64,000 nucleotides of DNA from Deltaproteobacteria bacterium HGW-Deltaproteobacteria-2. Its GTDB lineage: Bacteria; Desulfobacterota; Syntrophia; Syntrophales; Smithellaceae. The position numbers and the translations under genes are program-made. Below are positions 1 to 64,000 of this stretch, in pieces; position 1 is the first letter of the stretch, and every line of letters begins with the position of its first letter. The stretch spans positions 1 to 64,000 of the forward strand of contig PHBC01000002.1 of NCBI GenBank assembly GCA_002840505.1, in the 5' to 3' direction. The notes under the pieces are model-generated. The model did no database searches and was not told the origin of the DNA. It saw nothing but the letters and a program-made list of their open reading frames with translations.

Positions 1-1
1 T

Positions 2-1603
2 GCGCTCGACAAGGGTGATTTCCAAACGACAATGCAAAATTTGAACAAGATAGGCATTCTTAATTACGATGATGTTCCGGTAAAAACAAAATCCGGAAAG
101 CGTATCAATACGGATATATATCTCGTCGACAGGGCAGCGTTGGTACAATGTAATATCCGCGACATAAGTGAGCGAAAAAAGACTGAGTCTCAAAGGGAGG
201 CTGCAATCGAGTCGCTGCGAGAGAGTGAGGAGCGGTACAAGGCTCTTTTCGAAAGTTCACTCGATCTTGTTTACATAATTGATTTCGAAGGTCGCTTTAT
301 CGATGCCAACGCCGCCGCCTTGAATCGGCTTGGCTATACCAGGGAAGAAATGCCTTCCCTCAATTTTGCCTCGCTCTTGAGCGAAGATCAGCTTCTGTTT
401 GCTTTCAAAGGAATACAGGAGATTCGTGAAACCGGTATTCAAAGAAGCCTGATGGAGTTCAGGTTACGGTGCAAAGACGGCACCCATATATACGTGGAGA
501 CACACGGATCGGCCATCATGACCAACGGGACACTTGTAGCAATCCAGGCAATCGCCAGAGATATCACCAAACGCAAACTGGCGGAAGAGGCTTTAGAAGA
601 AAGTGAAAGAAAATATCGCCTGCTGGCTGATAACGTCAATGACGTCATTTTCGTTCTGGATATGAATTTGAATTGCACCTATATCAGCCCTTCCGTAAGA
701 ATCCTTAGAGGATATGAACCGGAAGAGGTGTTGAAATTACCGCCCGCTGATGCATTGATGCCCTCCTCCAGGGATTTGGCTATGAAACTCCTGTCCGATA
801 TCATGGACCTGGAGAAGATAAAACAAATAAAGAGTGACGAATCCCGTACGATACCGTTGGAGATGAAGCGAAAAGACGGAACTACCGTGTGGACGGAGGT
901 GAAGTTCTCCTTTATCAGAGATACAAATCAGCAACCAGTGGGCATTATAGGTTTAACCCGCAATATTACCGAGCGCAAACTGGCAGAGGCGAAACTTCTT
1001 GAGACTCTTAACAGCCTCAATAAGGCAGTTGATACAACTATTCAGGTCATGGTCGCTGCAATAGAGGTAAGAGATCCCTATACGGCCGGTCACCAATTCC
1101 GGGTTGCTCATCTGGCCAGTGCCATCGCGACGGAGATGGGATTAGATCAACTGAAAATTGATGGAATAAAGATGGCTGGTTCCATCCACGATATCGGGAA
1201 ATTGTCTATACCCTCAGAAATATTGTCCAAATCCACTAAACTGACAAACATCGAATTTTCTCTGATTCAAGAACACTCCCTGATTGGATACGAGATACTG
1301 AAGGATGTGGAATCTCCCTGGCCGCTGGCACAAATTGTTTATCAGCATCATGAACGGATGGACGGATCCGGCTATCCAAGAAATCTGAAAGGGTATGAAA
1401 TTCTCATGGAAGCCCGCATTATGGCTGTGGCAGACGTGGTGGAGGCCATGGCTTCCTACCGTCCCTATCGACCGTCTTTGGGCATTGATGCCGCCTTGGA
1501 GGAAATTGAGAAAAACAGGGGAATCCTTTATGATGCCACTGTAGTGGATGTCTGCCTGCGATTATTTCGAGAAAAAAGCTATAAACTTATTATTGGAAAA
1601 TAG
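2..1603 (+). CDS. PAS/HD-GYP cyclic-di-GMP phosphodiesterase (5' partial)
   Basis: The frame is open from base 2, so the protein begins before the window; the ATG at 32 lies inside a PAS domain and is probably not the start. The visible part holds the end of one PAS domain (closing in RDISERKK), a second PAS domain (about residues 75-190, closing in ARDITKRK), a third (about 200-325, closing in TRNITERK), and a C-terminal HD-GYP domain. The HD-GYP domain shows HDIGK and HHERMDGSGYP, the metal-binding and signature motifs of phosphodiesterases that hydrolyse c-di-GMP. PAS domains sense small ligands, redox state or light, so this is probably a sensor that lowers c-di-GMP. No transmembrane segment or receiver domain is seen in the visible part. 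The input signal cannot be read from the sequence. Confidence 0.93.
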   Translation, partial: ALDKGDFQTTMQNLNKIGILNYDDVPVKTKSGKRINTDIYLVDRAALVQCNIRDISERKKTESQREAAIESLRESEERYKALFESSLDLVYIIDFEGRFIDANAAALNRLGYTREEMPSLNFASLLSEDQLLFAFKGIQEIRETGIQRSLMEFRLRCKDGTHIYVETHGSAIMTNGTLVAIQAIARDITKRKLAEEALEESERKYRLLADNVNDVIFVLDMNLNCTYISPSVRILRGYEPEEVLKLPPADALMPSSRDLAMKLLSDIMDLEKIKQIKSDESRTIPLEMKRKDGTTVWTEVKFSFIRDTNQQPVGIIGLTRNITERKLAEAKLLETLNSLNKAVDTTIQVMVAAIEVRDPYTAGHQFRVAHLASAIATEMGLDQLKIDGIKMAGSIHDIGKLSIPSEILSKSTKLTNIEFSLIQEHSLIGYEILKDVESPWPLAQIVYQHHERMDGSGYPRNLKGYEILMEARIMAVADVVEAMASYRPYRPSLGIDAALEEIEKNRGILYDATVVDVCLRLFREKSYKLIIGK

Positions 1604-1988
1604 CGGGGGCAGTTTGAACCTTCATTGCGAACATGATAGTGAATGGCGCCAAAGAAAACGATCCTTATCATCTATACTTATTGTCATAAAAACGGCTGGG
1701 TTTCCCTGAAAAGCACGTTATTTTCTTGATATCCCTCCATATGCTGAGGCTCCACCGCATGTTGAGGCCAAGCGAATCATTTTATATATCTCCATTATTC
1801 CCACTTATTAACCTAACCATCTACTATTAAAGGATGAATTCAAGTTTCTTATTATTTTCGTTTGTTGGCAGGCTACTTGCAGTTACTATATGTAGGATGT
1901 TGGTCCTTATGCGAATGAAGGTCCACTCCGAAAAGCGTATAGAGTTGTAACAGATGTTCAACAAGTTAAAAGATCGAGAGGAAAATAT
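1604..1988. other. Non-coding region upstream of the YggT-like gene
   Basis: No convincing gene is present on either strand. The last 100 bases contain a 47-bp element (1891-1937) that recurs before the next small gene (2354-2400). A ribosome site (GAGGAAAA) precedes the ATG at 1989. The rest shows nothing recognisable. Confidence 0.5.
1891..1937 (+). repeat. 47-bp upstream element, copy 1
   Basis: It aligns without gaps to 2354-2400, with 34 of 47 bases identical by hand count. The common core reads TTGGTC, then TTAT, then GAATGAA. It lies about 50 bases before the YggT-like gene. Because both copies precede small genes, a shared control element is possible, but no known promoter class was matched. 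Confidence 0.45.
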
Positions 1989-2348
1989 ATGGACTCATCA
2001 TACAGTTCAGCAACTACTAGGCCTTTATACCGCGGTACCCAGGTTGTCTGGTATATTCTTGGTCTCATTGAAGTGCTATTGGCGTTTCGATTTGGCTTAA
2101 AGCTGCTTGCCGCCAACCCTTCTGCTGGTTTCAGCAGTTTCATTTACATTGTCAGTTATCCATTTGCCGGGCCGTTTCTCAATGTCTTCCATGCCTCGAA
2201 GGTGGAAAGCGGTATTTTTGAATGGACCACCTTGTTGGCCATGTTTGTCTTCTTTTTAATTGCCTGGGGCATTATCAGGCTGTTTTTTATGAGCAAAACA
2301 GTGTCCACGACGGAAGCTGCGGCTAAAATGGACGAAGAAAATAATTAA
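1989..2348 (+). CDS. YggT-like small membrane protein
   Basis: This 119-residue protein has two clear hydrophobic segments, about residues 22-42 (WYILGLIEVLLAFRFGLKLL) and 75-97. Between them lies the stretch YPFAGPFLNVF. The arrangement of a helix, a P-rich re-entrant stretch and a second helix resembles one repeat of the YggT family of membrane proteins, whose role is poorly defined (linked to osmotic stress and cell shape). The C-terminal 20 residues are charged and probably cytoplasmic. The start at 1989 is supported by GAGGAAAATAT just upstream. It is followed by another small gene, 2416-2643, with a related upstream element, and the two may respond to the same signal. The family call is by resemblance only. 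Confidence 0.6.
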   Translation: MDSSYSSATTRPLYRGTQVVWYILGLIEVLLAFRFGLKLLAANPSAGFSSFIYIVSYPFAGPFLNVFHASKVESGIFEWTTLLAMFVFFLIAWGIIRLFFMSKTVSTTEAAAKMDEENN

Positions 2349-2353
2349 GATTC

Positions 2354-2400
2354 TGTATGATCTTGGTCATTATAAGAATGAATGTAGTTTCTGAAAAATG
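2354..2400 (+). repeat. 47-bp upstream element, copy 2
   Basis: This is the second copy of the element at 1891-1937. It ends 15 bases before the ATG at 2416, directly ahead of a strong ribosome binding site (AAGGAGGTGAG). See copy 1 for the alignment. Confidence 0.45.
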
Positions 2401-2415
2401 CAAGGAGGTGAGAAT

Positions 2416-2643
2416 ATGTTAGTTGTTCGTAACGATAATCATTATGATTGCGTCGATGATTTTATGCTGGACAGCCTGATTGAATCCAAAGAGATTGTTA
2501 AATTCAAACGTAACACGGAATGGGTACAAGTAGGAGTAGCCCCGATGAGGGGTAATAAACCTGATAGAGTATTTAACGGCAACAATAAATTGGCGATTAA
2601 TGATTCAATATTTGTCCGCGCAGATCGCAATGCTATTAAATGA
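2416..2643 (+). CDS. Small hypothetical protein, GSU3473-like
   Basis: This soluble protein of 75 residues begins MLVVRNDNHYDCVDDFML. The start is set at 2416, not at the in-frame ATG at 2398, because AAGGAGGTGAG lies just before 2416 and the earlier ATG has no ribosome site. The pattern (an aromatic and charged N-terminus, DSLIESKEIVKFKRNTEWVQVGV, then a short tail with RG and basic residues) resembles small Geobacter-type proteins named after GSU3473. Their function is unknown. No catalytic motif or membrane segment is visible. The gene is preceded by a 47-bp element shared with the YggT-like gene upstream. Confidence 0.65.
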   Translation: MLVVRNDNHYDCVDDFMLDSLIESKEIVKFKRNTEWVQVGVAPMRGNKPDRVFNGNNKLAINDSIFVRADRNAIK

Positions 2644-2729
2644 GCAATCTGCTTTGTTGTAACTTGAGTCTATATAGTAGGCAGTAACTGAGTCATATTG
2701 GAATCGTCAGAATCCATAGGAGTGTGAAC

Positions 2730-3233
2730 ATGGAAGGTAAACGAAGTAAAGACAGTAGTATCATCATGACTCAGCAGATGACTGCTCAAGATGCAAATCT
2801 TGCAGGAAACGTTCATGGCGGGGTTATTATGAAATTCATCGATACCGCGGCCCTCGCCGTTGCGGTTCGTCACGCAAGAGCCAATGCAGTTACGGCCTCC
2901 ATTGACCGGTTGGACTTTCATTATCCGGTTTTTATCGGAGATCTTTTGACTGCACAAGCGAGTCTGAACTTCGTAGGGAAAACATCTATGGAAATAGGGG
3001 TTCGGGTGGAGACCGAAAATCTTATGACGGGACGGATACATCATACATCAACCGCCTATCTGACCTTCGTGGCCCTCGACAAAAGTGGTCGACCTATGCC
3101 GCTACCCCCGCTGATCATCAAGACAGAAGAGGAACAACGTCAAAATCTGGAGGCAAAAACCAGAAGAGAGATGCGTCTGAAAGAAAAGATAAAGGAAAAG
3201 GCAAACCATATCAATGCAGATAGCACTGACTGA
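2730..3233 (+). CDS. Acyl-CoA thioesterase, hotdog fold (YciA/BACH type)
   Basis: This 167-residue protein is predicted to hydrolyse acyl-CoA to free fatty acid and CoA. It carries the family pattern of an N-terminal strand, GNVHGGVIMKFIDTAALAVA (hotdog helix with the catalytic-type acid), and a central strand ending in FHYPVFIGDLL. The C-terminal 40 residues are highly charged (EEEQRQNLEAKTRREMRLKEK) and look like an extended helix. I prefer the ATG at 2730 over the in-frame GTG at 2724 because TAGGA sits 9 bases before the ATG and too close to the GTG. The gene is about 6 kb from the beta-oxidation block and may help recover CoA there, but substrate length cannot be read from the sequence. 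Confidence 0.85.
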   Translation: MEGKRSKDSSIIMTQQMTAQDANLAGNVHGGVIMKFIDTAALAVAVRHARANAVTASIDRLDFHYPVFIGDLLTAQASLNFVGKTSMEIGVRVETENLMTGRIHHTSTAYLTFVALDKSGRPMPLPPLIIKTEEEQRQNLEAKTRREMRLKEKIKEKANHINADSTD

Positions 3234-3287
3234 TTCCGGTTTTATCTAATTATTTAAATTTAAGGCTGAAATTATTATGGTTCAACG

Positions 3288-3806
3288 ATGAAGACGCAAG
3301 ACTTTATAAAACGTGTATTGTTAAAGGATACGACTGTGTCCATCCGGCCGATCCGTGCCGATGACTCTGGCATGGAACAGGATTTTATACGGCACCTGTC
3401 GAAAGAATCCCGCTATTTCCGATTCATGGCGTCGCTTAGGGAATTGTCGCCGAAGAAGCTCAAGTATTTCACCGAAATCGATTACGACCGGCACATGGCC
3501 TTTGTTGCTACCATCATGAGTGATGATAAAGAGCTGGAAATCGGCGTAGCGCGTTATGTGAACACCGAAAATCCCGGTAGTTGTGAGTTTGGCGTAACGG
3601 TAGACGATGCCTGGCATGGCAGCGGTGTGGCAGGGTTGCTGATGACCGCCCTGGAAGATACGGCACGCGAGTGCGGGTTCAAGACGATGGAGGGCATCGT
3701 ACTCCCAAGCAACGACAAGATGCTCAAATTCGCGCAGAAACGTGGCTTCAAAACCCACTCCGTTTCGGGAGAAGCCGATACCGTTCACATCGCACTGCAG
3801 TTGTGA
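3288..3806 (+). CDS. GNAT-family N-acetyltransferase
   Basis: This 172-residue protein has a GNAT fold with the acetyl-CoA loop at about residues 108-122 (DDAWHGSGVAGLLMTALE, a variant of the usual R/Q-x-x-G-x-G/A). The N-terminal half (SIRPIRADDSGMEQDFIRHLSKESRYFRF) is the pattern found in the acetyltransferase domain of PatZ/Pat-type lysine acetylases, which inactivate acyl-CoA synthetases. Here the acetyltransferase domain stands alone, without the large CoA-ligase-like part. A role in acetylating acyl-CoA enzymes is therefore possible but is inference. The ribosome site before 3288 is weak. Confidence 0.8.
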   Translation: MKTQDFIKRVLLKDTTVSIRPIRADDSGMEQDFIRHLSKESRYFRFMASLRELSPKKLKYFTEIDYDRHMAFVATIMSDDKELEIGVARYVNTENPGSCEFGVTVDDAWHGSGVAGLLMTALEDTARECGFKTMEGIVLPSNDKMLKFAQKRGFKTHSVSGEADTVHIALQL

Positions 3807-4033
3807 TCCAGCAATCGGCCGCTCTTCTTCCTTTCTTTATGTTATTTACAACGTCCCAAGACGGAATGACAGATGGTTTAAAATCATGCTTTGCGTAAAG
3901 GAGAAGGGGATTGCTACGCCGACTGAGAGTAGGCTGGAAATGACAAGCAGTGAGCAACTGAAAAACCGTTACTAGAAGTTGTTTTATCGTCAAATTAACG
4001 GATGCTTGAAAAGCTAACTGCAGGAGATAAATC

Positions 4034-5326
4034 ATGCTAAGGAATATCTTGAAAATGGTTTCATCTTTGATGATGAGTTTGTTGCTTGTCAGTTGTGCTT
4101 CTCAAAAATCCATAGCCCCATTTAACGCTACAGATGTCAATCCGGAATTGAATTCAAGCCAGCCTGCGCAGAAGATTGATAACCCGATAGCTGCTTCCCC
4201 GTCTCAACCTGTTAAAGTTTCCAAAGAGGCGATGCCTGTAAACGAACCTGGCTCCGCAATAGAGCAGACAATAGTTTCTAAAACGGAACCTGTGCCAGAA
4301 GATGTTTCCATTACCCTGAATGTGCAGTTTGATACCGGCAAGGCAAACATCAAACCAAAATATCACAATGACATTAAGAGAATTGCCGACGCGATGAACA
4401 AATATCCCGTAAGGACGGTGGTTATCATTGGACATACAGACAATGTCGGCAAAGAGTTGGTCAATGTTAAACTATCCTACCTTCGTGCCGCTAATATAAA
4501 AGCATATCTTGTTCAAAAGTTTGGTATCGATGGTTCACGCATTCGCGTGATCGGGTATGATTACCAAAAACCTATCGCCAGCAACAAAACGAAGGAAGGA
4601 AGACAAGCAAACCGTAGAGGCGAAACCCAAATTGAAACTAATGTGTCCTCTAATGTTGTATATTCTTTTTTTGAAGATTCCGATCTTCCAAAAGGCGGCT
4701 TTTCTATAGTAAATCAGGAATCAATTGATAAAAAGATTAAATCTTTTAAGGAAAGACAGGGGACTGCTTCCTATTTATCAAAAATAGTTAAAGAGCCTAC
4801 GCTGGAACTTTATAAAATGTGGGGTGGGATATTTTCTCATTGTGCCATTCGTATCGAAACAGGTCCACATTCATTTTATCAGCTTGAACTGCAATCTTTA
4901 TCTGATTTGGAAAAAGCAGGCATGAAAGATTTTCATAAAAGCGGGGCGGTAATTACTTTATTCGGAGTGACCACTGATCGTTTTGACATTGTGGAATTTA
5001 CCGACAAAAATGAACGGGCAAAATTGGATAGTATAGGACGCAATTATGCAACAATGTCAATTTGTATTAATAATAAATCTACCAGAAAGACAACTCAATG
5101 GTATCAGGATTGTCTGCGTAGATATGCTGAAAGGTACAATCCTGAAAATACGCTAAAAACCGGGAAACGGACAAAAGTATTCGAATATAATCCTGTAACC
5201 CATAATTGCTGTAACTTTGTAGAAGAGGCCCTGCAGGCTTGTGGATTAGAGCATTGTTTTGATTTGGGGAAAAGCACTAGCCTTTATCATGAAACCGGTC
5301 CGCTGGAAGAAAAAATAAAAGAATAA
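4034..5326 (+). CDS. OmpA-domain lipoprotein with C-terminal papain-like (NlpC/P60-LRAT-like) domain
   Basis: The 430-residue precursor starts with a lipoprotein signal (lipobox LVSC at about residues 18-21). A low-complexity linker (about 22-90) leads to an OmpA/Pal peptidoglycan-binding domain (about 95-205) with NVQFDTGKANIKP, IIGHTDNVG and a terminal R-x-x-R (NRRGE). The remaining ~220 residues are unusual: SHCAIRIETGPHSFYQLEL near 275 and THNCCNFVEEAL near 395. A His followed much later by an NC motif before a helix is the layout of permuted papain-like folds (LRAT and some NlpC/P60 relatives), with the second or first Cys as nucleophile. An acyltransferase or amidase acting at the cell wall is the best guess, not shown. 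A good ribosome site (CAGGAGATAA) precedes the start. Confidence 0.72.
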   Translation: MLRNILKMVSSLMMSLLLVSCASQKSIAPFNATDVNPELNSSQPAQKIDNPIAASPSQPVKVSKEAMPVNEPGSAIEQTIVSKTEPVPEDVSITLNVQFDTGKANIKPKYHNDIKRIADAMNKYPVRTVVIIGHTDNVGKELVNVKLSYLRAANIKAYLVQKFGIDGSRIRVIGYDYQKPIASNKTKEGRQANRRGETQIETNVSSNVVYSFFEDSDLPKGGFSIVNQESIDKKIKSFKERQGTASYLSKIVKEPTLELYKMWGGIFSHCAIRIETGPHSFYQLELQSLSDLEKAGMKDFHKSGAVITLFGVTTDRFDIVEFTDKNERAKLDSIGRNYATMSICINNKSTRKTTQWYQDCLRRYAERYNPENTLKTGKRTKVFEYNPVTHNCCNFVEEALQACGLEHCFDLGKSTSLYHETGPLEEKIKE

Positions 5327-5701
5327 ACTGCTCGTATTCCCCTCCACCAGAAGAAATATCTGATTAAATCATACATTAAAAAATAAACTTGACTTTTATA
5401 TCTCTTCCATATAATGATACCATCAAATGATGGAATCATTATATGGAAGAAGGCGATGGGAGTAGCCCCGAACTTGTGGGACTTTGTTTTTTAGTATGAA
5501 TAAATTCACAACACGTAAAGGCAAAGGCAGGAATCTGTGAATCTTCTTGTGCAGTTTTGTCTCAAAAGACCGGAGTGTATGTAATTCCTCTCCAGGTACG
5601 TTTTACCACCACCACGCCGGTTCGACGGTGGTCGGATAGTCAATGTTGCAAATCAGTTATTTATAGAGAAGCGGTTTATTTAATTCAACAGGAGGTATCA
5701 A
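5327..5701. other. Regulatory leader of the thiolase gene
   Basis: No gene is present. The region holds a promoter and 44-bp palindrome (5389-5448), a short decayed match to the start of a tetR-like gene (to about 5473), and then about 230 bases with a GC-rich hairpin near 5608-5636. It ends in the strong thiolase ribosome site AGGAGG. Confidence 0.6.
5389..5448 (+). promoter_or_regulatory. Promoter with 44-bp palindromic operator (thiolase), copy 1
   Basis: TTGACT (5389-5394) and TATAAT (5410-5415) form a promoter with a short 15-base spacer. From 5405 to 5448 there is a near-perfect palindrome: two 21-base arms starting TTCCATATAATGAT around a 2-base centre, one mismatch. The palindrome covers the -10 box, as expected for a repressor operator. 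The same block recurs at 9130-9188 before the beta-oxidation operon. A TetR-family regulator is encoded between them (8358-9017); that it binds here is inferred. Confidence 0.75.
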
Positions 5702-6874
5702 ATGCGAGATGTATTTATTGTCAGTGCTGTCAGAACGCCGGTTGGCAGGCGAAAAGGGTATTATCGTGAATACATAGCCCCGGAACTGCTTGCTCTTGTA
5801 CTCAACGAGGTTGTCGAACGCGTCCAACTTGACGTAAATCAATTGGACGATGTTATAACCGGATGCGTGTACCAGATCGGCGAACAGGGATTCAACATTG
5901 CGCGAATGGGTGTTCTATCATCACGGCTTCCGGTGACGCTGGGAGGTATCAGTGTGAACCGCCAGTGCGGGAGCAGCCTTTCCGCGATACAACTTGGCGC
6001 GGGAATGATAGCCGCGGGGACTATGGATACGGTAATTGCCAGCGGATGCGAACTCATGTCCAAGTATACCATCAGCTCCGATGTGCAAGGCACGTTACCC
6101 AACGGAGAGAATGCGGGACATCCAATCACGCAATTATACTTGGACCGTTACGGCATGCCGAACCAGATAGTCTCTGCTCAGGCCATAGCCAACCAGTGGA
6201 AAATAACCAAGGAAGAGTGTCAGGATTTTGCCATCGCGAGCCACGAAAAGGCTTTAAAGGCCACGAAAGAAGGCTATTTTAAAAAAGAGATCATGCCTGT
6301 GCGGGGACTGGACAAGGACGGTAACAAAATCCTTTGCGATACCGATGAGCCGATGCGTGCCGGAGTTACCAGGGAAGGACTTGACAGTCTCAAGGTATTG
6401 CCCGGAACCGAATGGATGACAGCAGGTCTTTCCAGCACAGTAACAGACGGGGTGTCCGCGGTGTTGCTCATGAGTGGTGAAAAAGTGAAGAAGCTGGGGC
6501 TGACGCCGCTGGCTCGCGTCGTGGCCAACGCCGTAGTTGGCTCCGACCCTAAGCTAATGCTCACCGGCCCCATGACCGCGACGCCGAAAGTGCTCAAGAT
6601 GGCTGGTTTGAAAATGGACGACATCGACCTCTTCGAAGTGAACGAGGCCTTTGCGCCGATCCCGCTGGCCTGGGCGAAAGAGATCAGGGCCGATATGACG
6701 AAACTCAACGTCAATGGCGGCGCCATGGCGCTGGGACACCCTGTGGGAAACAGCGGGTGCCGTCTCAGTGTCACCGCGATCCATGAGCTGCAACGGCGGA
6801 AAGCGAAATACGCCTTGGTGACCCTCTGCACTGGCGGCGGGCAGGCCCCGGCGACAATATTCGAAAGAGTTTAG
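5702..6874 (+). CDS. Acetyl-CoA acetyltransferase (thiolase)
   Basis: The 390-residue length is typical for a thiolase II, which condenses two acetyl-CoA to acetoacetyl-CoA or cleaves 3-ketoacyl-CoA. The catalytic residues are all visible: nucleophilic Cys near 89 (NRQCGSSLSAIQ), His near 346 (GGAMALGHPVGNSG) and the second Cys near 376 (LCTGGGQA). It has a strong ribosome site (ACAGGAGGTATCAA). It is transcribed alone behind a palindrome-controlled promoter that is nearly identical to the one before the beta-oxidation operon 3.6 kb downstream. This suggests it serves the same pathway, perhaps the last C4 to C2 step. Direction and chain length cannot be told from sequence. Confidence 0.93.
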   Translation: MRDVFIVSAVRTPVGRRKGYYREYIAPELLALVLNEVVERVQLDVNQLDDVITGCVYQIGEQGFNIARMGVLSSRLPVTLGGISVNRQCGSSLSAIQLGAGMIAAGTMDTVIASGCELMSKYTISSDVQGTLPNGENAGHPITQLYLDRYGMPNQIVSAQAIANQWKITKEECQDFAIASHEKALKATKEGYFKKEIMPVRGLDKDGNKILCDTDEPMRAGVTREGLDSLKVLPGTEWMTAGLSSTVTDGVSAVLLMSGEKVKKLGLTPLARVVANAVVGSDPKLMLTGPMTATPKVLKMAGLKMDDIDLFEVNEAFAPIPLAWAKEIRADMTKLNVNGGAMALGHPVGNSGCRLSVTAIHELQRRKAKYALVTLCTGGGQAPATIFERV

Positions 6875-7342
6875 CTTTAAAATTTGTTTATTACTGAAAC
6901 TCCCATTCCGAAAGCGCATAACCTAAATACCCTAAAGGGCACCATGGGGTCACTATAGGCACAACGGAATTGGTAAGTTGTAATGAGACTTTCTGAGAAC
7001 GAGTGTAACAAAGTTTGTCCTTGTTGCCTGAAGGTGGGGGGATAATTCGCTCTAGAAATTTACAAATGCTGCGTTTCGGCGCAGTGCCCTTTAGGGTGAA
7101 AATCAAGGCTCATTGAAGAGTAAGTTGAACTATCCAATAGCCAAGGCGTAGGCGTTCATTAAAGATCGGGTGCCCCGTGTATTAAGAGCATTTTTTCCGG
7201 CATTTACGGCTTAATTTTAATAATTAAACATTGAGCTTTTTTATCAGCAGTTCCCTGTAACAAGGCGTTCGGTGGTTTTTATAGGCCCGCATCATTGAAA
7301 AAATGATGGTCTATAATTCAAAAGCTTTATTAGGAGACTGAA
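6875..7342. other. Intergenic region with MITE-like element
   Basis: The region is non-coding. The main structure is a 169-bp segment bounded by perfect 14-bp inverted repeats (6929-7097). After it, about 240 bases lead to the TatT-like gene, with a ribosome site (TAGGAGACTGAA) at the end. No promoter was assigned with confidence. Confidence 0.5.
6929..7097. repeat. MITE-like element with 14-bp terminal inverted repeats
   Basis: ACCCTAAAGGGCAC at 6929-6942 is matched exactly in inverted form at 7084-7097. The 141 bases between contain no open frame of note. Size, perfect termini and lack of coding capacity fit a miniature inverted-repeat element. No clear target-site duplication is visible, so a simple structured RNA or chance remains possible. 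Confidence 0.5.
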
Positions 7343-8269
7343 ATGATGACAAAAAAGATTAGACTTCTTTTCAAGGGCATCTCAATCATCGGTTTAATTT
7401 TTTTCCTGGCCGTGGGTGTATCCGGGTGCACGGCAACAAGGCACACTGTACAGAATACCGCCGTTACTTTACTGGACACGTCGGTGGATGATCTTGTGGA
7501 TGGCATTATGAGGACAAATAATGGTGCCTTTGTAAAAGACGGTCTCCCCGGGGCTCTGCTGGTGATTACAGGTCTGACCGAACTGGCGCCGACAGATTAT
7601 AAACTGCTGTCAACAACGTCGTTCCTGTATGCTGCATATGCTCTGTTTGTAGAGGACGGAAATGAAGATTACGCCATATCTCTTTACAAGGTTGGAACAG
7701 AATATGCGTTGCGAGCCATGAAAGTCAATAATTCTAAATTCCGTAAAGCTTTAGAAAGTGGGACACCTGTTTATGATGCAGTTAAATTCCTGACTAAAGA
7801 TGATTTGAAAGCTCTGACCTGGTATGGGGTCAATCTTGCCAAGCGGGTAACGCTGCAGTTGGAAACTCCGGATGTGATTATGGATGTCCAGGATGGCATT
7901 GCTGCGGCTAAGCGTGGCAACGAGATTGATCCAAAATATTCCTGGGGGGTCAACTGGGCTGTTCTGGGCGTCTTTTATGCAATTATACCACCCGTAATGG
8001 CCTTGGGCGGAGGAGCTGAAACTTCCCGCGATGCATTTGCTAACGGCAACAAGGCGGAAAATGGTGAATTTGGAGTGATGGATGTATTGCAGGCAAGGTA
8101 TCTTGCTGCACTCATCAAGGATCCGGAAATGTATGACCGGTTGAACAATAGAGTACTGCAAATGGATCCCTGTAAGCTTGGTGGCGGCCTATGTATAGTA
8201 AATGAACTGGCCAAGCAAAAGGCGCGGTATAATCTGGAATATAAATGCAGATACATGGATTGCCCCTGA
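7343..8269 (+). CDS. TRAP-associated TatT-family lipoprotein
   Basis: The 308-residue precursor has a lipoprotein signal with lipobox VSGC (Cys near residue 29). The mature part is almost wholly helical, with repeated motifs (LLSTTSFLYAAYALFVEDG, KRGNEIDPKYSWG). This matches the TatT family of TPR-like periplasmic lipoproteins, whose Treponema member forms a complex with a TRAP solute-binding protein and is thought to bind hydrophobic ligands. Three DctP/TatP-like proteins are encoded 10-20 kb downstream, but no TRAP membrane subunits occur in the window. The start is fixed by TAGGAGACTGAA. Cys residues in the C-terminal tail (DPCKLGGGLC, CRYMDC) are notable. A role in uptake of fatty or aromatic acids is inference. 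Confidence 0.82.
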   Translation: MMTKKIRLLFKGISIIGLIFFLAVGVSGCTATRHTVQNTAVTLLDTSVDDLVDGIMRTNNGAFVKDGLPGALLVITGLTELAPTDYKLLSTTSFLYAAYALFVEDGNEDYAISLYKVGTEYALRAMKVNNSKFRKALESGTPVYDAVKFLTKDDLKALTWYGVNLAKRVTLQLETPDVIMDVQDGIAAAKRGNEIDPKYSWGVNWAVLGVFYAIIPPVMALGGGAETSRDAFANGNKAENGEFGVMDVLQARYLAALIKDPEMYDRLNNRVLQMDPCKLGGGLCIVNELAKQKARYNLEYKCRYMDCP

Positions 8270-8357
8270 CAGTTTATTTTAACATGAGACAAGTTGTTCA
8301 AGCAAAAATTGAAAAATAAACTTGCAAACGATGGAAGCGTACTATAAAATAAAAAAC

Positions 8358-9017
8358 ATGAGAACAGCACTCGAAAAAGCCCGCAAAGACCCCGAATCGA
8401 TGAAGGCAAGGATTCTTGCCGCTGCGCGTATCGTGTTCGGTGAATACGGTTTCCACGGTACGACAACCAGGATGCTCGCCAAGGAAGTTGGCATCGACAT
8501 TTCCACACTGCACTACCATTGGGGTGACAAAAAGGACCTGTATGAGGCCGTCATCCTCGACATGAACCGCGACTTGGGACGCGAGCTTAGCGCGGTGGAA
8601 AAAATAATCCATGGCCGTCCCCTGGGGGAACGTATAAAAATTGCCATAGCTTTGATGACGGACTACCTGTTCGCCAACCCCGAAGTATCGAATCTCATGT
8701 TCCATCGTTATTTCAGCAAAACAAGGCACGATATGATAATTGATTTCAAAGTCCCGGAATTCACCGGCGACATTGCCCGCTCAATGGGTTTGACAAAGGA
8801 CGCAAAAAAAACACCTCCCAGGGGCATGCTGGAAGTCCTGACAGTTATGAACGGCATCCATAATTTTGTCTCCGGAGAAAACTTCTTCCGTCCCATGGTT
8901 AAACTCAACCATAAAGAGTACATCGAAATGGTCAAGGAGACCCTGCAGTTCGTCCTCACACCGGCCTTCACAAGCAGGGAAGAAAAGAAAAGTCAGAGGG
9001 CTCGAAAAAATCCTTAG
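8358..9017 (+). CDS. TetR-family transcriptional regulator
   Basis: The protein has about 219 residues. The N-terminal domain (about residues 10-60) has the TetR helix-turn-helix: ARILAAARIVFGEYGFHGTT, then TRMLAKEVGIDISTLHYHWG. The C-terminal ligand-binding domain is divergent, as usual. Longer in-frame starts exist (TTG 8322, ATG 8331), but a decayed copy of the gene start at 9197 aligns from the ATG at 8358, which supports this start. No good ribosome site is seen, and TATAAAAT lies only 8-15 bases upstream. The gene lies just before the beta-oxidation operon and between two copies of a palindromic operator, so it is the obvious candidate repressor, perhaps sensing acyl-CoA. Its own upstream region lacks the palindrome. 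Confidence 0.88.
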   Translation: MRTALEKARKDPESMKARILAAARIVFGEYGFHGTTTRMLAKEVGIDISTLHYHWGDKKDLYEAVILDMNRDLGRELSAVEKIIHGRPLGERIKIAIALMTDYLFANPEVSNLMFHRYFSKTRHDMIIDFKVPEFTGDIARSMGLTKDAKKTPPRGMLEVLTVMNGIHNFVSGENFFRPMVKLNHKEYIEMVKETLQFVLTPAFTSREEKKSQRARKNP

Positions 9018-9129
9018 AATCGGCAGTTCAGGGGAGCGATCAAAATCATTTTGACATACGATACAGTACTTCTCATACTCCCTTACATCAGAAGCAATAG
9101 ATAGTTAAATCAAATAATAAAAAATAAAC

Positions 9130-9188
9130 TTGACTTTTATATTTCATCCATATAATGATACCATCAAATGATGGAATCATTATATGGA
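9130..9188 (+). promoter_or_regulatory. Promoter with 42-bp palindromic operator (beta-oxidation operon), copy 2
   Basis: TTGACT (9130-9135) and TATAAT (9151-9156) with a 15-base spacer are overlapped by a palindrome at 9147-9188 with 20-base arms and one mismatch. From AAAATAAACTTGACTTTTAT through the palindrome the sequence is almost identical to 5382-5448. This is presumably where the adjacent TetR protein represses the operon. Confidence 0.75.
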
Positions 9189-9196
9189 ATATGACG

Positions 9197-9268
9197 ATGA
9201 GAGCAGCCCTCGAAAAGGACTACAAAGACCCTGAATCGATGAAGGCAACTGGACTTCCAATTGCTTAA
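9197..9268 (+). pseudogene. Truncated tetR 5' remnant (or leader ORF)
   Basis: An ATG at 9197 (another in frame at 9191) opens a 23-codon frame. Its first 16 residues (MRAALEKDYKDPESMK) match the start of the TetR protein at 8358 (MRTALEKARKDPESMK), and the DNA is also similar. Homology stops abruptly after GAAGGCAA and the frame ends at TAA 9266-9268. This is most simply the leftover of a second tetR-like gene whose operator now drives the operon. Translation as a leader peptide cannot be excluded. A weaker remnant follows copy 1 of the operator (about 5452-5473). Confidence 0.65.
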
Positions 9269-9298
9269 AAACATTCTTAGATAAGGAGGATTTGGTTC

Positions 9299-10441
9299 AT
9301 GAACATTATTCCCTACTCGGCGGAGCATAATATCTTCCGGGAGAGTCTCCGTAAATTTCTTGACAAAGAAATCGTACCCCATGTTGAAGAGTGGGAAGAG
9401 GCGGGAATTGTTCCCAGGAGCGCCTGGAAAAAGATGGGGGAGCAGGGATTTTTATGCACTGCTGTTCCCGAGGAATATGGAGGAGCCGGCTGCGATTTCC
9501 TCTATTCGGTAATTGTCGGCGAAGAAATGGTTAGGGCGAACTTTTCAGGACTGACCGCGTCGCTGCACAGCGACATCATTGTTCCCTACATTACCACCTT
9601 CGGCAGCGAAGCTCAGAAGCAAAAGTATCTCCCCGGTTGTGTCACCGGAGATATCATTACGGCGGTGGCCATGACGGAACCCAATACGGGAAGCGACCTT
9701 GCCGCCATGAAGACGACGGCCGTGGAGGACGGGGAAGATGTCATCCTGAACGGTCAGAAGACCTTTATCAGCAACGGGATCAACTGTGATCTGTGTGTTG
9801 TGGCTGCGAAGGATCCGGCCTGCAGTGATCCCCACAAAGCCGTGGATCTTTATCTGGTGGAAGCAGGCACTCCCGGATTTGAGAAGGGCAGGCAGATCAA
9901 AAAAATCGGCTGGCACAGCCAGGACACATCAGAGCTCTATTTTACGGACTGCCGGATCCCCAGGAGCAACCGCCTGGGTGAGAAGGGGACAGGGTTTCTG
10001 AATCTTATGCTGAAGCTTCAGCAGGAACGCCTTGTCTGCGCAATCGGAGCCATGGCAGCCGCCGAATTCATGCTCGAGATCACCGTCAAGTATTGTAAGG
10101 AGCGGACAGTTTTTGGAAAGCCCATCTCCAAGTTTCAGGTCAACCAGTTCACCATTGTGGAAATGGCCACCGAGATCAAGCTCGGGAGGACCTTCGTTGA
10201 CAAGTTGATCATGGACCATATGGAGGGTCTCAACGTTGTGATCGAGACGTCCATGGCCAAATACTGGATCACGGACATGGCCAACAAGGTCGCGGACCAT
10301 TGCCTTCAGCTTCACGGGGGGTATGGGTACTGCGATGAATACGGAATATCACGCGCCTGGCGCGACATCCGGGTGACACGGATCTTTGCCGGGACAAACG
10401 AAATCATGAAAGTCATTATTGCCCGGTTTATGGGGTTATAG
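9299..10441 (+). CDS. Acyl-CoA dehydrogenase
   Basis: The 380 residues give the standard length of this FAD-dependent family, which makes the trans-2-enoyl-CoA in the first step of beta-oxidation. The N-terminal helical domain runs to about 120, followed by the flavin-contact stretch VAMTEPNTGSDLAAM (about 122-136). The C-terminal helical domain contains ERTVFGKPISKFQ, LHGGYGY and the catalytic-base motif FAGTNEIMK near 370. The strong ribosome site AAGGAGGATTTGG fixes the start. It is the first gene of an operon with acyl-CoA ligase, thiolase and FadJ. In syntrophs electrons from such enzymes go to EtfAB, which is not in this window. The preferred chain length is unknown. Confidence 0.94.
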   Translation: MNIIPYSAEHNIFRESLRKFLDKEIVPHVEEWEEAGIVPRSAWKKMGEQGFLCTAVPEEYGGAGCDFLYSVIVGEEMVRANFSGLTASLHSDIIVPYITTFGSEAQKQKYLPGCVTGDIITAVAMTEPNTGSDLAAMKTTAVEDGEDVILNGQKTFISNGINCDLCVVAAKDPACSDPHKAVDLYLVEAGTPGFEKGRQIKKIGWHSQDTSELYFTDCRIPRSNRLGEKGTGFLNLMLKLQQERLVCAIGAMAAAEFMLEITVKYCKERTVFGKPISKFQVNQFTIVEMATEIKLGRTFVDKLIMDHMEGLNVVIETSMAKYWITDMANKVADHCLQLHGGYGYCDEYGISRAWRDIRVTRIFAGTNEIMKVIIARFMGL

Positions 10442-10500
10442 GCACCATCATTATCATAATTTTAAGCACCAAAACTATTTAGCACAGGGAGGTTAAAGCC

Positions 10501-12138
10501 ATGATGAACTATCCTTTGTTGCTCACCAATTTCATGCAGCATGCGGCCAGGTATTATCCAACCAAGGAGATCGTGTCCGTTTACGCGACCGGAACTTTCC
10601 GTTATACTTATGCTGACTGGTACAATCGCACATGCCAGCTTGCTAGAGCCCTTCACTCGCTTGGCATCAAAAAGGGTGACAGGGTTGCCTCTTTTTCTCT
10701 GAACAACCATCGCCATATGGAACTTTACTTTGGCGTTCCGTGCATGGGTGCTGTTTTGCACACGCTTAATATAAGGCTGTCCGCTGAAAATCTGGTTTAC
10801 ATCATTAATCATGCAGAAGACCGCATTCTCTTCATTGACGAAGATGTTTACTTCCTTATTGAGCCGTTTAAAGATCAACTCAAGACTATCGAAAAATATG
10901 TCATCATGTCCCAAACCGGGGTAATGCCATCAACCACACTCTCTCCGGTTGTCCTGTATGACGATCTGATTAAAGAATATCCGGAGAGCTATGATTTCCC
11001 ACTGGACCGCGATGAAAACGAACCATGCCTCATCTGTTACACTTCGGCAACAACGGGTGATCCCAAAGGGGTTGTTTACAGCCATCGTGGTCTCGTGTTG
11101 CACTCTTTTGCCACTGGGATTGTCATGGGCGTCCAGGAAAACGACTGTATGCTGCATATCGTTCCCATGTTTCATGCCAACGCCTGGGGTGCTCCATTTG
11201 TCTGCACTTTGCGCGGCATGAAACAAGTGCTGCCGGGGCGTCAAATCCTGGATATGACGGTGCTGTGCCGGATCATCGCCGAAGAGAAGGTAACCTTCTC
11301 CTGCGGTGTGCCGACTATTTGGATAATGCTCCACAGTTACCTGGAAAACGGCGGAGCACATGACTTTTCTTCCATCCGCCGGTTATTCTCCGGCGGATCG
11401 GCCATGCCACGGCATCTCATTGAATCATTTGAAAAAAAATACGGCGTCATTGTAGCGCAGGGTTACGGAGCAACGGAAACGTCGCCAGTTGTCACCTTGT
11501 CCATTCCCAAAAGCTATATGGAAACTCTGAGTGTTGATGAAAAGATTGATATCCGGACCACAGCGGGAATGCCCATACCGGGACTTGATGTAAAACTGAT
11601 CAACACGCAAACGGGCAAAGAAGTGCGCATGGATGGCAAGGAAATGGGAGAAATTCTGGTACGCGGGCCCTGGATCGCCTCAGAATATTATAAAAACCCA
11701 GAACAAAGCGCGGTCACCTTTCCGGACGGGTGGTTTCATACCGGCGATATTGGAACAATGAGCAAAGAAGGTTATATCTCCCTCGTTGATCGGACAAAAG
11801 ACCTCATTAAGAGCGCAGGGGAGTGGATTTCCTCCATCGATCTGGAAAACGTTATTATGGGATTCTCCAAGGTGCTGGAGGCGGCGGTAATCAGTATGCC
11901 CGATGAGAAATGGCAGGAGAGGCCTCTGGCCTGCGTTGTGCCGCAGCCTGAGGCAGCAAAGACTATTACAAAAGAGGAGATACAGGATTATCTAAAAGAT
12001 AAGGTCGCCAAATGGTGGATTCCTGATGAAATTGTTTTCATGCAGGAACTTCCCAAGACCAGCGTGGGAAAATTCGACAAGAAAAAACTCCGGGTGACGG
12101 TGATACCGGATATTCTAAAGAAGAGAGGTAATGTATGA
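10501..12138 (+). CDS. Fatty-acyl-CoA synthetase (AMP-forming)
   Basis: This 545-residue enzyme of the adenylate-forming (ANL) family activates a fatty acid to acyl-CoA using ATP. Motifs in order: the P-loop-like CYTSATTGDPKGVVYSHR (about 178-195), GYGATETSP (about 321-329), the hinge TGDIG (about 417), and the C-terminal catalytic Lys in KTSVGKFDKKKL (near 525). It resembles the medium/long-chain group that includes FadD3-like and dimethylsulfoniopropionate-type ligases. A ribosome site (GGGAGGTTAAAGCC) precedes ATG 10501. It overlaps the next gene by 4 bases (ATGA), showing translational coupling. The context makes it the entry enzyme of the beta-oxidation operon. Confidence 0.94.
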   Translation: MMNYPLLLTNFMQHAARYYPTKEIVSVYATGTFRYTYADWYNRTCQLARALHSLGIKKGDRVASFSLNNHRHMELYFGVPCMGAVLHTLNIRLSAENLVYIINHAEDRILFIDEDVYFLIEPFKDQLKTIEKYVIMSQTGVMPSTTLSPVVLYDDLIKEYPESYDFPLDRDENEPCLICYTSATTGDPKGVVYSHRGLVLHSFATGIVMGVQENDCMLHIVPMFHANAWGAPFVCTLRGMKQVLPGRQILDMTVLCRIIAEEKVTFSCGVPTIWIMLHSYLENGGAHDFSSIRRLFSGGSAMPRHLIESFEKKYGVIVAQGYGATETSPVVTLSIPKSYMETLSVDEKIDIRTTAGMPIPGLDVKLINTQTGKEVRMDGKEMGEILVRGPWIASEYYKNPEQSAVTFPDGWFHTGDIGTMSKEGYISLVDRTKDLIKSAGEWISSIDLENVIMGFSKVLEAAVISMPDEKWQERPLACVVPQPEAAKTITKEEIQDYLKDKVAKWWIPDEIVFMQELPKTSVGKFDKKKLRVTVIPDILKKRGNV

Positions 12139-13442
12139 ACACTAATAATCACGATCGAGTAGCTGTTATTGATGCCTGCCGGACACCGTTTATGCGTGCC
12201 GGCACGGACTATTATGACCTGATGGCCTGGGAGCTTGGTCGCTATGCTGTCAAAGGGCTCATCGTCAGAACGGGGATTAATCCTTCGCTCATCGATTATG
12301 TAATCATGGGCACGGTTATAGCTGAGGTTACCACAACCAATGTAGCCAGAGAGATAATGCTGGGTGCGGGGCTTCCCAGAACGATACCTGCTCATACCTG
12401 CACGGCGGCCTGTGTTTCGGGGAACATCGCTGTTACCTCCGCCTGCGATATGATTAATTCCGGCCAAGTGAACACAGTTATTGCCGGCGGCGTGGAATCC
12501 ATGTCCGATCTCCCAATTAAAATCGGCAAGCGGTACCGGCGCTTTCTTCTCGATCTCTCCCTGTATAAGCGCCCTAAAAGCATCTCAGGGAAACTTAAGC
12601 TGCTCAAGGGAATGAAGCTTAAGGATTTCTTTGCTGTCGATCAACCGGCTATTGCTGAGTATTCCACGGGTCTTTCCATGGGCGCCAATGCTGACAGGCT
12701 GGCGCGCCGCCTTGGCATTGCCAGAGAGGAGCAGGACAAGTTTGCCGCCCGTTCTCATAAATTGGCTGACGCCGCTATCAAGAATGGAATTATGAAAAAG
12801 GAAATCGTTCCCGTTGTTGTCCCCCAGACAGGCAAGTTGGTGAAGGATGATAACGGACCGCGTGCGGATGCCACTGCCGAAAAGATGGCCTCCTTGAAAC
12901 CGGCTTTTGATAAGCGCTACGGAACCGTTACAGCGGCTAACTCTTCATTTCTCACGGATGGCGCTTCGGCAGTACTGCTTATGAAGGAATCAAAAGCGAA
13001 ATCTCTGGGGTTAAAACCTTTAGCCTATATCCGGGCTTATTCCCAGGCAGGATCCGATCCCTGGGAAGAACTGCTGCTGGGGCCGGCTTTTTCTGCTGCT
13101 CGCGCCTTAAAAAATGCGGGCATCTCTCTTGCCGATGTAAAAGTTCTGGAAATCCACGAAGCTTTTGCCGCGCAGATTCTCGCCAATATCCGTTATATGG
13201 AATCAGAAAAATGGGGACGAGAAAAACTGGGGCTGGATGGCAAAATGGGCGTCGTTGATCAGGAACTGCTCAACACCCGGGGGGGGTCTCTGTCCATCGG
13301 CCACCCTTTCGGGGCAACGGGCGGGAGGCTTATTGCCAGTTGCTGTAACCGTATGCAGGACGAGAATGCTCAGTTCGGCCTTGTTGCCGCCTGCGGAGCG
13401 GGAGCTATAGGCAATACCATTATTCTGGAAAACGCACGATAG
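12135..13442 (+). CDS. 3-Ketoacyl-CoA thiolase (FadI-like)
   Basis: At 435 residues it is longer than a typical acetyl-CoA acetyltransferase and close to the FadI/trifunctional-beta type. The nucleophile Cys lies in TAACVSGNIAV near 95, the His in SIGHPFGATGG near 390, and the second Cys in VAACGAGAIG near 422. An inserted segment (about 125-165, rich in Lys and Arg) distinguishes this type from the shorter thiolase at 5702. The start overlaps the stop of the ligase gene, and AGAGAGGTAATGT serves as ribosome site. It precedes the fadJ-like gene by 11 bases, so the two probably form a trifunctional-type complex that completes each beta-oxidation round. Confidence 0.93.
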   Translation: MNTNNHDRVAVIDACRTPFMRAGTDYYDLMAWELGRYAVKGLIVRTGINPSLIDYVIMGTVIAEVTTTNVAREIMLGAGLPRTIPAHTCTAACVSGNIAVTSACDMINSGQVNTVIAGGVESMSDLPIKIGKRYRRFLLDLSLYKRPKSISGKLKLLKGMKLKDFFAVDQPAIAEYSTGLSMGANADRLARRLGIAREEQDKFAARSHKLADAAIKNGIMKKEIVPVVVPQTGKLVKDDNGPRADATAEKMASLKPAFDKRYGTVTAANSSFLTDGASAVLLMKESKAKSLGLKPLAYIRAYSQAGSDPWEELLLGPAFSAARALKNAGISLADVKVLEIHEAFAAQILANIRYMESEKWGREKLGLDGKMGVVDQELLNTRGGSLSIGHPFGATGGRLIASCCNRMQDENAQFGLVAACGAGAIGNTIILENAR

Positions 13443-13453
13443 AGGAGATGACG

Positions 13454-15580
13454 ATGAAATATTTAACACTGGAAAAAGCAAATGATGGAATTGCAATTGT
13501 TACCATTGATTGTCCGGAAAGCAAAGTAAACAAGATTTCATCGGGTCTGCTGGATGAAATAGCCGGTATCTTGCCTGATATAAGTAATGATCAGAGCATC
13601 AAGGGCATGGTTATTACGAGCGGCAAAGAAGACAACTTCGTTGTCGGCGCAGATATTGATGAATTGAAAGGCATGCGCACCTCTGAAGAAGTTATTGCCT
13701 ATATCTCCAAAGCTCACGCCATCCTCAATGGTCTGGAAAGCATGCAAATCCCCGTGGTTGCCTGTATTCATGGCAACTGCCTCGGTGGCGGTTTGGAACT
13801 GGCGCTGGCCTGTAATTACCGAATGGCGGTCAACTCTCCGAAGACTGTTCTGGGATTTCCGGAAGTGCAACTAGGCCTGCTGCCCGCCGCCGGTGGCACA
13901 CAGAGGCTGCCACGGCTTATCGGACTGACAGCGGCTCTGCCCCTGGTGCTTACGGCACGCAATCTCCGGGTGAAGCAGGCGAGCCGCGCGGGACTCGTAG
14001 ATGAGCTTATTCCTCCCTACGGTGCTAAAGAAACAGCGGTTAAGAAGGCCCTGGAACTGGTCAACAGAGGAAATATCACAAGAAAGCGGAAGCGTTCCTT
14101 TGTTACTTTTCTTATGGAATCCAATCCCGTGGGAAGAGCAATAGTGTTTTCGCAGGCCAGAAAAATGGTTGAACGCCAGACTTACGGCTGTTACCCTGCG
14201 CCGTTTGCCATCATTGAAGCAGTGGAACATGGCCAGAAACACGGAAAGGCCGCAGGACTGAAAAAAGAGATAGAAATTTTCAGCAGGCTGGTTACTACTT
14301 CCCAGTCTAAAGCTCTTATGAGCCTTTTTTTCGGGATGAGCGATCTGAAAAAAAATCCTCAGAAAAGCCTCGCCCGGAAGGTGAGGCAAATGGCCGTCAT
14401 CGGAACGGGACTTATGGGGCAGGGAATTGCCTCTGTCTCCACGGCTATCTGCGATACCATCCTGATGAAAGATGTAAAGCTTGATGACGCCGCCCGTGGA
14501 ATGAAGGAAATATGGAAAGGATTGGAAAAGAAAACCAAGTCGGGCGCTATTGTCGGCTTTGATCGTGATATTCAGTATGGAAAACTTGTGCCCTGTGACG
14601 ACTATTCCTTGTTTAAAAATACAGACTTGGTTGTTGAGGCCGTGTTTGAGGATCTTGCTGTGAAAAAGCGCGTTCTGGCCGATGTGGAAACCGCGACGGA
14701 TGAACGCACAATTTTCGCTTCCAATACCTCGGCAATCCCGATTCAGGATATAGCCGCGGGATGTAAGAGGCCGGAGAACGTCATCGGCATGCACTACTTC
14801 TCCCCCGTGCCCAAAATGCCGCTGCTGGAAATCATCACCACCGGCAAGACCGCGCCGTGGGTGACGTCCACAGCCCTGGATATGGGTATAGCTCAGGGGA
14901 AAACCTGTATCGTTGTCAAAGATGGCCCCGGATTTTACACGACACGGATTCTGGTGCCCCTGCTAAACGAAGCCGTTCTTCTCGTGGAGGAAGGGGCGGA
15001 CTCTCTCGATATTGATAGAGCTATGCGGCAATTCGGCTATCCTGTCGGTCCCATAACCCTCATTGACGAGGTGGGGATTGATGTAGGCGCCCACGTAGCC
15101 AAGGAACTGGGAGGGATGTTCGCGGCAAGAGGAGTGCAGCCTTCAGATACTTTCCCAAAACTTATTGCCCAGGATTATAAAGGAAGAAAAAATAAGAAAG
15201 GGTTTTACCTCTATGATGCAAAAAAGAAGAAGGGACAGAAATTGCCCAATGAAGAAGTATATGCCCTGCTGGGCGGTGCGCCCCGCAAAAAGTTTGATGC
15301 AAAATTGATTCAACAGCGGGTAAGTATGATGATGATTAATGAATCGTTGCTTTGTTTGCAGGAGGGAATTATTTCCTGCCCGCGGGACGGGGATATAGGA
15401 GCTGTTTTCGGTTTGGGATTTCCACCCTTTGAAGGAGGCCCGTTTCGTTATATCGATCATCTTGGTGCTTCTTCTATCATGGCCACGCTGGAATCTCTGG
15501 AAAAAAATTACGGAAAGCGTTTCACTTCCCCGCAGATACTCAAAGACATTGTGCAAAGCGGCAAGAAATTCTACGAGTAA
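13454..15580 (+). CDS. fadJ: Bifunctional enoyl-CoA hydratase / 3-hydroxyacyl-CoA dehydrogenase
   Basis: The protein has about 708 residues. The N-terminal crotonase domain (about 1-190) has VVGADIDEL and the oxyanion-hole segment CLGGGLELALAC, with catalytic-type Glu residues in GFPEVQLGLLPAAGGTQRL. The NAD-binding domain starts near 310 (VIGTGLMGQGIASVS, Rossmann GxGxxG) and includes the active-site region MHYFSPVPKMPLLEI. A C-terminal dehydrogenase domain repeat follows. I set the start at the ATG at 13454 because GAGGAG lies 6 bases before it and abuts the earlier ATG at 13448. It catalyses hydration of enoyl-CoA and oxidation of L-3-hydroxyacyl-CoA, and its neighbour FadI-like thiolase finishes the cycle. 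Confidence 0.95.
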   Translation: MKYLTLEKANDGIAIVTIDCPESKVNKISSGLLDEIAGILPDISNDQSIKGMVITSGKEDNFVVGADIDELKGMRTSEEVIAYISKAHAILNGLESMQIPVVACIHGNCLGGGLELALACNYRMAVNSPKTVLGFPEVQLGLLPAAGGTQRLPRLIGLTAALPLVLTARNLRVKQASRAGLVDELIPPYGAKETAVKKALELVNRGNITRKRKRSFVTFLMESNPVGRAIVFSQARKMVERQTYGCYPAPFAIIEAVEHGQKHGKAAGLKKEIEIFSRLVTTSQSKALMSLFFGMSDLKKNPQKSLARKVRQMAVIGTGLMGQGIASVSTAICDTILMKDVKLDDAARGMKEIWKGLEKKTKSGAIVGFDRDIQYGKLVPCDDYSLFKNTDLVVEAVFEDLAVKKRVLADVETATDERTIFASNTSAIPIQDIAAGCKRPENVIGMHYFSPVPKMPLLEIITTGKTAPWVTSTALDMGIAQGKTCIVVKDGPGFYTTRILVPLLNEAVLLVEEGADSLDIDRAMRQFGYPVGPITLIDEVGIDVGAHVAKELGGMFAARGVQPSDTFPKLIAQDYKGRKNKKGFYLYDAKKKKGQKLPNEEVYALLGGAPRKKFDAKLIQQRVSMMMINESLLCLQEGIISCPRDGDIGAVFGLGFPPFEGGPFRYIDHLGASSIMATLESLEKNYGKRFTSPQILKDIVQSGKKFYE

Positions 15581-15781
15581 TAATATATCATGCCCGGGGC
15601 TATGTAAGGCTTTAAGCTTCCCGATTTTATGGCTAAGATTTTCTTAATTTTAGTTTGTTATCTTTCGCAGTTATAGAAGTAATGTTTTACCGCAGAAATT
15701 TCCGGCCGCAGTGCCATTTCTTAAGGACGGACATGTACTTGATGTTGAATGCAAAAGAAAAACACAAAAGGAGGTTTTTGT

Positions 15782-17641
15782 ATGGCAAGTCTTATTCTGG
15801 ATGAAAGGGATCAACTTTTTGTCCTCAACGAAATGTTCGAAGTAGAGAAGCTCTGCGAGGCGCCGCGTTATGCGGACTTTTCGCGCGAAACGTTCGACAT
15901 GATCATGACCGAGGCACAAAAACTGGCGAATGATGTGATCCTGCCCACCCTGGCCGAAGGCGACAAGGAAGGCTGCCGTTTAGTGAACGGGCAGGTACAT
16001 GTGCCTGCCTGCTTCCATAAAGCATACAAACTATTCTGCGAAGGCGGATGGAACTGCATGGCCACCCCTGCGGAGCTAGGTGGCCAGGGCCTGCCCGTTA
16101 CCATTCGCATCGCTGCCCATGAATGGTTCACGCATAACTTCGCATTCGCAGCCTATCCCGGCTTAGGCGAAGGTGCTGCCCACCTGATCTTAACCTACGG
16201 GTCCGCAGAGCAAAAGGAAAAGTACCTGCCCAAAATGGTCACCGGTGAATGGACTGGAACCATGGCCCTCACCGAACCCGGTGCCGGCACTGACGTGGGC
16301 AACCTCTCCACCAGGGCCATCCGCCAGCCAGATGGCACTTTCCTCCTTCAGGGCACCAAGTGCTTCATCACCGGGGGAGATTCCGATCTGGCCTCCAATG
16401 TCGTCCACCCTGTCCTGGCCCGCATTGAAGGTGACCCGGCCGGAACCAAGGGAATTTCCATTTTTCTGGTGCCTAAATTTCTGATCAATGATGACGGCAG
16501 CCTGGGCAAACGCAACGATTACGAAATCGCCAGGATCGAAGAAAAGATGGGCATCCATGGAAGCGCCACTTGCATGATCAATTTCGGCGACAATGGACAG
16601 TGTTACGCCGAACTCCTGGGCAACGAACGCGAGGGCATGAAAGTCATGTTTCAGTTTATGAACGAGGCTCGCTTGAGCGTGGGCCTGCAGGGCTTGTGCA
16701 CCGGCTCCATCGCCTATCTACACGCCCTGAAATACACCAAAGAACGCTTCCAAGGCGCGTCGCTCATGGAATTCAAGAACCCCAACGCACCGCGTGTGAC
16801 CATCATCAATCACCCGGACGTACGTCGTATGCTTCTATGGATGAAATCCCACGTAGACGGCATGCGTGCCATGACCTACTTTACCGCGTTGTGCTTAGAT
16901 AAGCATCTGATCGTCGAGGATGAAGTCCAAAGGGACAAATGGCTGGGTCTGGCCGAGATGCTCACCCCAATCCTCAAAGCCTACTGCTCCGACATGGGCT
17001 TCCGTGTTACTGAAACGGCCATGCAGTGCTATGGCGGCTACGGTTTCTGCGTCGAATATCCGGTCGAACAGTTTATGCGCGACGGAAAGATTGCCTCCAT
17101 CTACGAAGGCGCCAATGGCATCCAGGCTCTTGACCTGGTCGGCCGAAAGATGGGCATGAAAAAAGGCGTCTACTTTATGAGCCTCCTGGGCGAAATGAGT
17201 GCCTGCTGCGCTAAATACAAGGACCTGCTGCCCGACCTGGCGAACGATGTTCAGGCTGCGGTCAATGCCCTCACCGAAATGAGCATGTATTTTGCGAGTT
17301 GTGCCAAGGCAGGCAAGTTCCTGGTCCCGATCGGCAACGCCTATCCCTTTCTCGTGCTGATGAGCAAAGTCATTATGGGTTGGTTCCTGCTCTGGGAAGC
17401 CGGTGTAGCCAAGACCAAACTGGACGCCCTGGCCAGAGTCAACTCCGCCGATCCAGCCGGAGGCACTGGCTGGGCCGCATTTCTCAAAAACGATAAAGAT
17501 GCCATCTTCTATACCGGTAAGCTCGCCGGCGCAAGTTACTTCATCAAGAACGTCCTGCCCGAAGTGGACGCTGCTATCAGGGGTATAAAAAGCGAAGACA
17601 TGTCCATCATGGAGATTCCGGAAGAGGCGTTTGCTTCGTAG
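15782..17641 (+). CDS. Acyl-CoA dehydrogenase, long (~600 aa) type
   Basis: This 619-residue protein starts at 15782, behind AAAGGAGGTTTTTGT; a longer in-frame ATG at 15749 lies before that site and is unlikely. It has a small extra N-terminal domain (about 1-35), the acyl-CoA dehydrogenase core with MALTEPGAGTDVGNL (about 165) and CMINFGDNG, and the catalytic-base motif IYEGANGIQALDL near 440. A helical C-terminal extension of about 150 residues follows, as in the long acyl-CoA dehydrogenases with an extra C-terminal domain. It lies about 200 bases after fadJ and may be cotranscribed or have its own promoter. With two acyl-CoA dehydrogenases in one locus, a split by chain length is likely but unproven. 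Confidence 0.93.
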   Translation: MASLILDERDQLFVLNEMFEVEKLCEAPRYADFSRETFDMIMTEAQKLANDVILPTLAEGDKEGCRLVNGQVHVPACFHKAYKLFCEGGWNCMATPAELGGQGLPVTIRIAAHEWFTHNFAFAAYPGLGEGAAHLILTYGSAEQKEKYLPKMVTGEWTGTMALTEPGAGTDVGNLSTRAIRQPDGTFLLQGTKCFITGGDSDLASNVVHPVLARIEGDPAGTKGISIFLVPKFLINDDGSLGKRNDYEIARIEEKMGIHGSATCMINFGDNGQCYAELLGNEREGMKVMFQFMNEARLSVGLQGLCTGSIAYLHALKYTKERFQGASLMEFKNPNAPRVTIINHPDVRRMLLWMKSHVDGMRAMTYFTALCLDKHLIVEDEVQRDKWLGLAEMLTPILKAYCSDMGFRVTETAMQCYGGYGFCVEYPVEQFMRDGKIASIYEGANGIQALDLVGRKMGMKKGVYFMSLLGEMSACCAKYKDLLPDLANDVQAAVNALTEMSMYFASCAKAGKFLVPIGNAYPFLVLMSKVIMGWFLLWEAGVAKTKLDALARVNSADPAGGTGWAAFLKNDKDAIFYTGKLAGASYFIKNVLPEVDAAIRGIKSEDMSIMEIPEEAFAS

Positions 17642-17850
17642 AGTCAAAAAGAATAAAGATCCATCCTCCTGTTTCCCCCTTGATTCCAAGGGGAGAAAAA
17701 GGTAGGAATTACGTATTTCGCAGACCATTATAATTTGGCTTCAATAAGTTCTTTCCAGGGGAGAAGCCTTTAGAAGCTTAATGGACTTGATATATGCGTT
17801 TCTTAACTGCCAATTTTATGCAAAAAATATTAATAGGAAAGGAGATGTTT

Positions 17851-18948
17851 ATGAAATGTAAGAAACTTGTAGGGCTTCTCTGTGTGGGGTTTGTCTTGTT
17901 TTTTGCCGGATCTGCATCTGCTGATGGAATTCAAGCAAAAGAAAAATATGCAAATCTCCCCGGTGTACAACACTTAAAACAAATCAAACCAAACGGTGAC
18001 TTTGTGTATGTTGTCAAGTTAGGTACACTGGCTCCGGAAGGGGTAGGTTGGGCTGCTTTAATCAAAACCGTGGTTAATCCCGGTATATTAAAAGTAACGA
18101 ATGGCCTGATATATTTAAATTGGTATTACGGCGGCACAATGGGCGATGATCAGGACATATTGGCCAAACTGCGCAATGGACAGTTACAGGGAGGCGGTTT
18201 TTCCGGTCAGGGAATGGTGATGGCTTGTCCGGAGATAGCGTTACTGGAACTCCCGTTCTTATTTGAGAGTTATGACGAAGTTGAATATATTTACTCTAAA
18301 TTAAGGCCCCGCATTAGTCAGTGGTTTGAAAAGAGAGGATACCACCTTGTTTTGTTGGCCGAACAGGATTTTGATCAGATCTATTCCACGAAACATGAAA
18401 TCAAAACGCCGGATGATTTTAAGAAAAGCCGTTTTTTGACATGGTATGGTCCGCTGGAAGAGAGGACTTTGAAGGCTTTAAGTGCGAGTCCTTTGCCGAT
18501 TCGCGTGCCTGAAGTTGCCGCTTCTATCCGTACAGGTGTTTGTGATGCATTCATCAGCCCTGGTATCTGGGCGGTCGGCACCCAGATGTATACTGTTATG
18601 AAATACCTCAATCCCATGCACATACGGTATTCGCCGGCCGGAGGCATTATAACAATGAAAACATGGAATCTTCTGCCCAAGGAAGTACAAATTGCTATTG
18701 ATGATTATGTATTATCCATAGAGAAGGATTTCAGGCAGAAAGTGCGCGAAAGCAATGAAAAATGCCTGAAAGCCATGTACAAATACGGCATGAAAGAAGC
18801 CAAGATGACGCCGGCGGAGATTGATGTTCTGAAGAAGAGAACCATGCCTATTTGGGATGAATTCGCTGAAAAAGGATTCTATTCCAAGGCCGAGTTAAAT
18901 GAAGTTAAGGGCCTCTTAGCGGAGTATCGAGCCAAGAAAGGGAAATAA
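17851..18948 (+). CDS. TRAP-type solute-binding protein (DctP/TatP-like), paralogue 1
   Basis: The protein has 365 residues from ATG 17851, chosen because GGAAAGGAGATGTTT precedes it and the two paralogues start in the same way (MKCKK/MKGKK). A Sec signal peptide covers about residues 1-25 (ending GSASADG). The mature part is a DctP-family fold with KLGTLAPEGVGWAALIK, WYYGGTMGDDQDILAKLRNG, and the ligand-loop region LPIRVPEVAASIRTGVCDAF. It is 365 residues with a helical tail, closer to the TatT-partner type (Tp0957-like) than to classical DctP. Permease genes (DctQ/DctM) are absent. Two paralogues lie at 23943 and 26783. This copy is the most divergent (for example EERTLKALSASPLP versus EEKSLKAxGASPLP). 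Confidence 0.9.
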   Translation: MKCKKLVGLLCVGFVLFFAGSASADGIQAKEKYANLPGVQHLKQIKPNGDFVYVVKLGTLAPEGVGWAALIKTVVNPGILKVTNGLIYLNWYYGGTMGDDQDILAKLRNGQLQGGGFSGQGMVMACPEIALLELPFLFESYDEVEYIYSKLRPRISQWFEKRGYHLVLLAEQDFDQIYSTKHEIKTPDDFKKSRFLTWYGPLEERTLKALSASPLPIRVPEVAASIRTGVCDAFISPGIWAVGTQMYTVMKYLNPMHIRYSPAGGIITMKTWNLLPKEVQIAIDDYVLSIEKDFRQKVRESNEKCLKAMYKYGMKEAKMTPAEIDVLKKRTMPIWDEFAEKGFYSKAELNEVKGLLAEYRAKKGK

Positions 18949-19619
18949 ATAGTTTGTATAAGAAAGAAAAAAAAAGAGGTTAGCAACCGTAACCTGATAA
19001 CCCGATGGTAAGGCGAAGTCATTTACGATCGAAAGGAAAAACAGCGAACTTATAACTTCTATGTGATAAATAATTCAGGATTCTTTGGCCACGCCAGAGA
19101 ATGAAAGATGTAAAATGTCTTTACTCATCTTGACCTGTGGAACCAAACCATAAAAGAGCCCAATTCGAGAGTTGGGCTCTTTTATGGTTATTCCTTCAAA
19201 ATAAAAAGATTATTCTGGTTTACTGATTATTTTTTTGAAGTCGGTAATTATCGATTCATTCAATCCTTTGCATTAATTTACTATAATAGTTCTACTCCCT
19301 CCGCCTTCACCAAGGCATGGTTTTATTTAACTCACTGATCTTGTTAATGGCTAATACTATTTCTTATGCATTCCAAATGTAGATCTATGATTTGTGAAAA
19401 TGTGTGAAACTTTATTGATGGCAATTAGGGAAATTAGAGACAACGCCCTGTTATTTGATTTCCGCTATTCAGGCAAACTCAAACGTGCTCTTTTGCGCGA
19501 ACGGCAATTCGCGCAGGTTATAGATGAAAATCAGGCTAGTTTTTCATTGACACACATGTCCGAAATTCCTATAGTTCCAATATGAATAAGCAATATTTTA
19601 TCAAAGCACGAATACCCGT
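18949..19619. other. Long intergenic region after the first TRAP binding protein
   Basis: It contains a strong symmetrical hairpin (19146-19189). The stretch 18975-19060 has several short complementary runs (GGTTAGCAACC and others) and could be structured, but it matched no riboswitch I know. A 63-codon frame at 19394-19585 has no ribosome site and no recognisable product, and I do not call it. A gene boundary and change of function lie here. Confidence 0.4.
19146..19189. terminator. Bidirectional terminator-like hairpin
   Basis: A perfect 18-base stem (left arm AACCATAAAAGAGCCCAA, 8-base loop TTCGAGAG) with the GC core GAGCCCAA/TTGGGCTC followed by TTTTATGG. The A-run on the left and T-run on the right make it usable in both directions. 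It lies about 200 bases after the stop of the binding-protein gene. Confidence 0.8.
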
Positions 19620-21476
19620 ATGAACACCATTATGTCATCGTTTGTTCTCGCCGGGATTATCGTTAAAGTCGCCCTGATATTTGCTGTTTTAATCTTCCCC
19701 GGATATTGCATCCTGCGATGGTTTGCAAAAGAACGTATCGATCAGGATCAAGCATTCCTTTTAGCCACACCTGTCACGATCCTTATTGTGGGACTTATCT
19801 TTGTGGTATTGTTCTTACTGGGTGCTCCCAAATGGTTGCATCAGATCATTTATTTATTTGTAATCCTGACCGCAGGAACGCTGGCCATCAGTCGCAAAAT
19901 TCGAAAGGATATCTCCGGGCTTTCCGGCATATGTAAGGTAGGACTTTTTTTCGCATTCCTTTCCGCTCTGATTAGCGTTTGTTTTATTGCAATCGGACAT
20001 GTCAATCCCGCCCATACCGTTCAAAGTTGTTCGGAAGTTGCTCTGCGAAATCCCTTGCATCCGATGACTGTTGACAACGGAATACAATATTATTTGGGAC
20101 TCACCCTTGCCAATCGCCTTGATGTACATACATTTGATTCTGTCTGGGGTGTCTGGATAGTAAATATTTTCGATCGTCCACCACTCATGGGAATGCTCTA
20201 TGCCATTCAGTTGCTTGCAACCGGATCAAGTTCCGCCCCGTTATACTGGGACTATGAGATTCTAGGTATTGTATTGAATAGCCTTTACCTAATTCCCCTT
20301 TATTTCTTATTATCGCGACTGTTTCAAGACCGGCGCATGGCAGGATGGATAGCAGCAGCCACCTTGCTTAATATATTCATTTTCACTAACACTTGGTATA
20401 CATGGTCAAAATTAATGAGTGCGTTCTTTATTCTGACCGCATTGTCTTGTGTCCTATCATGTAATGATTTCCGCTGGCGCAATGCCTTTTCGACTGGCGT
20501 TTGCTGTGGGCTGGCAATATTATCGCATGGATGTGCAATTTTGAGCATCCCTTGCCTGATGCTCTATCAAGGGGTAGCATTGTGGAGACGGGATAAATCC
20601 TTTCGACGAGTATTCGTGATCGGAGGATTGATCGTAATCTTTACTGCGACCTTACTCGCCGTTCAACTCCCGTGGGAAATCTACAAGGTTCGTTACTCAC
20701 CCGACCGACAGTACCTTCTCAAGTATCACTATTTTTCCAACATAACCTTCAACTATACATTTACCAAGGATATCAACCCAGACTCGGTTAATGTTAATGG
20801 GCATAAATTCTACGACATATACTCGATTGATAAATTTATGACGACAACATCCTTAAATGACTGGATCAAGGCGTTTTTCCAATCGACGACACTGCAGGAA
20901 CAATTTCAACATCGCCTGCATAATCTGACTATCAGCCTTTATGACAAAGGGTTTGCCGAACTATTCAGTACGATAATGTCCGGGGGATGGAATTCTTATT
21001 TCGCGTCTGATTATTGGTTGATATTTTTCAATCAACTCTTCGCCATTGGCCCATTGAATATCTTATTTAACGTTCTTTTTTTCGTCATTTTTTTTATCCG
21101 CGGACGAATTGCCAGTCATGATGGCAGAAATACCTTAAACACGGATATGCCTCGCCTTCTAATCCTGCTTTCGTTCGTTATTATCAGTCTGATTTTTAAC
21201 ATACTTTTGAAATGGTCTTTACCGAAAAATCATGAACTGCCTTATCTGGAACTCGTTCTTAGCATAGCGCTGATGGCGGGTTTTGCGTTTTCTCTCCATC
21301 CTTTTGTGCGAATCGTATTGATGACGTTCATTGGTCTACGGTTTTTTCATTATGTGTATTGCGCCACTGTAGCGCATGGTTATTCCATCTTTGATTTTTT
21401 CAGCATCGCTATGACGACTGCTGTTATCGCGGTATTACTAATACCGGTCTTTCCCCTTAGAAGGCGATCTCCTTAG
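19620..21476 (+). CDS. Multi-spanning membrane protein, possibly GT-C glycosyltransferase
   Basis: This 618-residue protein has roughly a dozen hydrophobic segments, beginning at about 8-30 (AGIIVKVALIFAVLIFPGY), with further segments through the protein and the last near 590-610. A large soluble loop lies at about 355-430. Such a layout fits GT-C type glycosyltransferases or O-antigen/teichoic-type membrane enzymes, but I could not identify a DxD or ExD signature with confidence, so the function stays open. The neighbours on the opposite strand are a GT2 glycosyltransferase and a STELLO-like protein, which supports a glycan role. The start at 19620 has no clear ribosome site. Codon use looks more AT-rich and irregular than in the beta-oxidation block. 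Confidence 0.6.
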   Translation: MNTIMSSFVLAGIIVKVALIFAVLIFPGYCILRWFAKERIDQDQAFLLATPVTILIVGLIFVVLFLLGAPKWLHQIIYLFVILTAGTLAISRKIRKDISGLSGICKVGLFFAFLSALISVCFIAIGHVNPAHTVQSCSEVALRNPLHPMTVDNGIQYYLGLTLANRLDVHTFDSVWGVWIVNIFDRPPLMGMLYAIQLLATGSSSAPLYWDYEILGIVLNSLYLIPLYFLLSRLFQDRRMAGWIAAATLLNIFIFTNTWYTWSKLMSAFFILTALSCVLSCNDFRWRNAFSTGVCCGLAILSHGCAILSIPCLMLYQGVALWRRDKSFRRVFVIGGLIVIFTATLLAVQLPWEIYKVRYSPDRQYLLKYHYFSNITFNYTFTKDINPDSVNVNGHKFYDIYSIDKFMTTTSLNDWIKAFFQSTTLQEQFQHRLHNLTISLYDKGFAELFSTIMSGGWNSYFASDYWLIFFNQLFAIGPLNILFNVLFFVIFFIRGRIASHDGRNTLNTDMPRLLILLSFVIISLIFNILLKWSLPKNHELPYLELVLSIALMAGFAFSLHPFVRIVLMTFIGLRFFHYVYCATVAHGYSIFDFFSIAMTTAVIAVLLIPVFPLRRRSP

Positions 21477-21596
21477 ACAACAGAACAGACAATGTTCTGC
21501 ATTAATACCTGAATATTGAATGAACAATTGAAAAAATAGGTTTAACACCTAAAAATATAGCCACGATTTCCCGATTATCCGAATTCGTATTTGAGT

Positions 21597-22613
21597 TTAT
21601 TGCATCAGGCGGGCAATATCTTTGCACCACATTTGAACAAGGTCGAGTTCTCTGACATCAAATATTTCAGCAGCAACAAGCCGATCATAACAAATCAGAA
21701 GATTTTCCATGATGGCGGTTTTCCCCTGGCGCAACGGAATTGAAGAAAGCAGATCCACAATCCTTTGGTTGTTTAAATAGCCGGGAATTTCCTCCTTGAA
21801 ATCACACAGCAGGTCGTGATTATTCCTTTCATGTATAGCTTCCGGGGCATGGAATACCATACCACAACCAAATTCCCAAAGACATCGTTGTGCAATGAAA
21901 GAACGCCAAATATCTGTCATGCGGAATGAGCAGGAACTTGGCAGGTACATCAGGGGATAGGCATCCGGCCACCACCATGTGGATTGACTGTTGAACGGAC
22001 ACCATGTGCCGGGAGGAAGCCAAACACTGGAGTTTTTCTGAAATTGAAATTCTTTGTCCATGATGATGCTCCCTATGGCATCCACGTCGGGGTGCAAGTC
22101 AACTAGACCCTGCTGAATGGGGCAGTTGAAATCAGCAAGCTCGGCAAGTCCTTTATGTTCAAAAGTGTGAGGGTCCCTGATTAACTCTAGGGGAAACCCC
22201 CGGGGCCAAATAATGTGATCGGAAAATAGACGGAAAACATTCAACCATGACCGCGCCTCAACTCTTTGGGCACGTGTATGTTGTTGACGAAAAGCCCAAT
22301 TGGGGGCTGGTGTGTTGTCATCATCCGTCTCGTAAATGCAGGAGGTTCTCCGGCGAATAGCTTCAAGATACCCCAAGTTTTTTCGCACATAATGTCCTGC
22401 AGGCAACAGGCTGGTGATTTCATAAGGCAGTTTCAACTGATCGTCCCAGGAATAAAAGTCGGCGTATCGCAAAGAAAAAGATACCGGACCTTTTTTGTCA
22501 CCTATCACGATCAGGCTGGCATCGGCCGCATACATTCGTTTTGCCAGTTTGCGGACACAGGCGGTCGGAGATTGAATGGTTGTTATTACACAAACAAGTT
22601 TTTGGTCAAACAT
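21597..22613 (-). CDS. STELLO (DUF288)-like glycosyltransferase-related protein
   Basis: This protein has about 338 residues. The call rests on VRKNLGYLEAIRRRTSCIYETDDDNTP (given here in parts: KNLGYLEAI and YETDDDN at about 80-105), the hallmark of the DUF288/STELLO family, where the acidic triplet sits in a GT-A-like fold. The start is placed at ATG 22613 because TTGAGGTATTCT precedes it; an upstream in-frame TTG is less likely. It has no membrane segment, unlike the plant STELLO proteins. It follows the GT2 gene by 8 bases, so the two form an operon. The reaction is unknown; transfer of a sugar onto a surface glycan is inference. Confidence 0.72.
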   Translation of the reverse strand: MFDQKLVCVITTIQSPTACVRKLAKRMYAADASLIVIGDKKGPVSFSLRYADFYSWDDQLKLPYEITSLLPAGHYVRKNLGYLEAIRRRTSCIYETDDDNTPAPNWAFRQQHTRAQRVEARSWLNVFRLFSDHIIWPRGFPLELIRDPHTFEHKGLAELADFNCPIQQGLVDLHPDVDAIGSIIMDKEFQFQKNSSVWLPPGTWCPFNSQSTWWWPDAYPLMYLPSSCSFRMTDIWRSFIAQRCLWEFGCGMVFHAPEAIHERNNHDLLCDFKEEIPGYLNNQRIVDLLSSIPLRQGKTAIMENLLICYDRLVAAEIFDVRELDLVQMWCKDIARLMQ

Positions 22614-22621
22614 AGAATACC

Positions 22622-23371
22622 TCAAGTTGTGGAATTATGCTGATGAATAAATGTCCGCAATTTGGCAGCATCACACCACCATACTTTTATTGCTATATTT
22701 ACATAACGGAAGTTTCGCCAAAAAGTGTTTTTGCTTGAACCTTCTTTACGGCCTATCCAAACTGTAGGTACTTGTTCTATTCTATAACCAAGTTTCAACG
22801 GTTTAACTGTTGTTTCTATATTGATTTCATGCAAAGTGCCTTCCCATACAATAGAACGGCATATCTCGGAGGAAAGTAGCTTGTAGCCATAAGTAAGATC
22901 CCCGAGACGAGTCCAATAAAGTACTCGGAAAATTTTTTGAAACAACCAATTAAGGATAAATTTTAAAGGATCATAATTTTGAAAGCCCCCTCCTTTTAAC
23001 CAACGATTACCTATAACACCATCGCAGCCGGTTTCTTCTACTTTTTTAACCATACGTTCTATGGCCTCCGGTTCGGTTTCCAAGTCGGCAGAAATAAGAA
23101 CAACGTGTGTGCCTGTAATCATCTCCATCGCTTCCCGTAGCGCCCAGCCAACACCCGGCGTGTGTTCCTGAACATGTTTTCGGATATTTGAATTTTCTTT
23201 AACAAGACTGTCACAGCTCTCCATACATTCAGCAGAGGATCTTGGTGAAACAGTTAAAATGATCTCTTTAACGTATCCATGGTCTATTGCCTTAATTCTG
23301 GCAATAGTTTCCAATAAAGACCATGTTTCCGAGTAAACTGTAATAATAATAGAAAGTTCTATTTTGTTCAT
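22622..23371 (-). CDS. Family 2 glycosyltransferase
   Basis: The 249-residue GT-A protein starts with ELSIIITVYSETWSLLETI, the usual first strand and nucleotide-binding region of GT2. The metal/sugar region is ISADLETEPEAIERM (about 95-110, D-x-E instead of D-x-D). The pattern resembles dolichyl-phosphate-mannose-synthase-like enzymes (GVGWALREAME, then GVIGNRWLKGGG) but lacks the C-terminal membrane helices of some members. It is the first gene of a two-gene operon with the STELLO-like protein, converging on the multi-spanning membrane protein. Likely work: making a lipid-linked sugar or extending a surface glycan. The substrate cannot be read. Confidence 0.85.
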   Translation of the reverse strand: MNKIELSIIITVYSETWSLLETIARIKAIDHGYVKEIILTVSPRSSAECMESCDSLVKENSNIRKHVQEHTPGVGWALREAMEMITGTHVVLISADLETEPEAIERMVKKVEETGCDGVIGNRWLKGGGFQNYDPLKFILNWLFQKIFRVLYWTRLGDLTYGYKLLSSEICRSIVWEGTLHEINIETTVKPLKLGYRIEQVPTVWIGRKEGSSKNTFWRNFRYVNIAIKVWWCDAAKLRTFIHQHNSTT

Positions 23372-23493
23372 ATTTATTTTTTATTGTTTGTTTATGGGCG
23401 AACTATAGAAATTCCGGCCTTGTGTGTCAAGAGTATTCTAAAAACAGAGTCTTATATTATTTTTATACCTAATGACACTTTTCTACTATATAT

Positions 23494-23680
23494 AATTCTG
23501 TATTTCAGGATTCATAATCTTAAAAAATAAATGAATTTAGTGGCGACTAAAATTATTTGTTGACAAAGAATAAACAAATGTTTAAATAGTGAACAATACT
23601 TCACATTATTGTTTGATTGTGGTTGAGTAGTTTTCTTATGTTAATACATTAGAGGGAATTAACTCATATGGCAATTAAGT
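23494..23680 (+). promoter_or_regulatory. Duplicated promoter/operator block, copy A
   Basis: TTGACA (23560-23565), a 17-base spacer and TAAATA (23583-23588) form a good promoter. Just downstream is GTGAACAATA, eight bases, then TATTGTTTG: a 7-bp inverted repeat (AACAATA/TATTGTT) positioned like an operator. The whole block from AATTCTGTATTTCAGG to ACTCATATGGC is nearly identical to 26331-26515 before paralogue 3. Confidence 0.75.
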
Positions 23681-23775
23681 CTATTAGTATTGAATCTTCA
23701 AGAAATTATTTCTGTAAATTAAACCTCACTCATAAATCGAATTATTATTGTAAATTAAAAATTATCCAGGATTAA
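23668..23775 (+). CDS. Possible 35-codon leader ORF
   Basis: ATG 23668 follows GAGGGAATTAACTCAT and opens 35 codons (MAIKSISIESSRNYFC...). The matching place in the duplicated block (26503) also has an ATG with a better ribosome site (TGGAGGAATAAACTCAT) and a 40-codon frame. The two peptides share only the first residues, so this may be a decayed former gene start, not a working leader. Confidence 0.25.
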   Translation: MAIKSISIESSRNYFCKLNLTHKSNYYCKLKIIQD

Positions 23776-23942
23776 GTTTTTATTTCATAATTTATTTTTA
23801 AGTTATCTAAAAGTAAATTTTAAGAAGTAATGTAAATGAAGTTCTTCTGGTCATAATTAGCGGCAAAACAGCATAATCTACAATATACTGTGAAATAATA
23901 ATTATTATTATCTATTAAAAACATCTTACGAAGGAGGCTTTT

Positions 23943-25040
23943 ATGAAATGTAAAAAAATTGTATGGCTTCTGTGCATGGGGTTGGTTGTGATTTTTATGG
24001 GGTCCGCATTCGCGATTACGCCACAGGATAAGGCAAAATATGCAAATATCCCCGGTGGTAAACATTTAAAACAAGTCAAGCCAAACGGTGATTTTACATA
24101 TGTTATTAAAATGGGTACGCTGGCTCCGGATGGAGTAGGCTGGGCTGCTTTAATCAAAGAAATGATTAATCCCGGAATATTAAAGGTGACAGGAGGTTTG
24201 GTGACTTTGGATTGGTATTATGGCGGTACGATGGGAGATGATCAGGACATCTTGGCTAAGATGCGCAATGGACAGTTGCAGGGAGGAGGATTTACCGGAC
24301 ATGGACTGGTGATGGCTTGTCCGGAAATGGCCTTAATGGAACTCCCGTTTTTGTTTGAAAATTATGAAGAGGTGGAATATGTTTACTCTAAGTTAAGACC
24401 CCGCATCAGCCAGTGGTTTGCCAAGAGAGGATACCACATTATTGTATTGGCAGAACAGGATTTTGATCAACTCTACTCTACAAAAATTCCAGTCAAGACG
24501 CCTGACGATTTTAAGAAAAGCCGTTTTTTAACATGGTACGGACCGCTGGAAGAAAAATCTTTAAAGGCCGTGGGGGCAAGTCCTTTGCCGATTCGTGTGC
24601 CAGAAGTAGCCGCTTCCATCCGTACAGGTGTTTGCGATGCCTTCATTAGTCCGGCTCTTTGGGCAGTGGGTACTCAGATGTATACAGTTATGAAGTATAT
24701 GAATCCTCTTCGCATACGATATTCGCCGGCAGCCGGCCTTATAACAACACAGACATGGAATATATTGCCTAAGGAAGCTCAAGATGATATTGATAAATTT
24801 GCAATGTCTATAGAGAAAGAATTCAGACAGAAAGTTCGCGCCAGCAATGAAAAATGTCTGAAATCCATGATTAAATATGGTATGAAAGAAGTTAAAATGA
24901 CGCCGTCGGAGGTTGAAGTTCTAAGAAACAGACTTATCCCTATCTGGGATGAATTTGCCGAGAAGGGATATTATACCAAGGCCGAGTTAGCGGAGGTTAG
25001 GGGATTTTTAGCGGAGTTTAGAGCCAAGAATAAAAAATAA
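23943..25040 (+). CDS. TRAP-type solute-binding protein (DctP/TatP-like), paralogue 2
   Basis: This 365-residue protein has a signal peptide at about 1-24 (MKCKKIVWLLCMGLVVIF... ending SAFA). The same conserved blocks as in the other two copies are present: KMGTLAPDGVGWAALIKEM, WYYGGTMGDDQDILAKMRNG, LPIRVPEVAASIRTGVCDAF, and a helical C-terminal tail ending EFRAKNKK. The ribosome site AAGGAGGCTTTT supports the start. It is closest to paralogue 3, with which it shares both promoter region and C-terminus, so the pair arose by a recent tandem duplication that included about 190 bases of upstream DNA. No permease genes adjoin, so it must pair with TRAP membrane subunits encoded elsewhere. Confidence 0.9.
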   Translation: MKCKKIVWLLCMGLVVIFMGSAFAITPQDKAKYANIPGGKHLKQVKPNGDFTYVIKMGTLAPDGVGWAALIKEMINPGILKVTGGLVTLDWYYGGTMGDDQDILAKMRNGQLQGGGFTGHGLVMACPEMALMELPFLFENYEEVEYVYSKLRPRISQWFAKRGYHIIVLAEQDFDQLYSTKIPVKTPDDFKKSRFLTWYGPLEEKSLKAVGASPLPIRVPEVAASIRTGVCDAFISPALWAVGTQMYTVMKYMNPLRIRYSPAAGLITTQTWNILPKEAQDDIDKFAMSIEKEFRQKVRASNEKCLKSMIKYGMKEVKMTPSEVEVLRNRLIPIWDEFAEKGYYTKAELAEVRGFLAEFRAKNKK

Positions 25041-25067
25041 AAAATAAGTAAATCGGGGAGAGGGAAG

Positions 25068-26139
25068 GGGGACGCCCTTAAAATTGTAAAATAATGGAAA
25101 CAGGATTGGTAAATGATTAAATAAAGGATAACCCATGCCACGCTCAGCAAGACTCGATGCACCCGGCATTTTACATCACATCATGATCAGGGGGATAGAG
25201 CGTCGAAAAATATTCATGGACAATAAAGATAGGGAAGATTTTCTGGTACGCCTTGAAAAACTCCTGCCTGAGACAAAACGTCATGTTATGCATGGGCTTT
25301 AATACCCAATCATGCCCATTTTCTTTTTCGGACCGGCAGTGTTCCGATTGCCACCCTGATGAGAAGACTTTTGACCGGCTATGCAGTCTATTCCAATCGT
25401 AGACACAAGCGGAGCGGTCAGCTCTTTCAAAATCGATATAAATCAATGCTCTGTCAGGAAGATACGTATTTAACGGAACTGGTTCGATATATTCATTTAA
25501 ACCCTTGCCGCGCCGGACTTGTGAGAAGTCTTGAAGCACTTAGCAAATATCCATATTGCGGTCACAGTGTCTTGCTGGGCAACCAAAAGAGAGACTGGCA
25601 AGACAGTGATAGAGTGCGTTGCTATTTTGGAAAACAGAGAAATCGCGCCATTAGACACTATGATGCATTTGTATCTGAAGGCATCGATCAAGGCCGTCGA
25701 GAGGATCTGGTCGGTGGTGGACTGATCCGAAGCCTGGGAGGATGGTCGGAGATAAAGACAGTAGGCCTGAAGGGATCGCACATGAAGAGCGATGAAAGAA
25801 TACTCGGAGACGGTGATTTTGTTGAGGCGGTATTGTCGGAGACTGATGAAAAGTCTGAACGGCATTACGCAATACGGCGTTAACGAGCAGCGACGATATG
25901 CGCTGTCGAAGGAGATGATATTTTTTCCTGAAGTAAGAACCTACAAAAGTAAGAGCAAGAAGTTTGTTTTGTTATTGGGCATCAAGCGAGTTAGGGATAT
26001 CACATACAGAGTTGGCTCGACGCATAGGTATAAGCGTGCCTGGGGTAGGCTACTGTGCCCAAAGGGGTAAGCTGATAGTAAAAGAAAATGATTATCAGCT
26101 AATGGATGAATAGTAACTTAGAATTTTAAGGGCGTCCCC
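25068..26139 (+). mobile_element. REP-type (Y1 transposase) element with 18-bp terminal inverted repeats
   Basis: GGGGACGCCCTTAAAATT at 25068-25085 is exactly inverted at 26122-26139. Between them lies a frameshifted Y1-transposase gene. The element sits between TRAP paralogues 2 and 3, downstream of the former and about 190 bases before the duplicated promoter of the latter. No clear target duplication is seen. Confidence 0.8.
25135..26113 (+). pseudogene. Frameshifted REP-associated tyrosine transposase (RAYT, Y1 family)
   Basis: The coding trace runs through all three frames. The first part, 25135-25302 (MPRSARLDAPGILHHIMIRG), is followed by a shift into the frame carrying ALIPNHAHFLF, the His-containing HUH motif of Y1 transposases, and LVRYIHLNPCRAGLV, to a stop at 25881-25883. 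After another shift comes the C-terminal helix-turn-helix part (TELARRIGISVPGVGY) ending at TAG 26111-26113. At least two frameshifts and internal stops make it inactive. An intact relative would have about 320 residues and act on REP-like hairpins by single-strand cleavage. Several hairpin repeats in this window could be relics of such activity, which is inference. Confidence 0.85.
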
Positions 26140-26330
26140 ATGATCCCATGATCCTCCTTAAAATAATAATTGGAGGATTGTTCGTCTCCCGCCGCGTCCG
26201 GATTTTCAACTTACATTTAGTTTTATTTTAACATTTTAACGCCTTGAGTTGCTATCATATCTATCCCAGCGATTAAATTTAGTTTTAATCTTATATGTTT
26301 TATACAAATGATATTTTTTTGCTGTATGTA

Positions 26331-26515
26331 AATTCTGTATTTCAGGATTCATAATCTTAAAAAATAAATAAATTTAGGGGCGATTAAAATTATTTGTTGA
26401 CAAAAAATAAACAAAGGTTTAAAAAGTGAACAATACTTCACATTATTGTTTGATTGTGGTTGAGTAGTTTTCTTTCTTAACTTGCTGGAGGAATAAACTC
26501 ATATGGCCGTCAACT
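26331..26515 (+). promoter_or_regulatory. Duplicated promoter/operator block, copy B
   Basis: TTGACA (26397-26402), a 17-base spacer and TAAAAA (26420-26425), followed by the same AACAATA-N8-TATTGTT inverted repeat as in copy A. Identity with 23494-23680 is high until just after GTAGTTTTCTT, then drops, and returns at AAACTCATATGGC. Confidence 0.75.
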
Positions 26516-26625
26516 CTTCTTATTGTACCAGCTCTACGAAGTGCATTTTTTTTGCCAAGTCTCCATTAAAGTATTTACCTAAATTAGGATGTTTCAAGGC
26601 TGAAGTTTTAATTTTCATTCAATAA
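26503..26625 (+). CDS. Possible 40-codon leader ORF
   Basis: ATG 26503 lies 7 bases after TGGAGGAATAA and opens 40 codons (MAVNSSYCTSSTKC...). The product is not recognised. It corresponds in position to the small frame at 23668. The true start of the binding protein is 160 bases further on. Confidence 0.25.
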   Translation: MAVNSSYCTSSTKCIFFAKSPLKYLPKLGCFKAEVLIFIQ

Positions 26626-26782
26626 GTTTATTTTTTTAAGTTTACAGAATAAATTTTAGAAATGTAATAAGACTTAAGTATCGCTGATCATTAATTTGGA
26701 AAAAAGAAAGTCCGATTCAGGAATTACTGTGAATTTCACATTCACGTAGTTTATAAATCAACTTTGGAGAAGGGGAGAAATT

Positions 26783-27853
26783 ATGAAAGGGAAAAAAGTC
26801 GTATCGTTGCTTTGGATCGGGTTTGTCGTGTTTTTCTTAAGTTCAGCAGTTTTATTTCAGGAGGCGTGGGGAGCACAGGATAATATCAGGCAAATGAGAA
26901 ACGGTAAGATGGTTTATCTCTGTAAAATGGGTACATTGGCTCCAGATGGTGTCGGTTGGGCGGCATTGATTAAAGAAATGATTAATCCCGGCGTATTAAA
27001 AGTTACTAATGGCGAAGTAGTTTTAGATTGGTATTACGGCGGAACAATGGGAGACGATTTGGATATATTGGCCAAGATGCGCAACGGCCAGCTGCAGGGA
27101 GGCGGATTTACCGGATGGGGAGTTGTGATGGGTTGTCCGGAGATGGCCTTGATGGAACTTCCGTTCTTATTTAGTAATTATGACGAAATAGAATATGTTT
27201 ATTCTAAAATAAGGCCTCGTATCAGCCAGTGGTATCACAAGAGAGGATACCACATTCTTGTACTGGCAGAACAGGATTTCGATCAGATGTACTCCACGAA
27301 ACATGAAATCAGGACCCCGGATGACTTCAAGAAAAGCCGTTTCCTGACCTGGTATGGTCCACTGGAAGAAAAATCTTTGAAAGCTCTGGGGGCAAGTCCT
27401 CTTCCGATTAGAGTACCGGAAGTTGCTGCTTCGATTCGCACCGGTGTTTGTGATGCTTTTATCAGTCCTGCTCTTTGGGCAGTAGGAACACAGATGTATA
27501 CTGTTATGAAATATGTCAATCCTCTGCGGATACGGTATTCGCCCGCGGCGGGAATTGTATCGAACCAGGCATGGAATTTATTACCCAAGGAACATCAGAT
27601 TGCCATCGATAATTTTGCACTGTCGATAGAAAAAGAGTTCAGACAGAAAGTCCGTGCCAGCAATGAAAAATGTCTTAACTCTATGATTAAGTATGGCATG
27701 AAAGAAACAAAAATGACGCCTGCGGACATTGAGGTGTTCAGAAAGAGATTGATACCTGTTTGGGAGGAATTTGCGGGGAAGTATTACTCGAAAGCCGAAT
27801 TAGAAGAGGTGAAAGGTTATTTAGCGGAGTTTAGAGCCAAGAATAAAAAATAA
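26783..27853 (+). CDS. TRAP-type solute-binding protein (DctP/TatP-like), paralogue 3
   Basis: This 356-residue protein has a signal peptide at about 1-31 (ending EAWGA). It lacks the N-terminal YANxPGxxHLK stretch seen in the other two copies and starts its mature part directly before MVYLCKMGTLAPDGVGWAAL. Later blocks (GGTMGDDLDILAKMRNG, EEKSLKALGASPLP, IRVPEVAASIRTGVCDAF) match paralogue 2 closely, as does the tail EFRAKNKK. The ribosome site is GGAGAAGGGGAGAAATT. A clear terminator follows (27911-27940), so it is a single-gene unit. The three copies may differ in ligand or in regulation; the operator is shared only with paralogue 2. Confidence 0.9.
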   Translation: MKGKKVVSLLWIGFVVFFLSSAVLFQEAWGAQDNIRQMRNGKMVYLCKMGTLAPDGVGWAALIKEMINPGVLKVTNGEVVLDWYYGGTMGDDLDILAKMRNGQLQGGGFTGWGVVMGCPEMALMELPFLFSNYDEIEYVYSKIRPRISQWYHKRGYHILVLAEQDFDQMYSTKHEIRTPDDFKKSRFLTWYGPLEEKSLKALGASPLPIRVPEVAASIRTGVCDAFISPALWAVGTQMYTVMKYVNPLRIRYSPAAGIVSNQAWNLLPKEHQIAIDNFALSIEKEFRQKVRASNEKCLNSMIKYGMKETKMTPADIEVFRKRLIPVWEEFAGKYYSKAELEEVKGYLAEFRAKNKK

Positions 27854-27910
27854 GTAAATATATAGATAGAAATAAATTTAATAAGCATATCGTTTTAAAA
27901 ACGATTAAAG

Positions 27911-27940
27911 TAGAAAACCCGTGTAAAAACGGGTTTTCTA
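27911..27940 (+). terminator. Rho-independent terminator after TRAP paralogue 3
   Basis: An 11-base stem (TAGAAAACCCG / CGGGTTTTCTA) around an 8-base loop, with T-rich sequence in the 3' arm and after it (TATTTGAC). It lies 58 bases past the stop codon. Confidence 0.8.
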
Positions 27941-28021
27941 TTTGACATACAAAGAAGATTTCCTTATATACTTCAACCAGAAAAAACGCTGTTATCTTAT
28001 AAATTACAGAAGGATTGAACT

Positions 28022-29482
28022 ATGAAAGGTTTGTTCGCGAGAAAGCCGCTGCAACTTATCATGGCGGAGCCTGAGGTTGAACAACATCAACTAAAAAGAG
28101 TGCTTGGACCGTGGGGACTGATCAGTCTTGGAATAGGCGTAATTATCGGCGCGGGAATTTTTGTGCTGTCAGGACAGGCTGCGGCAACTTATGCCGGTCC
28201 CGCAATTATTCTTTCCTTTATCATTTCCGCATTCGGATGCGCGCTGGCCGGCCTGTGTTATGCGGAATTTGCTTCGATGATTCCGATTTCCGGCAGCGCT
28301 TATACCTATGCCTATGCGACGCTGGGAGAATTTCTGGCATGGATAATCGGTTGGGATCTTGTGCTGGAGTATCTTTTCGGTGCGTCAACTGTTGCGGTTG
28401 GCTGGTCGGGCTATGTAGTAAGTTTCCTGAAAGATTTTAATATCAACATTCCGGCTGCTTTCTGCCAGGCGCCATTTTCATATTCCCTTACCGATGGCTG
28501 GAGCACAAGCGGCGCAATTCTGAATTGTCCGGCCATTTTCATTGTCGGACTTATGACAGCATTATTGGTTGTTGGTATCCGCGAATCCACACGAGTTAAC
28601 AATTTTATCGTGCTTGTCAAATTGATCGTTATTGTCCTCTTTATTGGAGTAGGAATATTTTTCATCAGATTCGCCAACTGGTCGCCGTTTCTACCCGATA
28701 ATACAGGCCATTTCGGTTCATTCGGCTGGAGCGGAGTAATACGCGGCGCAGGAGTTATTTTTTTCGCTTACATCGGTTTTGACGTTGTTTCTACGGCGGC
28801 TCAGGAAGCGCGCAACCCTCAGCGCGACATGCCGATCGGTATTCTGGGATCGTTAGTTGTCTGCACAATCGTTTTTATTCTTATGACAGGAGTGCTGACC
28901 GGCATCATGAAATATACAGAACTGGCAGTCCCTGATCCTATTGCCGTTGCAGTTAATGCCGCAGGGCCGGGTATAGCGTGGCTTAGGCCATTCATTAAAA
29001 TCGGCGCTATCGCCGGATTGAGTTCCGTCGTGCTGGTACTGCTCATGGCTCAGCCGCGCGTTTTCTTTTCCATGGCGCGTGATGGTTTGCTCCCTAAAGC
29101 CTTTGCCCGTGTACATCCGCGTTTTAAAACCCCTTATGTGCCGACAATTCTGACAGGATGTGTCGCGGCAATTATATCAGGCCTTTTCCCCATAAATATC
29201 CTTGGAGAGCTTGTTTCCATAGGCACGTTACTGGCATTTTTCATTGTTTGTCTCGGTGTGCTTGTTTTGCGCTACCGCCATCCGGAAATCCCGCGCGTGT
29301 TTCGTACACCATGGGTTCCGTTTGTCCCTGTCGCCGGTGCTGTCGTAACCATGCTCCAGATGGTATTTCTACCTTTTGACACATGGGTTCGTCTTATTAT
29401 CTGGATGGCGATTGGCTTCGTCATTTATTTTTTTTACAGCCGGAAACACAGCAGACTGAGAATTTTATCTCCGGAAGAATGA
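28022..29482 (+). CDS. APC-family amino acid permease
   Basis: This 486-residue membrane protein has about 12 transmembrane segments. It opens with the APC signature SLGIGVIIGAGIFVLSGQA (about residues 36-54), then YAEFASMIPISGSAYTYAY (about 81-99), both close to the YfnA / cationic amino acid transporter (CAT) group. FAYIGFDVVSTAAQEARNP (about 248) and FRTPWVPFVPV near the C-terminus also fit this group. It probably moves an amino acid across the inner membrane with protons or by exchange. It stands alone after a terminator, with a promoter-like TTGACA near 27951 and ribosome site AGAAGGATTGAAC. The substrate is not predictable. Confidence 0.93.
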   Translation: MKGLFARKPLQLIMAEPEVEQHQLKRVLGPWGLISLGIGVIIGAGIFVLSGQAAATYAGPAIILSFIISAFGCALAGLCYAEFASMIPISGSAYTYAYATLGEFLAWIIGWDLVLEYLFGASTVAVGWSGYVVSFLKDFNINIPAAFCQAPFSYSLTDGWSTSGAILNCPAIFIVGLMTALLVVGIRESTRVNNFIVLVKLIVIVLFIGVGIFFIRFANWSPFLPDNTGHFGSFGWSGVIRGAGVIFFAYIGFDVVSTAAQEARNPQRDMPIGILGSLVVCTIVFILMTGVLTGIMKYTELAVPDPIAVAVNAAGPGIAWLRPFIKIGAIAGLSSVVLVLLMAQPRVFFSMARDGLLPKAFARVHPRFKTPYVPTILTGCVAAIISGLFPINILGELVSIGTLLAFFIVCLGVLVLRYRHPEIPRVFRTPWVPFVPVAGAVVTMLQMVFLPFDTWVRLIIWMAIGFVIYFFYSRKHSRLRILSPEE

Positions 29483-29527
29483 TTAGGATATAAGAAGTTT
29501 AAGAAATATCTCGAAAGGTATAATCTT

Positions 29528-30130
29528 CTATATTTTAGGGCTTCTCCACATCAGCCAAAGAGGTGGTGATTCTGTGCCCGGGAAAATCTTTTTGGTGACA
29601 ACAAATCCGAAACTTCTGTAAAAGGGGATATTTGCTTCTTTGGAGCTTTGCAGGAATGCTCCGCACTTTTCACGGTCGCAAATATCCAGTATGGGCTTCA
29701 TCAAAGCCTTGCCCGTGCCCTTGCCCTGATTTTCAGGGACCACTCCTATGAACTGTAAATAATAATATCTTTCCCTGGGGTGGTCTTTCTTCATGTCCTC
29801 CATTGCCAATGCCAGACGTAATAATCCCGTCCAACCAACGGCAGTAATCATTTTAGGTATAAGGGTAAATTGCCTTGCATAACCTGCCTCTAATGTGCCG
29901 GGCGGGTACCATAACGCTCCTCCGGTATAATCTTCCGTTGTAAGCACATGCTCATGCCGCAGACATAAGTCTGATATGCATGATTGAAATAGAATCTCCA
30001 TTCCATGAGTTCTTTTTTTATCCTTACGGACAAGCCAGTTGATAACAGGGTCATCGTTAAAAGCTCTTGCCAGAGAGGATGTTAAGCGATAGGTATCTTT
30101 GTGAGAGGCTTTTCTAATCTTATTATTCAT
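29528..30130 (-). CDS. GNAT-family N-acetyltransferase
   Basis: The protein has 200 residues. The acetyl-CoA pyrophosphate loop is at about 132-145 (VVPENQGKGTGKALM, the Q/R-x-x-G-x-G/A motif), followed by GAFLQSSKEANIPFYRSFGF, the usual motif B with the Tyr. The start at 30130 is supported by AAGGAAAACAT upstream. It begins 12 bases after the stop of the flavoprotein gene at 30143, so the two are cotranscribed. The acceptor substrate is unknown. Confidence 0.85.
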   Translation of the reverse strand: MNNKIRKASHKDTYRLTSSLARAFNDDPVINWLVRKDKKRTHGMEILFQSCISDLCLRHEHVLTTEDYTGGALWYPPGTLEAGYARQFTLIPKMITAVGWTGLLRLALAMEDMKKDHPRERYYYLQFIGVVPENQGKGTGKALMKPILDICDREKCGAFLQSSKEANIPFYRSFGFVVTKKIFPGTESPPLWLMWRSPKI

Positions 30131-30142
30131 ATGTTTTCCTTA

Positions 30143-30811
30143 TCACTTCCAATTAAGCTTGTCCCAATATTTATATTCATTGGTCCACTCATTTTTGTTG
30201 AGTTTTACCAAATCCTGAAAATATTTTCTATTCTCTTTGAATCGTGTATTTTGTTTGGAATAAGTTTTCTTTTTACTGATATCATTGGCAAGAATTTCTC
30301 CCAGTCTGAATGCCTTTGCTCCTGTGTTTGCAAAAGCTTTTACTCCTTCTCTTGCAGATATACCGGTACTGCCGGTAATGAAAGATCCGAAATTCAGCAT
30401 GATCTCATTGAGGTAATCAAGAACCTGTTTATAGTGTCCTGGACCTCCCGATGTAGCTATGTTAACGGTGTATTTGCCGGTCAATAATTGGCAGTGAACT
30501 GTGTCGGACATGCGGTCTAGCATGGTTTTCATTTGAGCGGTTACTGAATGGAAGTAGTTGGGTGAACCCATAACTAAACCATCAGCGGAGAGAATGTTTT
30601 TATAAATAACCTGGAGATCATCCTTATGTACACACTTGCCTGTTTCGTAACAGATTCCGCAGGCGTTACAATATTCCATCTTCAATCTGCAAAGATCAAC
30701 AAGTTCAACGGCAGCACCTTGAGAACGTGCTCCATCAAGAACAGCTTTGACTAATTTCTTTGTTTGACTTTTGGATCCTCTGGGACTGGCATTAATGCCG
30801 ATTATCTTCAT
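30143..30811 (-). CDS. Iron-sulfur flavoprotein / NADPH-dependent FMN reductase family
   Basis: This 222-residue protein has a flavodoxin-like fold with the FMN phosphate loop INASPRGSKSQTKKL at about 5-20. A compact cysteine motif, CNACGICYETGKC (about 48-60), matches the [4Fe-4S]-binding C-x2-C-x2-C-x4-7-C of iron-sulfur flavoproteins (Isf). VMGSPNYFHSVTAQMK is the typical segment next to the flavin. Such proteins carry electrons between ferredoxin and small acceptors, including O2 and H2O2, in anaerobes. The C-terminal 40 residues are rich in Lys, Asn and Trp and not typical. Upstream gene of a pair with a GNAT enzyme. Confidence 0.88.
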   Translation of the reverse strand: MKIIGINASPRGSKSQTKKLVKAVLDGARSQGAAVELVDLCRLKMEYCNACGICYETGKCVHKDDLQVIYKNILSADGLVMGSPNYFHSVTAQMKTMLDRMSDTVHCQLLTGKYTVNIATSGGPGHYKQVLDYLNEIMLNFGSFITGSTGISAREGVKAFANTGAKAFRLGEILANDISKKKTYSKQNTRFKENRKYFQDLVKLNKNEWTNEYKYWDKLNWK

Positions 30812-30961
30812 TTGTTTAACCTCCCCTTAATATTTATGATTGCTTCGCAAATGTTATTGCCGATGTATTGACAGCAAGCAACGCCATAGTCAAGAGCTGT
30901 TTTTTGCCGGCAAGTAAAAATATTCTTAGTGACGCTAATTTGGGAAAAGAGGGTTTTTTCA

Positions 30962-30989
30962 TTGACAGTATGATATATTGCCTTATATT
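30962..30989 (+). promoter_or_regulatory. Promoter of the nifU-nifS-cysE operon
   Basis: TTGACA (30962-30967), a 16-base spacer and TATATT (30984-30989), 80 bases before the NifU start. This is a sigma-70 type promoter; no sigma-54 (GG-N10-GC) element was seen, which argues against classical NifA control. Confidence 0.6.
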
Positions 30990-31068
30990 ATTCAAAACAA
31001 GTTGCTTTTAAAAAGAAAAAATCTTAATTATCTTGTGGTAATAATTGAATCAGTTAAAGGAGCCTTTT

Positions 31069-31893
31069 ATGTGGGAATATACGGATAAAGTGAAAGAACA
31101 CTTTCTCAATCCTCGCAATGTCGGTGAAATCGAAAATCCGGATGGCGTGGCGGAAGTGGGGTCGCTTGCCTGCGGTGATGCGTTGAAGCTTACATTTAAA
31201 CTGGATGAAAATAAAAGGATAAAGGATGCCAAATTCAAAACATTTGGTTGCGCCAGCGCTATAGCCTCATCATCAGCGCTGACGGAAATGATCAAAGGGA
31301 TGACAGTGGAAGAGGCGCTGAAAGTAACCAATCAGGATATCGCCGGTTATCTGGGAGGGCTGCCGGATGAAAAAATGCACTGTTCCGTTATGGGTAAACA
31401 GGCGTTGGAAAAGGCAATTGAAAATTACCGCGGAGCTCCGCCACTGGAAGCAGGAGCAAAAATTATTTGCGAATGTTTCGGTGTAACCGATAAAGAAATT
31501 GAACGGGCAGTGCGCGAAAACAATCTTTCCACTGTGGAAGATGTGACCAATTATACAAAAGCGGGAGGCGGTTGCGGTAATTGCCATGATGCCATTCAGC
31601 AAATCATTGATCAGGTTCGCAGTGAGCCCAAAACCGATACAAAGCCGAAACTAACCAATATTCAAAAGATTCGTCTGATTGAAGAGACGATTGAACGGGA
31701 AATAAGGCCTTCGCTCAAACATGACGGCGGTGACATAGAAATTATCGATATTATCGGTAATCGGGTTATTGTGGCCACCCGCGGAGCCTGTTCTACCTGT
31801 AAAGCTTCGGACATAACTCTGAAACATTTTGTAGAACATCGTCTTAAAGAACTTGTTTCGCCTGATATAGTAGTTGAGGAGGTCGCCAAATGA
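31069..31893 (+). CDS. nifU: NifU Fe-S cluster scaffold protein
   Basis: The 274-residue protein is a full-length three-domain NifU. The N-terminal IscU-like domain (about 1-125) has Cys in LACGDALK, FGCASAIA and KMHCSVM. The central [2Fe-2S] domain (about 133-182) has CECFGVTDKEI and GGGCGNCHDAI. The C-terminal Nfu domain (about 205-270) has GACSTCKASDITL. It builds and hands over Fe-S clusters with NifS, whose gene starts in the stop codon of this one. The start at 31069 is fixed by AAAGGAGCCTTTT. No nitrogenase genes are near, so it is probably the general Fe-S scaffold of this anaerobe. Confidence 0.96.
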   Translation: MWEYTDKVKEHFLNPRNVGEIENPDGVAEVGSLACGDALKLTFKLDENKRIKDAKFKTFGCASAIASSSALTEMIKGMTVEEALKVTNQDIAGYLGGLPDEKMHCSVMGKQALEKAIENYRGAPPLEAGAKIICECFGVTDKEIERAVRENNLSTVEDVTNYTKAGGGCGNCHDAIQQIIDQVRSEPKTDTKPKLTNIQKIRLIEETIEREIRPSLKHDGGDIEIIDIIGNRVIVATRGACSTCKASDITLKHFVEHRLKELVSPDIVVEEVAK

Positions 31894-33071
31894 TTACAAT
31901 TTATCTCGATAACAATGCCACAACCCAGGTTGCTGAAGAGGTATTAGAAGCAATGCTGCCTTATTTTCGTGAGCTTTACGGCAATCCTTCCAGCATGCAC
32001 AGTTTTGGCGGTCAGGTCGGCCAGAAAATTCGCACTGCGCGTGAGCAGGTGGCGGCACTTTTGGGCGCGTTGCCGGAAGAAATCATTTTTACCAGCTGTG
32101 GTACGGAAAGTGATAATGCAGCCATCCGGTCGGCGCTGGCAACTCGTCCGGATAAAAAGCATATCATAACCAGCCGCGTGGAACATCCCGCAATCCACGC
32201 ATTATGCGCTCAATTAGCGACGCAGGGCTATCGAATAACCGAACTGCCTGTAGATAAAAATGGATTACTGGATCTGGAAAATCTGGAAAAAAGCCTGACT
32301 CCCGATACGGCTGTAGTCAGTCTGATGTGGGGGAATAATGAAACCGGCGTAATTTTTCCGGTGGAAAAGGCGGCTCAAATGGCGCATGAAAAAGGGGTTT
32401 TATTTCATACGGATGCTGTTCAAAGTGCCGGTAAAATTCCGATTAACATGAAAACCAATGTTATTGATATGCTTTCTATATCCGGGCACAAACTCCACGC
32501 ACCGAAAGGTATTGGTATTCTCTATGTTCGTCGCGGTACCAGGTTTTCACCCTTTCTTATTGGAGGGCATCAGGAGAAAGGACGCCGTGGCGGAACTGAA
32601 AATACTCCCAGCATCGTCGGTTTGGGTAAGGCTTGCGAACTTGCGGATAAAAACATGCAAAAAGAAAATACGGAAGTAAAGCGTCTGCGGGATAAGTTGG
32701 AAAAAGAGCTTTTGGCAAGGATTCCTCAAAGTAGAGTAAATGGCGACACAGCTAATCGTTTACCTAATACAACAAATATCAGTTTTGAATATGTTGAGGG
32801 CGAAGCTATTCTCCTGCTGATGAATGAGCTCGGCATATGCGCATCTTCCGGTTCGGCCTGTACGTCGGGATCATTACAGCCTTCTCATGTTTTGCGGGCG
32901 ATGGGAGTTCCTTTTACTATGGCTCATGGATCGATCAGATTCAGCCTAAGCATTCACAATACAGAAAAAGAAATTGATTTTGTAATTGATAAAATGCCGG
33001 CAATCATTGAAAGATTAAGAGGCATGTCGCCTTTCTGGAAGGCTTCGCAATCTTCCTGTGCAAGTAAATGA
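31890..33071 (+). CDS. nifS: Cysteine desulfurase NifS
   Basis: The 393-residue PLP enzyme takes sulfur from L-cysteine and passes it to NifU. Features are YLDNNATTQVAEEV at the N-terminus, the PLP-binding Lys in SISGHKLHAPKGIG near 200, and the catalytic Cys in the loop SSGSACTSGSLQPSHVL near 320-325. The Cys loop and NNATT start place it with group I NifS/IscS. It overlaps nifU by 4 bases (ATGA). A serine acetyltransferase gene follows after about 40 bases, supplying the cysteine that feeds this enzyme. Confidence 0.96.
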   Translation: MITIYLDNNATTQVAEEVLEAMLPYFRELYGNPSSMHSFGGQVGQKIRTAREQVAALLGALPEEIIFTSCGTESDNAAIRSALATRPDKKHIITSRVEHPAIHALCAQLATQGYRITELPVDKNGLLDLENLEKSLTPDTAVVSLMWGNNETGVIFPVEKAAQMAHEKGVLFHTDAVQSAGKIPINMKTNVIDMLSISGHKLHAPKGIGILYVRRGTRFSPFLIGGHQEKGRRGGTENTPSIVGLGKACELADKNMQKENTEVKRLRDKLEKELLARIPQSRVNGDTANRLPNTTNISFEYVEGEAILLLMNELGICASSGSACTSGSLQPSHVLRAMGVPFTMAHGSIRFSLSIHNTEKEIDFVIDKMPAIIERLRGMSPFWKASQSSCASK

Positions 33072-33110
33072 TGTATGTGTAAAAGATATTGATAAAAGGT
33101 GCAAAATAAA

Positions 33111-34097
33111 ATGAAACGGTCTGAACGAATCAAGGAATGCAAAGAAGAAATTAAGATATCCAAACATGTCAGGACTGAAATTCCTGATGTTGTAGATAAA
33201 CTGGTATTATCCTGTAATAAAGATGGCTGTTTCGATCATGTCAGCGCCGAACCGATACCCAACAGAGCGGCAGTTGTCGATATTCTGGGGCGTGCCGCCC
33301 GCATTCTTTATCCCGGTTATTTCATCAATACCAGGTTGGATCAGACAAATCTGGAATATTATCTTGGCCAGGAAATAACGGCGTTTTTCGAGGTTCTTTC
33401 CGAGCAAATAACTCTGGCAATAAGACATGACTGTATTCGTCATAATCAGCCCTGCGTAAAATGTGAGGAGCTTGGTCAAAAGATAACGATAGAATTTCTA
33501 CATGGCCTGCCTGAACTAAGAAGGCTCCTGTCCAAAGATATTCGCGCGGCCTATGATGGAGATCCGGCAGCCAAAGGCTACGACGAGATTATCTTCAGTT
33601 ATCCGGGAGTATGGGCAATAATGGCATACCGTATTGCTAATAAGCTTCTGCGCAGTAGTGTGCCTTTGATTCCCCGCATCATTACCGAATATGCTCACAG
33701 TCATAGCGGTATAGATATCCATCCGGGAGCCACAATCGGGGAGAGCTTTTTCATCGATCACGGGACAGGCGTAGTCATTGGTGAAACGGCAACAATAGGG
33801 AAACGAGTACGCATATATCAAGGCGTCACTTTGGGCGCGTTGTCACTGTCTAAAAAAGAATGCCGGCTTTTGAGAAATAAAAAACGTCATCCAACAATTG
33901 AAGATGATGTAATCATCTATGCCAACGCGACCATTCTCGGAGGAGAGACTGTCGTCGGAGCGCGCTCGGTTATCGGTGGCAACGTCTGGCTGACCAGTTC
34001 AATACCGCCGGATACAGAGGTTTTTGTTAAGAAGCAAGACCTGATCTTTGGTGAGAAGAAATTTAAAAAGCAAGCGACAAAGAAAAAATACAGATAG
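33111..34097 (+). CDS. cysE: Serine O-acetyltransferase
   Basis: The protein has about 328 residues. It makes O-acetylserine from serine and acetyl-CoA, the first step of cysteine synthesis. The C-terminal half shows the left-handed beta helix (hexapeptide repeats) and catalytic His motifs: IDIHPGATIGESFFIDHGTG, VVIGETATIGKRVRIYQGVTLGA. It is longer than E. coli CysE, with an N-terminal helical domain of about 160 residues containing CIRHNQPCVKCEEL, as in EpsC/NifP-type enzymes. ATG 33111 is preferred over GTG 33099 because AAGGTG precedes it. Third gene of the nifU-nifS-cysE operon. Confidence 0.94.
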   Translation: MKRSERIKECKEEIKISKHVRTEIPDVVDKLVLSCNKDGCFDHVSAEPIPNRAAVVDILGRAARILYPGYFINTRLDQTNLEYYLGQEITAFFEVLSEQITLAIRHDCIRHNQPCVKCEELGQKITIEFLHGLPELRRLLSKDIRAAYDGDPAAKGYDEIIFSYPGVWAIMAYRIANKLLRSSVPLIPRIITEYAHSHSGIDIHPGATIGESFFIDHGTGVVIGETATIGKRVRIYQGVTLGALSLSKKECRLLRNKKRHPTIEDDVIIYANATILGGETVVGARSVIGGNVWLTSSIPPDTEVFVKKQDLIFGEKKFKKQATKKKYR

Positions 34098-34114
34098 TAT
34101 ATCTTCACATCTTT

Positions 34115-34492
34115 CTATTTTCTTATTGCAATCGCTTCGATCTCCAGAGGTGCTCCTTTCGGTAAAGCGCTTACCTCAACAGTTGAACGTGCCGGAGGTT
34201 CTTCAGGGAAAAATGTGGCATATATTTCATTGACGGTTGGGAAATCGGCAATATTTTTTAAAAAAATAGTTGTTTTGACAACATTGGACATATCCAAACC
34301 GGCTTGTTCGAGGATAGTTTGTATATTTATAAGTACTTGTCTGGCGGCTGTTTTAATATCTTTAATTATTTCACCGGTTGACGGATCAATTGGTAACTGG
34401 CCGGAAATAAAAATAATGTCGTTTACTTCTACGGCGGCGGAATATGGTCCGGCTACAGGAAATTTACTTGAAGCAATAATGTTTTTCTTCAT
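34115..34492 (-). CDS. ridA: RidA family enamine/imine deaminase
   Basis: The 125-residue protein is the normal size of the trimeric RidA (YjgF/YER057c) family. It shows GPYSAAVEVNDIIFISGQLP near the N-terminus and ARSTVEVSALPKGAPLEIEA at the C-terminus; the Arg in PPARSTVEV is the substrate-carboxylate ligand. It hydrolyses reactive 2-aminoacrylate and related imines released by PLP enzymes such as serine/threonine dehydratases. It converges with cysE, whose pathway also involves serine chemistry, though they are on different strands. The adjacent nadA, upstream on the same strand, may be cotranscribed. Confidence 0.95.
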   Translation of the reverse strand: MKKNIIASSKFPVAGPYSAAVEVNDIIFISGQLPIDPSTGEIIKDIKTAARQVLINIQTILEQAGLDMSNVVKTTIFLKNIADFPTVNEIYATFFPEEPPARSTVEVSALPKGAPLEIEAIAIRK

Positions 34493-34543
34493 TATTATTT
34501 TATGCCCTTGCTTTTTTGTTACAATATTCGGAACAAAATGAAC

Positions 34544-35455
34544 CTAAACTATTTGCAGCATTCTATCTATGGAGAGCCGCGCTTTTACCATAATATCCGG
34601 ATCAACTGTAATTTCGAACGATAAATCTTCGAGAGACCAGAGAACTTTTTCCAGAGTGATTCTTTTCATATTCGGACAAATAGCTTTTTCTGTTACCGGA
34701 TAAAATAATTTATCCGGATTTTCTTTTTTCATTCTGTGAATTATACCGATTTCTGTGACTATGATAAATTCCATCTCCGGAGATTTTATGATATATTTGC
34801 TCATCCCTTCAGTAGAAGTAACAACATCGGCGAGCTCAGTTACTTCAGGTCTGCACTCCGGGTGTGCAATAACCTTCGCTTTCGGATGCAGCTTTTTGGC
34901 TTCCAGAATATTTTCCGGTAAGATTTTAGCATGAGTCGGGCAGTATCCTTCCCAAATAATAAAGTCATGTTTCACTTGCGCCGAAACATATTGTGCCAGA
35001 TATTTATCGGGGATAAAAATAATTTCCTTATCTTTATGATTAAGTAAAATATTCTGCACAATTTTTACAGCATTGGCGGAAGTGCAACAATAATCGCAAT
35101 AGGCCTTTACTGCGGCGGAAGTGTTTACATAGCAGACAGTTACAGCCTCAGGATGCTTGGTCTGAAGAGCTTTTAAACTTTCGGCATCAATCATATCAGC
35201 CATCGGACAGCCGGCATTTTTATCAGGAAGTAAAACAATTTTCTGCGGTGATAATATCTTCGCTGTTTCCGCCATAAAGTGGACGCCGCAAAAAACTATT
35301 ATTGCGGCGTCTGTTCGTGCCGCTTCGATGCTTAATCCTAAAGAATCTCCTACAAAATCAGCAATGTCTTGAATTTCAGGGAGCTGGTAATTGTGAGCCA
35401 GAATAACAGCGTTTTTTTCTTTTTTCAGTTTTTTTATTTGATCAACAATATTCAT
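34544..35455 (-). CDS. nadA: Quinolinate synthase NadA
   Basis: The 303-residue [4Fe-4S] enzyme condenses iminoaspartate with dihydroxyacetone phosphate to quinolinate for NAD synthesis. The three cluster Cys are visible in AGCPMADM (near 82), the AYCDYCCTSANA region, and one of HPECRPEV / KAICPNMKRI. AVILAHNYQLPEIQDIADFVG is the typical start. The protein is at the short end of the family. The usual partners NadB and NadC are not in the window. Confidence 0.95.
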   Translation of the reverse strand: MNIVDQIKKLKKEKNAVILAHNYQLPEIQDIADFVGDSLGLSIEAARTDAAIIVFCGVHFMAETAKILSPQKIVLLPDKNAGCPMADMIDAESLKALQTKHPEAVTVCYVNTSAAVKAYCDYCCTSANAVKIVQNILLNHKDKEIIFIPDKYLAQYVSAQVKHDFIIWEGYCPTHAKILPENILEAKKLHPKAKVIAHPECRPEVTELADVVTSTEGMSKYIIKSPEMEFIIVTEIGIIHRMKKENPDKLFYPVTEKAICPNMKRITLEKVLWSLEDLSFEITVDPDIMVKARLSIDRMLQIV

Positions 35456-35786
35456 TTTATTCTTCGCCTTATTGTTTCACAGGGCTTGCTTGGGATTTGT
35501 ACCCGTGATTTTGTAGCAATTAAGTCAGAAAGAATAATTTGTCAAGAAATAAGGCAAAGAGGGACTGTTGACCGGGAGCGCATTCCCGCAGGGAGGCGCA
35601 ATTATGATTTGACACCTTCCTTGCCGGAAAAAGCCGCAGGCTTTACAAAACGCTCATCTGTCCCGATAAAATCGGGATTGCGCTGCAAACCGCACCGCTC
35701 AACGTATATCAACATACGCCTCACGGTTCGTTTTTTGCGCGCCTTGCATCTGAACATTTTTGAACAGCCCTAATTATTTGACAATC
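35456..35786. other. Repeat-containing intergenic region (nadA / mltD-like)
   Basis: No gene is present. From 35567 to 35600 a short GC-rich motif (GACCGGGAG, then GCAT, then CCCG) recurs near 53556-53590. From 35647 to 35767 there is one copy of a dispersed ~125-bp repeat. Confidence 0.6.
35647..35767 (+). repeat. Dispersed ~125-bp element, copy 1 (left end lost)
   Basis: From AAAACGCTCATCTG to TTTTTGAACAG it matches 57686-57810 closely (shared CGCTGCAAACCGCACCGCTC and GCGCGCCTTGCATCTGAACA). Where the other copy reads CCGCGT, this one carries a small hairpin insertion, TCCCGATAAAATCGGGAT (35661-35678). The left terminal repeat is not preserved. Confidence 0.8.
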
Positions 35787-36959
35787 CTAGGGAAGCTGCA
35801 AAACAGGATTCTCTGTCTCATCTTTAACGGCATTATTAGTTTCTTCTTTGGGTTTTGCATCAGAGAAAATAAAAAGTTTATCGCCGGATGAAATGCTTTT
35901 TGCGCTGGAGATATCGTTCCAGTTCATAATTGCTTTAACAGATACATTAAAACGTTTGGCAATAGAAGATAGGTTTTCGCCTTTTTTGACTGTGTAAACA
36001 GATTTTACTTTTTCATTATTCCATTGTTTCAGGAGATTTTCATATCTCTCGGAAAATCCGGAGGCAGCGCCCTTTGGTATAAAAAGATTGTGTTTGCCAA
36101 TCGCTAAATAATAATTTTTGACATGAGGATTAAGGTCCTTTATTTCTTTAAAATAAGTATTTGCTGCCTGAGCAATTATATGCAGCGGCACAGGTTGATT
36201 TACGTTTATTTCTACACGATCGAACTGCACAGGTTTGTAGAGATCATCTTCATTTAAATGGAATCCATATTTCTCCGGATTTGATATAATTAGCTTTGCT
36301 GCCAGAATTTTAAAAACGTATCGTTGAGTTTCCTGATTCAAATAAAGGTGATAGTAGTTGTTCACTTTTTGCATCAGCATTTCTGTTCTCAGACCGTCTT
36401 CTCCCATATTGTAAGCGGCTGCGGCAAGTGTCCATGAACCGAAAAGCGAGTAAAGTTCTTTCAAATAAGTAATAGCTGCTTGTGTAGAAGTGAATAAGTT
36501 GCGGCGTTCGTCCGTATCTTTGTTTATTGTCATGCCATATCTGGAACCGGTACTTTCAATAAACTGCCAGAATCCGGCTGCGCCTTTACCTGACGTCGCC
36601 GATGATTTCAGATGACTCTCGGCAATAACAATATATTTCAAATCATCAGGGAGGGAACTGTCCTTCAATACTTTTTCAATATGAGGGAAATAACGATTGG
36701 CTCGTTTCAGCCACAAAATAACATCATCGCTATTACTTAGCGATACAAGCAATTCTCTCTCCAGTCTTTCTTTTACGTCAGTTTCGTTTAAAGGTACGAG
36801 CTCGTTGCAAAAGACAAGAGGCTCTTTGAATTTAAGCGCTTCAATGAGCCATTGTCCGGAGGATTGCTGCCATCCGGTTTGTGCTTCTGCTGTAATTACA
36901 ACGCTGGTTATTATTGTAACTATAAGAATTAATCTGATTAATTGATACAAATATTTCAA
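35787..36959 (-). CDS. mltD: Membrane-bound lytic murein transglycosylase with LysM domain
   Basis: The 390-residue precursor has a Sec signal peptide (about 1-26). The SLT domain at about 95-215 has the catalytic Glu in YIVIAESHLKSSATS (near 115) and GAAGFWQFIESTGSRYGM, then AYNMGEDGL. A C-terminal LysM repeat, VKKGENLSSIAKRFNVSV (about 322-365), binds peptidoglycan. It cleaves glycan strands to 1,6-anhydro products, as MltD does. There is one LysM rather than the two or more of E. coli MltD. It appears to start with TTG 36959, since GGGAG lies at good distance and no ATG is close. Confidence 0.9.
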   Translation of the reverse strand: MKYLYQLIRLILIVTIITSVVITAEAQTGWQQSSGQWLIEALKFKEPLVFCNELVPLNETDVKERLERELLVSLSNSDDVILWLKRANRYFPHIEKVLKDSSLPDDLKYIVIAESHLKSSATSGKGAAGFWQFIESTGSRYGMTINKDTDERRNLFTSTQAAITYLKELYSLFGSWTLAAAAYNMGEDGLRTEMLMQKVNNYYHLYLNQETQRYVFKILAAKLIISNPEKYGFHLNEDDLYKPVQFDRVEINVNQPVPLHIIAQAANTYFKEIKDLNPHVKNYYLAIGKHNLFIPKGAASGFSERYENLLKQWNNEKVKSVYTVKKGENLSSIAKRFNVSVKAIMNWNDISSAKSISSGDKLFIFSDAKPKEETNNAVKDETENPVLQLP

Positions 36960-36992
36960 TGTGGCAACTCCCGTATTAATGATGTTACTTTT

Positions 36993-37086
36993 ACTCCGTT
37001 AGAAAGGAAGCCCCTCTATGTGGGCGGGGTAAAGAATATAGAACGAATGTGGTTTTTAAAGCCTCACCCAAACTTTCTAACGGAGT
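36993..37086. repeat. 94-bp element with 14-bp inverted repeats
   Basis: ACTCCGTTAGAAAG (36993-37006) is exactly inverted at 37073-37086. The region is between divergent genes, so the structure could be a small insertion or a large operator-like hairpin. An inner GC-rich pair, GCCCCTC and GGCGGGGT, adds to the fold. Confidence 0.45.
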
Positions 37087-37208
37087 TTACTAAGGCAAGA
37101 AGTGTTTGTCAAATCTTTATGTCAGTAAATATTTTTATGAAGATAAAGGTAATTAATTTAAAAAGGTTTATTCTTGCCAATGTTTTCTGTTGATGTTATA
37201 AAAAAAAT

Positions 37209-38750
37209 ATGAAGAACGTCATGGAATACAAGCCTAATTTATTATTCTTCCCCAAAGATATTAAAAAAATAAAAAGTTTGGGATTAGATTTAAACATTAT
37301 AGAAAAACAACTGGCTTTGTACAGGCATGGTTCAACATTTTTAAAATTAAAAAGGCCGTGCAATGTTAAGGATGGGATCTTATCCTTTAAGCCAGCGCAA
37401 ATAAAAAAACTTGTTTCTTTTTATGAGAAAGAATCGGGAAAATATAAGTTGATAAAATTTGTGCCGGCTTCCGGTGCCGCCAGTCGCATGTTTGCCGGAT
37501 GGTTTTCAGCTCTGGATGCGGGAGGATTTAGCTCTCCGGCAATCAATAAATCATTTTTGCTTACTCTGAAAAAGTATCCTTTTTATGATCTGATCAAACA
37601 AAATAAACGTGCTGCAAAATTCATTGAACAAAAAAATATCGGCAATTTACTTGATTATATTTTGACGAAACAAGGATTAAATTTTGGCTGGCTGCCTAAG
37701 GCGTTGATTCCTTTTCATCGTTATACCGCGGCAGAGATTCGTACAGCGTTGGAAGAACATTTATTTGAAGCTGCTCAATATGTCCGTAGTGCAGGAGATC
37801 TATGCCATTTGCATTTTACAATTTCTCAAGAACATAAAAATAATATTACTAAAAAAATAAAGGCTGTAAAGCCGAGGTATGAAAAACTTTGCCGGATAAA
37901 ATATAAAATAATGTCATCAGTTCAGTCGCCATCGACTAGTATGCTGGCAGTTGCTGAAAATAATATGCCGTTACGGGATGCCGCAGGTAATCTAATATTT
38001 CGACCGGGCGGCCATGGAGCTTTGCTTAAAAATTTACAGAATCTTGATGCTGATTTCATCTTCATAAAGAACATTGATAACGTTGTGCCGGAAAATAATT
38101 TAAAGAAAATTCTTCCCTATAAAAAAATGTTGGGAGGACTGGCCCTGCAGATTCAGCAGGAAATATTTGCATTTTTGCGTAAGATGGAAGATGAGGAAAT
38201 TGGTTCCGGACAAATTAATGAAATCAAAAATTATTGTTCCCGGAGGCTCAATATAACATTTCCCCGCAGTTTATCGAAGCAGTCATTGAAGAGTCAAAGA
38301 AACATCATATTTTCTTCATTGGATCGGCCACTACGTATCTGCGCGATAGTGAGAAATGAAGGTGAGCCGGGTGGCGCTCCGTTCTGGGTTGAAGAACGCG
38401 ATGGCAATCAAACTTTGCAGATTGTTGAAAGCGGGCATGTGGATAAAAGTAATAGTAAGCAGGTGACCATCTGGTCCACCGCACAATATTTCAATCCGGT
38501 GGATATGGTCTGCTGCACGAAAAATTATAAAGGAAAGAAATTCAATCTGGATAATTATGTAAATAATGATGCTTATTTAATTACCATTAAGAATGAAAAG
38601 GGGCGCTCTCTTAAAGCTCTGGAATTACCAGGTCTCTGGAATGGTGCCATGGCTTACTGGAATACTGTTTTTGTGGAACTTCCCATAATAGTCTTCAATC
38701 CGGTGAAAACAGTTAATGATCTTCTACGTCCAGAACATTTAATCAAATAA
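37209..38750 (+). CDS. DUF4301 family protein
   Basis: This 513-residue protein is recognised by the family blocks FVPASGAASRMFAGWF (about 83-98), RPGGHGALLKNLQNLDADF (about 263-281) and FIKNIDNVVP. The layout of a G-rich loop followed by a later GHG and acidic strand resembles nucleotide-sugar pyrophosphorylases (UTP-glucose-1-phosphate uridylyltransferase-like fold). The enzymatic activity of DUF4301 is not established. The protein is very Lys- and Asn-rich, and its codons are AT-rich, unlike the beta-oxidation block. The start at 37209 has no clear ribosome site; ATG 37221 is an alternative. Confidence 0.85.
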   Translation: MKNVMEYKPNLLFFPKDIKKIKSLGLDLNIIEKQLALYRHGSTFLKLKRPCNVKDGILSFKPAQIKKLVSFYEKESGKYKLIKFVPASGAASRMFAGWFSALDAGGFSSPAINKSFLLTLKKYPFYDLIKQNKRAAKFIEQKNIGNLLDYILTKQGLNFGWLPKALIPFHRYTAAEIRTALEEHLFEAAQYVRSAGDLCHLHFTISQEHKNNITKKIKAVKPRYEKLCRIKYKIMSSVQSPSTSMLAVAENNMPLRDAAGNLIFRPGGHGALLKNLQNLDADFIFIKNIDNVVPENNLKKILPYKKMLGGLALQIQQEIFAFLRKMEDEEIGSGQINEIKNYCSRRLNITFPRSLSKQSLKSQRNIIFSSLDRPLRICAIVRNEGEPGGAPFWVEERDGNQTLQIVESGHVDKSNSKQVTIWSTAQYFNPVDMVCCTKNYKGKKFNLDNYVNNDAYLITIKNEKGRSLKALELPGLWNGAMAYWNTVFVELPIIVFNPVKTVNDLLRPEHLIK

Positions 38751-38806
38751 ATTGTTCTAATCTTCTAATCTTCCAAACTTCTAAACCGTCTAATCTTCAT
38801 CTTTAT

Positions 38807-39778
38807 TTATATAACCCATCTTTCGCAATCTTCTCTTACCGCCGCTTTGGCCTTTATGGTATTTGATAAATTCTTGTGTTGATAAATTACATTTGTTTCG
38901 CGATCAGAGGGAGCATCACTATAGCGAACGCAGAGTGCGGCGGCAAGAGGAAGCAGGGTAATGATTCCGTGAGGTATTACGACGTGGGGTCCGGGAAAGT
39001 CGGCAATAAACAAAACAATATCATCATCAGTCGAAAGTTTACGCAAGTTTTCATTATCTGAATTATTGCGGCCGACAATAATTTTACCCTGGTCGTCTGC
39101 GCGAAAATGACGTCCGTATTTTAACAAGTGTAGATCATGAATATCATGGTTTTCCTGATGAGAAAATAAATCGTGCAGACGGCGCGTGAACATGGGATCA
39201 GTAAGCAGGCATCCTCCGGCAGGCGGTGCATAATCTGCAATCCCGAAATCGGCAGCTAATTTTATTTGACATTTGCGGCCGCGTCCCTGAATAGCAAGTA
39301 ATTGAGATCGATCAATTATTTTATCTCTTTCCGCTTTGATCGGGTCAAGAAGCTGGGCGCTCAACGGACGTAAAATGTAATCCGAATAGCCTGAATTTTT
39401 GGCTACAATATAAAGAGATTGTTTGTTTTGTGACATTGGACGTTGACCGAGAACCTCTCCTGTAATAATAAAATCAAAACCGGTATTTTTCATTCTTTCC
39501 CCGGCTATTTGAAGCATAAGTGTATGACAATCAATGCAGGGATTCATGTTTTTACCATAGCCATAGCGCGGAGATTTAAGCATCTTAAGATGTGGAGTTG
39601 TAATATCTTCAACAACCAGAGGTAGATTTAATACACTTGCGGCGTAACATGCTTTTTGAGCGTCAAAAAAAGGGGTTGTAAATGTCAGACCAAGAACGTC
39701 AATCTTGAGCCTGCGGATTAGCTCAGCAGCCAGCATGCTGTCTAATCCGCCGGAGAAAAGGGCAATAGCTTTAACCAT
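38807..39778 (-). CDS. PP-loop ATPase, tRNA thiolation enzyme-like (MnmA/ThiI family)
   Basis: The protein has 323 residues from ATG 39778, chosen for GAAAGGTTG upstream and because the PP-loop motif starts at once (MVKAIALFSGGLDSMLAA). Further signs are NPCIDCHTLMLQIA (a C-x2-C pair near 80) and GQRPMSQNKQSL. GGCLLTDP (near 210) may supply a catalytic Cys. The Cys pair recalls MnmA-like enzymes and the 4-thiouridine synthase-like enzymes of anaerobes. It probably uses ATP to activate a tRNA uridine for sulfur insertion; a persulfide from NifS (31890) is a plausible sulfur source. No THUMP domain is present, unlike classical ThiI. Confidence 0.82.
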   Translation of the reverse strand: MVKAIALFSGGLDSMLAAELIRRLKIDVLGLTFTTPFFDAQKACYAASVLNLPLVVEDITTPHLKMLKSPRYGYGKNMNPCIDCHTLMLQIAGERMKNTGFDFIITGEVLGQRPMSQNKQSLYIVAKNSGYSDYILRPLSAQLLDPIKAERDKIIDRSQLLAIQGRGRKCQIKLAADFGIADYAPPAGGCLLTDPMFTRRLHDLFSHQENHDIHDLHLLKYGRHFRADDQGKIIVGRNNSDNENLRKLSTDDDIVLFIADFPGPHVVIPHGIITLLPLAAALCVRYSDAPSDRETNVIYQHKNLSNTIKAKAAVREDCERWVI

Positions 39779-39952
39779 AAACAACCTTTCAAAAACAATT
39801 GTATAAATATTAAAATATAAAGAAAATAGGTGGCAGTAACGAAGGAGGAAATACAAAATGGAAACAAATTCCGGGTATATTATTTAATATACTTGCTATG
39901 CGGACAGCCTCATAATCTGAATGGTCGCTCGCGTGATGCATTTGCGGTACCA

Positions 39953-41476
39953 TTAGTATTTGGCTATGTTAGCGGACCATACCTCCTGCAGCAGACCTCT
40001 TAATTCTTGATCAAAATCAAAATCAATAACGTACAAATCTTTACCTGTTTTAATCATGGTGCCGTTAAAGTTCAGGGCATAAGGTGCCTGTTTCTTCTCC
40101 GGTCCGGAAAATGTAAAATTACCGGAAATAAAGGGAATATTGAGACCGTGTAAAACCTTTACCATTATGTCTTCCGGAGAATCGTTGTCTTTAACGAAGA
40201 TAATTTCGTTGCCTGCTTGTTTCAGAGAATTTACGAATTGCGGAGACAGGCTTTGTGAATAGATAATATATTTCTTGCCTTCTTTTTTTATCAGAACATC
40301 GGCTTTAATCGATAAATTAAAGCCGTCTTTTACGGTATCGAACATTTGAATATCAACGTCTTTTTCGGCGCTAAATCCTAAATGGGAAACAAGTTCATAA
40401 GAAAAATCTCTGGCTGATATTGCAGAGAAGACCGGCACAGGCGGCAAAGAATAAACTTCTTCGGGTTTGTCGACAAGACCTGTTTCCGGAGAAATTTCAG
40501 TGATAATTAAACCGTTTTTCCGGGAATAGTTTTTAATTGACTTGGGCAACAGTAAATCATTTTCATTAATCAGACGCAATCCTTGCTTTAATGCTTTTGT
40601 CTTTTTGGGAAGAGTGCTGAAAATTACCCAATCGACCATTACTTCTACCGGCGGATATGCACCGATCATAAGAGGCTTTTCACTTTTAATCATAGAGTAA
40701 CTTTTGGTAGTATTAATAACTTTTTTCAGGATAGCGATTACGTCGTCATTCTTGTCCGTTTTAACTAAATAGTAGTTTGCCCAATTATCACTGATCATTT
40801 TTTTTAGATTATTATTGGCACGGTTCTCCAGATCAAGAAATACAGTTGTATTATCATCAAATTCAATTACAGGAATTTTAGAACAATCAATTGTCACCTG
40901 ACCGGTTTTAGAGAAGGGAAGAAAATAATTGCCCGTAGTGGTAATCGATCCATTCATTTGGGTGATGATTTGCTTAAGTACAGCGAAACCGACTTCCGGT
41001 GGCATAACTTTTTTCTCTTTTACTCCACCAATTTTTTCAGGTTGAGGTGGGGGGGCGGAGAGTTTTGAAAAATTCTGTTCAATATCTTTAGTTTTTGCAG
41101 TAGTTTTGGCTAAAACTGTTCTGCCGGGCAACTTTATAACTGTACCCGGTTGAATTTTATTAACATTTTTAATACGGGGGTTTAATGATTTAATAGTTCT
41201 AATTGTTTTAGGGATATCCGCTTCGGCGACTTTTAGTTCGCGGCGGATGATTTCCATTAACCCGTCACCCTTTTTTATTTTATAATACCTGACCTTGGCG
41301 GAAGGAATTATTTTAGCGGATATGGCTTTGGAAGTAATTTTTTTGCTTTTAACTACTTTTACTTCTGTCTTGTTGAGTGTTGCTTGTGATGTCTCTCCCG
41401 CAGCGTTTGCCGGTTGGTAAACAAGAATGGCTGAAATTGCAACCGTAATCAAGACTAAAGCGTATCGCTTAATCAT
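39953..41476 (-). CDS. LysM-domain exported protein, otherwise unassigned
   Basis: The protein has 507 residues from ATG 41476, behind GGGGGAAGACACTA; in-frame codons further upstream lie before this site. A Sec signal peptide spans about 1-26 (ending PANAAG). A LysM domain follows at about 64-120 (YYKIKKGDGLMEIIRREL ... IQPGTVIKLPG). The rest (about 150-507) is of alternating charged and hydrophobic strands without recognisable catalytic motifs. Two similar-looking blocks (FLDLENRANNNLKKMIS, and the later YVIDFDFDQELRGLL) may be repeats. A cell-wall-anchored envelope protein is the likely role. Confidence 0.75.
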   Translation of the reverse strand: MIKRYALVLITVAISAILVYQPANAAGETSQATLNKTEVKVVKSKKITSKAISAKIIPSAKVRYYKIKKGDGLMEIIRRELKVAEADIPKTIRTIKSLNPRIKNVNKIQPGTVIKLPGRTVLAKTTAKTKDIEQNFSKLSAPPPQPEKIGGVKEKKVMPPEVGFAVLKQIITQMNGSITTTGNYFLPFSKTGQVTIDCSKIPVIEFDDNTTVFLDLENRANNNLKKMISDNWANYYLVKTDKNDDVIAILKKVINTTKSYSMIKSEKPLMIGAYPPVEVMVDWVIFSTLPKKTKALKQGLRLINENDLLLPKSIKNYSRKNGLIITEISPETGLVDKPEEVYSLPPVPVFSAISARDFSYELVSHLGFSAEKDVDIQMFDTVKDGFNLSIKADVLIKKEGKKYIIYSQSLSPQFVNSLKQAGNEIIFVKDNDSPEDIMVKVLHGLNIPFISGNFTFSGPEKKQAPYALNFNGTMIKTGKDLYVIDFDFDQELRGLLQEVWSANIAKY

Positions 41477-41663
41477 TAGTGTCTTCCCCCTGTTTAAGAG
41501 AGTTAAAATATCAATTAGTTCGTGTTTAAATACTCCAATTGGCAAGAAAAGTCAACTTCTTATATGATGTAAGTGAAAAATATTATTAATTATCCGGTGG
41601 GCGTAAAGATTACATTTTATTTTAGGGAATGTTAGTCTGTCTGTTTTTTTAGTCTCTATGGTT

Positions 41664-42533
41664 TTAAATTACTTTTTTCATGGCCGCGATAGCTACTTCA
41701 ATTTGATCATCGGAAGGCTCTCTTGTTGTAATCTTTTGCAGTATTAGTCCAGGCCAACTCAGCAGTTGTACAAGTTTTGAATGGCTGTATTTACCGGTAA
41801 ACCGGATTGCTTCGTAAGAAATACCGGCAACAACAGGAAGGAGCAGGATTTTGTAGAGTACTCTGTGCAGGAAATCCGGACGTCCTAGTAGAGAAAAGAC
41901 TAATATGGAAACAATCATCACAAAAAGAATAAAGCTCGTTCCGCAACGGGGATGACGTGTAGAGAATCTTTTGACATTTTCCACGGTCAGTTCCTGACCA
42001 TGCTCCCAGGCAAATACAGTTTTATGTTCCGCTCCATGGTACATGTATGTCCGTCGCATATCTTTCATTAAGAGTGTGGCGGAAAGAAAACAAAGAAAAA
42101 TACCCAGTCGAACGCAACCTTCTAAAATATTCAGAAGAATTAAATTAGAAACGAAGATTTTAATTTTAGTAAAGAAAAATGCCGGTACGACAACAAAGAA
42201 AAAAATGGCCACAGTGAAACTGATAATAAAGGAAAGATACATTTCCCATCCTTTGGGTTTTTTTTCTTCTTCCGACAAGGCGACTTCTGCAGAAAACATA
42301 AGACACTTTATTCCAACAATCATCATTTCAAATAAAGTGATTGTCCCTCGGATAAACATCCATCCTAATATTTTATAGCGTTTGGTCAGGGGGATATATT
42401 CTCGTTCCTGAAAAACAATTTCTTTATCCGGTCTTCTTACTGCTGCTGCAATTCTGTTGCCGTGACGCATCATAACGCCTTCGATAAGCGCTTGTCCACC
42501 GGCTATGTCTTCAGATTTTGGTTTGTCTGTCAT
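41664..42533 (-). CDS. DUF1385 (YqhQ-like) membrane protein
   Basis: The 289-residue protein begins with the family hallmark AGGQALIEGVMMRHGNRIAAAVR (starting near residue 12), has YHGAEHKTVFAWEHG (about 169) and STRHPRCGTSFILFV (about 196), and shows about four membrane segments. The conserved His, Glu and Cys-rich motifs suggest metal or small-molecule binding. It stands alone here, whereas in many genomes it sits before prfA or rpmE. Function is unknown. Confidence 0.9.
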   Translation of the reverse strand: MTDKPKSEDIAGGQALIEGVMMRHGNRIAAAVRRPDKEIVFQEREYIPLTKRYKILGWMFIRGTITLFEMMIVGIKCLMFSAEVALSEEEKKPKGWEMYLSFIISFTVAIFFFVVVPAFFFTKIKIFVSNLILLNILEGCVRLGIFLCFLSATLLMKDMRRTYMYHGAEHKTVFAWEHGQELTVENVKRFSTRHPRCGTSFILFVMIVSILVFSLLGRPDFLHRVLYKILLLPVVAGISYEAIRFTGKYSHSKLVQLLSWPGLILQKITTREPSDDQIEVAIAAMKKVI

Positions 42534-42763
42534 ATAATATCATCCATTTTTTATTAATTTCGTTATATACGCACAAAGCAGATTGTCCTTCGGGACGAAA
42601 TTTGAGTCAAATGGTCAAATGCTTGTTCGTAATAAAATCTGTTGTAGTGATTTATAGTATTTAATGATTAGTGTCAAATTATGATTTTAAATTCGTTGTT
42701 GCAAGATAAGTGTCCAATGATATAATGCCCAAAATTTGTAGAAATGTATTTAGGGTGATTAAA

Positions 42764-42982
42764 ATGAGTTCAACAGATTTGTTTATAAAAGAATATCAGG
42801 ATCGTTTTGAAAAAAAGATAAGGGAAAATGAAATTTCCTCTCTGGAACACTGGAAAGCACAATTGGACAAAATTATCGCGACGCGGCAGGATAGTGTTGC
42901 TTCGACGCAGTCGCAAATCACAAAAATATCAGAGATGATGGCTAATAGAATCAAAATTTTAAAAAAGGGACAAAATGGATAA
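42764..42982 (+). CDS. Small coiled-coil protein of unknown function
   Basis: This protein has 72 residues from ATG 42764, which is preceded by TAGGGTGATTAAA; a longer frame starting at GTG 42710 has no ribosome site. It is nearly all charged helix (EYQDRFEKKIRENEISSLEHWKAQ), a likely coiled coil. It overlaps the next gene (HD domain) by 8 bases, so the two are translated together and may act together. I do not recognise the family. Confidence 0.7.
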   Translation: MSSTDLFIKEYQDRFEKKIRENEISSLEHWKAQLDKIIATRQDSVASTQSQITKISEMMANRIKILKKGQNG

Positions 42983-43550
42983 TATAGCCAATTTTTTATT
43001 TGAAGTCGGAATGCTCAGCAGAACGCCGCGCAGTGGTTATCAGTTTCTGGGCAGCGGCACGGAATCGGTAGCCGAACATATTTTGCGTACAGTGTTTGTC
43101 GGTTATACTCTTTGTAAAATGGATGATTCACTCGATGAATCTCGTGTTTTAAAAATGTGCATTCTTCACGATTTACCGGAGGCACGCACCGGTGATATGA
43201 ACTATGTCAATAAAAAATATGTGGATGTGGATGAAGACAAAGCAGTTAAAGAATTAACGGAAGGTCTTGTTTTCGGCGAAGATATCCGGTCGGCGATCGA
43301 AGAGTTCAATGCGAAAGAGACAAAGGAATCCTTGATTGCCCGTGATGCCGATCAGATTGCTCTTATTTTACAATTAAAAGAATGCGGTGACCTGGGGAAT
43401 AAATATTCGGAAGAGTGGATAAACTATGCCCTACAGAGATTAACTACCGAAAACGGGAAAAAGCTTTCCGAAAGAATTATAAAAACAGATTCCTCGCACT
43501 GGTGGTTTAAAGAAAAAGGATCCTGGTGGATTAACGGAAAGAATGGTTAG
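42975..43550 (+). CDS. HD-domain phosphohydrolase, YfbR/HDDC2-like 5'-nucleotidase
   Basis: The 191-residue protein has the HD metal site: His in SVAEHILRT (near 36), HD in CILHDLPEARTGD (near 70), and the late Asp in ARDADQIALILQ (near 124). LARTPRSGY-like N-terminus (LSRTPRSGYQFLG) and spacing match 5'-deoxynucleotidase YfbR/HDDC2. It probably dephosphorylates deoxynucleoside monophosphates. The C-terminal SHWWFKEKGSWWINGK is a distinctive aromatic tail. It follows and overlaps the small coiled-coil gene. Confidence 0.85.
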   Translation: MDNIANFLFEVGMLSRTPRSGYQFLGSGTESVAEHILRTVFVGYTLCKMDDSLDESRVLKMCILHDLPEARTGDMNYVNKKYVDVDEDKAVKELTEGLVFGEDIRSAIEEFNAKETKESLIARDADQIALILQLKECGDLGNKYSEEWINYALQRLTTENGKKLSERIIKTDSSHWWFKEKGSWWINGKNG

Positions 43551-43580
43551 ACGTTCATCGATTGTTGCGAGGGAGCAAGT

Positions 43581-44018
43581 GTGATTAATAAAAAACTTAT
43601 TTTCCCGTTTATTTTTGTTATTCTTCTAAATCTTTTTTCTTGTGCCAATCAATTCGGTACAACGCTGATATTAAAACCGGATGAATACACTCATGTTTAT
43701 GAGGCGAAAGAAAAATTCGTTCTTAGAGCCATTGCTGGTTTGCTAAAAGAAAAGAATATGGGCTGCAATGTCTCAATAGATAATCAGAAACACCGTGTCG
43801 ATTCTGATTATGTGATTTCGGGTGATTGGCGAACAAAAACCATAGCTAATGTCAAACAAAAAAATTGGAAAGAATGCGAAGTGATCCTTGTCGTGACGAC
43901 GGAGAGAAAGACAGAAACAGGATGGGAAGTACGACGTCTTTTACAAAAAGAGCAATATGAAACTATTTTTAGAGTAATCGAGCTGAAAATTTACGAAGAG
44001 ATGTCCATGATCGAGTAA
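43581..44018 (+). CDS. Small lipoprotein of unknown function
   Basis: The 145-residue precursor starts with GTG 43581 behind GAGGGAGCAAGT. A signal sequence (about 1-20) ends in the lipobox LFSC. The mature part is a mixed alpha/beta domain with CNVSIDNQKHRVDSDYV and a WRTK/VKQKNWKECEVILVV region. No known family was recognised. It lies 30 bases after the HD-domain gene on the same strand and may be cotranscribed with it. Confidence 0.65.
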   Translation: MINKKLIFPFIFVILLNLFSCANQFGTTLILKPDEYTHVYEAKEKFVLRAIAGLLKEKNMGCNVSIDNQKHRVDSDYVISGDWRTKTIANVKQKNWKECEVILVVTTERKTETGWEVRRLLQKEQYETIFRVIELKIYEEMSMIE

Positions 44019-44151
44019 GAAGAATATTATCGGAAGAAGATAGCATGGGAACGAAGAAAAAAATATCCGCAATGTTGGAAGAGTACAAAAAATCAGTGTA
44101 TTTAAAAGTTACAGTAAAACTATAATCATTCAACAATAGGAGGCATTGATT

Positions 44152-44547
44152 ATGGGTATGATGAAAGAATTTAAGGAATTTGCGGTAAAAGGAAATGTTG
44201 TTGATATGGCTGTAGGTATTATTATTGGAGCCGCTTTTGGTAAAATCGTTTCATCATTTGTCGGTGATGTGATTATGCCTCCAATCGGAGTACTTTTGGG
44301 TGGCGTAGATTTTTCTAAGTTGGCGTTTACTGTCAAGGAAGCTGTGGGAGCAGTTCCAGCTGTAGTCATTGGCTATGGAAAGTTCATCCAGACACTTTTA
44401 GATTTTACAATCATTGCATTTGCTATTTTTATCGCCATCAAAGCAATAAATTCTCTTAAACGAAAAGAGGAAGCCGCACCGGCAGAACCATCGGCTCAGG
44501 AAAAATTACTTGTTGAAATACGTGATTTACTGAAAGAGCGTAAGTAA
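44152..44547 (+). CDS. mscL: Large-conductance mechanosensitive channel MscL
   Basis: The 131-residue protein fits MscL. It shows [29 protein letters not shown] (cited in parts: [19 protein letters not shown]), the pore-lining first helix, then a periplasmic loop, a second helix ([19 protein letters not shown]) and a C-terminal charged bundle ending [10 protein letters not shown]. Five subunits form the channel that opens under membrane tension and saves the cell on hypo-osmotic shock. ATG 44152 follows TAGGAGGCATTGAT. Confidence 0.97.
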
Positions 44548-44635
44548 ATCATAAACAGACACGAATAAATGACACCCCGTAGCCAGCTTTTTAATTACCT
44601 GACTGCGGGGTTCATTGTCTGTAATTTGATAAATT

Positions 44636-44821
44636 TTATTTTGTGCTATTGCTTTCGCGAAAGAATTTAGTTAGAAAATCCGTATCTTTTGGCGATAAAT
44701 CAAATTTAAAAACTGCTTTTTCCACGAGTTTTTGTAAAGACTGATTTCCGTCTTCTAAATTTGCTGATACCCATTTAATCGCTTTTTGCACATTTTCAGA
44801 TTCCGGCATAATGGTGGCCAT
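44636..44821 (-). CDS. Small hypothetical protein, 61 residues
   Basis: ATG at 44821 is preceded by AAGGAGAATACTTTT, a very good ribosome site, so it is likely a real gene. The product is acidic-basic mixed and helical (VQKAIKWVSANLEDGNQSLQKLVEKA), with FDLSPKDTDFL and FFRESN near the C-terminus. No membrane segment or Cys is present. I do not recognise the family, though similar short proteins are common in Deltaproteobacteria. Confidence 0.7.
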   Translation of the reverse strand: MATIMPESENVQKAIKWVSANLEDGNQSLQKLVEKAVFKFDLSPKDTDFLTKFFRESNSTK

Positions 44822-44996
44822 AAAAGTATTCTCCTTATGTTATTAAAAATTAATAGTCCCCGATATTCATCATCAGGAAACTTTATATAGATTAATGCTA
44901 CTATAAATTATTTTGAAATAATTTGAAATTATTATTTTTATAATTTAAAATTAAGAAAAAAGAAACGATAGTTAATTAATATATAGGGAGGCGTGT

Positions 44997-45566
44997 ATGA
45001 AGAAGTCTTTTGGCGCTAAAACATTGATTTATCCCACACCAGTATGGTTGGTCGGAACATATGATAAAGACGGCAAGCCCAATGCCGCGACCATTGCCTG
45101 GGGAGGAGTATGCAGTTCAAAACCTCCCTGTATGGCGGTATCGTTAAGAAGTGCCACGTATACTCATGGTAATATCATGGAGCGCAAAGCATTTACCATT
45201 AATGTACCTTCCGCCTCTCAGATTGAAATTGCCGATTTCTGCGGCATAGCTTCAGGAAGAAATGTTGATAAATTTTCAGCGGCAAAAATCACGGCCTTGA
45301 AAAGTGAAAAAGTAGACGCGCCTTTTATTCAGGAATTTCCAATGATTCTGGAATGCAGACTTTCAAATTTCGTTGAAATCGGCATCCATACGCATTTCAT
45401 CGGCGAGATTATGGATGTCAAGATAGATGAATCAATGCTGGGGGAAGACGGATTGCCGGATATTTTAAAAATAAATCCGGTACTTTACGGACCGGAAATA
45501 CAATCTTATTATAACGTCGGGAAATATCTGGGAAAAGCTTTTTCTATTGGTAAGGATTTGAGATAG
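44997..45566 (+). CDS. Flavin reductase family protein (FMN-binding split barrel)
   Basis: The 189-residue protein has the split-barrel flavoreductase pattern: YPTPVWLVGTYDKDGKPNAATIAWGGVC at about 12-39 (cited as PTPVWLVG and PNAATIAWGGV) and CMAVSLRSATYTHGNI, the FMN-phosphate contact. NxVDKFS-like NVDKFSAAKIT is also present. In anaerobes these proteins often take electrons from rubredoxin or NAD(P)H. It lies before rubrerythrin, and a role in oxygen or nitrogen-oxide defence is plausible. Ribosome site ATAGGGAGGCGTGT. Confidence 0.9.
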   Translation: MKKSFGAKTLIYPTPVWLVGTYDKDGKPNAATIAWGGVCSSKPPCMAVSLRSATYTHGNIMERKAFTINVPSASQIEIADFCGIASGRNVDKFSAAKITALKSEKVDAPFIQEFPMILECRLSNFVEIGIHTHFIGEIMDVKIDESMLGEDGLPDILKINPVLYGPEIQSYYNVGKYLGKAFSIGKDLR

Positions 45567-45570
45567 CTAC

Positions 45571-45717
45571 TGTAGTATCTCATAAATATCTATACAATAT
45601 GTCATTTCGAAGTCCCGCATACGCGGGATCATACTCCGCGAGAAATCTTAATGATCGTCAAAAGATACAAGATATCTCACGCTGGTCGATATGACAAAGT
45701 TTCATTGAGACACTACA
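45571..45717. repeat. Nested REP-like inverted-repeat element
   Basis: Outer ends TGTAGTATCTCATAAA / TTTCATTGAGACACTACA pair imperfectly. Inner ATGTCATTTCGA (45599) pairs with TCGATATGACA (45686-45696). Inside lies a further hairpin TCCCGCATACGCGGGA. The wording (GTCATTTCGA, GAGAAATCTT) resembles REP-like elements dispersed in many bacterial genomes. Confidence 0.65.
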
Positions 45718-45735
45718 CTAGATGATGATGCGACT

Positions 45736-45769
45736 TCCCACGACTTGGAATTTATTCTAAGTCGTGGGA
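45736..45769. terminator. Hairpin between flavin reductase and rubrerythrin genes
   Basis: An 11-base perfect stem TCCCACGACTT / AAGTCGTGGGA with a 12-base loop. There is no clear T-run, so it may be a weak terminator or another small repeat. Confidence 0.45.
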
Positions 45770-45828
45770 TTGATAAATTAAAAAAAATGCATAATATATC
45801 GTAAACAAATGAAGAAAGGAGATGAAAG

Positions 45829-46407
45829 ATGGCTAAATCAATAAAAGGAACAAAAACAGAAAAAAATTTACTGGCATCATTTGCCGGAGAGTCACAGGCA
45901 AGAAATCGTTACACCTTCTTTGCCAGTGCCGCTAAAAAAGAGGGCTTGGAGCAGATTTCACGTATTTTTTTGGAGACCGCGGAAAATGAAAAAGAACACG
46001 CTAAAGTGTTTTTTAAATATCTTGAAGGCGGAGAAGTTGAAATTACCGCAGCCTATCCGGCAGGCATAATCGGCGATACCAAGAGCAATCTTGAGGCTGC
46101 GGCAGCCGGTGAAAACATGGAATGGACAATCCTGTATGCGGAAGCAGCCAAAGTTGCTAAAAAAGAGGGTTTCCCGGAAGTGGCCCGTTCATTTGAACAA
46201 ATATCCAAAGTCGAGATGTTTCATGAGAAAAGATATCGTAAACTGGTAGAGAATATTACCAAGAGAGAGGTCTTCAAAAAGAAAGCGACAACTAAGTGGC
46301 ACTGTATCAATTGCGGTTACGTACATGAAGGACCGGAAGCGCCGAAAGAGTGTCCTGCCTGCAAACATCCACAGTCTTATTATGAGGTTTTGGCGGAAAA
46401 TTACTAA
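45829..46407 (+). CDS. rbr: Rubrerythrin
   Basis: The 192-residue peroxidase of anaerobes reduces H2O2 to water. The ferritin-like diiron domain (about 1-145) has the Glu/His ligands in FAGESQARNRYTFFA, ETAENEKEHAKVFF and VEMFHEKRYRKL. The C-terminal rubredoxin-like domain (about 158-185) has CINCGYVHEG and CPACKHPQ for the Fe(Cys)4 site. The ribosome site AGAAAGGAGATGAAAG supports the start. The neighbouring flavin reductase could be part of an electron path to it. The final stop codon coincides with the start of a short repeat (46405-46458). Confidence 0.96.
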   Translation: MAKSIKGTKTEKNLLASFAGESQARNRYTFFASAAKKEGLEQISRIFLETAENEKEHAKVFFKYLEGGEVEITAAYPAGIIGDTKSNLEAAAAGENMEWTILYAEAAKVAKKEGFPEVARSFEQISKVEMFHEKRYRKLVENITKREVFKKKATTKWHCINCGYVHEGPEAPKECPACKHPQSYYEVLAENY

Positions 46408-46458
46408 TGAGACCCAAGTTTCAGAAACAAAGTGCACTGGAACTTGAAGGTCGAATTA
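46405..46458. repeat. 54-bp dispersed repeat, copy A
   Basis: It begins at the stop codon of the rubrerythrin gene and matches 52738-52791 at about 45 of 54 positions without gaps (shared AAACAAAGTGC and TGAAGG.CGAATTA). Confidence 0.6.
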
Positions 46459-46665
46459 ATGAGATTAGCTAAGAACAAGCTTTGCGAAGTTCGAAGCGTT
46501 AATCGAATTATCCCGCGCCAGCGGAGGATATCGAAGATATCCGTGGTATCCCAGGAGCGTAGCGACGCGGGATTAGTGACACCTTATTCAAAAGCGTAGC
46601 GCATTGAAATTTGTTAGTCGAACTATCCCCGAAGCGAAGCGTAGTGGGATAATGAGCACAAATAG

Positions 46666-46703
46666 CCCTTGTCTTGTAGTTTGTATTACCATAAAGGCAA
46701 GGG
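46666..46703 (+). terminator. Rho-independent terminator-like hairpin
   Basis: CCCTTGTCTT pairs with AAGGCAAGGG (one mismatch) and is followed by TTTTTATTG. The loop is 18 bases. It would end transcription from rubrerythrin. Confidence 0.6.
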
Positions 46704-46767
46704 TTTTTATTGTGAGACTCAAAATAATTCCATGCCCGTGATTTGTTTTGAAAAAAGTGCGTTGTGC

Positions 46768-46796
46768 TTGACAGCGGGGGGAAAATACCCTAGATT
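46768..46796 (+). promoter_or_regulatory. Sigma-70 promoter of the GerMN/EF-G unit
   Basis: TTGACA (46768-46773), exactly 17 bases, then TAGATT (46791-46796), 32 bases before the ATG at 46828. Confidence 0.65.
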
Positions 46797-46827
46797 GGCG
46801 CAGTTTTTTGATGAGGAGTTCAGTTTT

Positions 46828-47451
46828 ATGACGACAAAAAGGCAGCGCCGTTCAGAAAATATCAAAGAAAAGAAGATAAAAAAATCCACGAGAATTCTTT
46901 ATCTTTCGGTTATTCTCGGCGGAGCATTTATTCTACTGGTTCTCTTCTTTATTACTTTGTTTAATTTGATATTTCCTCCGGTTGACATGGATGCCATGAA
47001 GAAGAAGGAGAGGCAAGTAGTAAAGATTTATTTTTCCGATCCACAGGAACGTTTTTTGATGCCGGAGAAACGTTATGTAATTAAAGAAAATGATGCCGCG
47101 GCGCAAGCCAAAGAAATTGTTAAAGCAATACTTGATGGCTCAAAGACAGGTTTGGTTAATACTTTTCCTGCCGGTGTGGGTTTAAGAGATGTGAAAGTAG
47201 CAGATGCTGACACTGCTTTGGTTAATTTCAGTAAGAATCTGATTAAATTGCATCAGGGCAGCTCAACTGCGGAGATGGCTTCAATTTATTCTTTAACAAA
47301 TTCCATAACTCAAAACATTCCTGCTATAAAAAAAGTAAAAATATTAGTAGAAGGGAAAGAAGTTTCTTCAATTAAAGGTCATATTTCCACTCAAAAAGCT
47401 TTCCGTCCTGATTTGGAACTTATTGTTGCGGAAAAAGAGAAAAATAGTTAA
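46828..47451 (+). CDS. GerMN-domain membrane-anchored protein
   Basis: The protein has 207 residues from ATG 46828, which follows GAGGAGTTCAGTTTT; upstream in-frame sequence covers a promoter and is not coding. A basic N-terminus ([16 protein letters not shown]) precedes one membrane helix (about 27-52). The outside part contains the GerMN pattern: [44 protein letters not shown] and [15 protein letters not shown]. GerMN domains occur in spore-germination and cell-envelope proteins of non-sporeformers too. It ends 5 bases before the EF-G gene, so both share a transcript. Confidence 0.85.
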
Positions 47452-47456
47452 TTCTT

Positions 47457-49490
47457 ATGGCACCAAAATCAAAAATATCCCGCACACGCAATATTGGTAT
47501 AGTCGCTCACATCGACGCCGGAAAAACAACGGTGACGGAAAGAATTCTTTTTTACACCGGAAAATCTTACAAGATGGGGGAAGTTCATGATGGCGAAGCC
47601 GTTATGGATTGGATGCCACAGGAACAGGAAAGAGGCATAACAATCACTTCAGCCGTAACGACTTGCGCGTGGAATAATCATGATATTCATATAATCGATA
47701 CACCGGGCCATGTTGATTTTACCATTGAAGTAGAACGTTCCCTGCGTGTTTTAGACGGAGCCGTCGTTGTTTTCTGTGCGGTCGGTTGCGTGCAGCCGCA
47801 ATCGGAAACTGTCTGGCACCAGGCGGATAAGTATGGTGTTCCCAAAATTGCCTTTATCAATAAGATGGATAGGGTAGGTGCGGATTATTTTGGCGCTATC
47901 GAAATGATGCGCGAACGTTTTACTTCTATACCAGTCGCTATTCAGATTCCCGCTGGTAGTGAGGACAGTTTCCAGGGAGCAATCGATCTGATTAACTGGA
48001 AAATGCTGGTCTGGGACGAGGCAACGCAGGGTAGTGAATTTTCGATTCAGGAAATGCCGGAAGAATTTGCAGATCAGGCTAAGTTAAAGCGGGAAAAGAT
48101 GATAGAAATTCTGGCCGATGTCGATGATGAACTGGCTGATAAATATCTCGACGGTGAGGAAATTACCGTAGCCGAAATAAAAAAAGCGCTAAGAAAGGCA
48201 ACGATCTCTTTGAAAATAGTGCCGGTACTATGTGGCGCTGCTCTGCGAAATAAAGGTATTCAACCCCTTCTTGATGCTGTCATTGATTATCTGCCGTCTC
48301 CGGAGGATATTCCGCCGGTAAAAGGAATAAATCCTGTTACCAAAAAAGAAGAAGTCAGACATAGCTCCGATAAAGAACCTCTGGCGGCGCTGGCATTTAA
48401 AATTATGATGGATGAGGGCCGGAAACTTTCTTACCTGCGTATTTATTCGGGTAAAATCAATGTTAATGATGAAATATATAATTCGATAAAGAAGAAGAAA
48501 GAGAAAATCGCCCGCCTGTTACGGATGCATGCCAATAAACGGGAAAGAATTGAGATGGCCTCGGCTGGAGACATAGTTGCCGTTTTGGGTTTAAAAACGA
48601 CAACTACAGGTGACACCCTCTGCGCGGAAGAGCACCCGATTATGCTGGAGTTGATTGAATTTTACGAGCCGGTAATCAGTCAGGCCATTGAAGCTAAAAC
48701 TCCGGCTGATCAGGAAAAGCTGATGGTGGCGCTGGATAAACTGATAGAAGAAGATCCGACATTAAGAGTAAAATATGAAGAGGAAACCGCGCAAACGATA
48801 ATTTCCGGAATGGGAGAACTGCATCTGGAAATTATTGTTGATCGCCTGCTGCGAGAATTCAACTGCCATGTCAATGTCGGCAGGCCTAGAGTCGTATATC
48901 GTGAAACCATTCAAAAGAAAGTCGAAATGGAAGGAATATTTGAAAAGGAATTGGGCGAAAAGAAACATTTCGGCCATGTGCGAATTTCTTTAACTCCGCG
49001 TAAGAGAGGCGTGGGGAATGAAATAATTATTAATGTTGATGACAGCGTTATTCCCGCGGAATATTACGATGTGATTCAAGAAGGAATAAAAGAAGCAATG
49101 ATGAATGGAGTATTAAACAGCTATCCTGTAATGGACGTCGGAGTAATGGTAACCGGCGGTTCTTTTAAGGACGGCGAATCTTCAGCGCAGGGTTATAAAA
49201 TTGCGGCAGCAACAGCTTTCCGTGAAGGATGCAAAATTGCAGATCCGGTTATGCTCGAGCCGCTGATGATGGTTGATATTATTACACCCAGTGAATTTAT
49301 GGGTGATGTTATCGGCGATATAAATGCCCGCAGAGGTGAAATTCAATCCGTTAATCCCAAAGGAACAGTAAGCGAAATTAAAGCTAAAGTGCCCCTGAAA
49401 GCCATGTTTGGTTATTCTACTGATCTTAGATCTTCCACTCAGGGTCGGGCGATTTTTTCCATGATTTTTTCAGAATACAACAAGGCATGA
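47457..49490 (+). CDS. fusA: Elongation factor G paralogue
   Basis: The 677-residue translational GTPase has [20 protein letters not shown] (G1), DTPGHVDF (G3) and NKMD (G4), followed by domains II-V ending in [21 protein letters not shown]. It catalyses translocation or ribosome recycling. It is shorter than typical EF-G (about 700) and lies away from the str operon genes (rpsL, rpsG, tuf), so it is probably a second EF-G copy. Which copy is the main one cannot be seen here. It is coupled to the GerMN gene. Confidence 0.94.
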
Positions 49491-49582
49491 TTTATAGAAT
49501 CTGATCGTATTTCAGCGGTTCTACAGGCAAATTCCTCCAGAATGCCAAACGAAAAAATATTTTATTATTTCCTTGATAATTA

Positions 49583-49623
49583 CTATATGTAGTGGTAATA
49601 TCCTTCTATACCCCAATATATAG
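49583..49623 (+). promoter_or_regulatory. Pair of NrdR boxes upstream of nrdD
   Basis: CTATATGTAG (49583-49592) and CAATATATAG (49614-49623) resemble the NrdR consensus (ACAWATATWGT-type) and are spaced 31 bases apart, three helical turns, as is typical for NrdR operators. They lie 50-90 bases before the nrdD start. The NrdR repressor gene is not in the window. Confidence 0.8.
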
Positions 49624-49675
49624 CGTCATAGAGAGTTAGCAATATTGAAATTCTAATTTATTAATGGAGTAGTGA

Positions 49676-51763
49676 ATGAACATTAAAATTAGGAAAAGAG
49701 ATGGCCGTTTAGTTAAATTTAACGCCGAAAAAATCACCAATGCTATTGCCAAAGCGGGTGCAGCTACCGGTGAGTTTGATGTAAAAGAAGCGCGTAAATT
49801 GACTATCAAGGTTTTAAATCTTGCCGAAAAACTTTTTGACGGCAAAATTTTATCCGTGGAAGAAATTCAGGATGTTGTGGAAGAAGTTCTTTTGCAGACT
49901 CCTTATCGGAAAACAGCCAAATCTTACATAATATATCGTGATCAGCATTCCCGTTTAAGGGATATTGCCAATAGAATGGAAGTTGATCTTGTTGATCAGT
50001 ATTTAAAGAAACTTGATTGGAAAATCAATGAAAACAGCAATATGGATTATTCGTTACAGGGCTTGAATAATTACATATCGTCGGAAGTGAGCAAAGTTTA
50101 CTGGCTCAATGAAATCTATTCACCGGAGATTCATAAAGCGCATACGGAAGGTGATTTCCATATTCACGATTTAAGTTTGCTTTCGGTTTATTGCGTGGGC
50201 TGGGATTTGTATGATTTACTCCTCCAAGGCTTTCAGGGAGTTTCCGGCAAGGTGGAGAGCAAGCCCGCCAATCATTTGCGCAGTGCCCTGGGTCAGGTTG
50301 TTAATTTCTTCTATACCTTGCAGGGAGAAGCGGCAGGAGCGCAGGCTTTTTCTAATTTTGACACCTTGCTTGCCCCGTTTATCCGTTACGATAATTTGAC
50401 TATTAAAGAAATAAAGCAGGCACTGCAGGAATTCATTTTCAATATTAATGTGCCGACCAGAGTTGGATTTCAAACGCCTTTCACCAACGTAACGTTGGAT
50501 GTGACCGTACCGAAATATTATGCTGACCAGAATGTCATCATTGGCGGCAAGCCGCAAAAAGAGACTTATAAGGAATTTCAAAAAGAAATGAATCTCTTTA
50601 ATAAGGCTTTCCTGCAGGTAATGGCGGAAGGCGACGCCAAGGGCAGGGTTTTTACATTTCCTATTCCCACATACAACATTACTAAAGATTTTAACTGGGA
50701 TGATCCCAACTTGCAGGATTTGTGGGAGATGACGGCAAAGTATGGCGTTCCTTATTTTTCCAACTTCATCAATTCCGACATGAACCCGGAAGATGCCCGC
50801 AGCATGTGCTGCCGCTTGCGTATTGATAATCGTGAACTGGAAATGAGAGGAGGCGGATTATTCGGCTCTAACCCGCTGACCGGTTCCATAGGTGTTATAA
50901 CTATGAATATGCCGCGCATTGCATATGTGGCCAAGTCCAAGAAAGATTTCCTGCAGAGATTAGAGTGGTTTATGGACTTGGCTAAAGAAAGTCTGGAGAC
51001 AAAAAGAAAAGTTTTGGAAAAATTTACGGACAGCAATCTTTATCCATATACCAAGTATTATTTGCGGGGCGTTAAAGAACGATTCAATGAATACTGGAAG
51101 AATCATTTTTCCACAATCGGCCTGGTCGGGATGAACGAAGCCTGTTTGAACTTGCTGGGTGTTAATATTGCTTCAGATAAGGGTCAGGAATTCACAAAAC
51201 AGGTTCTTGATTTTATGAGAAAAAAGCTCATCGATTTTCAGAAAGAAACAGGCAATAATTATAATCTGGAATCCACGCCGGCGGAAGGGACGTCATATCG
51301 TCTGGCCAGAATCGACAGGAAAAAGTACCCCGATATTATTACTGCCAGTGATAATAAATCGAAGAACGCGGAACCGTTCTACACGAATTCCACTCAGCTG
51401 CCGGTAGATTATACGGATGATGTATTTGAAGCGCTGGATTTGCAGGATGGAATTCAGGTAAAATACACAGGCGGCACGGTATTCCATACCTTTGCCGGTG
51501 AGAGAATTGACGATCCCCAGTCAGTAAAGAGACTGGTTCATAAGATTTGTTCCAATTATCATTTGCCCTACATTACTTTTACTCCTACTTTCAGCGTTTG
51601 TCCGTCACACGGATATATAAAAGGTGAACAGGAAAAATGTCCGACCTGCGCCGATTATTGTGAAGTCTATTCCCGTGTGGTTGGTTACTTGCGGCCTGTT
51701 AAACAGTGGAATAAAGGTAAGCAGGAAGAATTTGATTCGCGGCAGGTTTTCCAATTTAAATAA
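49676..51763 (+). CDS. nrdD: Anaerobic ribonucleoside-triphosphate reductase NrdD
   Basis: The 695-residue class III reductase makes dNTPs without oxygen. The N-terminal ATP-cone (about 1-90; KIRKRDGRLVKFNAEKI) gives allosteric control. The catalytic barrel contains MCCRLRIDNRELE and GSIGVITMNMPR. The C-terminus has the zinc Cys pairs CPSHGYIKGEQEKCPTCADYC and the glycyl-radical loop RVVGYLRPVKQW (Gly near 681). NrdG, encoded next, forms the radical. Ahead are two NrdR boxes. Confidence 0.97.
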   Translation: MNIKIRKRDGRLVKFNAEKITNAIAKAGAATGEFDVKEARKLTIKVLNLAEKLFDGKILSVEEIQDVVEEVLLQTPYRKTAKSYIIYRDQHSRLRDIANRMEVDLVDQYLKKLDWKINENSNMDYSLQGLNNYISSEVSKVYWLNEIYSPEIHKAHTEGDFHIHDLSLLSVYCVGWDLYDLLLQGFQGVSGKVESKPANHLRSALGQVVNFFYTLQGEAAGAQAFSNFDTLLAPFIRYDNLTIKEIKQALQEFIFNINVPTRVGFQTPFTNVTLDVTVPKYYADQNVIIGGKPQKETYKEFQKEMNLFNKAFLQVMAEGDAKGRVFTFPIPTYNITKDFNWDDPNLQDLWEMTAKYGVPYFSNFINSDMNPEDARSMCCRLRIDNRELEMRGGGLFGSNPLTGSIGVITMNMPRIAYVAKSKKDFLQRLEWFMDLAKESLETKRKVLEKFTDSNLYPYTKYYLRGVKERFNEYWKNHFSTIGLVGMNEACLNLLGVNIASDKGQEFTKQVLDFMRKKLIDFQKETGNNYNLESTPAEGTSYRLARIDRKKYPDIITASDNKSKNAEPFYTNSTQLPVDYTDDVFEALDLQDGIQVKYTGGTVFHTFAGERIDDPQSVKRLVHKICSNYHLPYITFTPTFSVCPSHGYIKGEQEKCPTCADYCEVYSRVVGYLRPVKQWNKGKQEEFDSRQVFQFK

Positions 51764-51840
51764 ACATACAAAAACGATTAAGCACAATTAAGTATTATTG
51801 TTCCGCAGTGCGTTTTTGCGTCTGACATAGAAGGGAAAAA

Positions 51841-52530
51841 ATGAAAATAGGCGGTTTGCAAAAAGTATCACTTATTGATTATCCGGGGTTGATTTGCGGT
51901 ATAGTCTTTTTACAGGGGTGTAATTTCAAGTGCCAATATTGTCATAATCCGGAATTAGTTGATTCTAAGTTGTTCAAACCCGGCATAAGAGAAAATGAAG
52001 TTCTGGAATTTCTGAATACGCGAAAGGGAAAACTGGATGCCATATCCATTACCGGCGGTGAGCCCACCATCCAGGAAGATCTGCCGTCTTTTATTAAACA
52101 AATCAAAAAAATGGGATTTGCCGTAAAACTGGACACCAACGGATCACAGCCACAGGTTATCAAGAATCTTCTTGCCGAGAAACTGCTCGATTTTATTGCC
52201 ATGGATATCAAAGCGCCCCTGGAAAAATACAAGAATATCGTCAATACGCAGGTTAATACCGAATCGATCAAAGAAAGCATTGACCTTATTTTAAAAGCAA
52301 AAATTCCGCACGAATTCCGTACAACCATCTTAGAATCACAACTTGAGGAAAATGATATTCTGCAAATCGGGAAAATGATTGCCGGCGCCAATCATTATGT
52401 TTTACAAAAATTTGTACCTACAAAAACTTTGGACAAAAAGTTCCTTAAAGAAAAATCTTTTTCAGACGAAAAATTACAAAAAATTAAAAGTCATCTTGAG
52501 CATCAAATTCCCACGATCACGATAAGATAA
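51841..52530 (+). CDS. nrdG: Anaerobic ribonucleotide reductase activating protein NrdG
   Basis: The 229-residue radical-SAM enzyme has the [4Fe-4S] motif CNFKCQYCHNPEL (C-x3-C-x2-C, near residue 26-33) and the SAM-binding ITGGEPTIQ. It transfers a radical to the Gly of NrdD, encoded 77 bases upstream. The ribosome site is AGAAGGGAAAAA. Its size fits the NrdG type that has the longer C-terminal part (SPASM-free). Confidence 0.95.
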   Translation: MKIGGLQKVSLIDYPGLICGIVFLQGCNFKCQYCHNPELVDSKLFKPGIRENEVLEFLNTRKGKLDAISITGGEPTIQEDLPSFIKQIKKMGFAVKLDTNGSQPQVIKNLLAEKLLDFIAMDIKAPLEKYKNIVNTQVNTESIKESIDLILKAKIPHEFRTTILESQLEENDILQIGKMIAGANHYVLQKFVPTKTLDKKFLKEKSFSDEKLQKIKSHLEHQIPTITIR

Positions 52531-52877
52531 AAGTTGAACGGTAATTTTATCTGTAAATATTATGTGCAGTAGAAGTCCGATTGGCATTCTTTAGATAATT
52601 ATTCGGGGTATTATATTGATCTTTATAACATTCCAAATAAATTACAGGGAATTTGCTGATAATGTTTATAAATCAAATAATTAGACATAAAACATATAGT
52701 ATTTTCGAGGTGGTTATGCCGAAGGAGTTGTCGGCGTTAATGAGCCCCATGTTTTATAAACAAAGTGCTATGAAACATGAAGGGCGAATTATCCCGAATG
52801 CGAAGCGATTCGGGATTGGTTCCTTATTATTAACATAGATCTATATAAACAATGTTCGGTAAGGATATGAAAAGTAT
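52531..52877. other. Intergenic region with repeat copies
   Basis: It contains the second copy of the 54-bp repeat (52738-52791) directly followed by a hairpin ATCCCGAAT-N8-ATTCGGGAT (52791-52816). The first 200 bases show no feature. The short open frame over the repeat is not considered a gene. Confidence 0.5.
52738..52791. repeat. 54-bp dispersed repeat, copy B
   Basis: Homologous to 46405-46458 (about 45 of 54 bases equal). It is immediately followed by a 9-bp-stem hairpin of the TCCCG...CGGGA type, as also occurs near copy A. Confidence 0.6.
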
Positions 52878-53327
52878 ATGAAGCGGAAAATAATTCTAAT
52901 TATTTGCGTTCTTTCTTTAGTAATCCTTACTATAGCTTATCTATCAATCAATAAAAATGAGCAACCTTTATCGGAGCGCCCTCTGGTTGATGAACCATCA
53001 ATGGGCGGGAAAAATGCTAAGGATCAGAATGAAGCATGTTCGGTTGCTTCATTTATTAGAAAAGAATATGTAGCTACTGGAACTGATCAAGATATAATAA
53101 AAATGTACTGCAAAGGTGGTTCACGTTCTTTTCATATCCATATTTACGGTATTACCAAACATGGGAGTCAAGATATTATTGTAAAATTAGTTGAATCTGA
53201 ATTGCATAAGAGGAGTTGGAAACCTGTATATTTGCTTTTTTTAGAACGTGAGAACTTTATTAAATCTTGGGGTGCCGGATATGAACGCGCTAATGAAAAG
53301 AAGCTGTATTCAGTTCTCATCAAATGA
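52878..53327 (+). CDS. Hypothetical exported or anchored small protein
   Basis: This 149-residue protein has a hydrophobic N-terminal segment (about 5-22, IILIICVLSLVILTIAYL) that could be an uncleaved anchor or signal. The outside domain has two Cys (EACSVASF and KMYCKGG) and the stretch SFHIHIYGITKHGSQDIIVKL. No family was recognised. It stands alone between repeat-rich regions, and base composition is AT-rich. The ribosome site is weak (AAGGATATGAAAAGTAT). Confidence 0.55.
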   Translation: MKRKIILIICVLSLVILTIAYLSINKNEQPLSERPLVDEPSMGGKNAKDQNEACSVASFIRKEYVATGTDQDIIKMYCKGGSRSFHIHIYGITKHGSQDIIVKLVESELHKRSWKPVYLLFLERENFIKSWGAGYERANEKKLYSVLIK

Positions 53328-53653
53328 GTCGTCGTTAAATTAAAAACCGAACCCGTCGCTAGAGCCGATAGCAGCCCTGTGGGCTGCTCCGGCTCAGCTT
53401 TTCGTTAAAATTTATATCATACCAAGTCGCAGTTAGAAGTATACCGCGACGGCGAGGAAGAGGCGACGCAGTCGTATAACCTAAAGGTCACGCGTAGTAC
53501 GATACGTCGAGGAGCCGATGATCCCGATAAATCGGGACCAGCAAAGGTAGACGAATGACCGGGAGTGCATCCCGGAGGGGAGCACATAAAAAATAAATCT
53601 TACATCACCGGTAATTATCACCTGCAAGGTGGTAACTTACATTCGGCTTGGTA
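53328..53653. other. Intergenic region between convergent genes
   Basis: It holds a strong terminator-like hairpin (53362-53395), a CCCGATAAATCGGG palindrome (53523-53536) and a GC-rich motif (53556-53590) that recurs near 35567. No gene is seen. Confidence 0.5.
53362..53395 (+). terminator. Terminator-like hairpin
   Basis: GAGCCG..AGCAGCCC pairs with GGGCTGCT.CGGCTC around a 3-base loop, followed by AGCTTTTCG. This very stable hairpin lies 35 bases after the stop of the preceding gene. Confidence 0.65.
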
Positions 53654-54781
53654 TCAGATCAGCGCTAGGCTGTCAGCCACGGCCATTCCTTTACGAGTCG
53701 GACGCAAAAAGCCATCATTTAATTCTACAAGTTTATTCTTGATTAACGCATCAATAATTGTTTTCTTATCTTTAAGCAAGTCAACGCCGTATTTGACTTT
53801 GTAGCGTTTTAAATCGATTCCGGCTTTGGTTCGCAAGCCAAGAAATAAAGTTTCCAGTTGCAGTTGTTCTGCGGAAAGTGTTTCCGTATTTTCCACCGGC
53901 ATTTTGTCTTGAGAAATCTTTTTTAAATACGTTTTAACGGCGGCTTTATTCCACCAGCGGTTATTATTCAAAAAAGAATGTGCGGCAGGGCCAAGTCCTA
54001 AATAAGGAACGTGTTGCCAGTATTTCTGGTTGTGCCGGGATTTAAATTTATCAAGGCGTGCAAAGTTGGAAACTTCGTAGTGAATGTAACCGGCATTATT
54101 CAGTTCTTCAGCGGTGGTTAAAAATAATTTGAGTTCCGTATTTTCATCGGGCAATTTCCATCCCTCTGAAGAATATTTATTATAGAGGGGTGTCCTATCG
54201 TCGAGTGAAAGCTGGTAACAGGAAATGTGTTCCGGCTTGAAAGAAACGGCTTTTTGCAAAGTATTTTCCCATGATTTAATACTTACGCCATGTATTCCAT
54301 AAATCAAATCTATTCCCAGATTATCAAATCCGGCTTCTCTGGCCGCTTCTATGGCGGAAATTGCTTCTTTGGCTGAATGCCTGCGTCCCAGTAGTTGTAA
54401 AACTTTATCATCAAATGATTGAACACCGATATTCAGACGATTGATTCCAAGATTCTTCATTTTATTTAAATAGTTAAAAGAAATATCTCCAGGATTAGTT
54501 TCTAAAGTTATCTCGGCATTAATATCAATATTGAAATATTTATTTATTGATGTAAATATTTCAATAAATTGTTTTGGCGTCAACAGGGAAGGGGTGCCGC
54601 CGCCGATGTAGATGGTGTCAAATGAGGAGAAGACGTTTCGATAATACTTTATTTCTTTTTTTAACGCCGCAATATATTCAGGAATAAGCTTGACTGATTT
54701 GATTGAGTAAAAACTGCAATAGCCGCATTTGCTGAGGCAAAAAGGAATGTGAATATAAAGCCCGGCCTGTTCACTTCTCAT
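53654..54781 (-). CDS. hemW: Heme chaperone HemW (radical SAM)
   Basis: The 375-residue protein has the radical-SAM motif IPFCLSKCGYCSF (C-x3-C-x2-C, about 12-25), GGGTPSLL (about 62-69), and ETNPGDISFNYL. It resembles coproporphyrinogen III oxidase HemN but is shorter and has the HemW pattern, without the extra Cys (CxxxCxxCxC) typical of HemN: the fourth position is Ser (CGYCSF). HemW binds heme and delivers it to membrane proteins. It may be cotranscribed after lepA (271 bases) although a repeat lies between. Confidence 0.92.
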   Translation of the reverse strand: MRSEQAGLYIHIPFCLSKCGYCSFYSIKSVKLIPEYIAALKKEIKYYRNVFSSFDTIYIGGGTPSLLTPKQFIEIFTSINKYFNIDINAEITLETNPGDISFNYLNKMKNLGINRLNIGVQSFDDKVLQLLGRRHSAKEAISAIEAAREAGFDNLGIDLIYGIHGVSIKSWENTLQKAVSFKPEHISCYQLSLDDRTPLYNKYSSEGWKLPDENTELKLFLTTAEELNNAGYIHYEVSNFARLDKFKSRHNQKYWQHVPYLGLGPAAHSFLNNNRWWNKAAVKTYLKKISQDKMPVENTETLSAEQLQLETLFLGLRTKAGIDLKRYKVKYGVDLLKDKKTIIDALIKNKLVELNDGFLRPTRKGMAVADSLALI

Positions 54782-54925
54782 AATTCTAATTAAAATTGAG
54801 TATTGATTTTTGTATCTTTAAATAGAAATTATTCTATTTCATATTCAAGATGAAAGCAAGGCGGCATGATGGGAAAGTATTTCTTTTTATAGCCTTGCAC
54901 CTATGAGATATTAATCCAAAAAATT

Positions 54926-55049
54926 GAGACTGTTCAAAAGTGCTCAGATGCAAGGCGTGCAAAAACCGGGGCGCGAGGCGTATTTTGGTATACGTTGAGT
55001 GTCATGGTTTGCAGCACAACGCAGCAGATGGGCGCTTTTCAACAGTCTC
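54926..55049 (-). repeat. Dispersed ~125-bp element, copy 2 (reverse orientation)
   Basis: Bounded by GAGACTGTTCAAAAG and CTTTTCAACAGTCTC (14 of 15 pairs inverted). The inside matches the other copies on the opposite strand (CAGATGCAAGGCGTGC, TACGTTGAG). It begins 3 bases after the lepA stop and could act as its terminator. Confidence 0.85.
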
Positions 55050-55052
55050 TTG

Positions 55053-56849
55053 CTAATCGGTGTCGGATTTAAGGACCGCCAGAAACGCACTCTGCGGAAT
55101 GCTCACGTTGCCAATCATCTTCATACGTTTTTTCCCTGCTTTTTGTTTTTCCAGCAGTTTTCTTTTGCGGGAAATATCACCACCGTAACATTTTGCAATG
55201 ACGTCTTTGCGGAAAGCGCTGATGGTGCTGCGGGCGATAATTTCCGCACCGATGGCGCCCTGAATGGCAATTTTAAACATCTGGCGCGGTATCTCTTCTT
55301 TAAGTCGATCACAAGCTAGAAGGGCTCGCGCACGTGCCCGCTCGCGATGGACAATCTGCGAGAGAGCATCAACCTTTTCGCCATTAACCAGAATATCCAT
55401 TAAAACCAGATTGCTTTCGCGAAAATCAATGATGTCGTAATCGAATGAACCATAACCCTGTGTAACGGATTTGAAACGATCATAAAAATCATAGATGACT
55501 TCGGCCAGCGGCATTTCATAAGATAACTCTACACGTCCGGGGCTGGTGTAGTTCATGTTGGAATTGGTGCCGCGTTTTTCCATGCAAAGCTTCATTACCG
55601 CTCCCAGATAACGCTCCGGAAGCATCATTGCGGCCCGGATGTAAGGTTCTTCCCCTTTGTCAATTTCCGAAGGATCAGGATAATGCGCCGGATTGTCCAC
55701 ATAGACTGTTTTTTTATCTTTGAGTGTGAAGCGATAACGCACGCTGGGCACGGAAAGAATGATAGAAAGATCGTATTCTCGCTCCAGACGTTCCTGCACA
55801 ATATCCAGATGAAGAAGGCCTAAAAAGCCGCAACGAAAACCTTGACCGAGAGCGGCGGAAGAATCCTTTTCAAAGATAAAAGAAGCGTCGTTGAGTTTAT
55901 ATTTTTCCAGAGAATCGGCCAAATCCTGATAATCATCGGAAGCAATAGGATAGATAGAAGCAAAAACAACCGGCTTGACTTCCTTAAAGCCGGGCAGCGG
56001 CTTACTGCAAGGCCTGTCCTGTAAAGTTATTGTATCGCCTGTGCGCACATCCGCCACGGTTTTCACGCCGGCGATTATGTAACCGACTTCACCGGCAGAG
56101 AGCTTTTCCCGTTTAGTGCGGGTGAGCAGAAAGTGGCCGACCTCTTCCACCTTATAAGTTGTGCCGTTGTACATGAATTTTATGATATCGCCGCTTTTAA
56201 CCGTTCCTTCAAAAACGCGGCAATGAATAATTGTGCCGCGAAATGAGTCATACTTGGCGTCAAAAATCAAAGCGGCCAGAGGATTGGCAGAGTCGCCCGT
56301 GGGTGGTGGAATACGCGTGACAATGGCTTCCAGAATTTCTTCTATGCCGATCCCTTCCTTGGCCGAACATTTGATATGGGTAAAAGGATCAAGCCCCAGT
56401 TCCGAATCAATTTCCTCCAACACCCGTTCAACGTCGGCGGAGGGGAGATCTATTTTGTTGATGATGGGGATAATCTCCAGATTGTGATCCAGCGCCAGAT
56501 AAAGATTAGCCAGAGTTTGCGCCTGCACTCCCTGCGCCGCGTCAATCAAGAGCAAGACGCCCTCGCAGGAGGCGAGAGACCGGGAAACTTCATAGGAAAA
56601 ATCAACATGGCCCGGGGTGTCAATCAGGTTCAGGATATAATCTTTTCCGTCATGGGCGCGATAGGGCAGGGATATGGCGTTACTTTTGATCGTAATGCCG
56701 CGCTCCCGTTCAATATCCATATTATCCAGAATCTGGTCCTGAAAGTTTCTTTCATTGCAGACACCGGTAAATTGTATCAAACGGTCGGCCAGCGTTGATT
56801 TGCCGTGATCAATATGCGCGATGATACTGAAGTTTCTGATGTTTTCCAT
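55053..56849 (-). CDS. lepA: Translation factor LepA (EF4)
   Basis: The 598-residue GTPase is the normal length for LepA. Motifs: SIIAHIDHGKSTLADRLIQ (G1), [16 protein letters not shown] (G3), NKIDLPSA (G4), and the LepA-specific C-terminal domain with FKIAIQGAIGAEIIARSTISAFRKDV (cited as AIGAEIIARSTISAFRKDV) and RKRKLLEKQKAGKKRMK. It acts on stalled or unusual ribosomes. The adk gene upstream ends in a terminator (56874-56903), so lepA is probably transcribed on its own or by read-through. Confidence 0.97.
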   Translation of the reverse strand: MENIRNFSIIAHIDHGKSTLADRLIQFTGVCNERNFQDQILDNMDIERERGITIKSNAISLPYRAHDGKDYILNLIDTPGHVDFSYEVSRSLASCEGVLLLIDAAQGVQAQTLANLYLALDHNLEIIPIINKIDLPSADVERVLEEIDSELGLDPFTHIKCSAKEGIGIEEILEAIVTRIPPPTGDSANPLAALIFDAKYDSFRGTIIHCRVFEGTVKSGDIIKFMYNGTTYKVEEVGHFLLTRTKREKLSAGEVGYIIAGVKTVADVRTGDTITLQDRPCSKPLPGFKEVKPVVFASIYPIASDDYQDLADSLEKYKLNDASFIFEKDSSAALGQGFRCGFLGLLHLDIVQERLEREYDLSIILSVPSVRYRFTLKDKKTVYVDNPAHYPDPSEIDKGEEPYIRAAMMLPERYLGAVMKLCMEKRGTNSNMNYTSPGRVELSYEMPLAEVIYDFYDRFKSVTQGYGSFDYDIIDFRESNLVLMDILVNGEKVDALSQIVHRERARARALLACDRLKEEIPRQMFKIAIQGAIGAEIIARSTISAFRKDVIAKCYGGDISRKRKLLEKQKAGKKRMKMIGNVSIPQSAFLAVLKSDTD

Positions 56850-56873
56850 AAATCTCTATCGGTATGAAGATGA

Positions 56874-56903
56874 AAAAGCCCTCATGGAAATAAGAGGGCT
56901 TTT
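56874..56903 (-). terminator. Rho-independent terminator after adk
   Basis: AAAAGCCCTC / GAGGGCTTTT, a 10-base stem with a 10-base loop and T-run on both strands. On the minus strand it lies 22 bases after the adk stop. Confidence 0.85.
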
Positions 56904-56925
56904 ATCAAATGTCTCTCCGTACAAA

Positions 56926-57600
56926 TTAAACAAGTTTCTTTAAAATGTCGTCCGTTACTTCTTTTACGGGAACGCTGCCGTCAACAGAAATTATCTTTGT
57001 TCTTTGTTTGAAATAGTTAACAGCGGCCAAAGTACCTGTCTTTGTATCATAGTAAATGCCATGACGTTTATCGATCGCCGCAGCATCCTGGTCGTCAGCG
57101 CGCGCAGACATATCCTCGCATCCGCAAACACGGCAGACAAATTTGCCATCCTTTTCCGCAGGTTTAATTGCGTCAATGTGAATGTTGTTGGGATGGTTGT
57201 TGTCTGTTTTACAAAGTCTGCGTCCCATAATGCGTTTCTTGGCTATTTGACGATCCAGATCGATTTCAATGACGTAATCCAGCTTGATCTTTTCTTTTTC
57301 CAGTGCTGCCCAAAGGGCTTCAGCCTGAGCCAGGTTACGGGGAAATCCATCCAACAGCCAGCCTTTTTTGCAATCATCTTCCTTCAGGCGGTCAAGAATC
57401 ATGGGAATGGTAATATCGTCAGGTACAAGTTCTCCACGATCGATAAATGCTTTTGCCTTTTCTCCCAAAGGGGTTTTTTTGGAAATATTTTGCCGGAAAA
57501 TAACACCTGTTTCAATATGGGGCACGCCATATTTCTTTTGTACTATTGCGCCTTGTGTTCCTTTGCCACTACCGTTAGGGCCAAAAATTAAAATGTTCAC
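56926..57600 (-). CDS. adk: Adenylate kinase with unusual Cys-rich LID
   Basis: The 224-residue protein starts with GTG 57600 behind GAAAGGAGTCTCAAC. It has the P-loop GPNGSGKGTQG (near 7-17), DGFPRNLAQAEAL (AMP site, near 83) and GRRLC with RADDQD in the LID region. It converts ATP + AMP to 2 ADP. The LID (about 128-190) is longer than usual: Cys in GRRLCKTDN, then NNHPNN, then CRVCGCE. This could bind zinc as in Gram-positive-type enzymes, but the arrangement is not the standard C-x2-C...C-x2-C. Confidence 0.9.
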   Translation of the reverse strand: MNILIFGPNGSGKGTQGAIVQKKYGVPHIETGVIFRQNISKKTPLGEKAKAFIDRGELVPDDITIPMILDRLKEDDCKKGWLLDGFPRNLAQAEALWAALEKEKIKLDYVIEIDLDRQIAKKRIMGRRLCKTDNNHPNNIHIDAIKPAEKDGKFVCRVCGCEDMSARADDQDAAAIDKRHGIYYDTKTGTLAAVNYFKQRTKIISVDGSVPVKEVTDDILKKLV

Positions 57601-57685
57601 GTTGAGACTCCTTTCAAAAAAAATGATAAAGCTGGAGTCTTATAATGTATTATGTGCTTTTTCGCAATATAAAAGAAGTAGATAA

Positions 57686-57810
57686 GAAACTGTTGAAAAA
57701 CGCTCATCTGCCGCGTTGCGCTGCAAACCGCACCGCTCAACGTATGATTCATATACGCCTCGCGATTCGGTTTTTGCGCGCCTTGCATCTGAACATTTTT
57801 GAACAGTTTC
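57686..57810 (+). repeat. Dispersed ~125-bp element, copy 3
   Basis: Bounded by GAAACTGTTGAAAAA and TTTTTGAACAGTTTC (14 of 15 pairs inverted). It is the most complete plus-strand copy, with internal inverted parts (CAACGTATGA and TCATATACG). Confidence 0.85.
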
Positions 57811-57854
57811 GAGCACTAGATGTTTTAAAAATGCGAGTAATTGTTAAAACTATT

Positions 57855-58076
57855 TTAGTGGCAGGAGCATCCGGGCGGACAGGAGGTGGCTGAGCACGAT
57901 GATCCAGTTGAACCTGATGAACCCTTAGACTTTCTTTTAGCGGATACGGACATTATTTTTTCGGCTTTTTTTGTGCCGCATTTCGGACAGGAAAGGTCTT
58001 TTTCATCAGCCGACGAGAAAATTATGCTTTCGAATATATTTTTACATTTTTTGCATTTAAATTCGTAAATAGGCAT
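57855..58076 (-). CDS. FmdB-family zinc-ribbon protein
   Basis: The 73-residue protein starts MPIYEFKCKKCKNIFE, the FmdB family start. The first Cys pair (CKKC, near 8-11) and the second (CPKC, near 30-33) make a zinc ribbon. The tail is rich in Ser, Gly and Cys (SSCSATSCPPGCSCH), with extra Cys that may bind metal. FmdB proteins are named after a formamidase-linked regulator; the actual function is unclear. It lies between adk and the BepA-like gene, all on the same strand. Confidence 0.88.
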   Translation of the reverse strand: MPIYEFKCKKCKNIFESIIFSSADEKDLSCPKCGTKKAEKIMSVSAKRKSKGSSGSTGSSCSATSCPPGCSCH

Positions 58077-58148
58077 TTGTTTTTATCCTTTTTTTTAAGA
58101 TATACCGCAATTAAATAATGTCAAGTCTCAAAAAAAATATTTGTCGCT

Positions 58149-59573
58149 TCAGCGCTTTTGTCTGTCCATTGGTGGTGTTGGCTTCTTGTTGCTTTCCAAA
58201 TCTTTTATTGCCTGATTAATGGCAGTATTTCGCTCCGAACCCTGCGGGAAATAATTGAGTGCTTCTTTAAAATGAAACAGTGCGCTTTCCTTCTTCCCCT
58301 CCTTTTTAAAAAATAAACCGAAATAGTAATGCGATTCTCCCTTATGGTTAAGTTTGCCGTAGGTCATGGCCAGGGAATAATTAATGTCTTCATTATCGAG
58401 TAGTTTGTCTTTGAGTTTCAGGTAACAATCAAGCGCGTTTTGATATTTGCCGGAAGCAAAATACGCTTTGCCCAAAGCTAAAGTTATTTCATCATTGTCG
58501 GGATTTAGATTTGATGCCCGGAGAAGATAATCCTGCGCAAGATCCGCTTTTCCTGTCTTGATATAAATTAATCCGATGTTTTTTAAGATGTCTTCATCTC
58601 GCGGAGATAAACTAAGTGCTTTTTGATAGTGTTGGAGAGCGGCGGAGGTTTGACCGAGTTGGTCTTCAATTACTGCGAGATTATAAAGCAGATCAACATT
58701 ATCAGGATCTTTTTTTAATGATTCCGTCAGTTCTCTGTATTTTGTGTCTAGATCAGATTGATCCAAAGAGATGAGAGATTGCATTCTGCTTAAATTGCCG
58801 ATGATATTTTTTTTACCTTTTTGATGGTATTGCGTTAAAATTAAACTGTCCATGTAATAGATACGATCGTCAGTTCCAGGATGTGTTAGCAGGTAAGAAG
58901 GCATGGTTTTGGAAAGGAACTCATTCTGTTTCATGATTTTGAGAAAATCAATCATTCCTGCCGGATAATAGCCGGCACTGACAAGATAGCTTAAACCCAA
59001 TCGGTCGGCCTCTTCTTCATGTGCACGGGTATACTTGAGCGTCAGGGTGCTGGCGCCAGCCACGGAAAAAGCGGCAATAGCCGCAGTGGCCTCGCCACCG
59101 CCTCCAAGAAAAGCTCCGGCAATAATCGCGGCTAATGTGGCAATGCTTAATTTTTGAGACTTTTCAATAATGCTGGCGACATGACGGGCGTTGGCATGGC
59201 CGATTTCGTGAGCAATAACGCCGGCCAGTTCAGCTTCATTTTCTGAAGCTAATATTAGTCCTTTATTGATGTAGATGTAACCGCCGGGTGTGGCAAATGC
59301 ATTTATTGCGTCGCTGTCCACGATAGAAAAGCGAAAATCAAAAGGAGCTTTTTGAGTTTGTTCCAGAATTAAAGTGCCGATTTTTGTTATGTAATCGTTG
59401 AGGTTTTTATTTTTGAAGATGAGTTTATTTTCTATTAATTTATCATAGAACTCCTTGCCTACTTTTCTTTCATCTTCAAGGGTGAATTCGGCAAAGCAGG
59501 GGGTTACCCGACAAAGTAAGATAAAAATGAAAACTACAAAACAAATATGTTGATTTTGAATAAATTTACGCAT
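58149..59573 (-). CDS. bepA: BepA/YfgC-like M48 metallopeptidase with TPR repeats
   Basis: The precursor has 474 residues from ATG 59573 (a TTG at 59579 is possible). A signal peptide covers about 1-28. The M48 domain has AHEIGHANARH (HExxH with Zn ligands, near 128-138) and EEADRLGLSYLV (third ligand Glu). The C-terminal half (about 290-460) consists of TPR repeats (NVDLLYNLAVIEDQLGQTS, NIGLIYIKTGKADLAQDYL). In E. coli, BepA works in outer-membrane LptD assembly and clean-up of misfolded OMPs. That role is inferred here from domain order. Confidence 0.9.
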   Translation of the reverse strand: MRKFIQNQHICFVVFIFILLCRVTPCFAEFTLEDERKVGKEFYDKLIENKLIFKNKNLNDYITKIGTLILEQTQKAPFDFRFSIVDSDAINAFATPGGYIYINKGLILASENEAELAGVIAHEIGHANARHVASIIEKSQKLSIATLAAIIAGAFLGGGGEATAAIAAFSVAGASTLTLKYTRAHEEEADRLGLSYLVSAGYYPAGMIDFLKIMKQNEFLSKTMPSYLLTHPGTDDRIYYMDSLILTQYHQKGKKNIIGNLSRMQSLISLDQSDLDTKYRELTESLKKDPDNVDLLYNLAVIEDQLGQTSAALQHYQKALSLSPRDEDILKNIGLIYIKTGKADLAQDYLLRASNLNPDNDEITLALGKAYFASGKYQNALDCYLKLKDKLLDNEDINYSLAMTYGKLNHKGESHYYFGLFFKKEGKKESALFHFKEALNYFPQGSERNTAINQAIKDLESNKKPTPPMDRQKR

Positions 59574-59683
59574 AAGCAATTTTAAAATAGTTATTTTAAC
59601 AGTGAATATATTACCTTCTTTATAATTTTAAGACAAGTTTTCATTTCATGACAGATTCTAAATATCGGTGGTGATTATTTTAT

Positions 59684-60352
59684 ATGGGAAAAAAGTCTAT
59701 TGTAACTATCGATGGGCCGGCAGGTGCCGGTAAAAGCACAATAAGCAAAATTCTGGCGCAGAATCTGGATTATATTTATCTTGATACAGGAGCCCTCTAT
59801 CGCGCTCTTGCATATAAAGCGCTAAAGAAAAAAATATCTTTAGAAGATATTCCCGCCTTGGCTGATCTGTGTTCCAGTACTGCCGTAGTCCTCAAAAATA
59901 TAGACGGTCGAATGAAAGTGTATGTGGATGGAGAAGATGTCGAGGAAAAAATCCGTACAGAAGAAGTAAGTATGGCTGCTTCTAAAATATCAACGTTTGC
60001 CGTGGTCCGTGAAAAATTACTTAATCTGCAAAGAGAAGCTGGCGCTAACGGCGGTATTATTGCCGAAGGAAGAGACATGGGTTCAGTGGTTTTTCCACAT
60101 GCGGATTATAAGTTTTATCTTGATGCGCAGTTAGAGGAAAGAATAAGGAGGCGCTACAAAGAACTTCTGGACAAAGGTGTCTCAGTTGAATATCAATCAG
60201 TTCAAAAAGACATGCTGGCAAGGGATAAACAGGATAAACAGCGTAAGATAGCGCCTTTAAAAGTTCCGGAAGGAGCGGTAATAATTGATTCGGATAATCT
60301 CTCTGTTAGGGGTGTGGTAGAAAGAATTATTTCTTATATTTCGATTAAATAA
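59684..60352 (+). CDS. cmk: Cytidylate kinase
   Basis: The 222-residue protein has the P-loop TIDGPAGAGKSTISKILAQ (about 8-26), LDTGALYRALAYKALK and IAEGRDMGSVVFPHADYKFYL (near 125-145, NMP and metal site), then ARDKQDKQRKIAPLKVPEGA. It phosphorylates CMP and dCMP. It heads the conserved order cmk, rpsA, sppA, ihf, with rpsA 109 bases downstream. Confidence 0.96.
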   Translation: MGKKSIVTIDGPAGAGKSTISKILAQNLDYIYLDTGALYRALAYKALKKKISLEDIPALADLCSSTAVVLKNIDGRMKVYVDGEDVEEKIRTEEVSMAASKISTFAVVREKLLNLQREAGANGGIIAEGRDMGSVVFPHADYKFYLDAQLEERIRRRYKELLDKGVSVEYQSVQKDMLARDKQDKQRKIAPLKVPEGAVIIDSDNLSVRGVVERIISYISIK

Positions 60353-60461
60353 GATAAAAAAACATGAAAAAATATACTTGATTTTATGTTGATATTTAAT
60401 ATTCAGTGTGTTAAACCTTAAAAATTAAAAGAGTTTCATAAAAAACAGGGGGATTAGTTTA

Positions 60462-62225
60462 ATGGTTAACCATAATAACATGAACTTAACAAAAGAAAAT
60501 GAGATAGACGCGCATTCTGCAACAAAAACTCAATCATCTCAAACCAAAGAAGACGGTATGGACTTTAAAGCCCTTTTTGAGCAGAGCCTTAATCAACTCC
60601 AGTATGGCGATATTGCCAGAGGTAAAGTTGTTCAGGTCAAAGATGATAGGGTGATGGTTGATGTTGGTTGGAAAACTGAAGGTTACATTCCCGCCACAGA
60701 GCTGAAAGACGCACAAGGTAATATGAATATTTCAGTTGGCGATGAAATAGATGTATTTATTGATAAGAGAGATTCTGAAGGCAGTTTAGTTTTATCAAAA
60801 GACAAGGCATCCAAATTAAAAATATGGGAAGATATTAAAAATGCCTGTGAAAATAATATTCTGATAGAAGGTGTTGTTGTTGAAAAAGTTAAAGGTGGTC
60901 TTTCGGTTGATATTGGGATTACCGCTTTCCTTCCCGGTTCTCAGATAGATGTCCGTCCAGTTAAAGATTTAGATAAATTTGTCGGACAAACCATGGATTT
61001 TAACGTTTTAAAATATGACCGAAAACGCAATAATGTAGTTTTGTCTCGCCGTTCGATAGTGGCTTTGGAAAGAGAAGCGGAAAAGAAAGATATTTTAAAA
61101 TCCATTCAGGAAGGCAACGTTGTAGAAGGTGTGATAAAAAATATCACCGATTACGGTGTTTTTATTGATTTGGGCGGCATTGACGGATTGCTTCATGTTA
61201 CAGATATTTCCTGGGGCAGAATTGCCAAGCCTTCGGAAAATTTCCGTAAAGGTGAAAAGATTCAAACAAAAGTTCTTTCCTTTGATGCTGAGAAAGAGAG
61301 GGTTTCTTTAGGTCTCAAACAGTTGATGGATAATCCATGGGAGAAAATCACAGAGAGATATCCGGTAGGTTCAGTTGTCGAAGGCAAAGTTGTAAATTTA
61401 ACGGACTACGGAGTTTTTGTGGAATTGGAATCGGGCGTTGAAGGACTGGTACATATATCAGAAATGTACTGGACCAGGGAGATTAAACATCCGTCGAAAG
61501 TATTGAGTATAGGAGAAACTATAAAGGTTATGGTTCTAGAGGTAAATCCGGAAACCAAACGAGTTTCTCTAAGTTTAAAACAAACAACTCCGAATCCATG
61601 GGAGAAACTTAAAGAAAAGTATCCGGTCGGAACAATTGTTAAGGGTGTTGTCAGAAATATTACTAATTTTGGAGTTTTTGTAGGGATTGAAGAAAAGATC
61701 GACGGATTAATTCATGTATCTGATATTTCATGGAAACACAGGGTAACTCATCCTTCTGAATTTTTTAAGAAAGGCCAGGAAGTTGAGGCAGTAGTATTGA
61801 ATGTGGATGTAGAAAATGAAAAATTTTCTCTGGGTATAAAACAGATTGAAAAAAATCCCTGGGATGATTTATCCCAAAGATATGCACTTGGCAGCACTGT
61901 AACTGGTAAAATAACAAACTTTACAGATTTCGGAATTTTTATGGAAATTGAAGAAGGGATTGAAGGACTTGTCCATATTTCTGAAATAAGTCAAAAGCGA
62001 GTAAAGACTTCTTCGGAACTTTATTCTATCGGCGACACTGTATCTGCAGTAGTCAAGAGTATTGATCCTAAATCTAAAAAAATCAGATTAAGTATAAAAG
62101 AACTGGAAGCTCCGGCACCAGCCCCGACATCCAATCAATATATTAACAATACAGAAAATATAGGATCTAATCTTAGTCAGGCGTTAGCAGATTTAAAAAT
62201 TAACAATTCGCAAAAAGGTGAATAA
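60462..62225 (+). CDS. rpsA: 30S ribosomal protein S1
   Basis: The 587-residue protein has six S1 RNA-binding repeats at about 50-115, 135-200, 220-290, 305-375, 390-460 and 475-545. The later repeats show VEGxVxNxTDYGVFV, GLVHISE and KxVSLSLKQ, as in DYGVFIDLGGIDGLLHVTD. N- and C-terminal extensions of about 40 residues are low-complexity. It helps the ribosome bind mRNA. A purine-rich ribosome site (CAGGGGGATTAG) precedes ATG 60462. Confidence 0.97.
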   Translation: MVNHNNMNLTKENEIDAHSATKTQSSQTKEDGMDFKALFEQSLNQLQYGDIARGKVVQVKDDRVMVDVGWKTEGYIPATELKDAQGNMNISVGDEIDVFIDKRDSEGSLVLSKDKASKLKIWEDIKNACENNILIEGVVVEKVKGGLSVDIGITAFLPGSQIDVRPVKDLDKFVGQTMDFNVLKYDRKRNNVVLSRRSIVALEREAEKKDILKSIQEGNVVEGVIKNITDYGVFIDLGGIDGLLHVTDISWGRIAKPSENFRKGEKIQTKVLSFDAEKERVSLGLKQLMDNPWEKITERYPVGSVVEGKVVNLTDYGVFVELESGVEGLVHISEMYWTREIKHPSKVLSIGETIKVMVLEVNPETKRVSLSLKQTTPNPWEKLKEKYPVGTIVKGVVRNITNFGVFVGIEEKIDGLIHVSDISWKHRVTHPSEFFKKGQEVEAVVLNVDVENEKFSLGIKQIEKNPWDDLSQRYALGSTVTGKITNFTDFGIFMEIEEGIEGLVHISEISQKRVKTSSELYSIGDTVSAVVKSIDPKSKKIRLSIKELEAPAPAPTSNQYINNTENIGSNLSQALADLKINNSQKGE

Positions 62226-62228
62226 CGA

Positions 62229-63125
62229 ATGAGAAAACATCCCGTAATGTTTGGAATGCTCATACTTCTTATTCTGGGTGTCTCGTTTTACTTTTTTTTC
62301 TATAAAGCCGGTTTATATTCAGGCAAAAATAAAAGTTTTTCTTTAAAAGATAAAATAGGCGTTGTTCATGTCGACGGTGTAATTACGGATTCCATACCCA
62401 TAACAGAGCAATTGGATGAGTTTGGCAATGATGATTCCATCGTTGCCGTAGTTTTAAGGGTGGATTCTCCCGGCGGCGGTGTAGCTGCCTCTCAGGAAAT
62501 TTACGATGCTGTAATTGAACTCAAGAAAAAGAAAAAAGTTGTTGCCTCCATGGGTTCAGTTGCCGCTTCCGGCGGATTGCTTGTGGCTTGCTCCGCGGAT
62601 AAAATTGTAGCCAACCCCGGCACAATTACGGGAAGTATTTCAGCAATTATGCAGTTTGCTAATTTCGAAGGACTGCTTAAAAAAGTTGGAGTAAAATCTT
62701 CAGTAGTAAAAAGCGGCCAGTATAAGGATATCGGTTCTCCGTTGAGAGAGATGACTCCTGAGGAAAAAGTGATTGTTCAGGATCTGGTTGATGATATTTA
62801 CAATCAGTTTATTGATGTAATTGTAAAGGAGAGGAAACTTACCAGGGAGAAGGTTATCGAAATTGCCGATGGCCGTGTATTTTCCGGCCGCAGGGCGAAA
62901 GAACTGGGATTGGTAGATTATCTTGGCGACATGACATTTGCGGCTAAACTGGCAGGTAAGATGGCGGGAAGAACAGGCGAGTATGAATTGGTTTATCCCG
63001 GTAAAAAACGTTTCTCCGTGTTTGATTATTTTCTGGAAAATGCGGCAAGTAAAATAAGCAGTTCTTTTAAAGAGAAGATGGAAAGTACGAGCGGTTTAAA
63101 CTATATATATTATCCGGGAAGATAA
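62229..63125 (+). CDS. sppA: Signal peptide peptidase SppA
   Basis: The 298-residue protein has an N-terminal membrane helix (about 8-26) and an S49 peptidase domain. The nucleophilic Ser lies in GSVAASGGLLVAC (near 118-120) and the general-base Lys in KSGQYKDIGSPLREM (near 170), the Ser/Lys dyad of the short SppA type. It degrades leftover signal peptides in the membrane. It starts 3 bases after the rpsA stop. Confidence 0.95.
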   Translation: MRKHPVMFGMLILLILGVSFYFFFYKAGLYSGKNKSFSLKDKIGVVHVDGVITDSIPITEQLDEFGNDDSIVAVVLRVDSPGGGVAASQEIYDAVIELKKKKKVVASMGSVAASGGLLVACSADKIVANPGTITGSISAIMQFANFEGLLKKVGVKSSVVKSGQYKDIGSPLREMTPEEKVIVQDLVDDIYNQFIDVIVKERKLTREKVIEIADGRVFSGRRAKELGLVDYLGDMTFAAKLAGKMAGRTGEYELVYPGKKRFSVFDYFLENAASKISSSFKEKMESTSGLNYIYYPGR

Positions 63126-63135
63126 AGTAAATTTT

Positions 63136-63420
63136 ATGACGAAAAACGATTTAATTAAAAAATTACAGGAAGAGTTGAAATCCTATTCCCTTCAGGATGT
63201 AACTTGTATAGTAAACATAATATTCGATTCTATGACGGATGCAATAAAACGCGGAGAACGTATTGAGTTAAGAGGTTTTGGCAGTTTTGAAGTTAGAGAA
63301 CGAAAACCGCGTATGGGCCGAAATCCGAAATCCGGTGCTGAAGTAAAATTAGAAGAAAGAAAAGTGCCTTTTTTTAAGACCGGCAAAGAATTGCGAATAA
63401 TGGTAAATAACAAAAAATGA
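63136..63420 (+). CDS. ihfB: HU/IHF-family DNA-bending protein (IHF beta-like)
   Basis: The 94-residue protein fits HU/IHF: an N-terminal helical part (MTKNDLIKKLQEEL) and the DNA-binding arm signature GFGSFEVRERKPRMGRNPKSG (cited as GFGSFEVRERKPRMGRNP, about 48-66). Position after rpsA/sppA matches ihfB (himD) in many proteobacteria. It bends DNA in promoters and recombination. The last bases overlap the next gene by 4 (ATGA). Confidence 0.9.
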   Translation: MTKNDLIKKLQEELKSYSLQDVTCIVNIIFDSMTDAIKRGERIELRGFGSFEVRERKPRMGRNPKSGAEVKLEERKVPFFKTGKELRIMVNNKK

Positions 63421-64000
63421 CGTATCAATCAATAATTGTTGAAAAGAAAAAAGGGTACGCTGTAGTCAAATTGAATCGTCCTCACGAAATGAACGCGATT
63501 TCTAAAACGATGAGGAAGGAATTATATACGGTTTTTGTTGATCTGGAGGTTGATTCGGAAGTTAAAGCGATAGTGCTTACCGGTGGAGAATATGTTTTTT
63601 CAGCCGGCATGGATATAAAAGAAATGTCCAGCCTGCCTAATGAGGAAGGCGATGAATTTCTTGAATCAATGATGAAATATTTAAAAAAGATTTATTCTTA
63701 CAAAAAACCAATAATTGCGGCCGTAGGAGGTATTGCTTTAGGAGGGGGATTTAATCTGGTTACTATTTGCGATCTTGTAGTTGCCTCTGAAAGCGCAATC
63801 TTTTGTCATCCCGAATTACAATTTGGATTTAATCCTTTTTTTTATCCTTTGAGTCAAATTGTCGGTATAATAAAAGCCAAAGAAATAGTAATGCTGGGAG
63901 AGCCTATCGGTGCTAATGAAGCCTTGAAAATCGGATTAGTGAATAAAGTTGCGCCACCGGAGGAGTTTATGCAGGTGGCGGAAAATATGGCTGAAACATT
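63417..64000 (+). CDS. Enoyl-CoA hydratase/isomerase (3' partial)
   Basis: The gene starts at ATG 63417, overlapping the ihf-like stop codon, and runs past the window end (194 codons visible). It is a crotonase-family protein: MTYQSIIVEKKKGYAVVKLN, then EYVFSAGMDIKEMSSLP (about 58-75, CoA-binding loop) and AVGGIALGGGFNLVTICDLVVAS (cited as GGIALGGGFNLVTICD, oxyanion hole). In the position of the usual catalytic Glu, PELQFGFNPFF replaces PExxxGxxP, so the active site may be altered. It is a hydratase or isomerase of acyl-CoA; which one cannot be told. Confidence 0.88.
   Translation, partial: MTYQSIIVEKKKGYAVVKLNRPHEMNAISKTMRKELYTVFVDLEVDSEVKAIVLTGGEYVFSAGMDIKEMSSLPNEEGDEFLESMMKYLKKIYSYKKPIIAAVGGIALGGGFNLVTICDLVVASESAIFCHPELQFGFNPFFYPLSQIVGIIKAKEIVMLGEPIGANEALKIGLVNKVAPPEEFMQVAENMAET

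Follow-up and report, generated by a model that had tools for sequence, protein, structure and literature searches.

Predicted palindromic operators of a TetR-family regulator before a thiolase gene and a beta-oxidation operon in a Smithellaceae bacterium

The window analysed here, a stretch of 64,000 nucleotides from Deltaproteobacteria bacterium HGW-Deltaproteobacteria-2, contains a thiolase gene and a beta-oxidation operon whose promoters share a long palindrome (Table 1). This raises the question of which protein reads the palindrome, what its unusual length is for and how it came to be present at both promoters. The answer considered quite probable is that both palindromes, composed of a core plus half-sites at 13-bp steps for two or three dimers, serve as operators for the TetR protein whose gene lies between them, with release by acyl-CoA, and that the promoter was copied from tetR, which itself lost its operator. 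The second acyl-CoA dehydrogenase gene likely belongs to the same beta-oxidation operon.

Table 1. Genes, promoters, predicted operator elements and relics in the window
Feature	Position	Strand	Details
Thiolase promoter	5389-5415	+	-35 TTGACT 5389-5394, 15-bp spacer, -10 TATAAT 5410-5415
Thiolase palindromic operator (predicted)	5403-5450	none	23-nt arms, one mismatch, 2-nt centre
Thiolase operator core	5418-5435		TACCATCAAATGATGGAA
Thiolase operator half-sites	5405-5409, 5418-5422, 5431-5435, 5444-5448		13-bp steps
Thiolase 5' leader	5451-5701	+	alignable in two congeners, two genus g7 genomes and the own C3 locus
ATG at core position 39	5456-5458	+	position of the tetR start in most relatives
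Thiolase, acetyl-CoA C-acyltransferase family	5702-6874	+	Pfam PF00108/PF02803; TIGR01930 above cut-off
TRAP-transporter T-component (TAtT) lipoprotein	7343-8269	+	PF16811
Half-operator relic before tetR, CAAACGATGGAA	8325-8336	+	by-eye comparison with 9116-9196
TetR-family regulator, 219 aa	8358-9017	+	PF00440 1.2e-14; AlphaFold model, TetR fold
Operon promoter	9130-9156	+	-35 TTGACT 9130-9135, 15-bp spacer, -10 TATAAT 9151-9156
Beta-oxidation operon palindromic operator (predicted)	9147-9188	none	20-nt arms, one mismatch
Operon operator core	9159-9176
Operon operator half-sites	9146-9150 (one mismatch), 9159-9163, 9172-9176, 9185-9189
Relic of tetR codons 1-17	9197-9248	+	52 bp, 87% identical to 8358-8409, 90% to the G029 tetR
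Chimeric 23-codon mini-ORF left by the fusion, MRAALEKDYKDPESMKATGLPIA	9197-9268	+
Junction of tetR codons with ancestral spacer before acyl-CoA dehydrogenase, GAAGGCAAC	9241-9249	+
Acyl-CoA dehydrogenase, operon gene 1	9299-10441	+	PF00441/PF02770/PF02771
AMP-forming fatty-acyl-CoA ligase	10501-12138	+	PF00501; PRK06187 above cut-off
FadI-like thiolase	12135-13442	+	profile matches
FadJ-like enoyl-CoA hydratase / 3-hydroxyacyl-CoA dehydrogenase	13448-15580	+	profile matches
Second acyl-CoA dehydrogenase	15749-17641	+	profile match

Direct reading of the sequence confirms the TTGACT-N15-TATAAT element that the original prediction placed at both promoters. The thiolase promoter layout is also found in the relatives G052 and G055, where the spacer is 16 bp. 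A consensus promoter scan, which admits spacers of 16-18 only, reported TTGACT-18-AATGAT for each of the two; its total was 10 promoter-like sites versus 6.7 in shuffles. The near-perfect palindromes described over both -10 boxes are present as well, with lengths of 48 and 42 bp rather than the 42-44 bp first given. The two share 43 identical bases and lie within a 142-nt direct repeat (121/142 identical, copies 3.7 kb apart), in which the palindrome forms a 43-nt identical run and the rest is 79% identical (78/99); a run of that length arises in 541 of 100,000 permutations. A scan of the 64 kb for palindromes with arms of at least 18 nt, at most one mismatch and five perfect innermost pairs identified only these two, and none in 10 shuffled windows. 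The half pattern has four matches in the window, a number reached by 0 of 100 shuffles. Another inverted repeat of similar quality, at 19146-19189, appears in the inverted-repeat listing for bases 1-20000 and was missed by the palindrome scan because it has a mismatch near the centre.

The core of both palindromes is an 18-bp inverted repeat, TTCCATCA-NN-TGATGGAA, located just downstream of the -10 box. Orthologous tetR loci were taken from the best 80 of 209 relatives, with L168 and L183 omitted (less than 60 nt upstream). Within 120 bp upstream of tetR, the core occurs with at most three mismatches in 44 of 79 loci (40 of 79 with at most two), and the reversed motif never reaches four or fewer at the same 79 loci. 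The distance to the tetR ATG is exactly 38 bp in 32 of these 44. Near-identical relatives inflate such counts, which represent 28 operator clusters, 18 of them with TGGAA at core position 27. The site is absent from 34 of 78 tetR promoters of relatives, and autoregulation is therefore not universal. Across 155 genomes of the order, the core with at most one mismatch is present in 24 of 52 genomes with the TetR ortholog versus 9 of 103 without it (Fisher p = 4e-7, species being related). As read here, 30 of the 31 places in ortholog-bearing genomes precede tetR or acyl-CoA-type genes, counting one NMO-family gene and one contig end that carries a copy of a tetR site, and the remaining place is inside an ORF. 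A mechanical ORF caller also puts G123:C99 and G151:C197 inside ORFs; both calls were set aside, as these ORFs are oriented opposite to the synthetase or tetR gene whose start lies immediately downstream. The 10 core places in ortholog-free genomes comprise eight in ORFs and two in unrelated gaps, with none before tetR or acyl-CoA genes. The comparative evidence agrees with the small fatty-acid regulon with one unusually long operator, possibly bound by two dimers, that was originally proposed; the palindrome being mostly away from acyl-CoA genes, named there as counter-evidence, is not what is seen. Since the core precedes tetR in 44 of the 79 loci and also precedes acyl-CoA genes, the TetR protein very probably binds it and represses its own gene in relatives.

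In the 3.28 Mb assembly of the organism itself, the full 40-nt pattern with at most three mismatches is found only as the two window copies, and the reversed control gives none. A third promoter, overlooked in the original prediction, carries the same 18-bp core at G000:C3:11979-11996, before an acetyl/propionyl-CoA-synthetase gene. At this site the right outer arm is absent and the left is degraded, so the arms are not needed at every target. With up to three mismatches the core occurs at 35 places in this genome (three with one, two with two and 30 with three mismatches), and its reversed control at six; weak true sites may be hidden in the excess.

The function of the outer arms was considered through their phasing relative to the core. 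At an offset of +13, a match to the motif as a whole persists: the mean number of mismatches out of 16 is 6.0 for the 44 tetR sites and 6.2 for 24 acyl-CoA-gene sites, compared with 10.95 and 9.2 at -13. An exact TGGAA at core position 27 is found in 31 of the 44 tetR sites. The left outer half-site is present in one of the 44, and in the lineage of the window a mirror half-site 13 bp upstream of the core produces the long palindrome. A single TetR dimer on the 18-bp core would make the arms a by-product, with the right one owed to the conserved Shine-Dalgarno sequence and the left one to the -10 box, and would leave the long palindrome an accident. Position 27 does coincide with the Shine-Dalgarno position of tetR, whose ATG is at core position 39 in most relatives, the left arm does contain TATAAT, and the outer half-sites are weak in the own C3 site and in the G052 and G055 operators. 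The match to TGGAA at position 27 is inexact in five tetR promoters whose ATG is at 24-25. However, TGGAA also occurs at +13 with no start codon nearby, exactly in 12 of the 24 acyl-CoA-gene sites and with at most one mismatch in 21 of them. These 24 were hand-picked without duplicates, and the exact count becomes 12 of 31 when seven excluded sites, none with exact TGGAA at +13, are added (L206, L212, L215 and two at L223 near MaoC-/CaiB-like genes, and two at L085). In addition, the tetR promoters of L188, L207 and L219 keep TGGAA at +13 despite a displaced ATG, L188 having it at 14, 27, 40, 53 and 66, and both arms are identical between the window copies over 43 bp. Binding of the core by one dimer only is thus rated as rather unlikely, and the half-site pattern fits two or three overlapping dimers. 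A broader and speculative extension, more doubtful than not, is that the operators of this TetR clade are read as series of TGATGGAA half-sites spaced by 13 bp rather than 10-11, with dimers stacking along the DNA from a strong core. Individual lineages would tune repression by lengthening or mirroring the series, and the circuit would spread when the tetR promoter, together with the first codons, is copied onto new operons.

The TetR protein contains the TetR/AcrR N-terminal domain (PF00440 HTH at residues 19-65, 54.2 bits against a cut-off of 24), and its AlphaFold model (pLDDT 86.3) has the all-helical full-length TetR fold. Among the matches listed, 50 entries exhibit VIA Z scores of 13.1-14.5 over 165-193 residues. 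Many TetR structures tie within Z 1, and the fold search therefore singles out no specific ligand; acyl-CoA is probably the ligand based on gene context. The best PDB sequence match (3e-8) covers residues 4-73 only, and the PsrA NCBIfam equivalog NF053516 scores 39.1 bits, below its cut-off of 300. FadR of Bacillus, FasR and AibR are acyl-CoA-responsive TetR regulators that target acyl-CoA metabolism genes. The fold is similar to those of Bacillus halodurans FadR and FasR (Foldseek E 2e-4 to 1e-3) and of FasR and AibR (VIA Z about 14), with 12-17% identity to the three regulators and many other TetR structures scoring equally. The predicted operators precede fatty-acid and acyl-CoA genes, as expected for targets of FadR/FasR-like TetR-type repressors. 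In QacR (VIA Z 13.5), a long palindrome, as is also present here, is read as overlapping dimer sites by two dimers (cooperative QacR-DNA complex 1jt0), but the dimer offset is smaller than the 13-bp step and the ligands are drugs. A different regulator could bind the palindrome with TetR merely its neighbour, given that the genome encodes eight other TetR-like proteins (E <= 0.001) and that tetR here has no site. This is improbable, as the motif tracks the TetR ortholog (24/52 versus 9/103 genomes) and is found in the ortholog's own promoter (44/79 loci).

An action of the palindrome as RNA, in a 5' leader hairpin governing transcript stability or termination, is less probable still. The dyad is long and near-perfect, and cmscan returns low-score generic hairpins (mir-753 scores best, 27.4 bits for a threshold of 62). 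Against this, the left arm contains the -10 box, which means that transcription should start within the palindrome and leave the outer left arm out of the RNA. Further, the core is kept in relatives that lack this arm, no Rfam match reaches the gathering score in the window, and shuffled sequences fold as well as 5420-5705 does (z 0.6).

About 120 nt of leader after the thiolase operator align among seven loci, and this leader was considered separately as a candidate structured RNA, which is not established on mixed evidence. A covariation score reached by 29 of 500 shuffles counts for structure, as do predicted pairs that hold in 89.9% of cells versus 43-59% when slid. Counting against it, two pairs changed on both sides are reached by 107 of 500 shuffles, and leader identity (74% in G055, 64% in G052) is little higher than that of the thiolase fourfold sites (67% and 56%). 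Eight loci have no Rfam match at E <= 0.5, and the absence of Rfam matches in the window and the fold z of 0.6 given above also count against a structured leader. A covariance model run on the 155 genomes recovered all seven seed loci with strong scores and added four weak matches in congeners (E 0.002-0.004), with no match to the thiolase or operon proteins of the window in the 1.6-3.1 kb around each of the four. A GNAT relative lies near one of these loci, and another has a weak OmpA match nearby.

Relics point to a probable history of the promoters. The tetR gene lies between the palindromes, adjoins the operon and lacks the palindrome, as originally stated, though it keeps a half-site relic in a layout also found in Smithella SCADC and D17. 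The operator of this resident tetR was apparently lost through a 32-bp deletion between CTTG and CAAA that removed the -10 box and the left arm. The tetR codons following the second palindrome had been overlooked. They join the ancestral spacer at GAAGGCAAC, which is present in the G052 spacer and corresponds to GAAAACAAC in G055, and the spacer after the junction is alignable in both (38/45 and 35/45, respectively). The thiolase promoter is a near-copy of the operon promoter, and the ATG at 5456-5458 is possibly a decayed tetR start; in G052 and G055, the thiolase operator shows neither an ATG nor a tetR start at the corresponding place. A small mobile or repeat element inserted twice, suggested by two near-identical copies 3.7 kb apart within the 142-bp repeat, is hardly credible given only two full copies in 3.28 Mb, the tetR codons on the second copy and the constant position of the core upstream of many tetR orthologs, in MAGs whose labels include Syntrophales, Desulfobacterales and similar groups.

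In the proposed circuit, a TetR dimer on the core directly after the -10 box would block RNA polymerase. The half-site 13 bp downstream and its mirror 13 bp upstream extend the core to a palindrome of 42-48 bp, which would hold two or three overlapping dimers and give tighter or more cooperative repression. Release of the protein probably depends on an acyl-CoA formed in the presence of fatty acids. TetR would repress its own gene in many relatives. In the present lineage, a copy of the tetR promoter with the first codons appears to have been joined to the spacer that precedes the acyl-CoA dehydrogenase operon, and a near-copy of the same promoter, whose source and place in the order of events are presumed, would drive the thiolase gene. 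The tetR gene, its operator lost, is probably no longer autoregulated and would be expressed constitutively.

Several described regulators are comparable. FadR_Sa of Sulfolobus acidocaldarius is a TetR-family regulator of a beta-oxidation gene cluster with four genomic sites, is released by acyl-CoA, and has operators that take one dimer or cooperatively two depending on sequence (PMC6449355). It shares with the regulator described here the TetR family, a beta-oxidation cluster and few genomic sites, but it is archaeal and the likeness drawn here is one of traits. Its second dimer contacts sequence beside the motif, whereas a clear half-site is present here at +13 (and -13). PsrA and FadP, also of the TetR family, control fatty-acid degradation in Proteobacteria; in that study, most regulators are autoregulated and only five of 33 factors were found in deltaproteobacteria (PMC5343134). 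FadR2 of Desulfococcus multivorans, a sulfate reducer related to the present organism, is a TetR-type protein proposed to mediate myristate-specific protein formation (PMC5109826), and its likeness is taken from this description.

The predicted circuit is that of a TetR-type acyl-CoA regulator, a known kind, with an unusual operator design and otherwise fairly ordinary regulation, and its regulator is shared by many anaerobic relatives. Searches of an open-access library brought up no described fatty-acid-regulator binding site in Smithella-type syntrophs or related sulfate reducers, nor the motif or regulon presented here. In oil fields, sediments and digesters, these organisms break down fatty acids and alkanes. 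With a predicted operator and its regulator defined, the regulon can be searched for and put to the test. The locus further appears to illustrate how the promoter and first codons of a regulator gene may be copied and fused before an operon.

Both promoters (5389-5415 and 9130-9156) share TTGACT-N15-TATAAT, as read from the window sequence, and both carry near-perfect palindromes, which confirms the observation of shared palindromic promoters; the palindrome length of 42-44 bp given in the original prediction is corrected to 48 and 42 bp, respectively. In a scan demanding five perfect innermost pairs, the window yielded no further palindromes of such quality, and 10 shuffles yielded none. The promoters lie in a 142-nt direct repeat identical at 121/142 positions; the palindrome accounts for an uninterrupted 43-nt identical stretch of it, and the rest is identical at 78/99. 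A run of this length was equalled by 541 of 100,000 permutations. A genome search with a 40-nt palindrome pattern and up to three mismatches returned two window places only, with acyl-CoA genes downstream.

Features of the locus and of the leader downstream of the operator
Feature	Position	Remarks
Thiolase	5702-6874	3' of first palindrome
Acyl-CoA dehydrogenase, acyl-CoA ligase, FadI-like thiolase, FadJ-like enzyme, second acyl-CoA dehydrogenase	9299-17641	3' of second palindrome
TRAP T-component gene		between the two palindrome-bearing promoters
TetR gene, 219 aa		between the two promoters; TetR_N domain; predicted TetR fold
Leader	window 5474-5597; L111:8024-8142; L112:6948-7066; L084:10948-11070 (-); L130:5862-5984 (-)	

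The source organism is a Smithella-like bacterium, whose TetR shares 97% identity with the proteins of Smithella sp. SCADC and D17. Orthologs, defined by our own cut-off of best E < 1e-40, occur in 52 of the 155 genomes of the order. The named ortholog loci are the best 80 of 209 relatives, and most come from MAGs with the label Smithella, Syntrophus, Syntrophaceae, Desulfobacteraceae or Deltaproteobacteria. Orthologs in MAGs labelled Phycisphaerales and Spirochaetes (L192 and L208) suggest mis-binning or transfer. Among the 79 loci whose upstream sequence was long enough, the window being one of them, 44 contain TTCCATCA-NN-TGATGGAA within 120 nt 5' of tetR with at most three mismatches, and 40 with at most two. 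The first motif base is 38 nt before the tetR ATG in 32 of the 44, and the reversed motif before tetR never fell under five mismatches in the 79 loci. The regulator gene between the two promoters had been described as lacking the palindrome, and the 18-bp core is indeed absent before it; the tetR genes of the window, SCADC and D17 belong to the 35/79 loci without the motif.

Allowing one mismatch, the core occurs at 41 places in 33/155 genomes, and the reversed control at no place in the 155. Ortholog-bearing genomes hold 31 of the 41: 14 before tetR (among them a contig end on which a tetR site is copied), 15 before genes of acyl-CoA enzymes (thiolase, enoyl-CoA hydratase operons, an acyl-CoA dehydrogenase operon, acetyl/propionyl-CoA synthetase and an HMG-CoA-synthase-like protein), one before an NMO-family gene and one inside an ORF, the classes being our reading of mechanical ORFs and two places (G123:C99 and G151:C197) also lying inside opposing ORFs that we set aside. 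The ten places in genomes without the ortholog comprise eight inside ORFs and two in unrelated gaps. A core site is present in 24/52 genomes having the ortholog versus 9/103 without it (Fisher p 4e-7, which is optimistic for related species), and the presence of the predicted site accompanies that of the ortholog. The third place in the window's own genome, C3:11979, is in front of a gene of the acetate/propionate-CoA ligase family that is above the cut-off for PRK00174 and under the cut-offs of the PrpE models. Four congeners (L259-L262; G037, G038, G044 and G043) have no close TetR ortholog; their acyl-CoA dehydrogenase is 79-80% identical and the upstream DNA is different.

Counted from the core start, TGGAA stands exactly at position 27, 13 bp past the right half-site, in 31/44 tetR sites (38/44 with at most one mismatch), and C20 (84%) and A21 (77%) are conserved too. 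The 16-letter motif scored whole gives mean mismatches of 6.0 at +13 versus 10.95 at -13 for these sites. The means are 6.2 and 9.2 for 24 hand-picked acyl-CoA-gene sites, of which 12 have TGGAA at 27 (21 with one mismatch), a selection that omits seven further sites, none with an exact TGGAA there. The +13 scores and TGGAA together suggest a second, weaker dimer site at +13 that overlaps with the core. The +26 mean among tetR sites is also low (8.4), but the start codon region contributes there. In most relatives the tetR start is at position 39, which also places the +13 half-site where a Shine-Dalgarno is expected; it is kept in L188, L207 and L219 despite a displaced ATG and before acyl-CoA genes with a distant start, but five tetR promoters whose ATG is at position 24-25 lack an exact copy. 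The L188 tetR promoter (HGW-Deltaproteobacteria-19) has a five-fold half-site array with a 13-bp period (TGGAA at positions 14, 27, 40, 53 and 66). A left half-site at -12 occurs in 1/44 relatives' tetR sites; the thiolase promoters of SCADC, D17 and the window have it too, and the operon promoter has it with one mismatch. Since this left half-site is rare in relatives and present in the window lineage, the long palindrome seems to have arisen in that lineage by mirrored extension of an older operator with three half-sites.

An ATG follows the second palindrome at core position 39 (9197), the tetR start position in most relatives, and the 52 bp from there match tetR codons 1-17, with 87% identity to the window's own gene and 90% to tetR of genome G029. 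In 17 genomes of the genus, that of the window among them, this fragment matches elsewhere only the tetR genes of three. The fragment ends with GAAGGCAAC, present too in the spacer before the dehydrogenase of the relative G052 (order tetR, operator, thiolase, hydratase, dehydrogenase, ligase, fadI, fadJ); a second relative, G055, has GAAAACAAC at the junction position. Past the junction the window retains the spacer seen in G052, 38/45 of its last bases being identical to G052 and 35/45 to G055. Read most simply, a fusion at a word of 8-9 bp common to both sequences placed the operon behind a copied tetR promoter. With its ATG at the equivalent position (5456), the thiolase promoter is a near-copy of the operon promoter; no ATG stands at the tetR-start position in the thiolase operators of G052 and G055. 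Between operator and operon, 9197-9268 is a chimeric 23-codon ORF with a start codon, possibly encoding a leader peptide. By-eye comparison with the copy indicates an apparent 32-bp deletion before the real tetR, after AAAAATAAACTTG and before CAAACGATGGAA, that removed the -10 box and left arm. TTGCAA-17-TAAAAT before tetR was listed by a consensus scan that does little better than chance there. In the window, tetR has probably lost its autoregulation.

Downstream of the operator, a leader of ~120 nt can be aligned between thiolase and C3 acetyl/propionyl-CoA synthetase loci, and also across two genera. It has no Rfam match; its covariation score is equalled by 29 of 500 shuffles, and its two pairs changed on both sides by 107 of 500. 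TRAP solute-binding (DctP) genes occur close to both the window operon (17794-18948 and 23925-24998) and the C3 synthetase site (L111:12389-13402); the second and third of these are 77% and 80% identical to the first, respectively. These DctP proteins may transport a substrate that the same pathway uses. An inverted repeat 3' of a DctP gene (19146-19189, 21-nt arms, 95%), comparable to the operator palindromes, is probably a terminator.

According to the proposed mechanism, RNA polymerase would be blocked by a dimer occupying the core immediately 3' of the -10 box, and extra dimers on overlapping sites would tighten repression. Acyl-CoA would be the ligand, as suggested by the target genes and the predicted fold neighbours FadR, FasR and AibR, whose scores are not set apart from other TetR proteins. 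FadR_Sa is a studied precedent, for which PMC6449355 describes one or two dimers according to the operator, beta-oxidation targets and release by acyl-CoA. Only five of the factors studied in PMC5343134 occur in deltaproteobacteria, and for Desulfococcus multivorans PMC5109826 puts forward FadR2, of the TetR type, as a regulator for myristate. Searches of an open-access library turned up no account of the motif. The original reading as a small fatty-acid regulon is supported by the sequence comparisons, and this kind of system is already known; what would be new is the assignment of this TetR clade to its predicted operator, the apparent 13-bp half-site phasing and the putative tetR-derived promoter of the operon.
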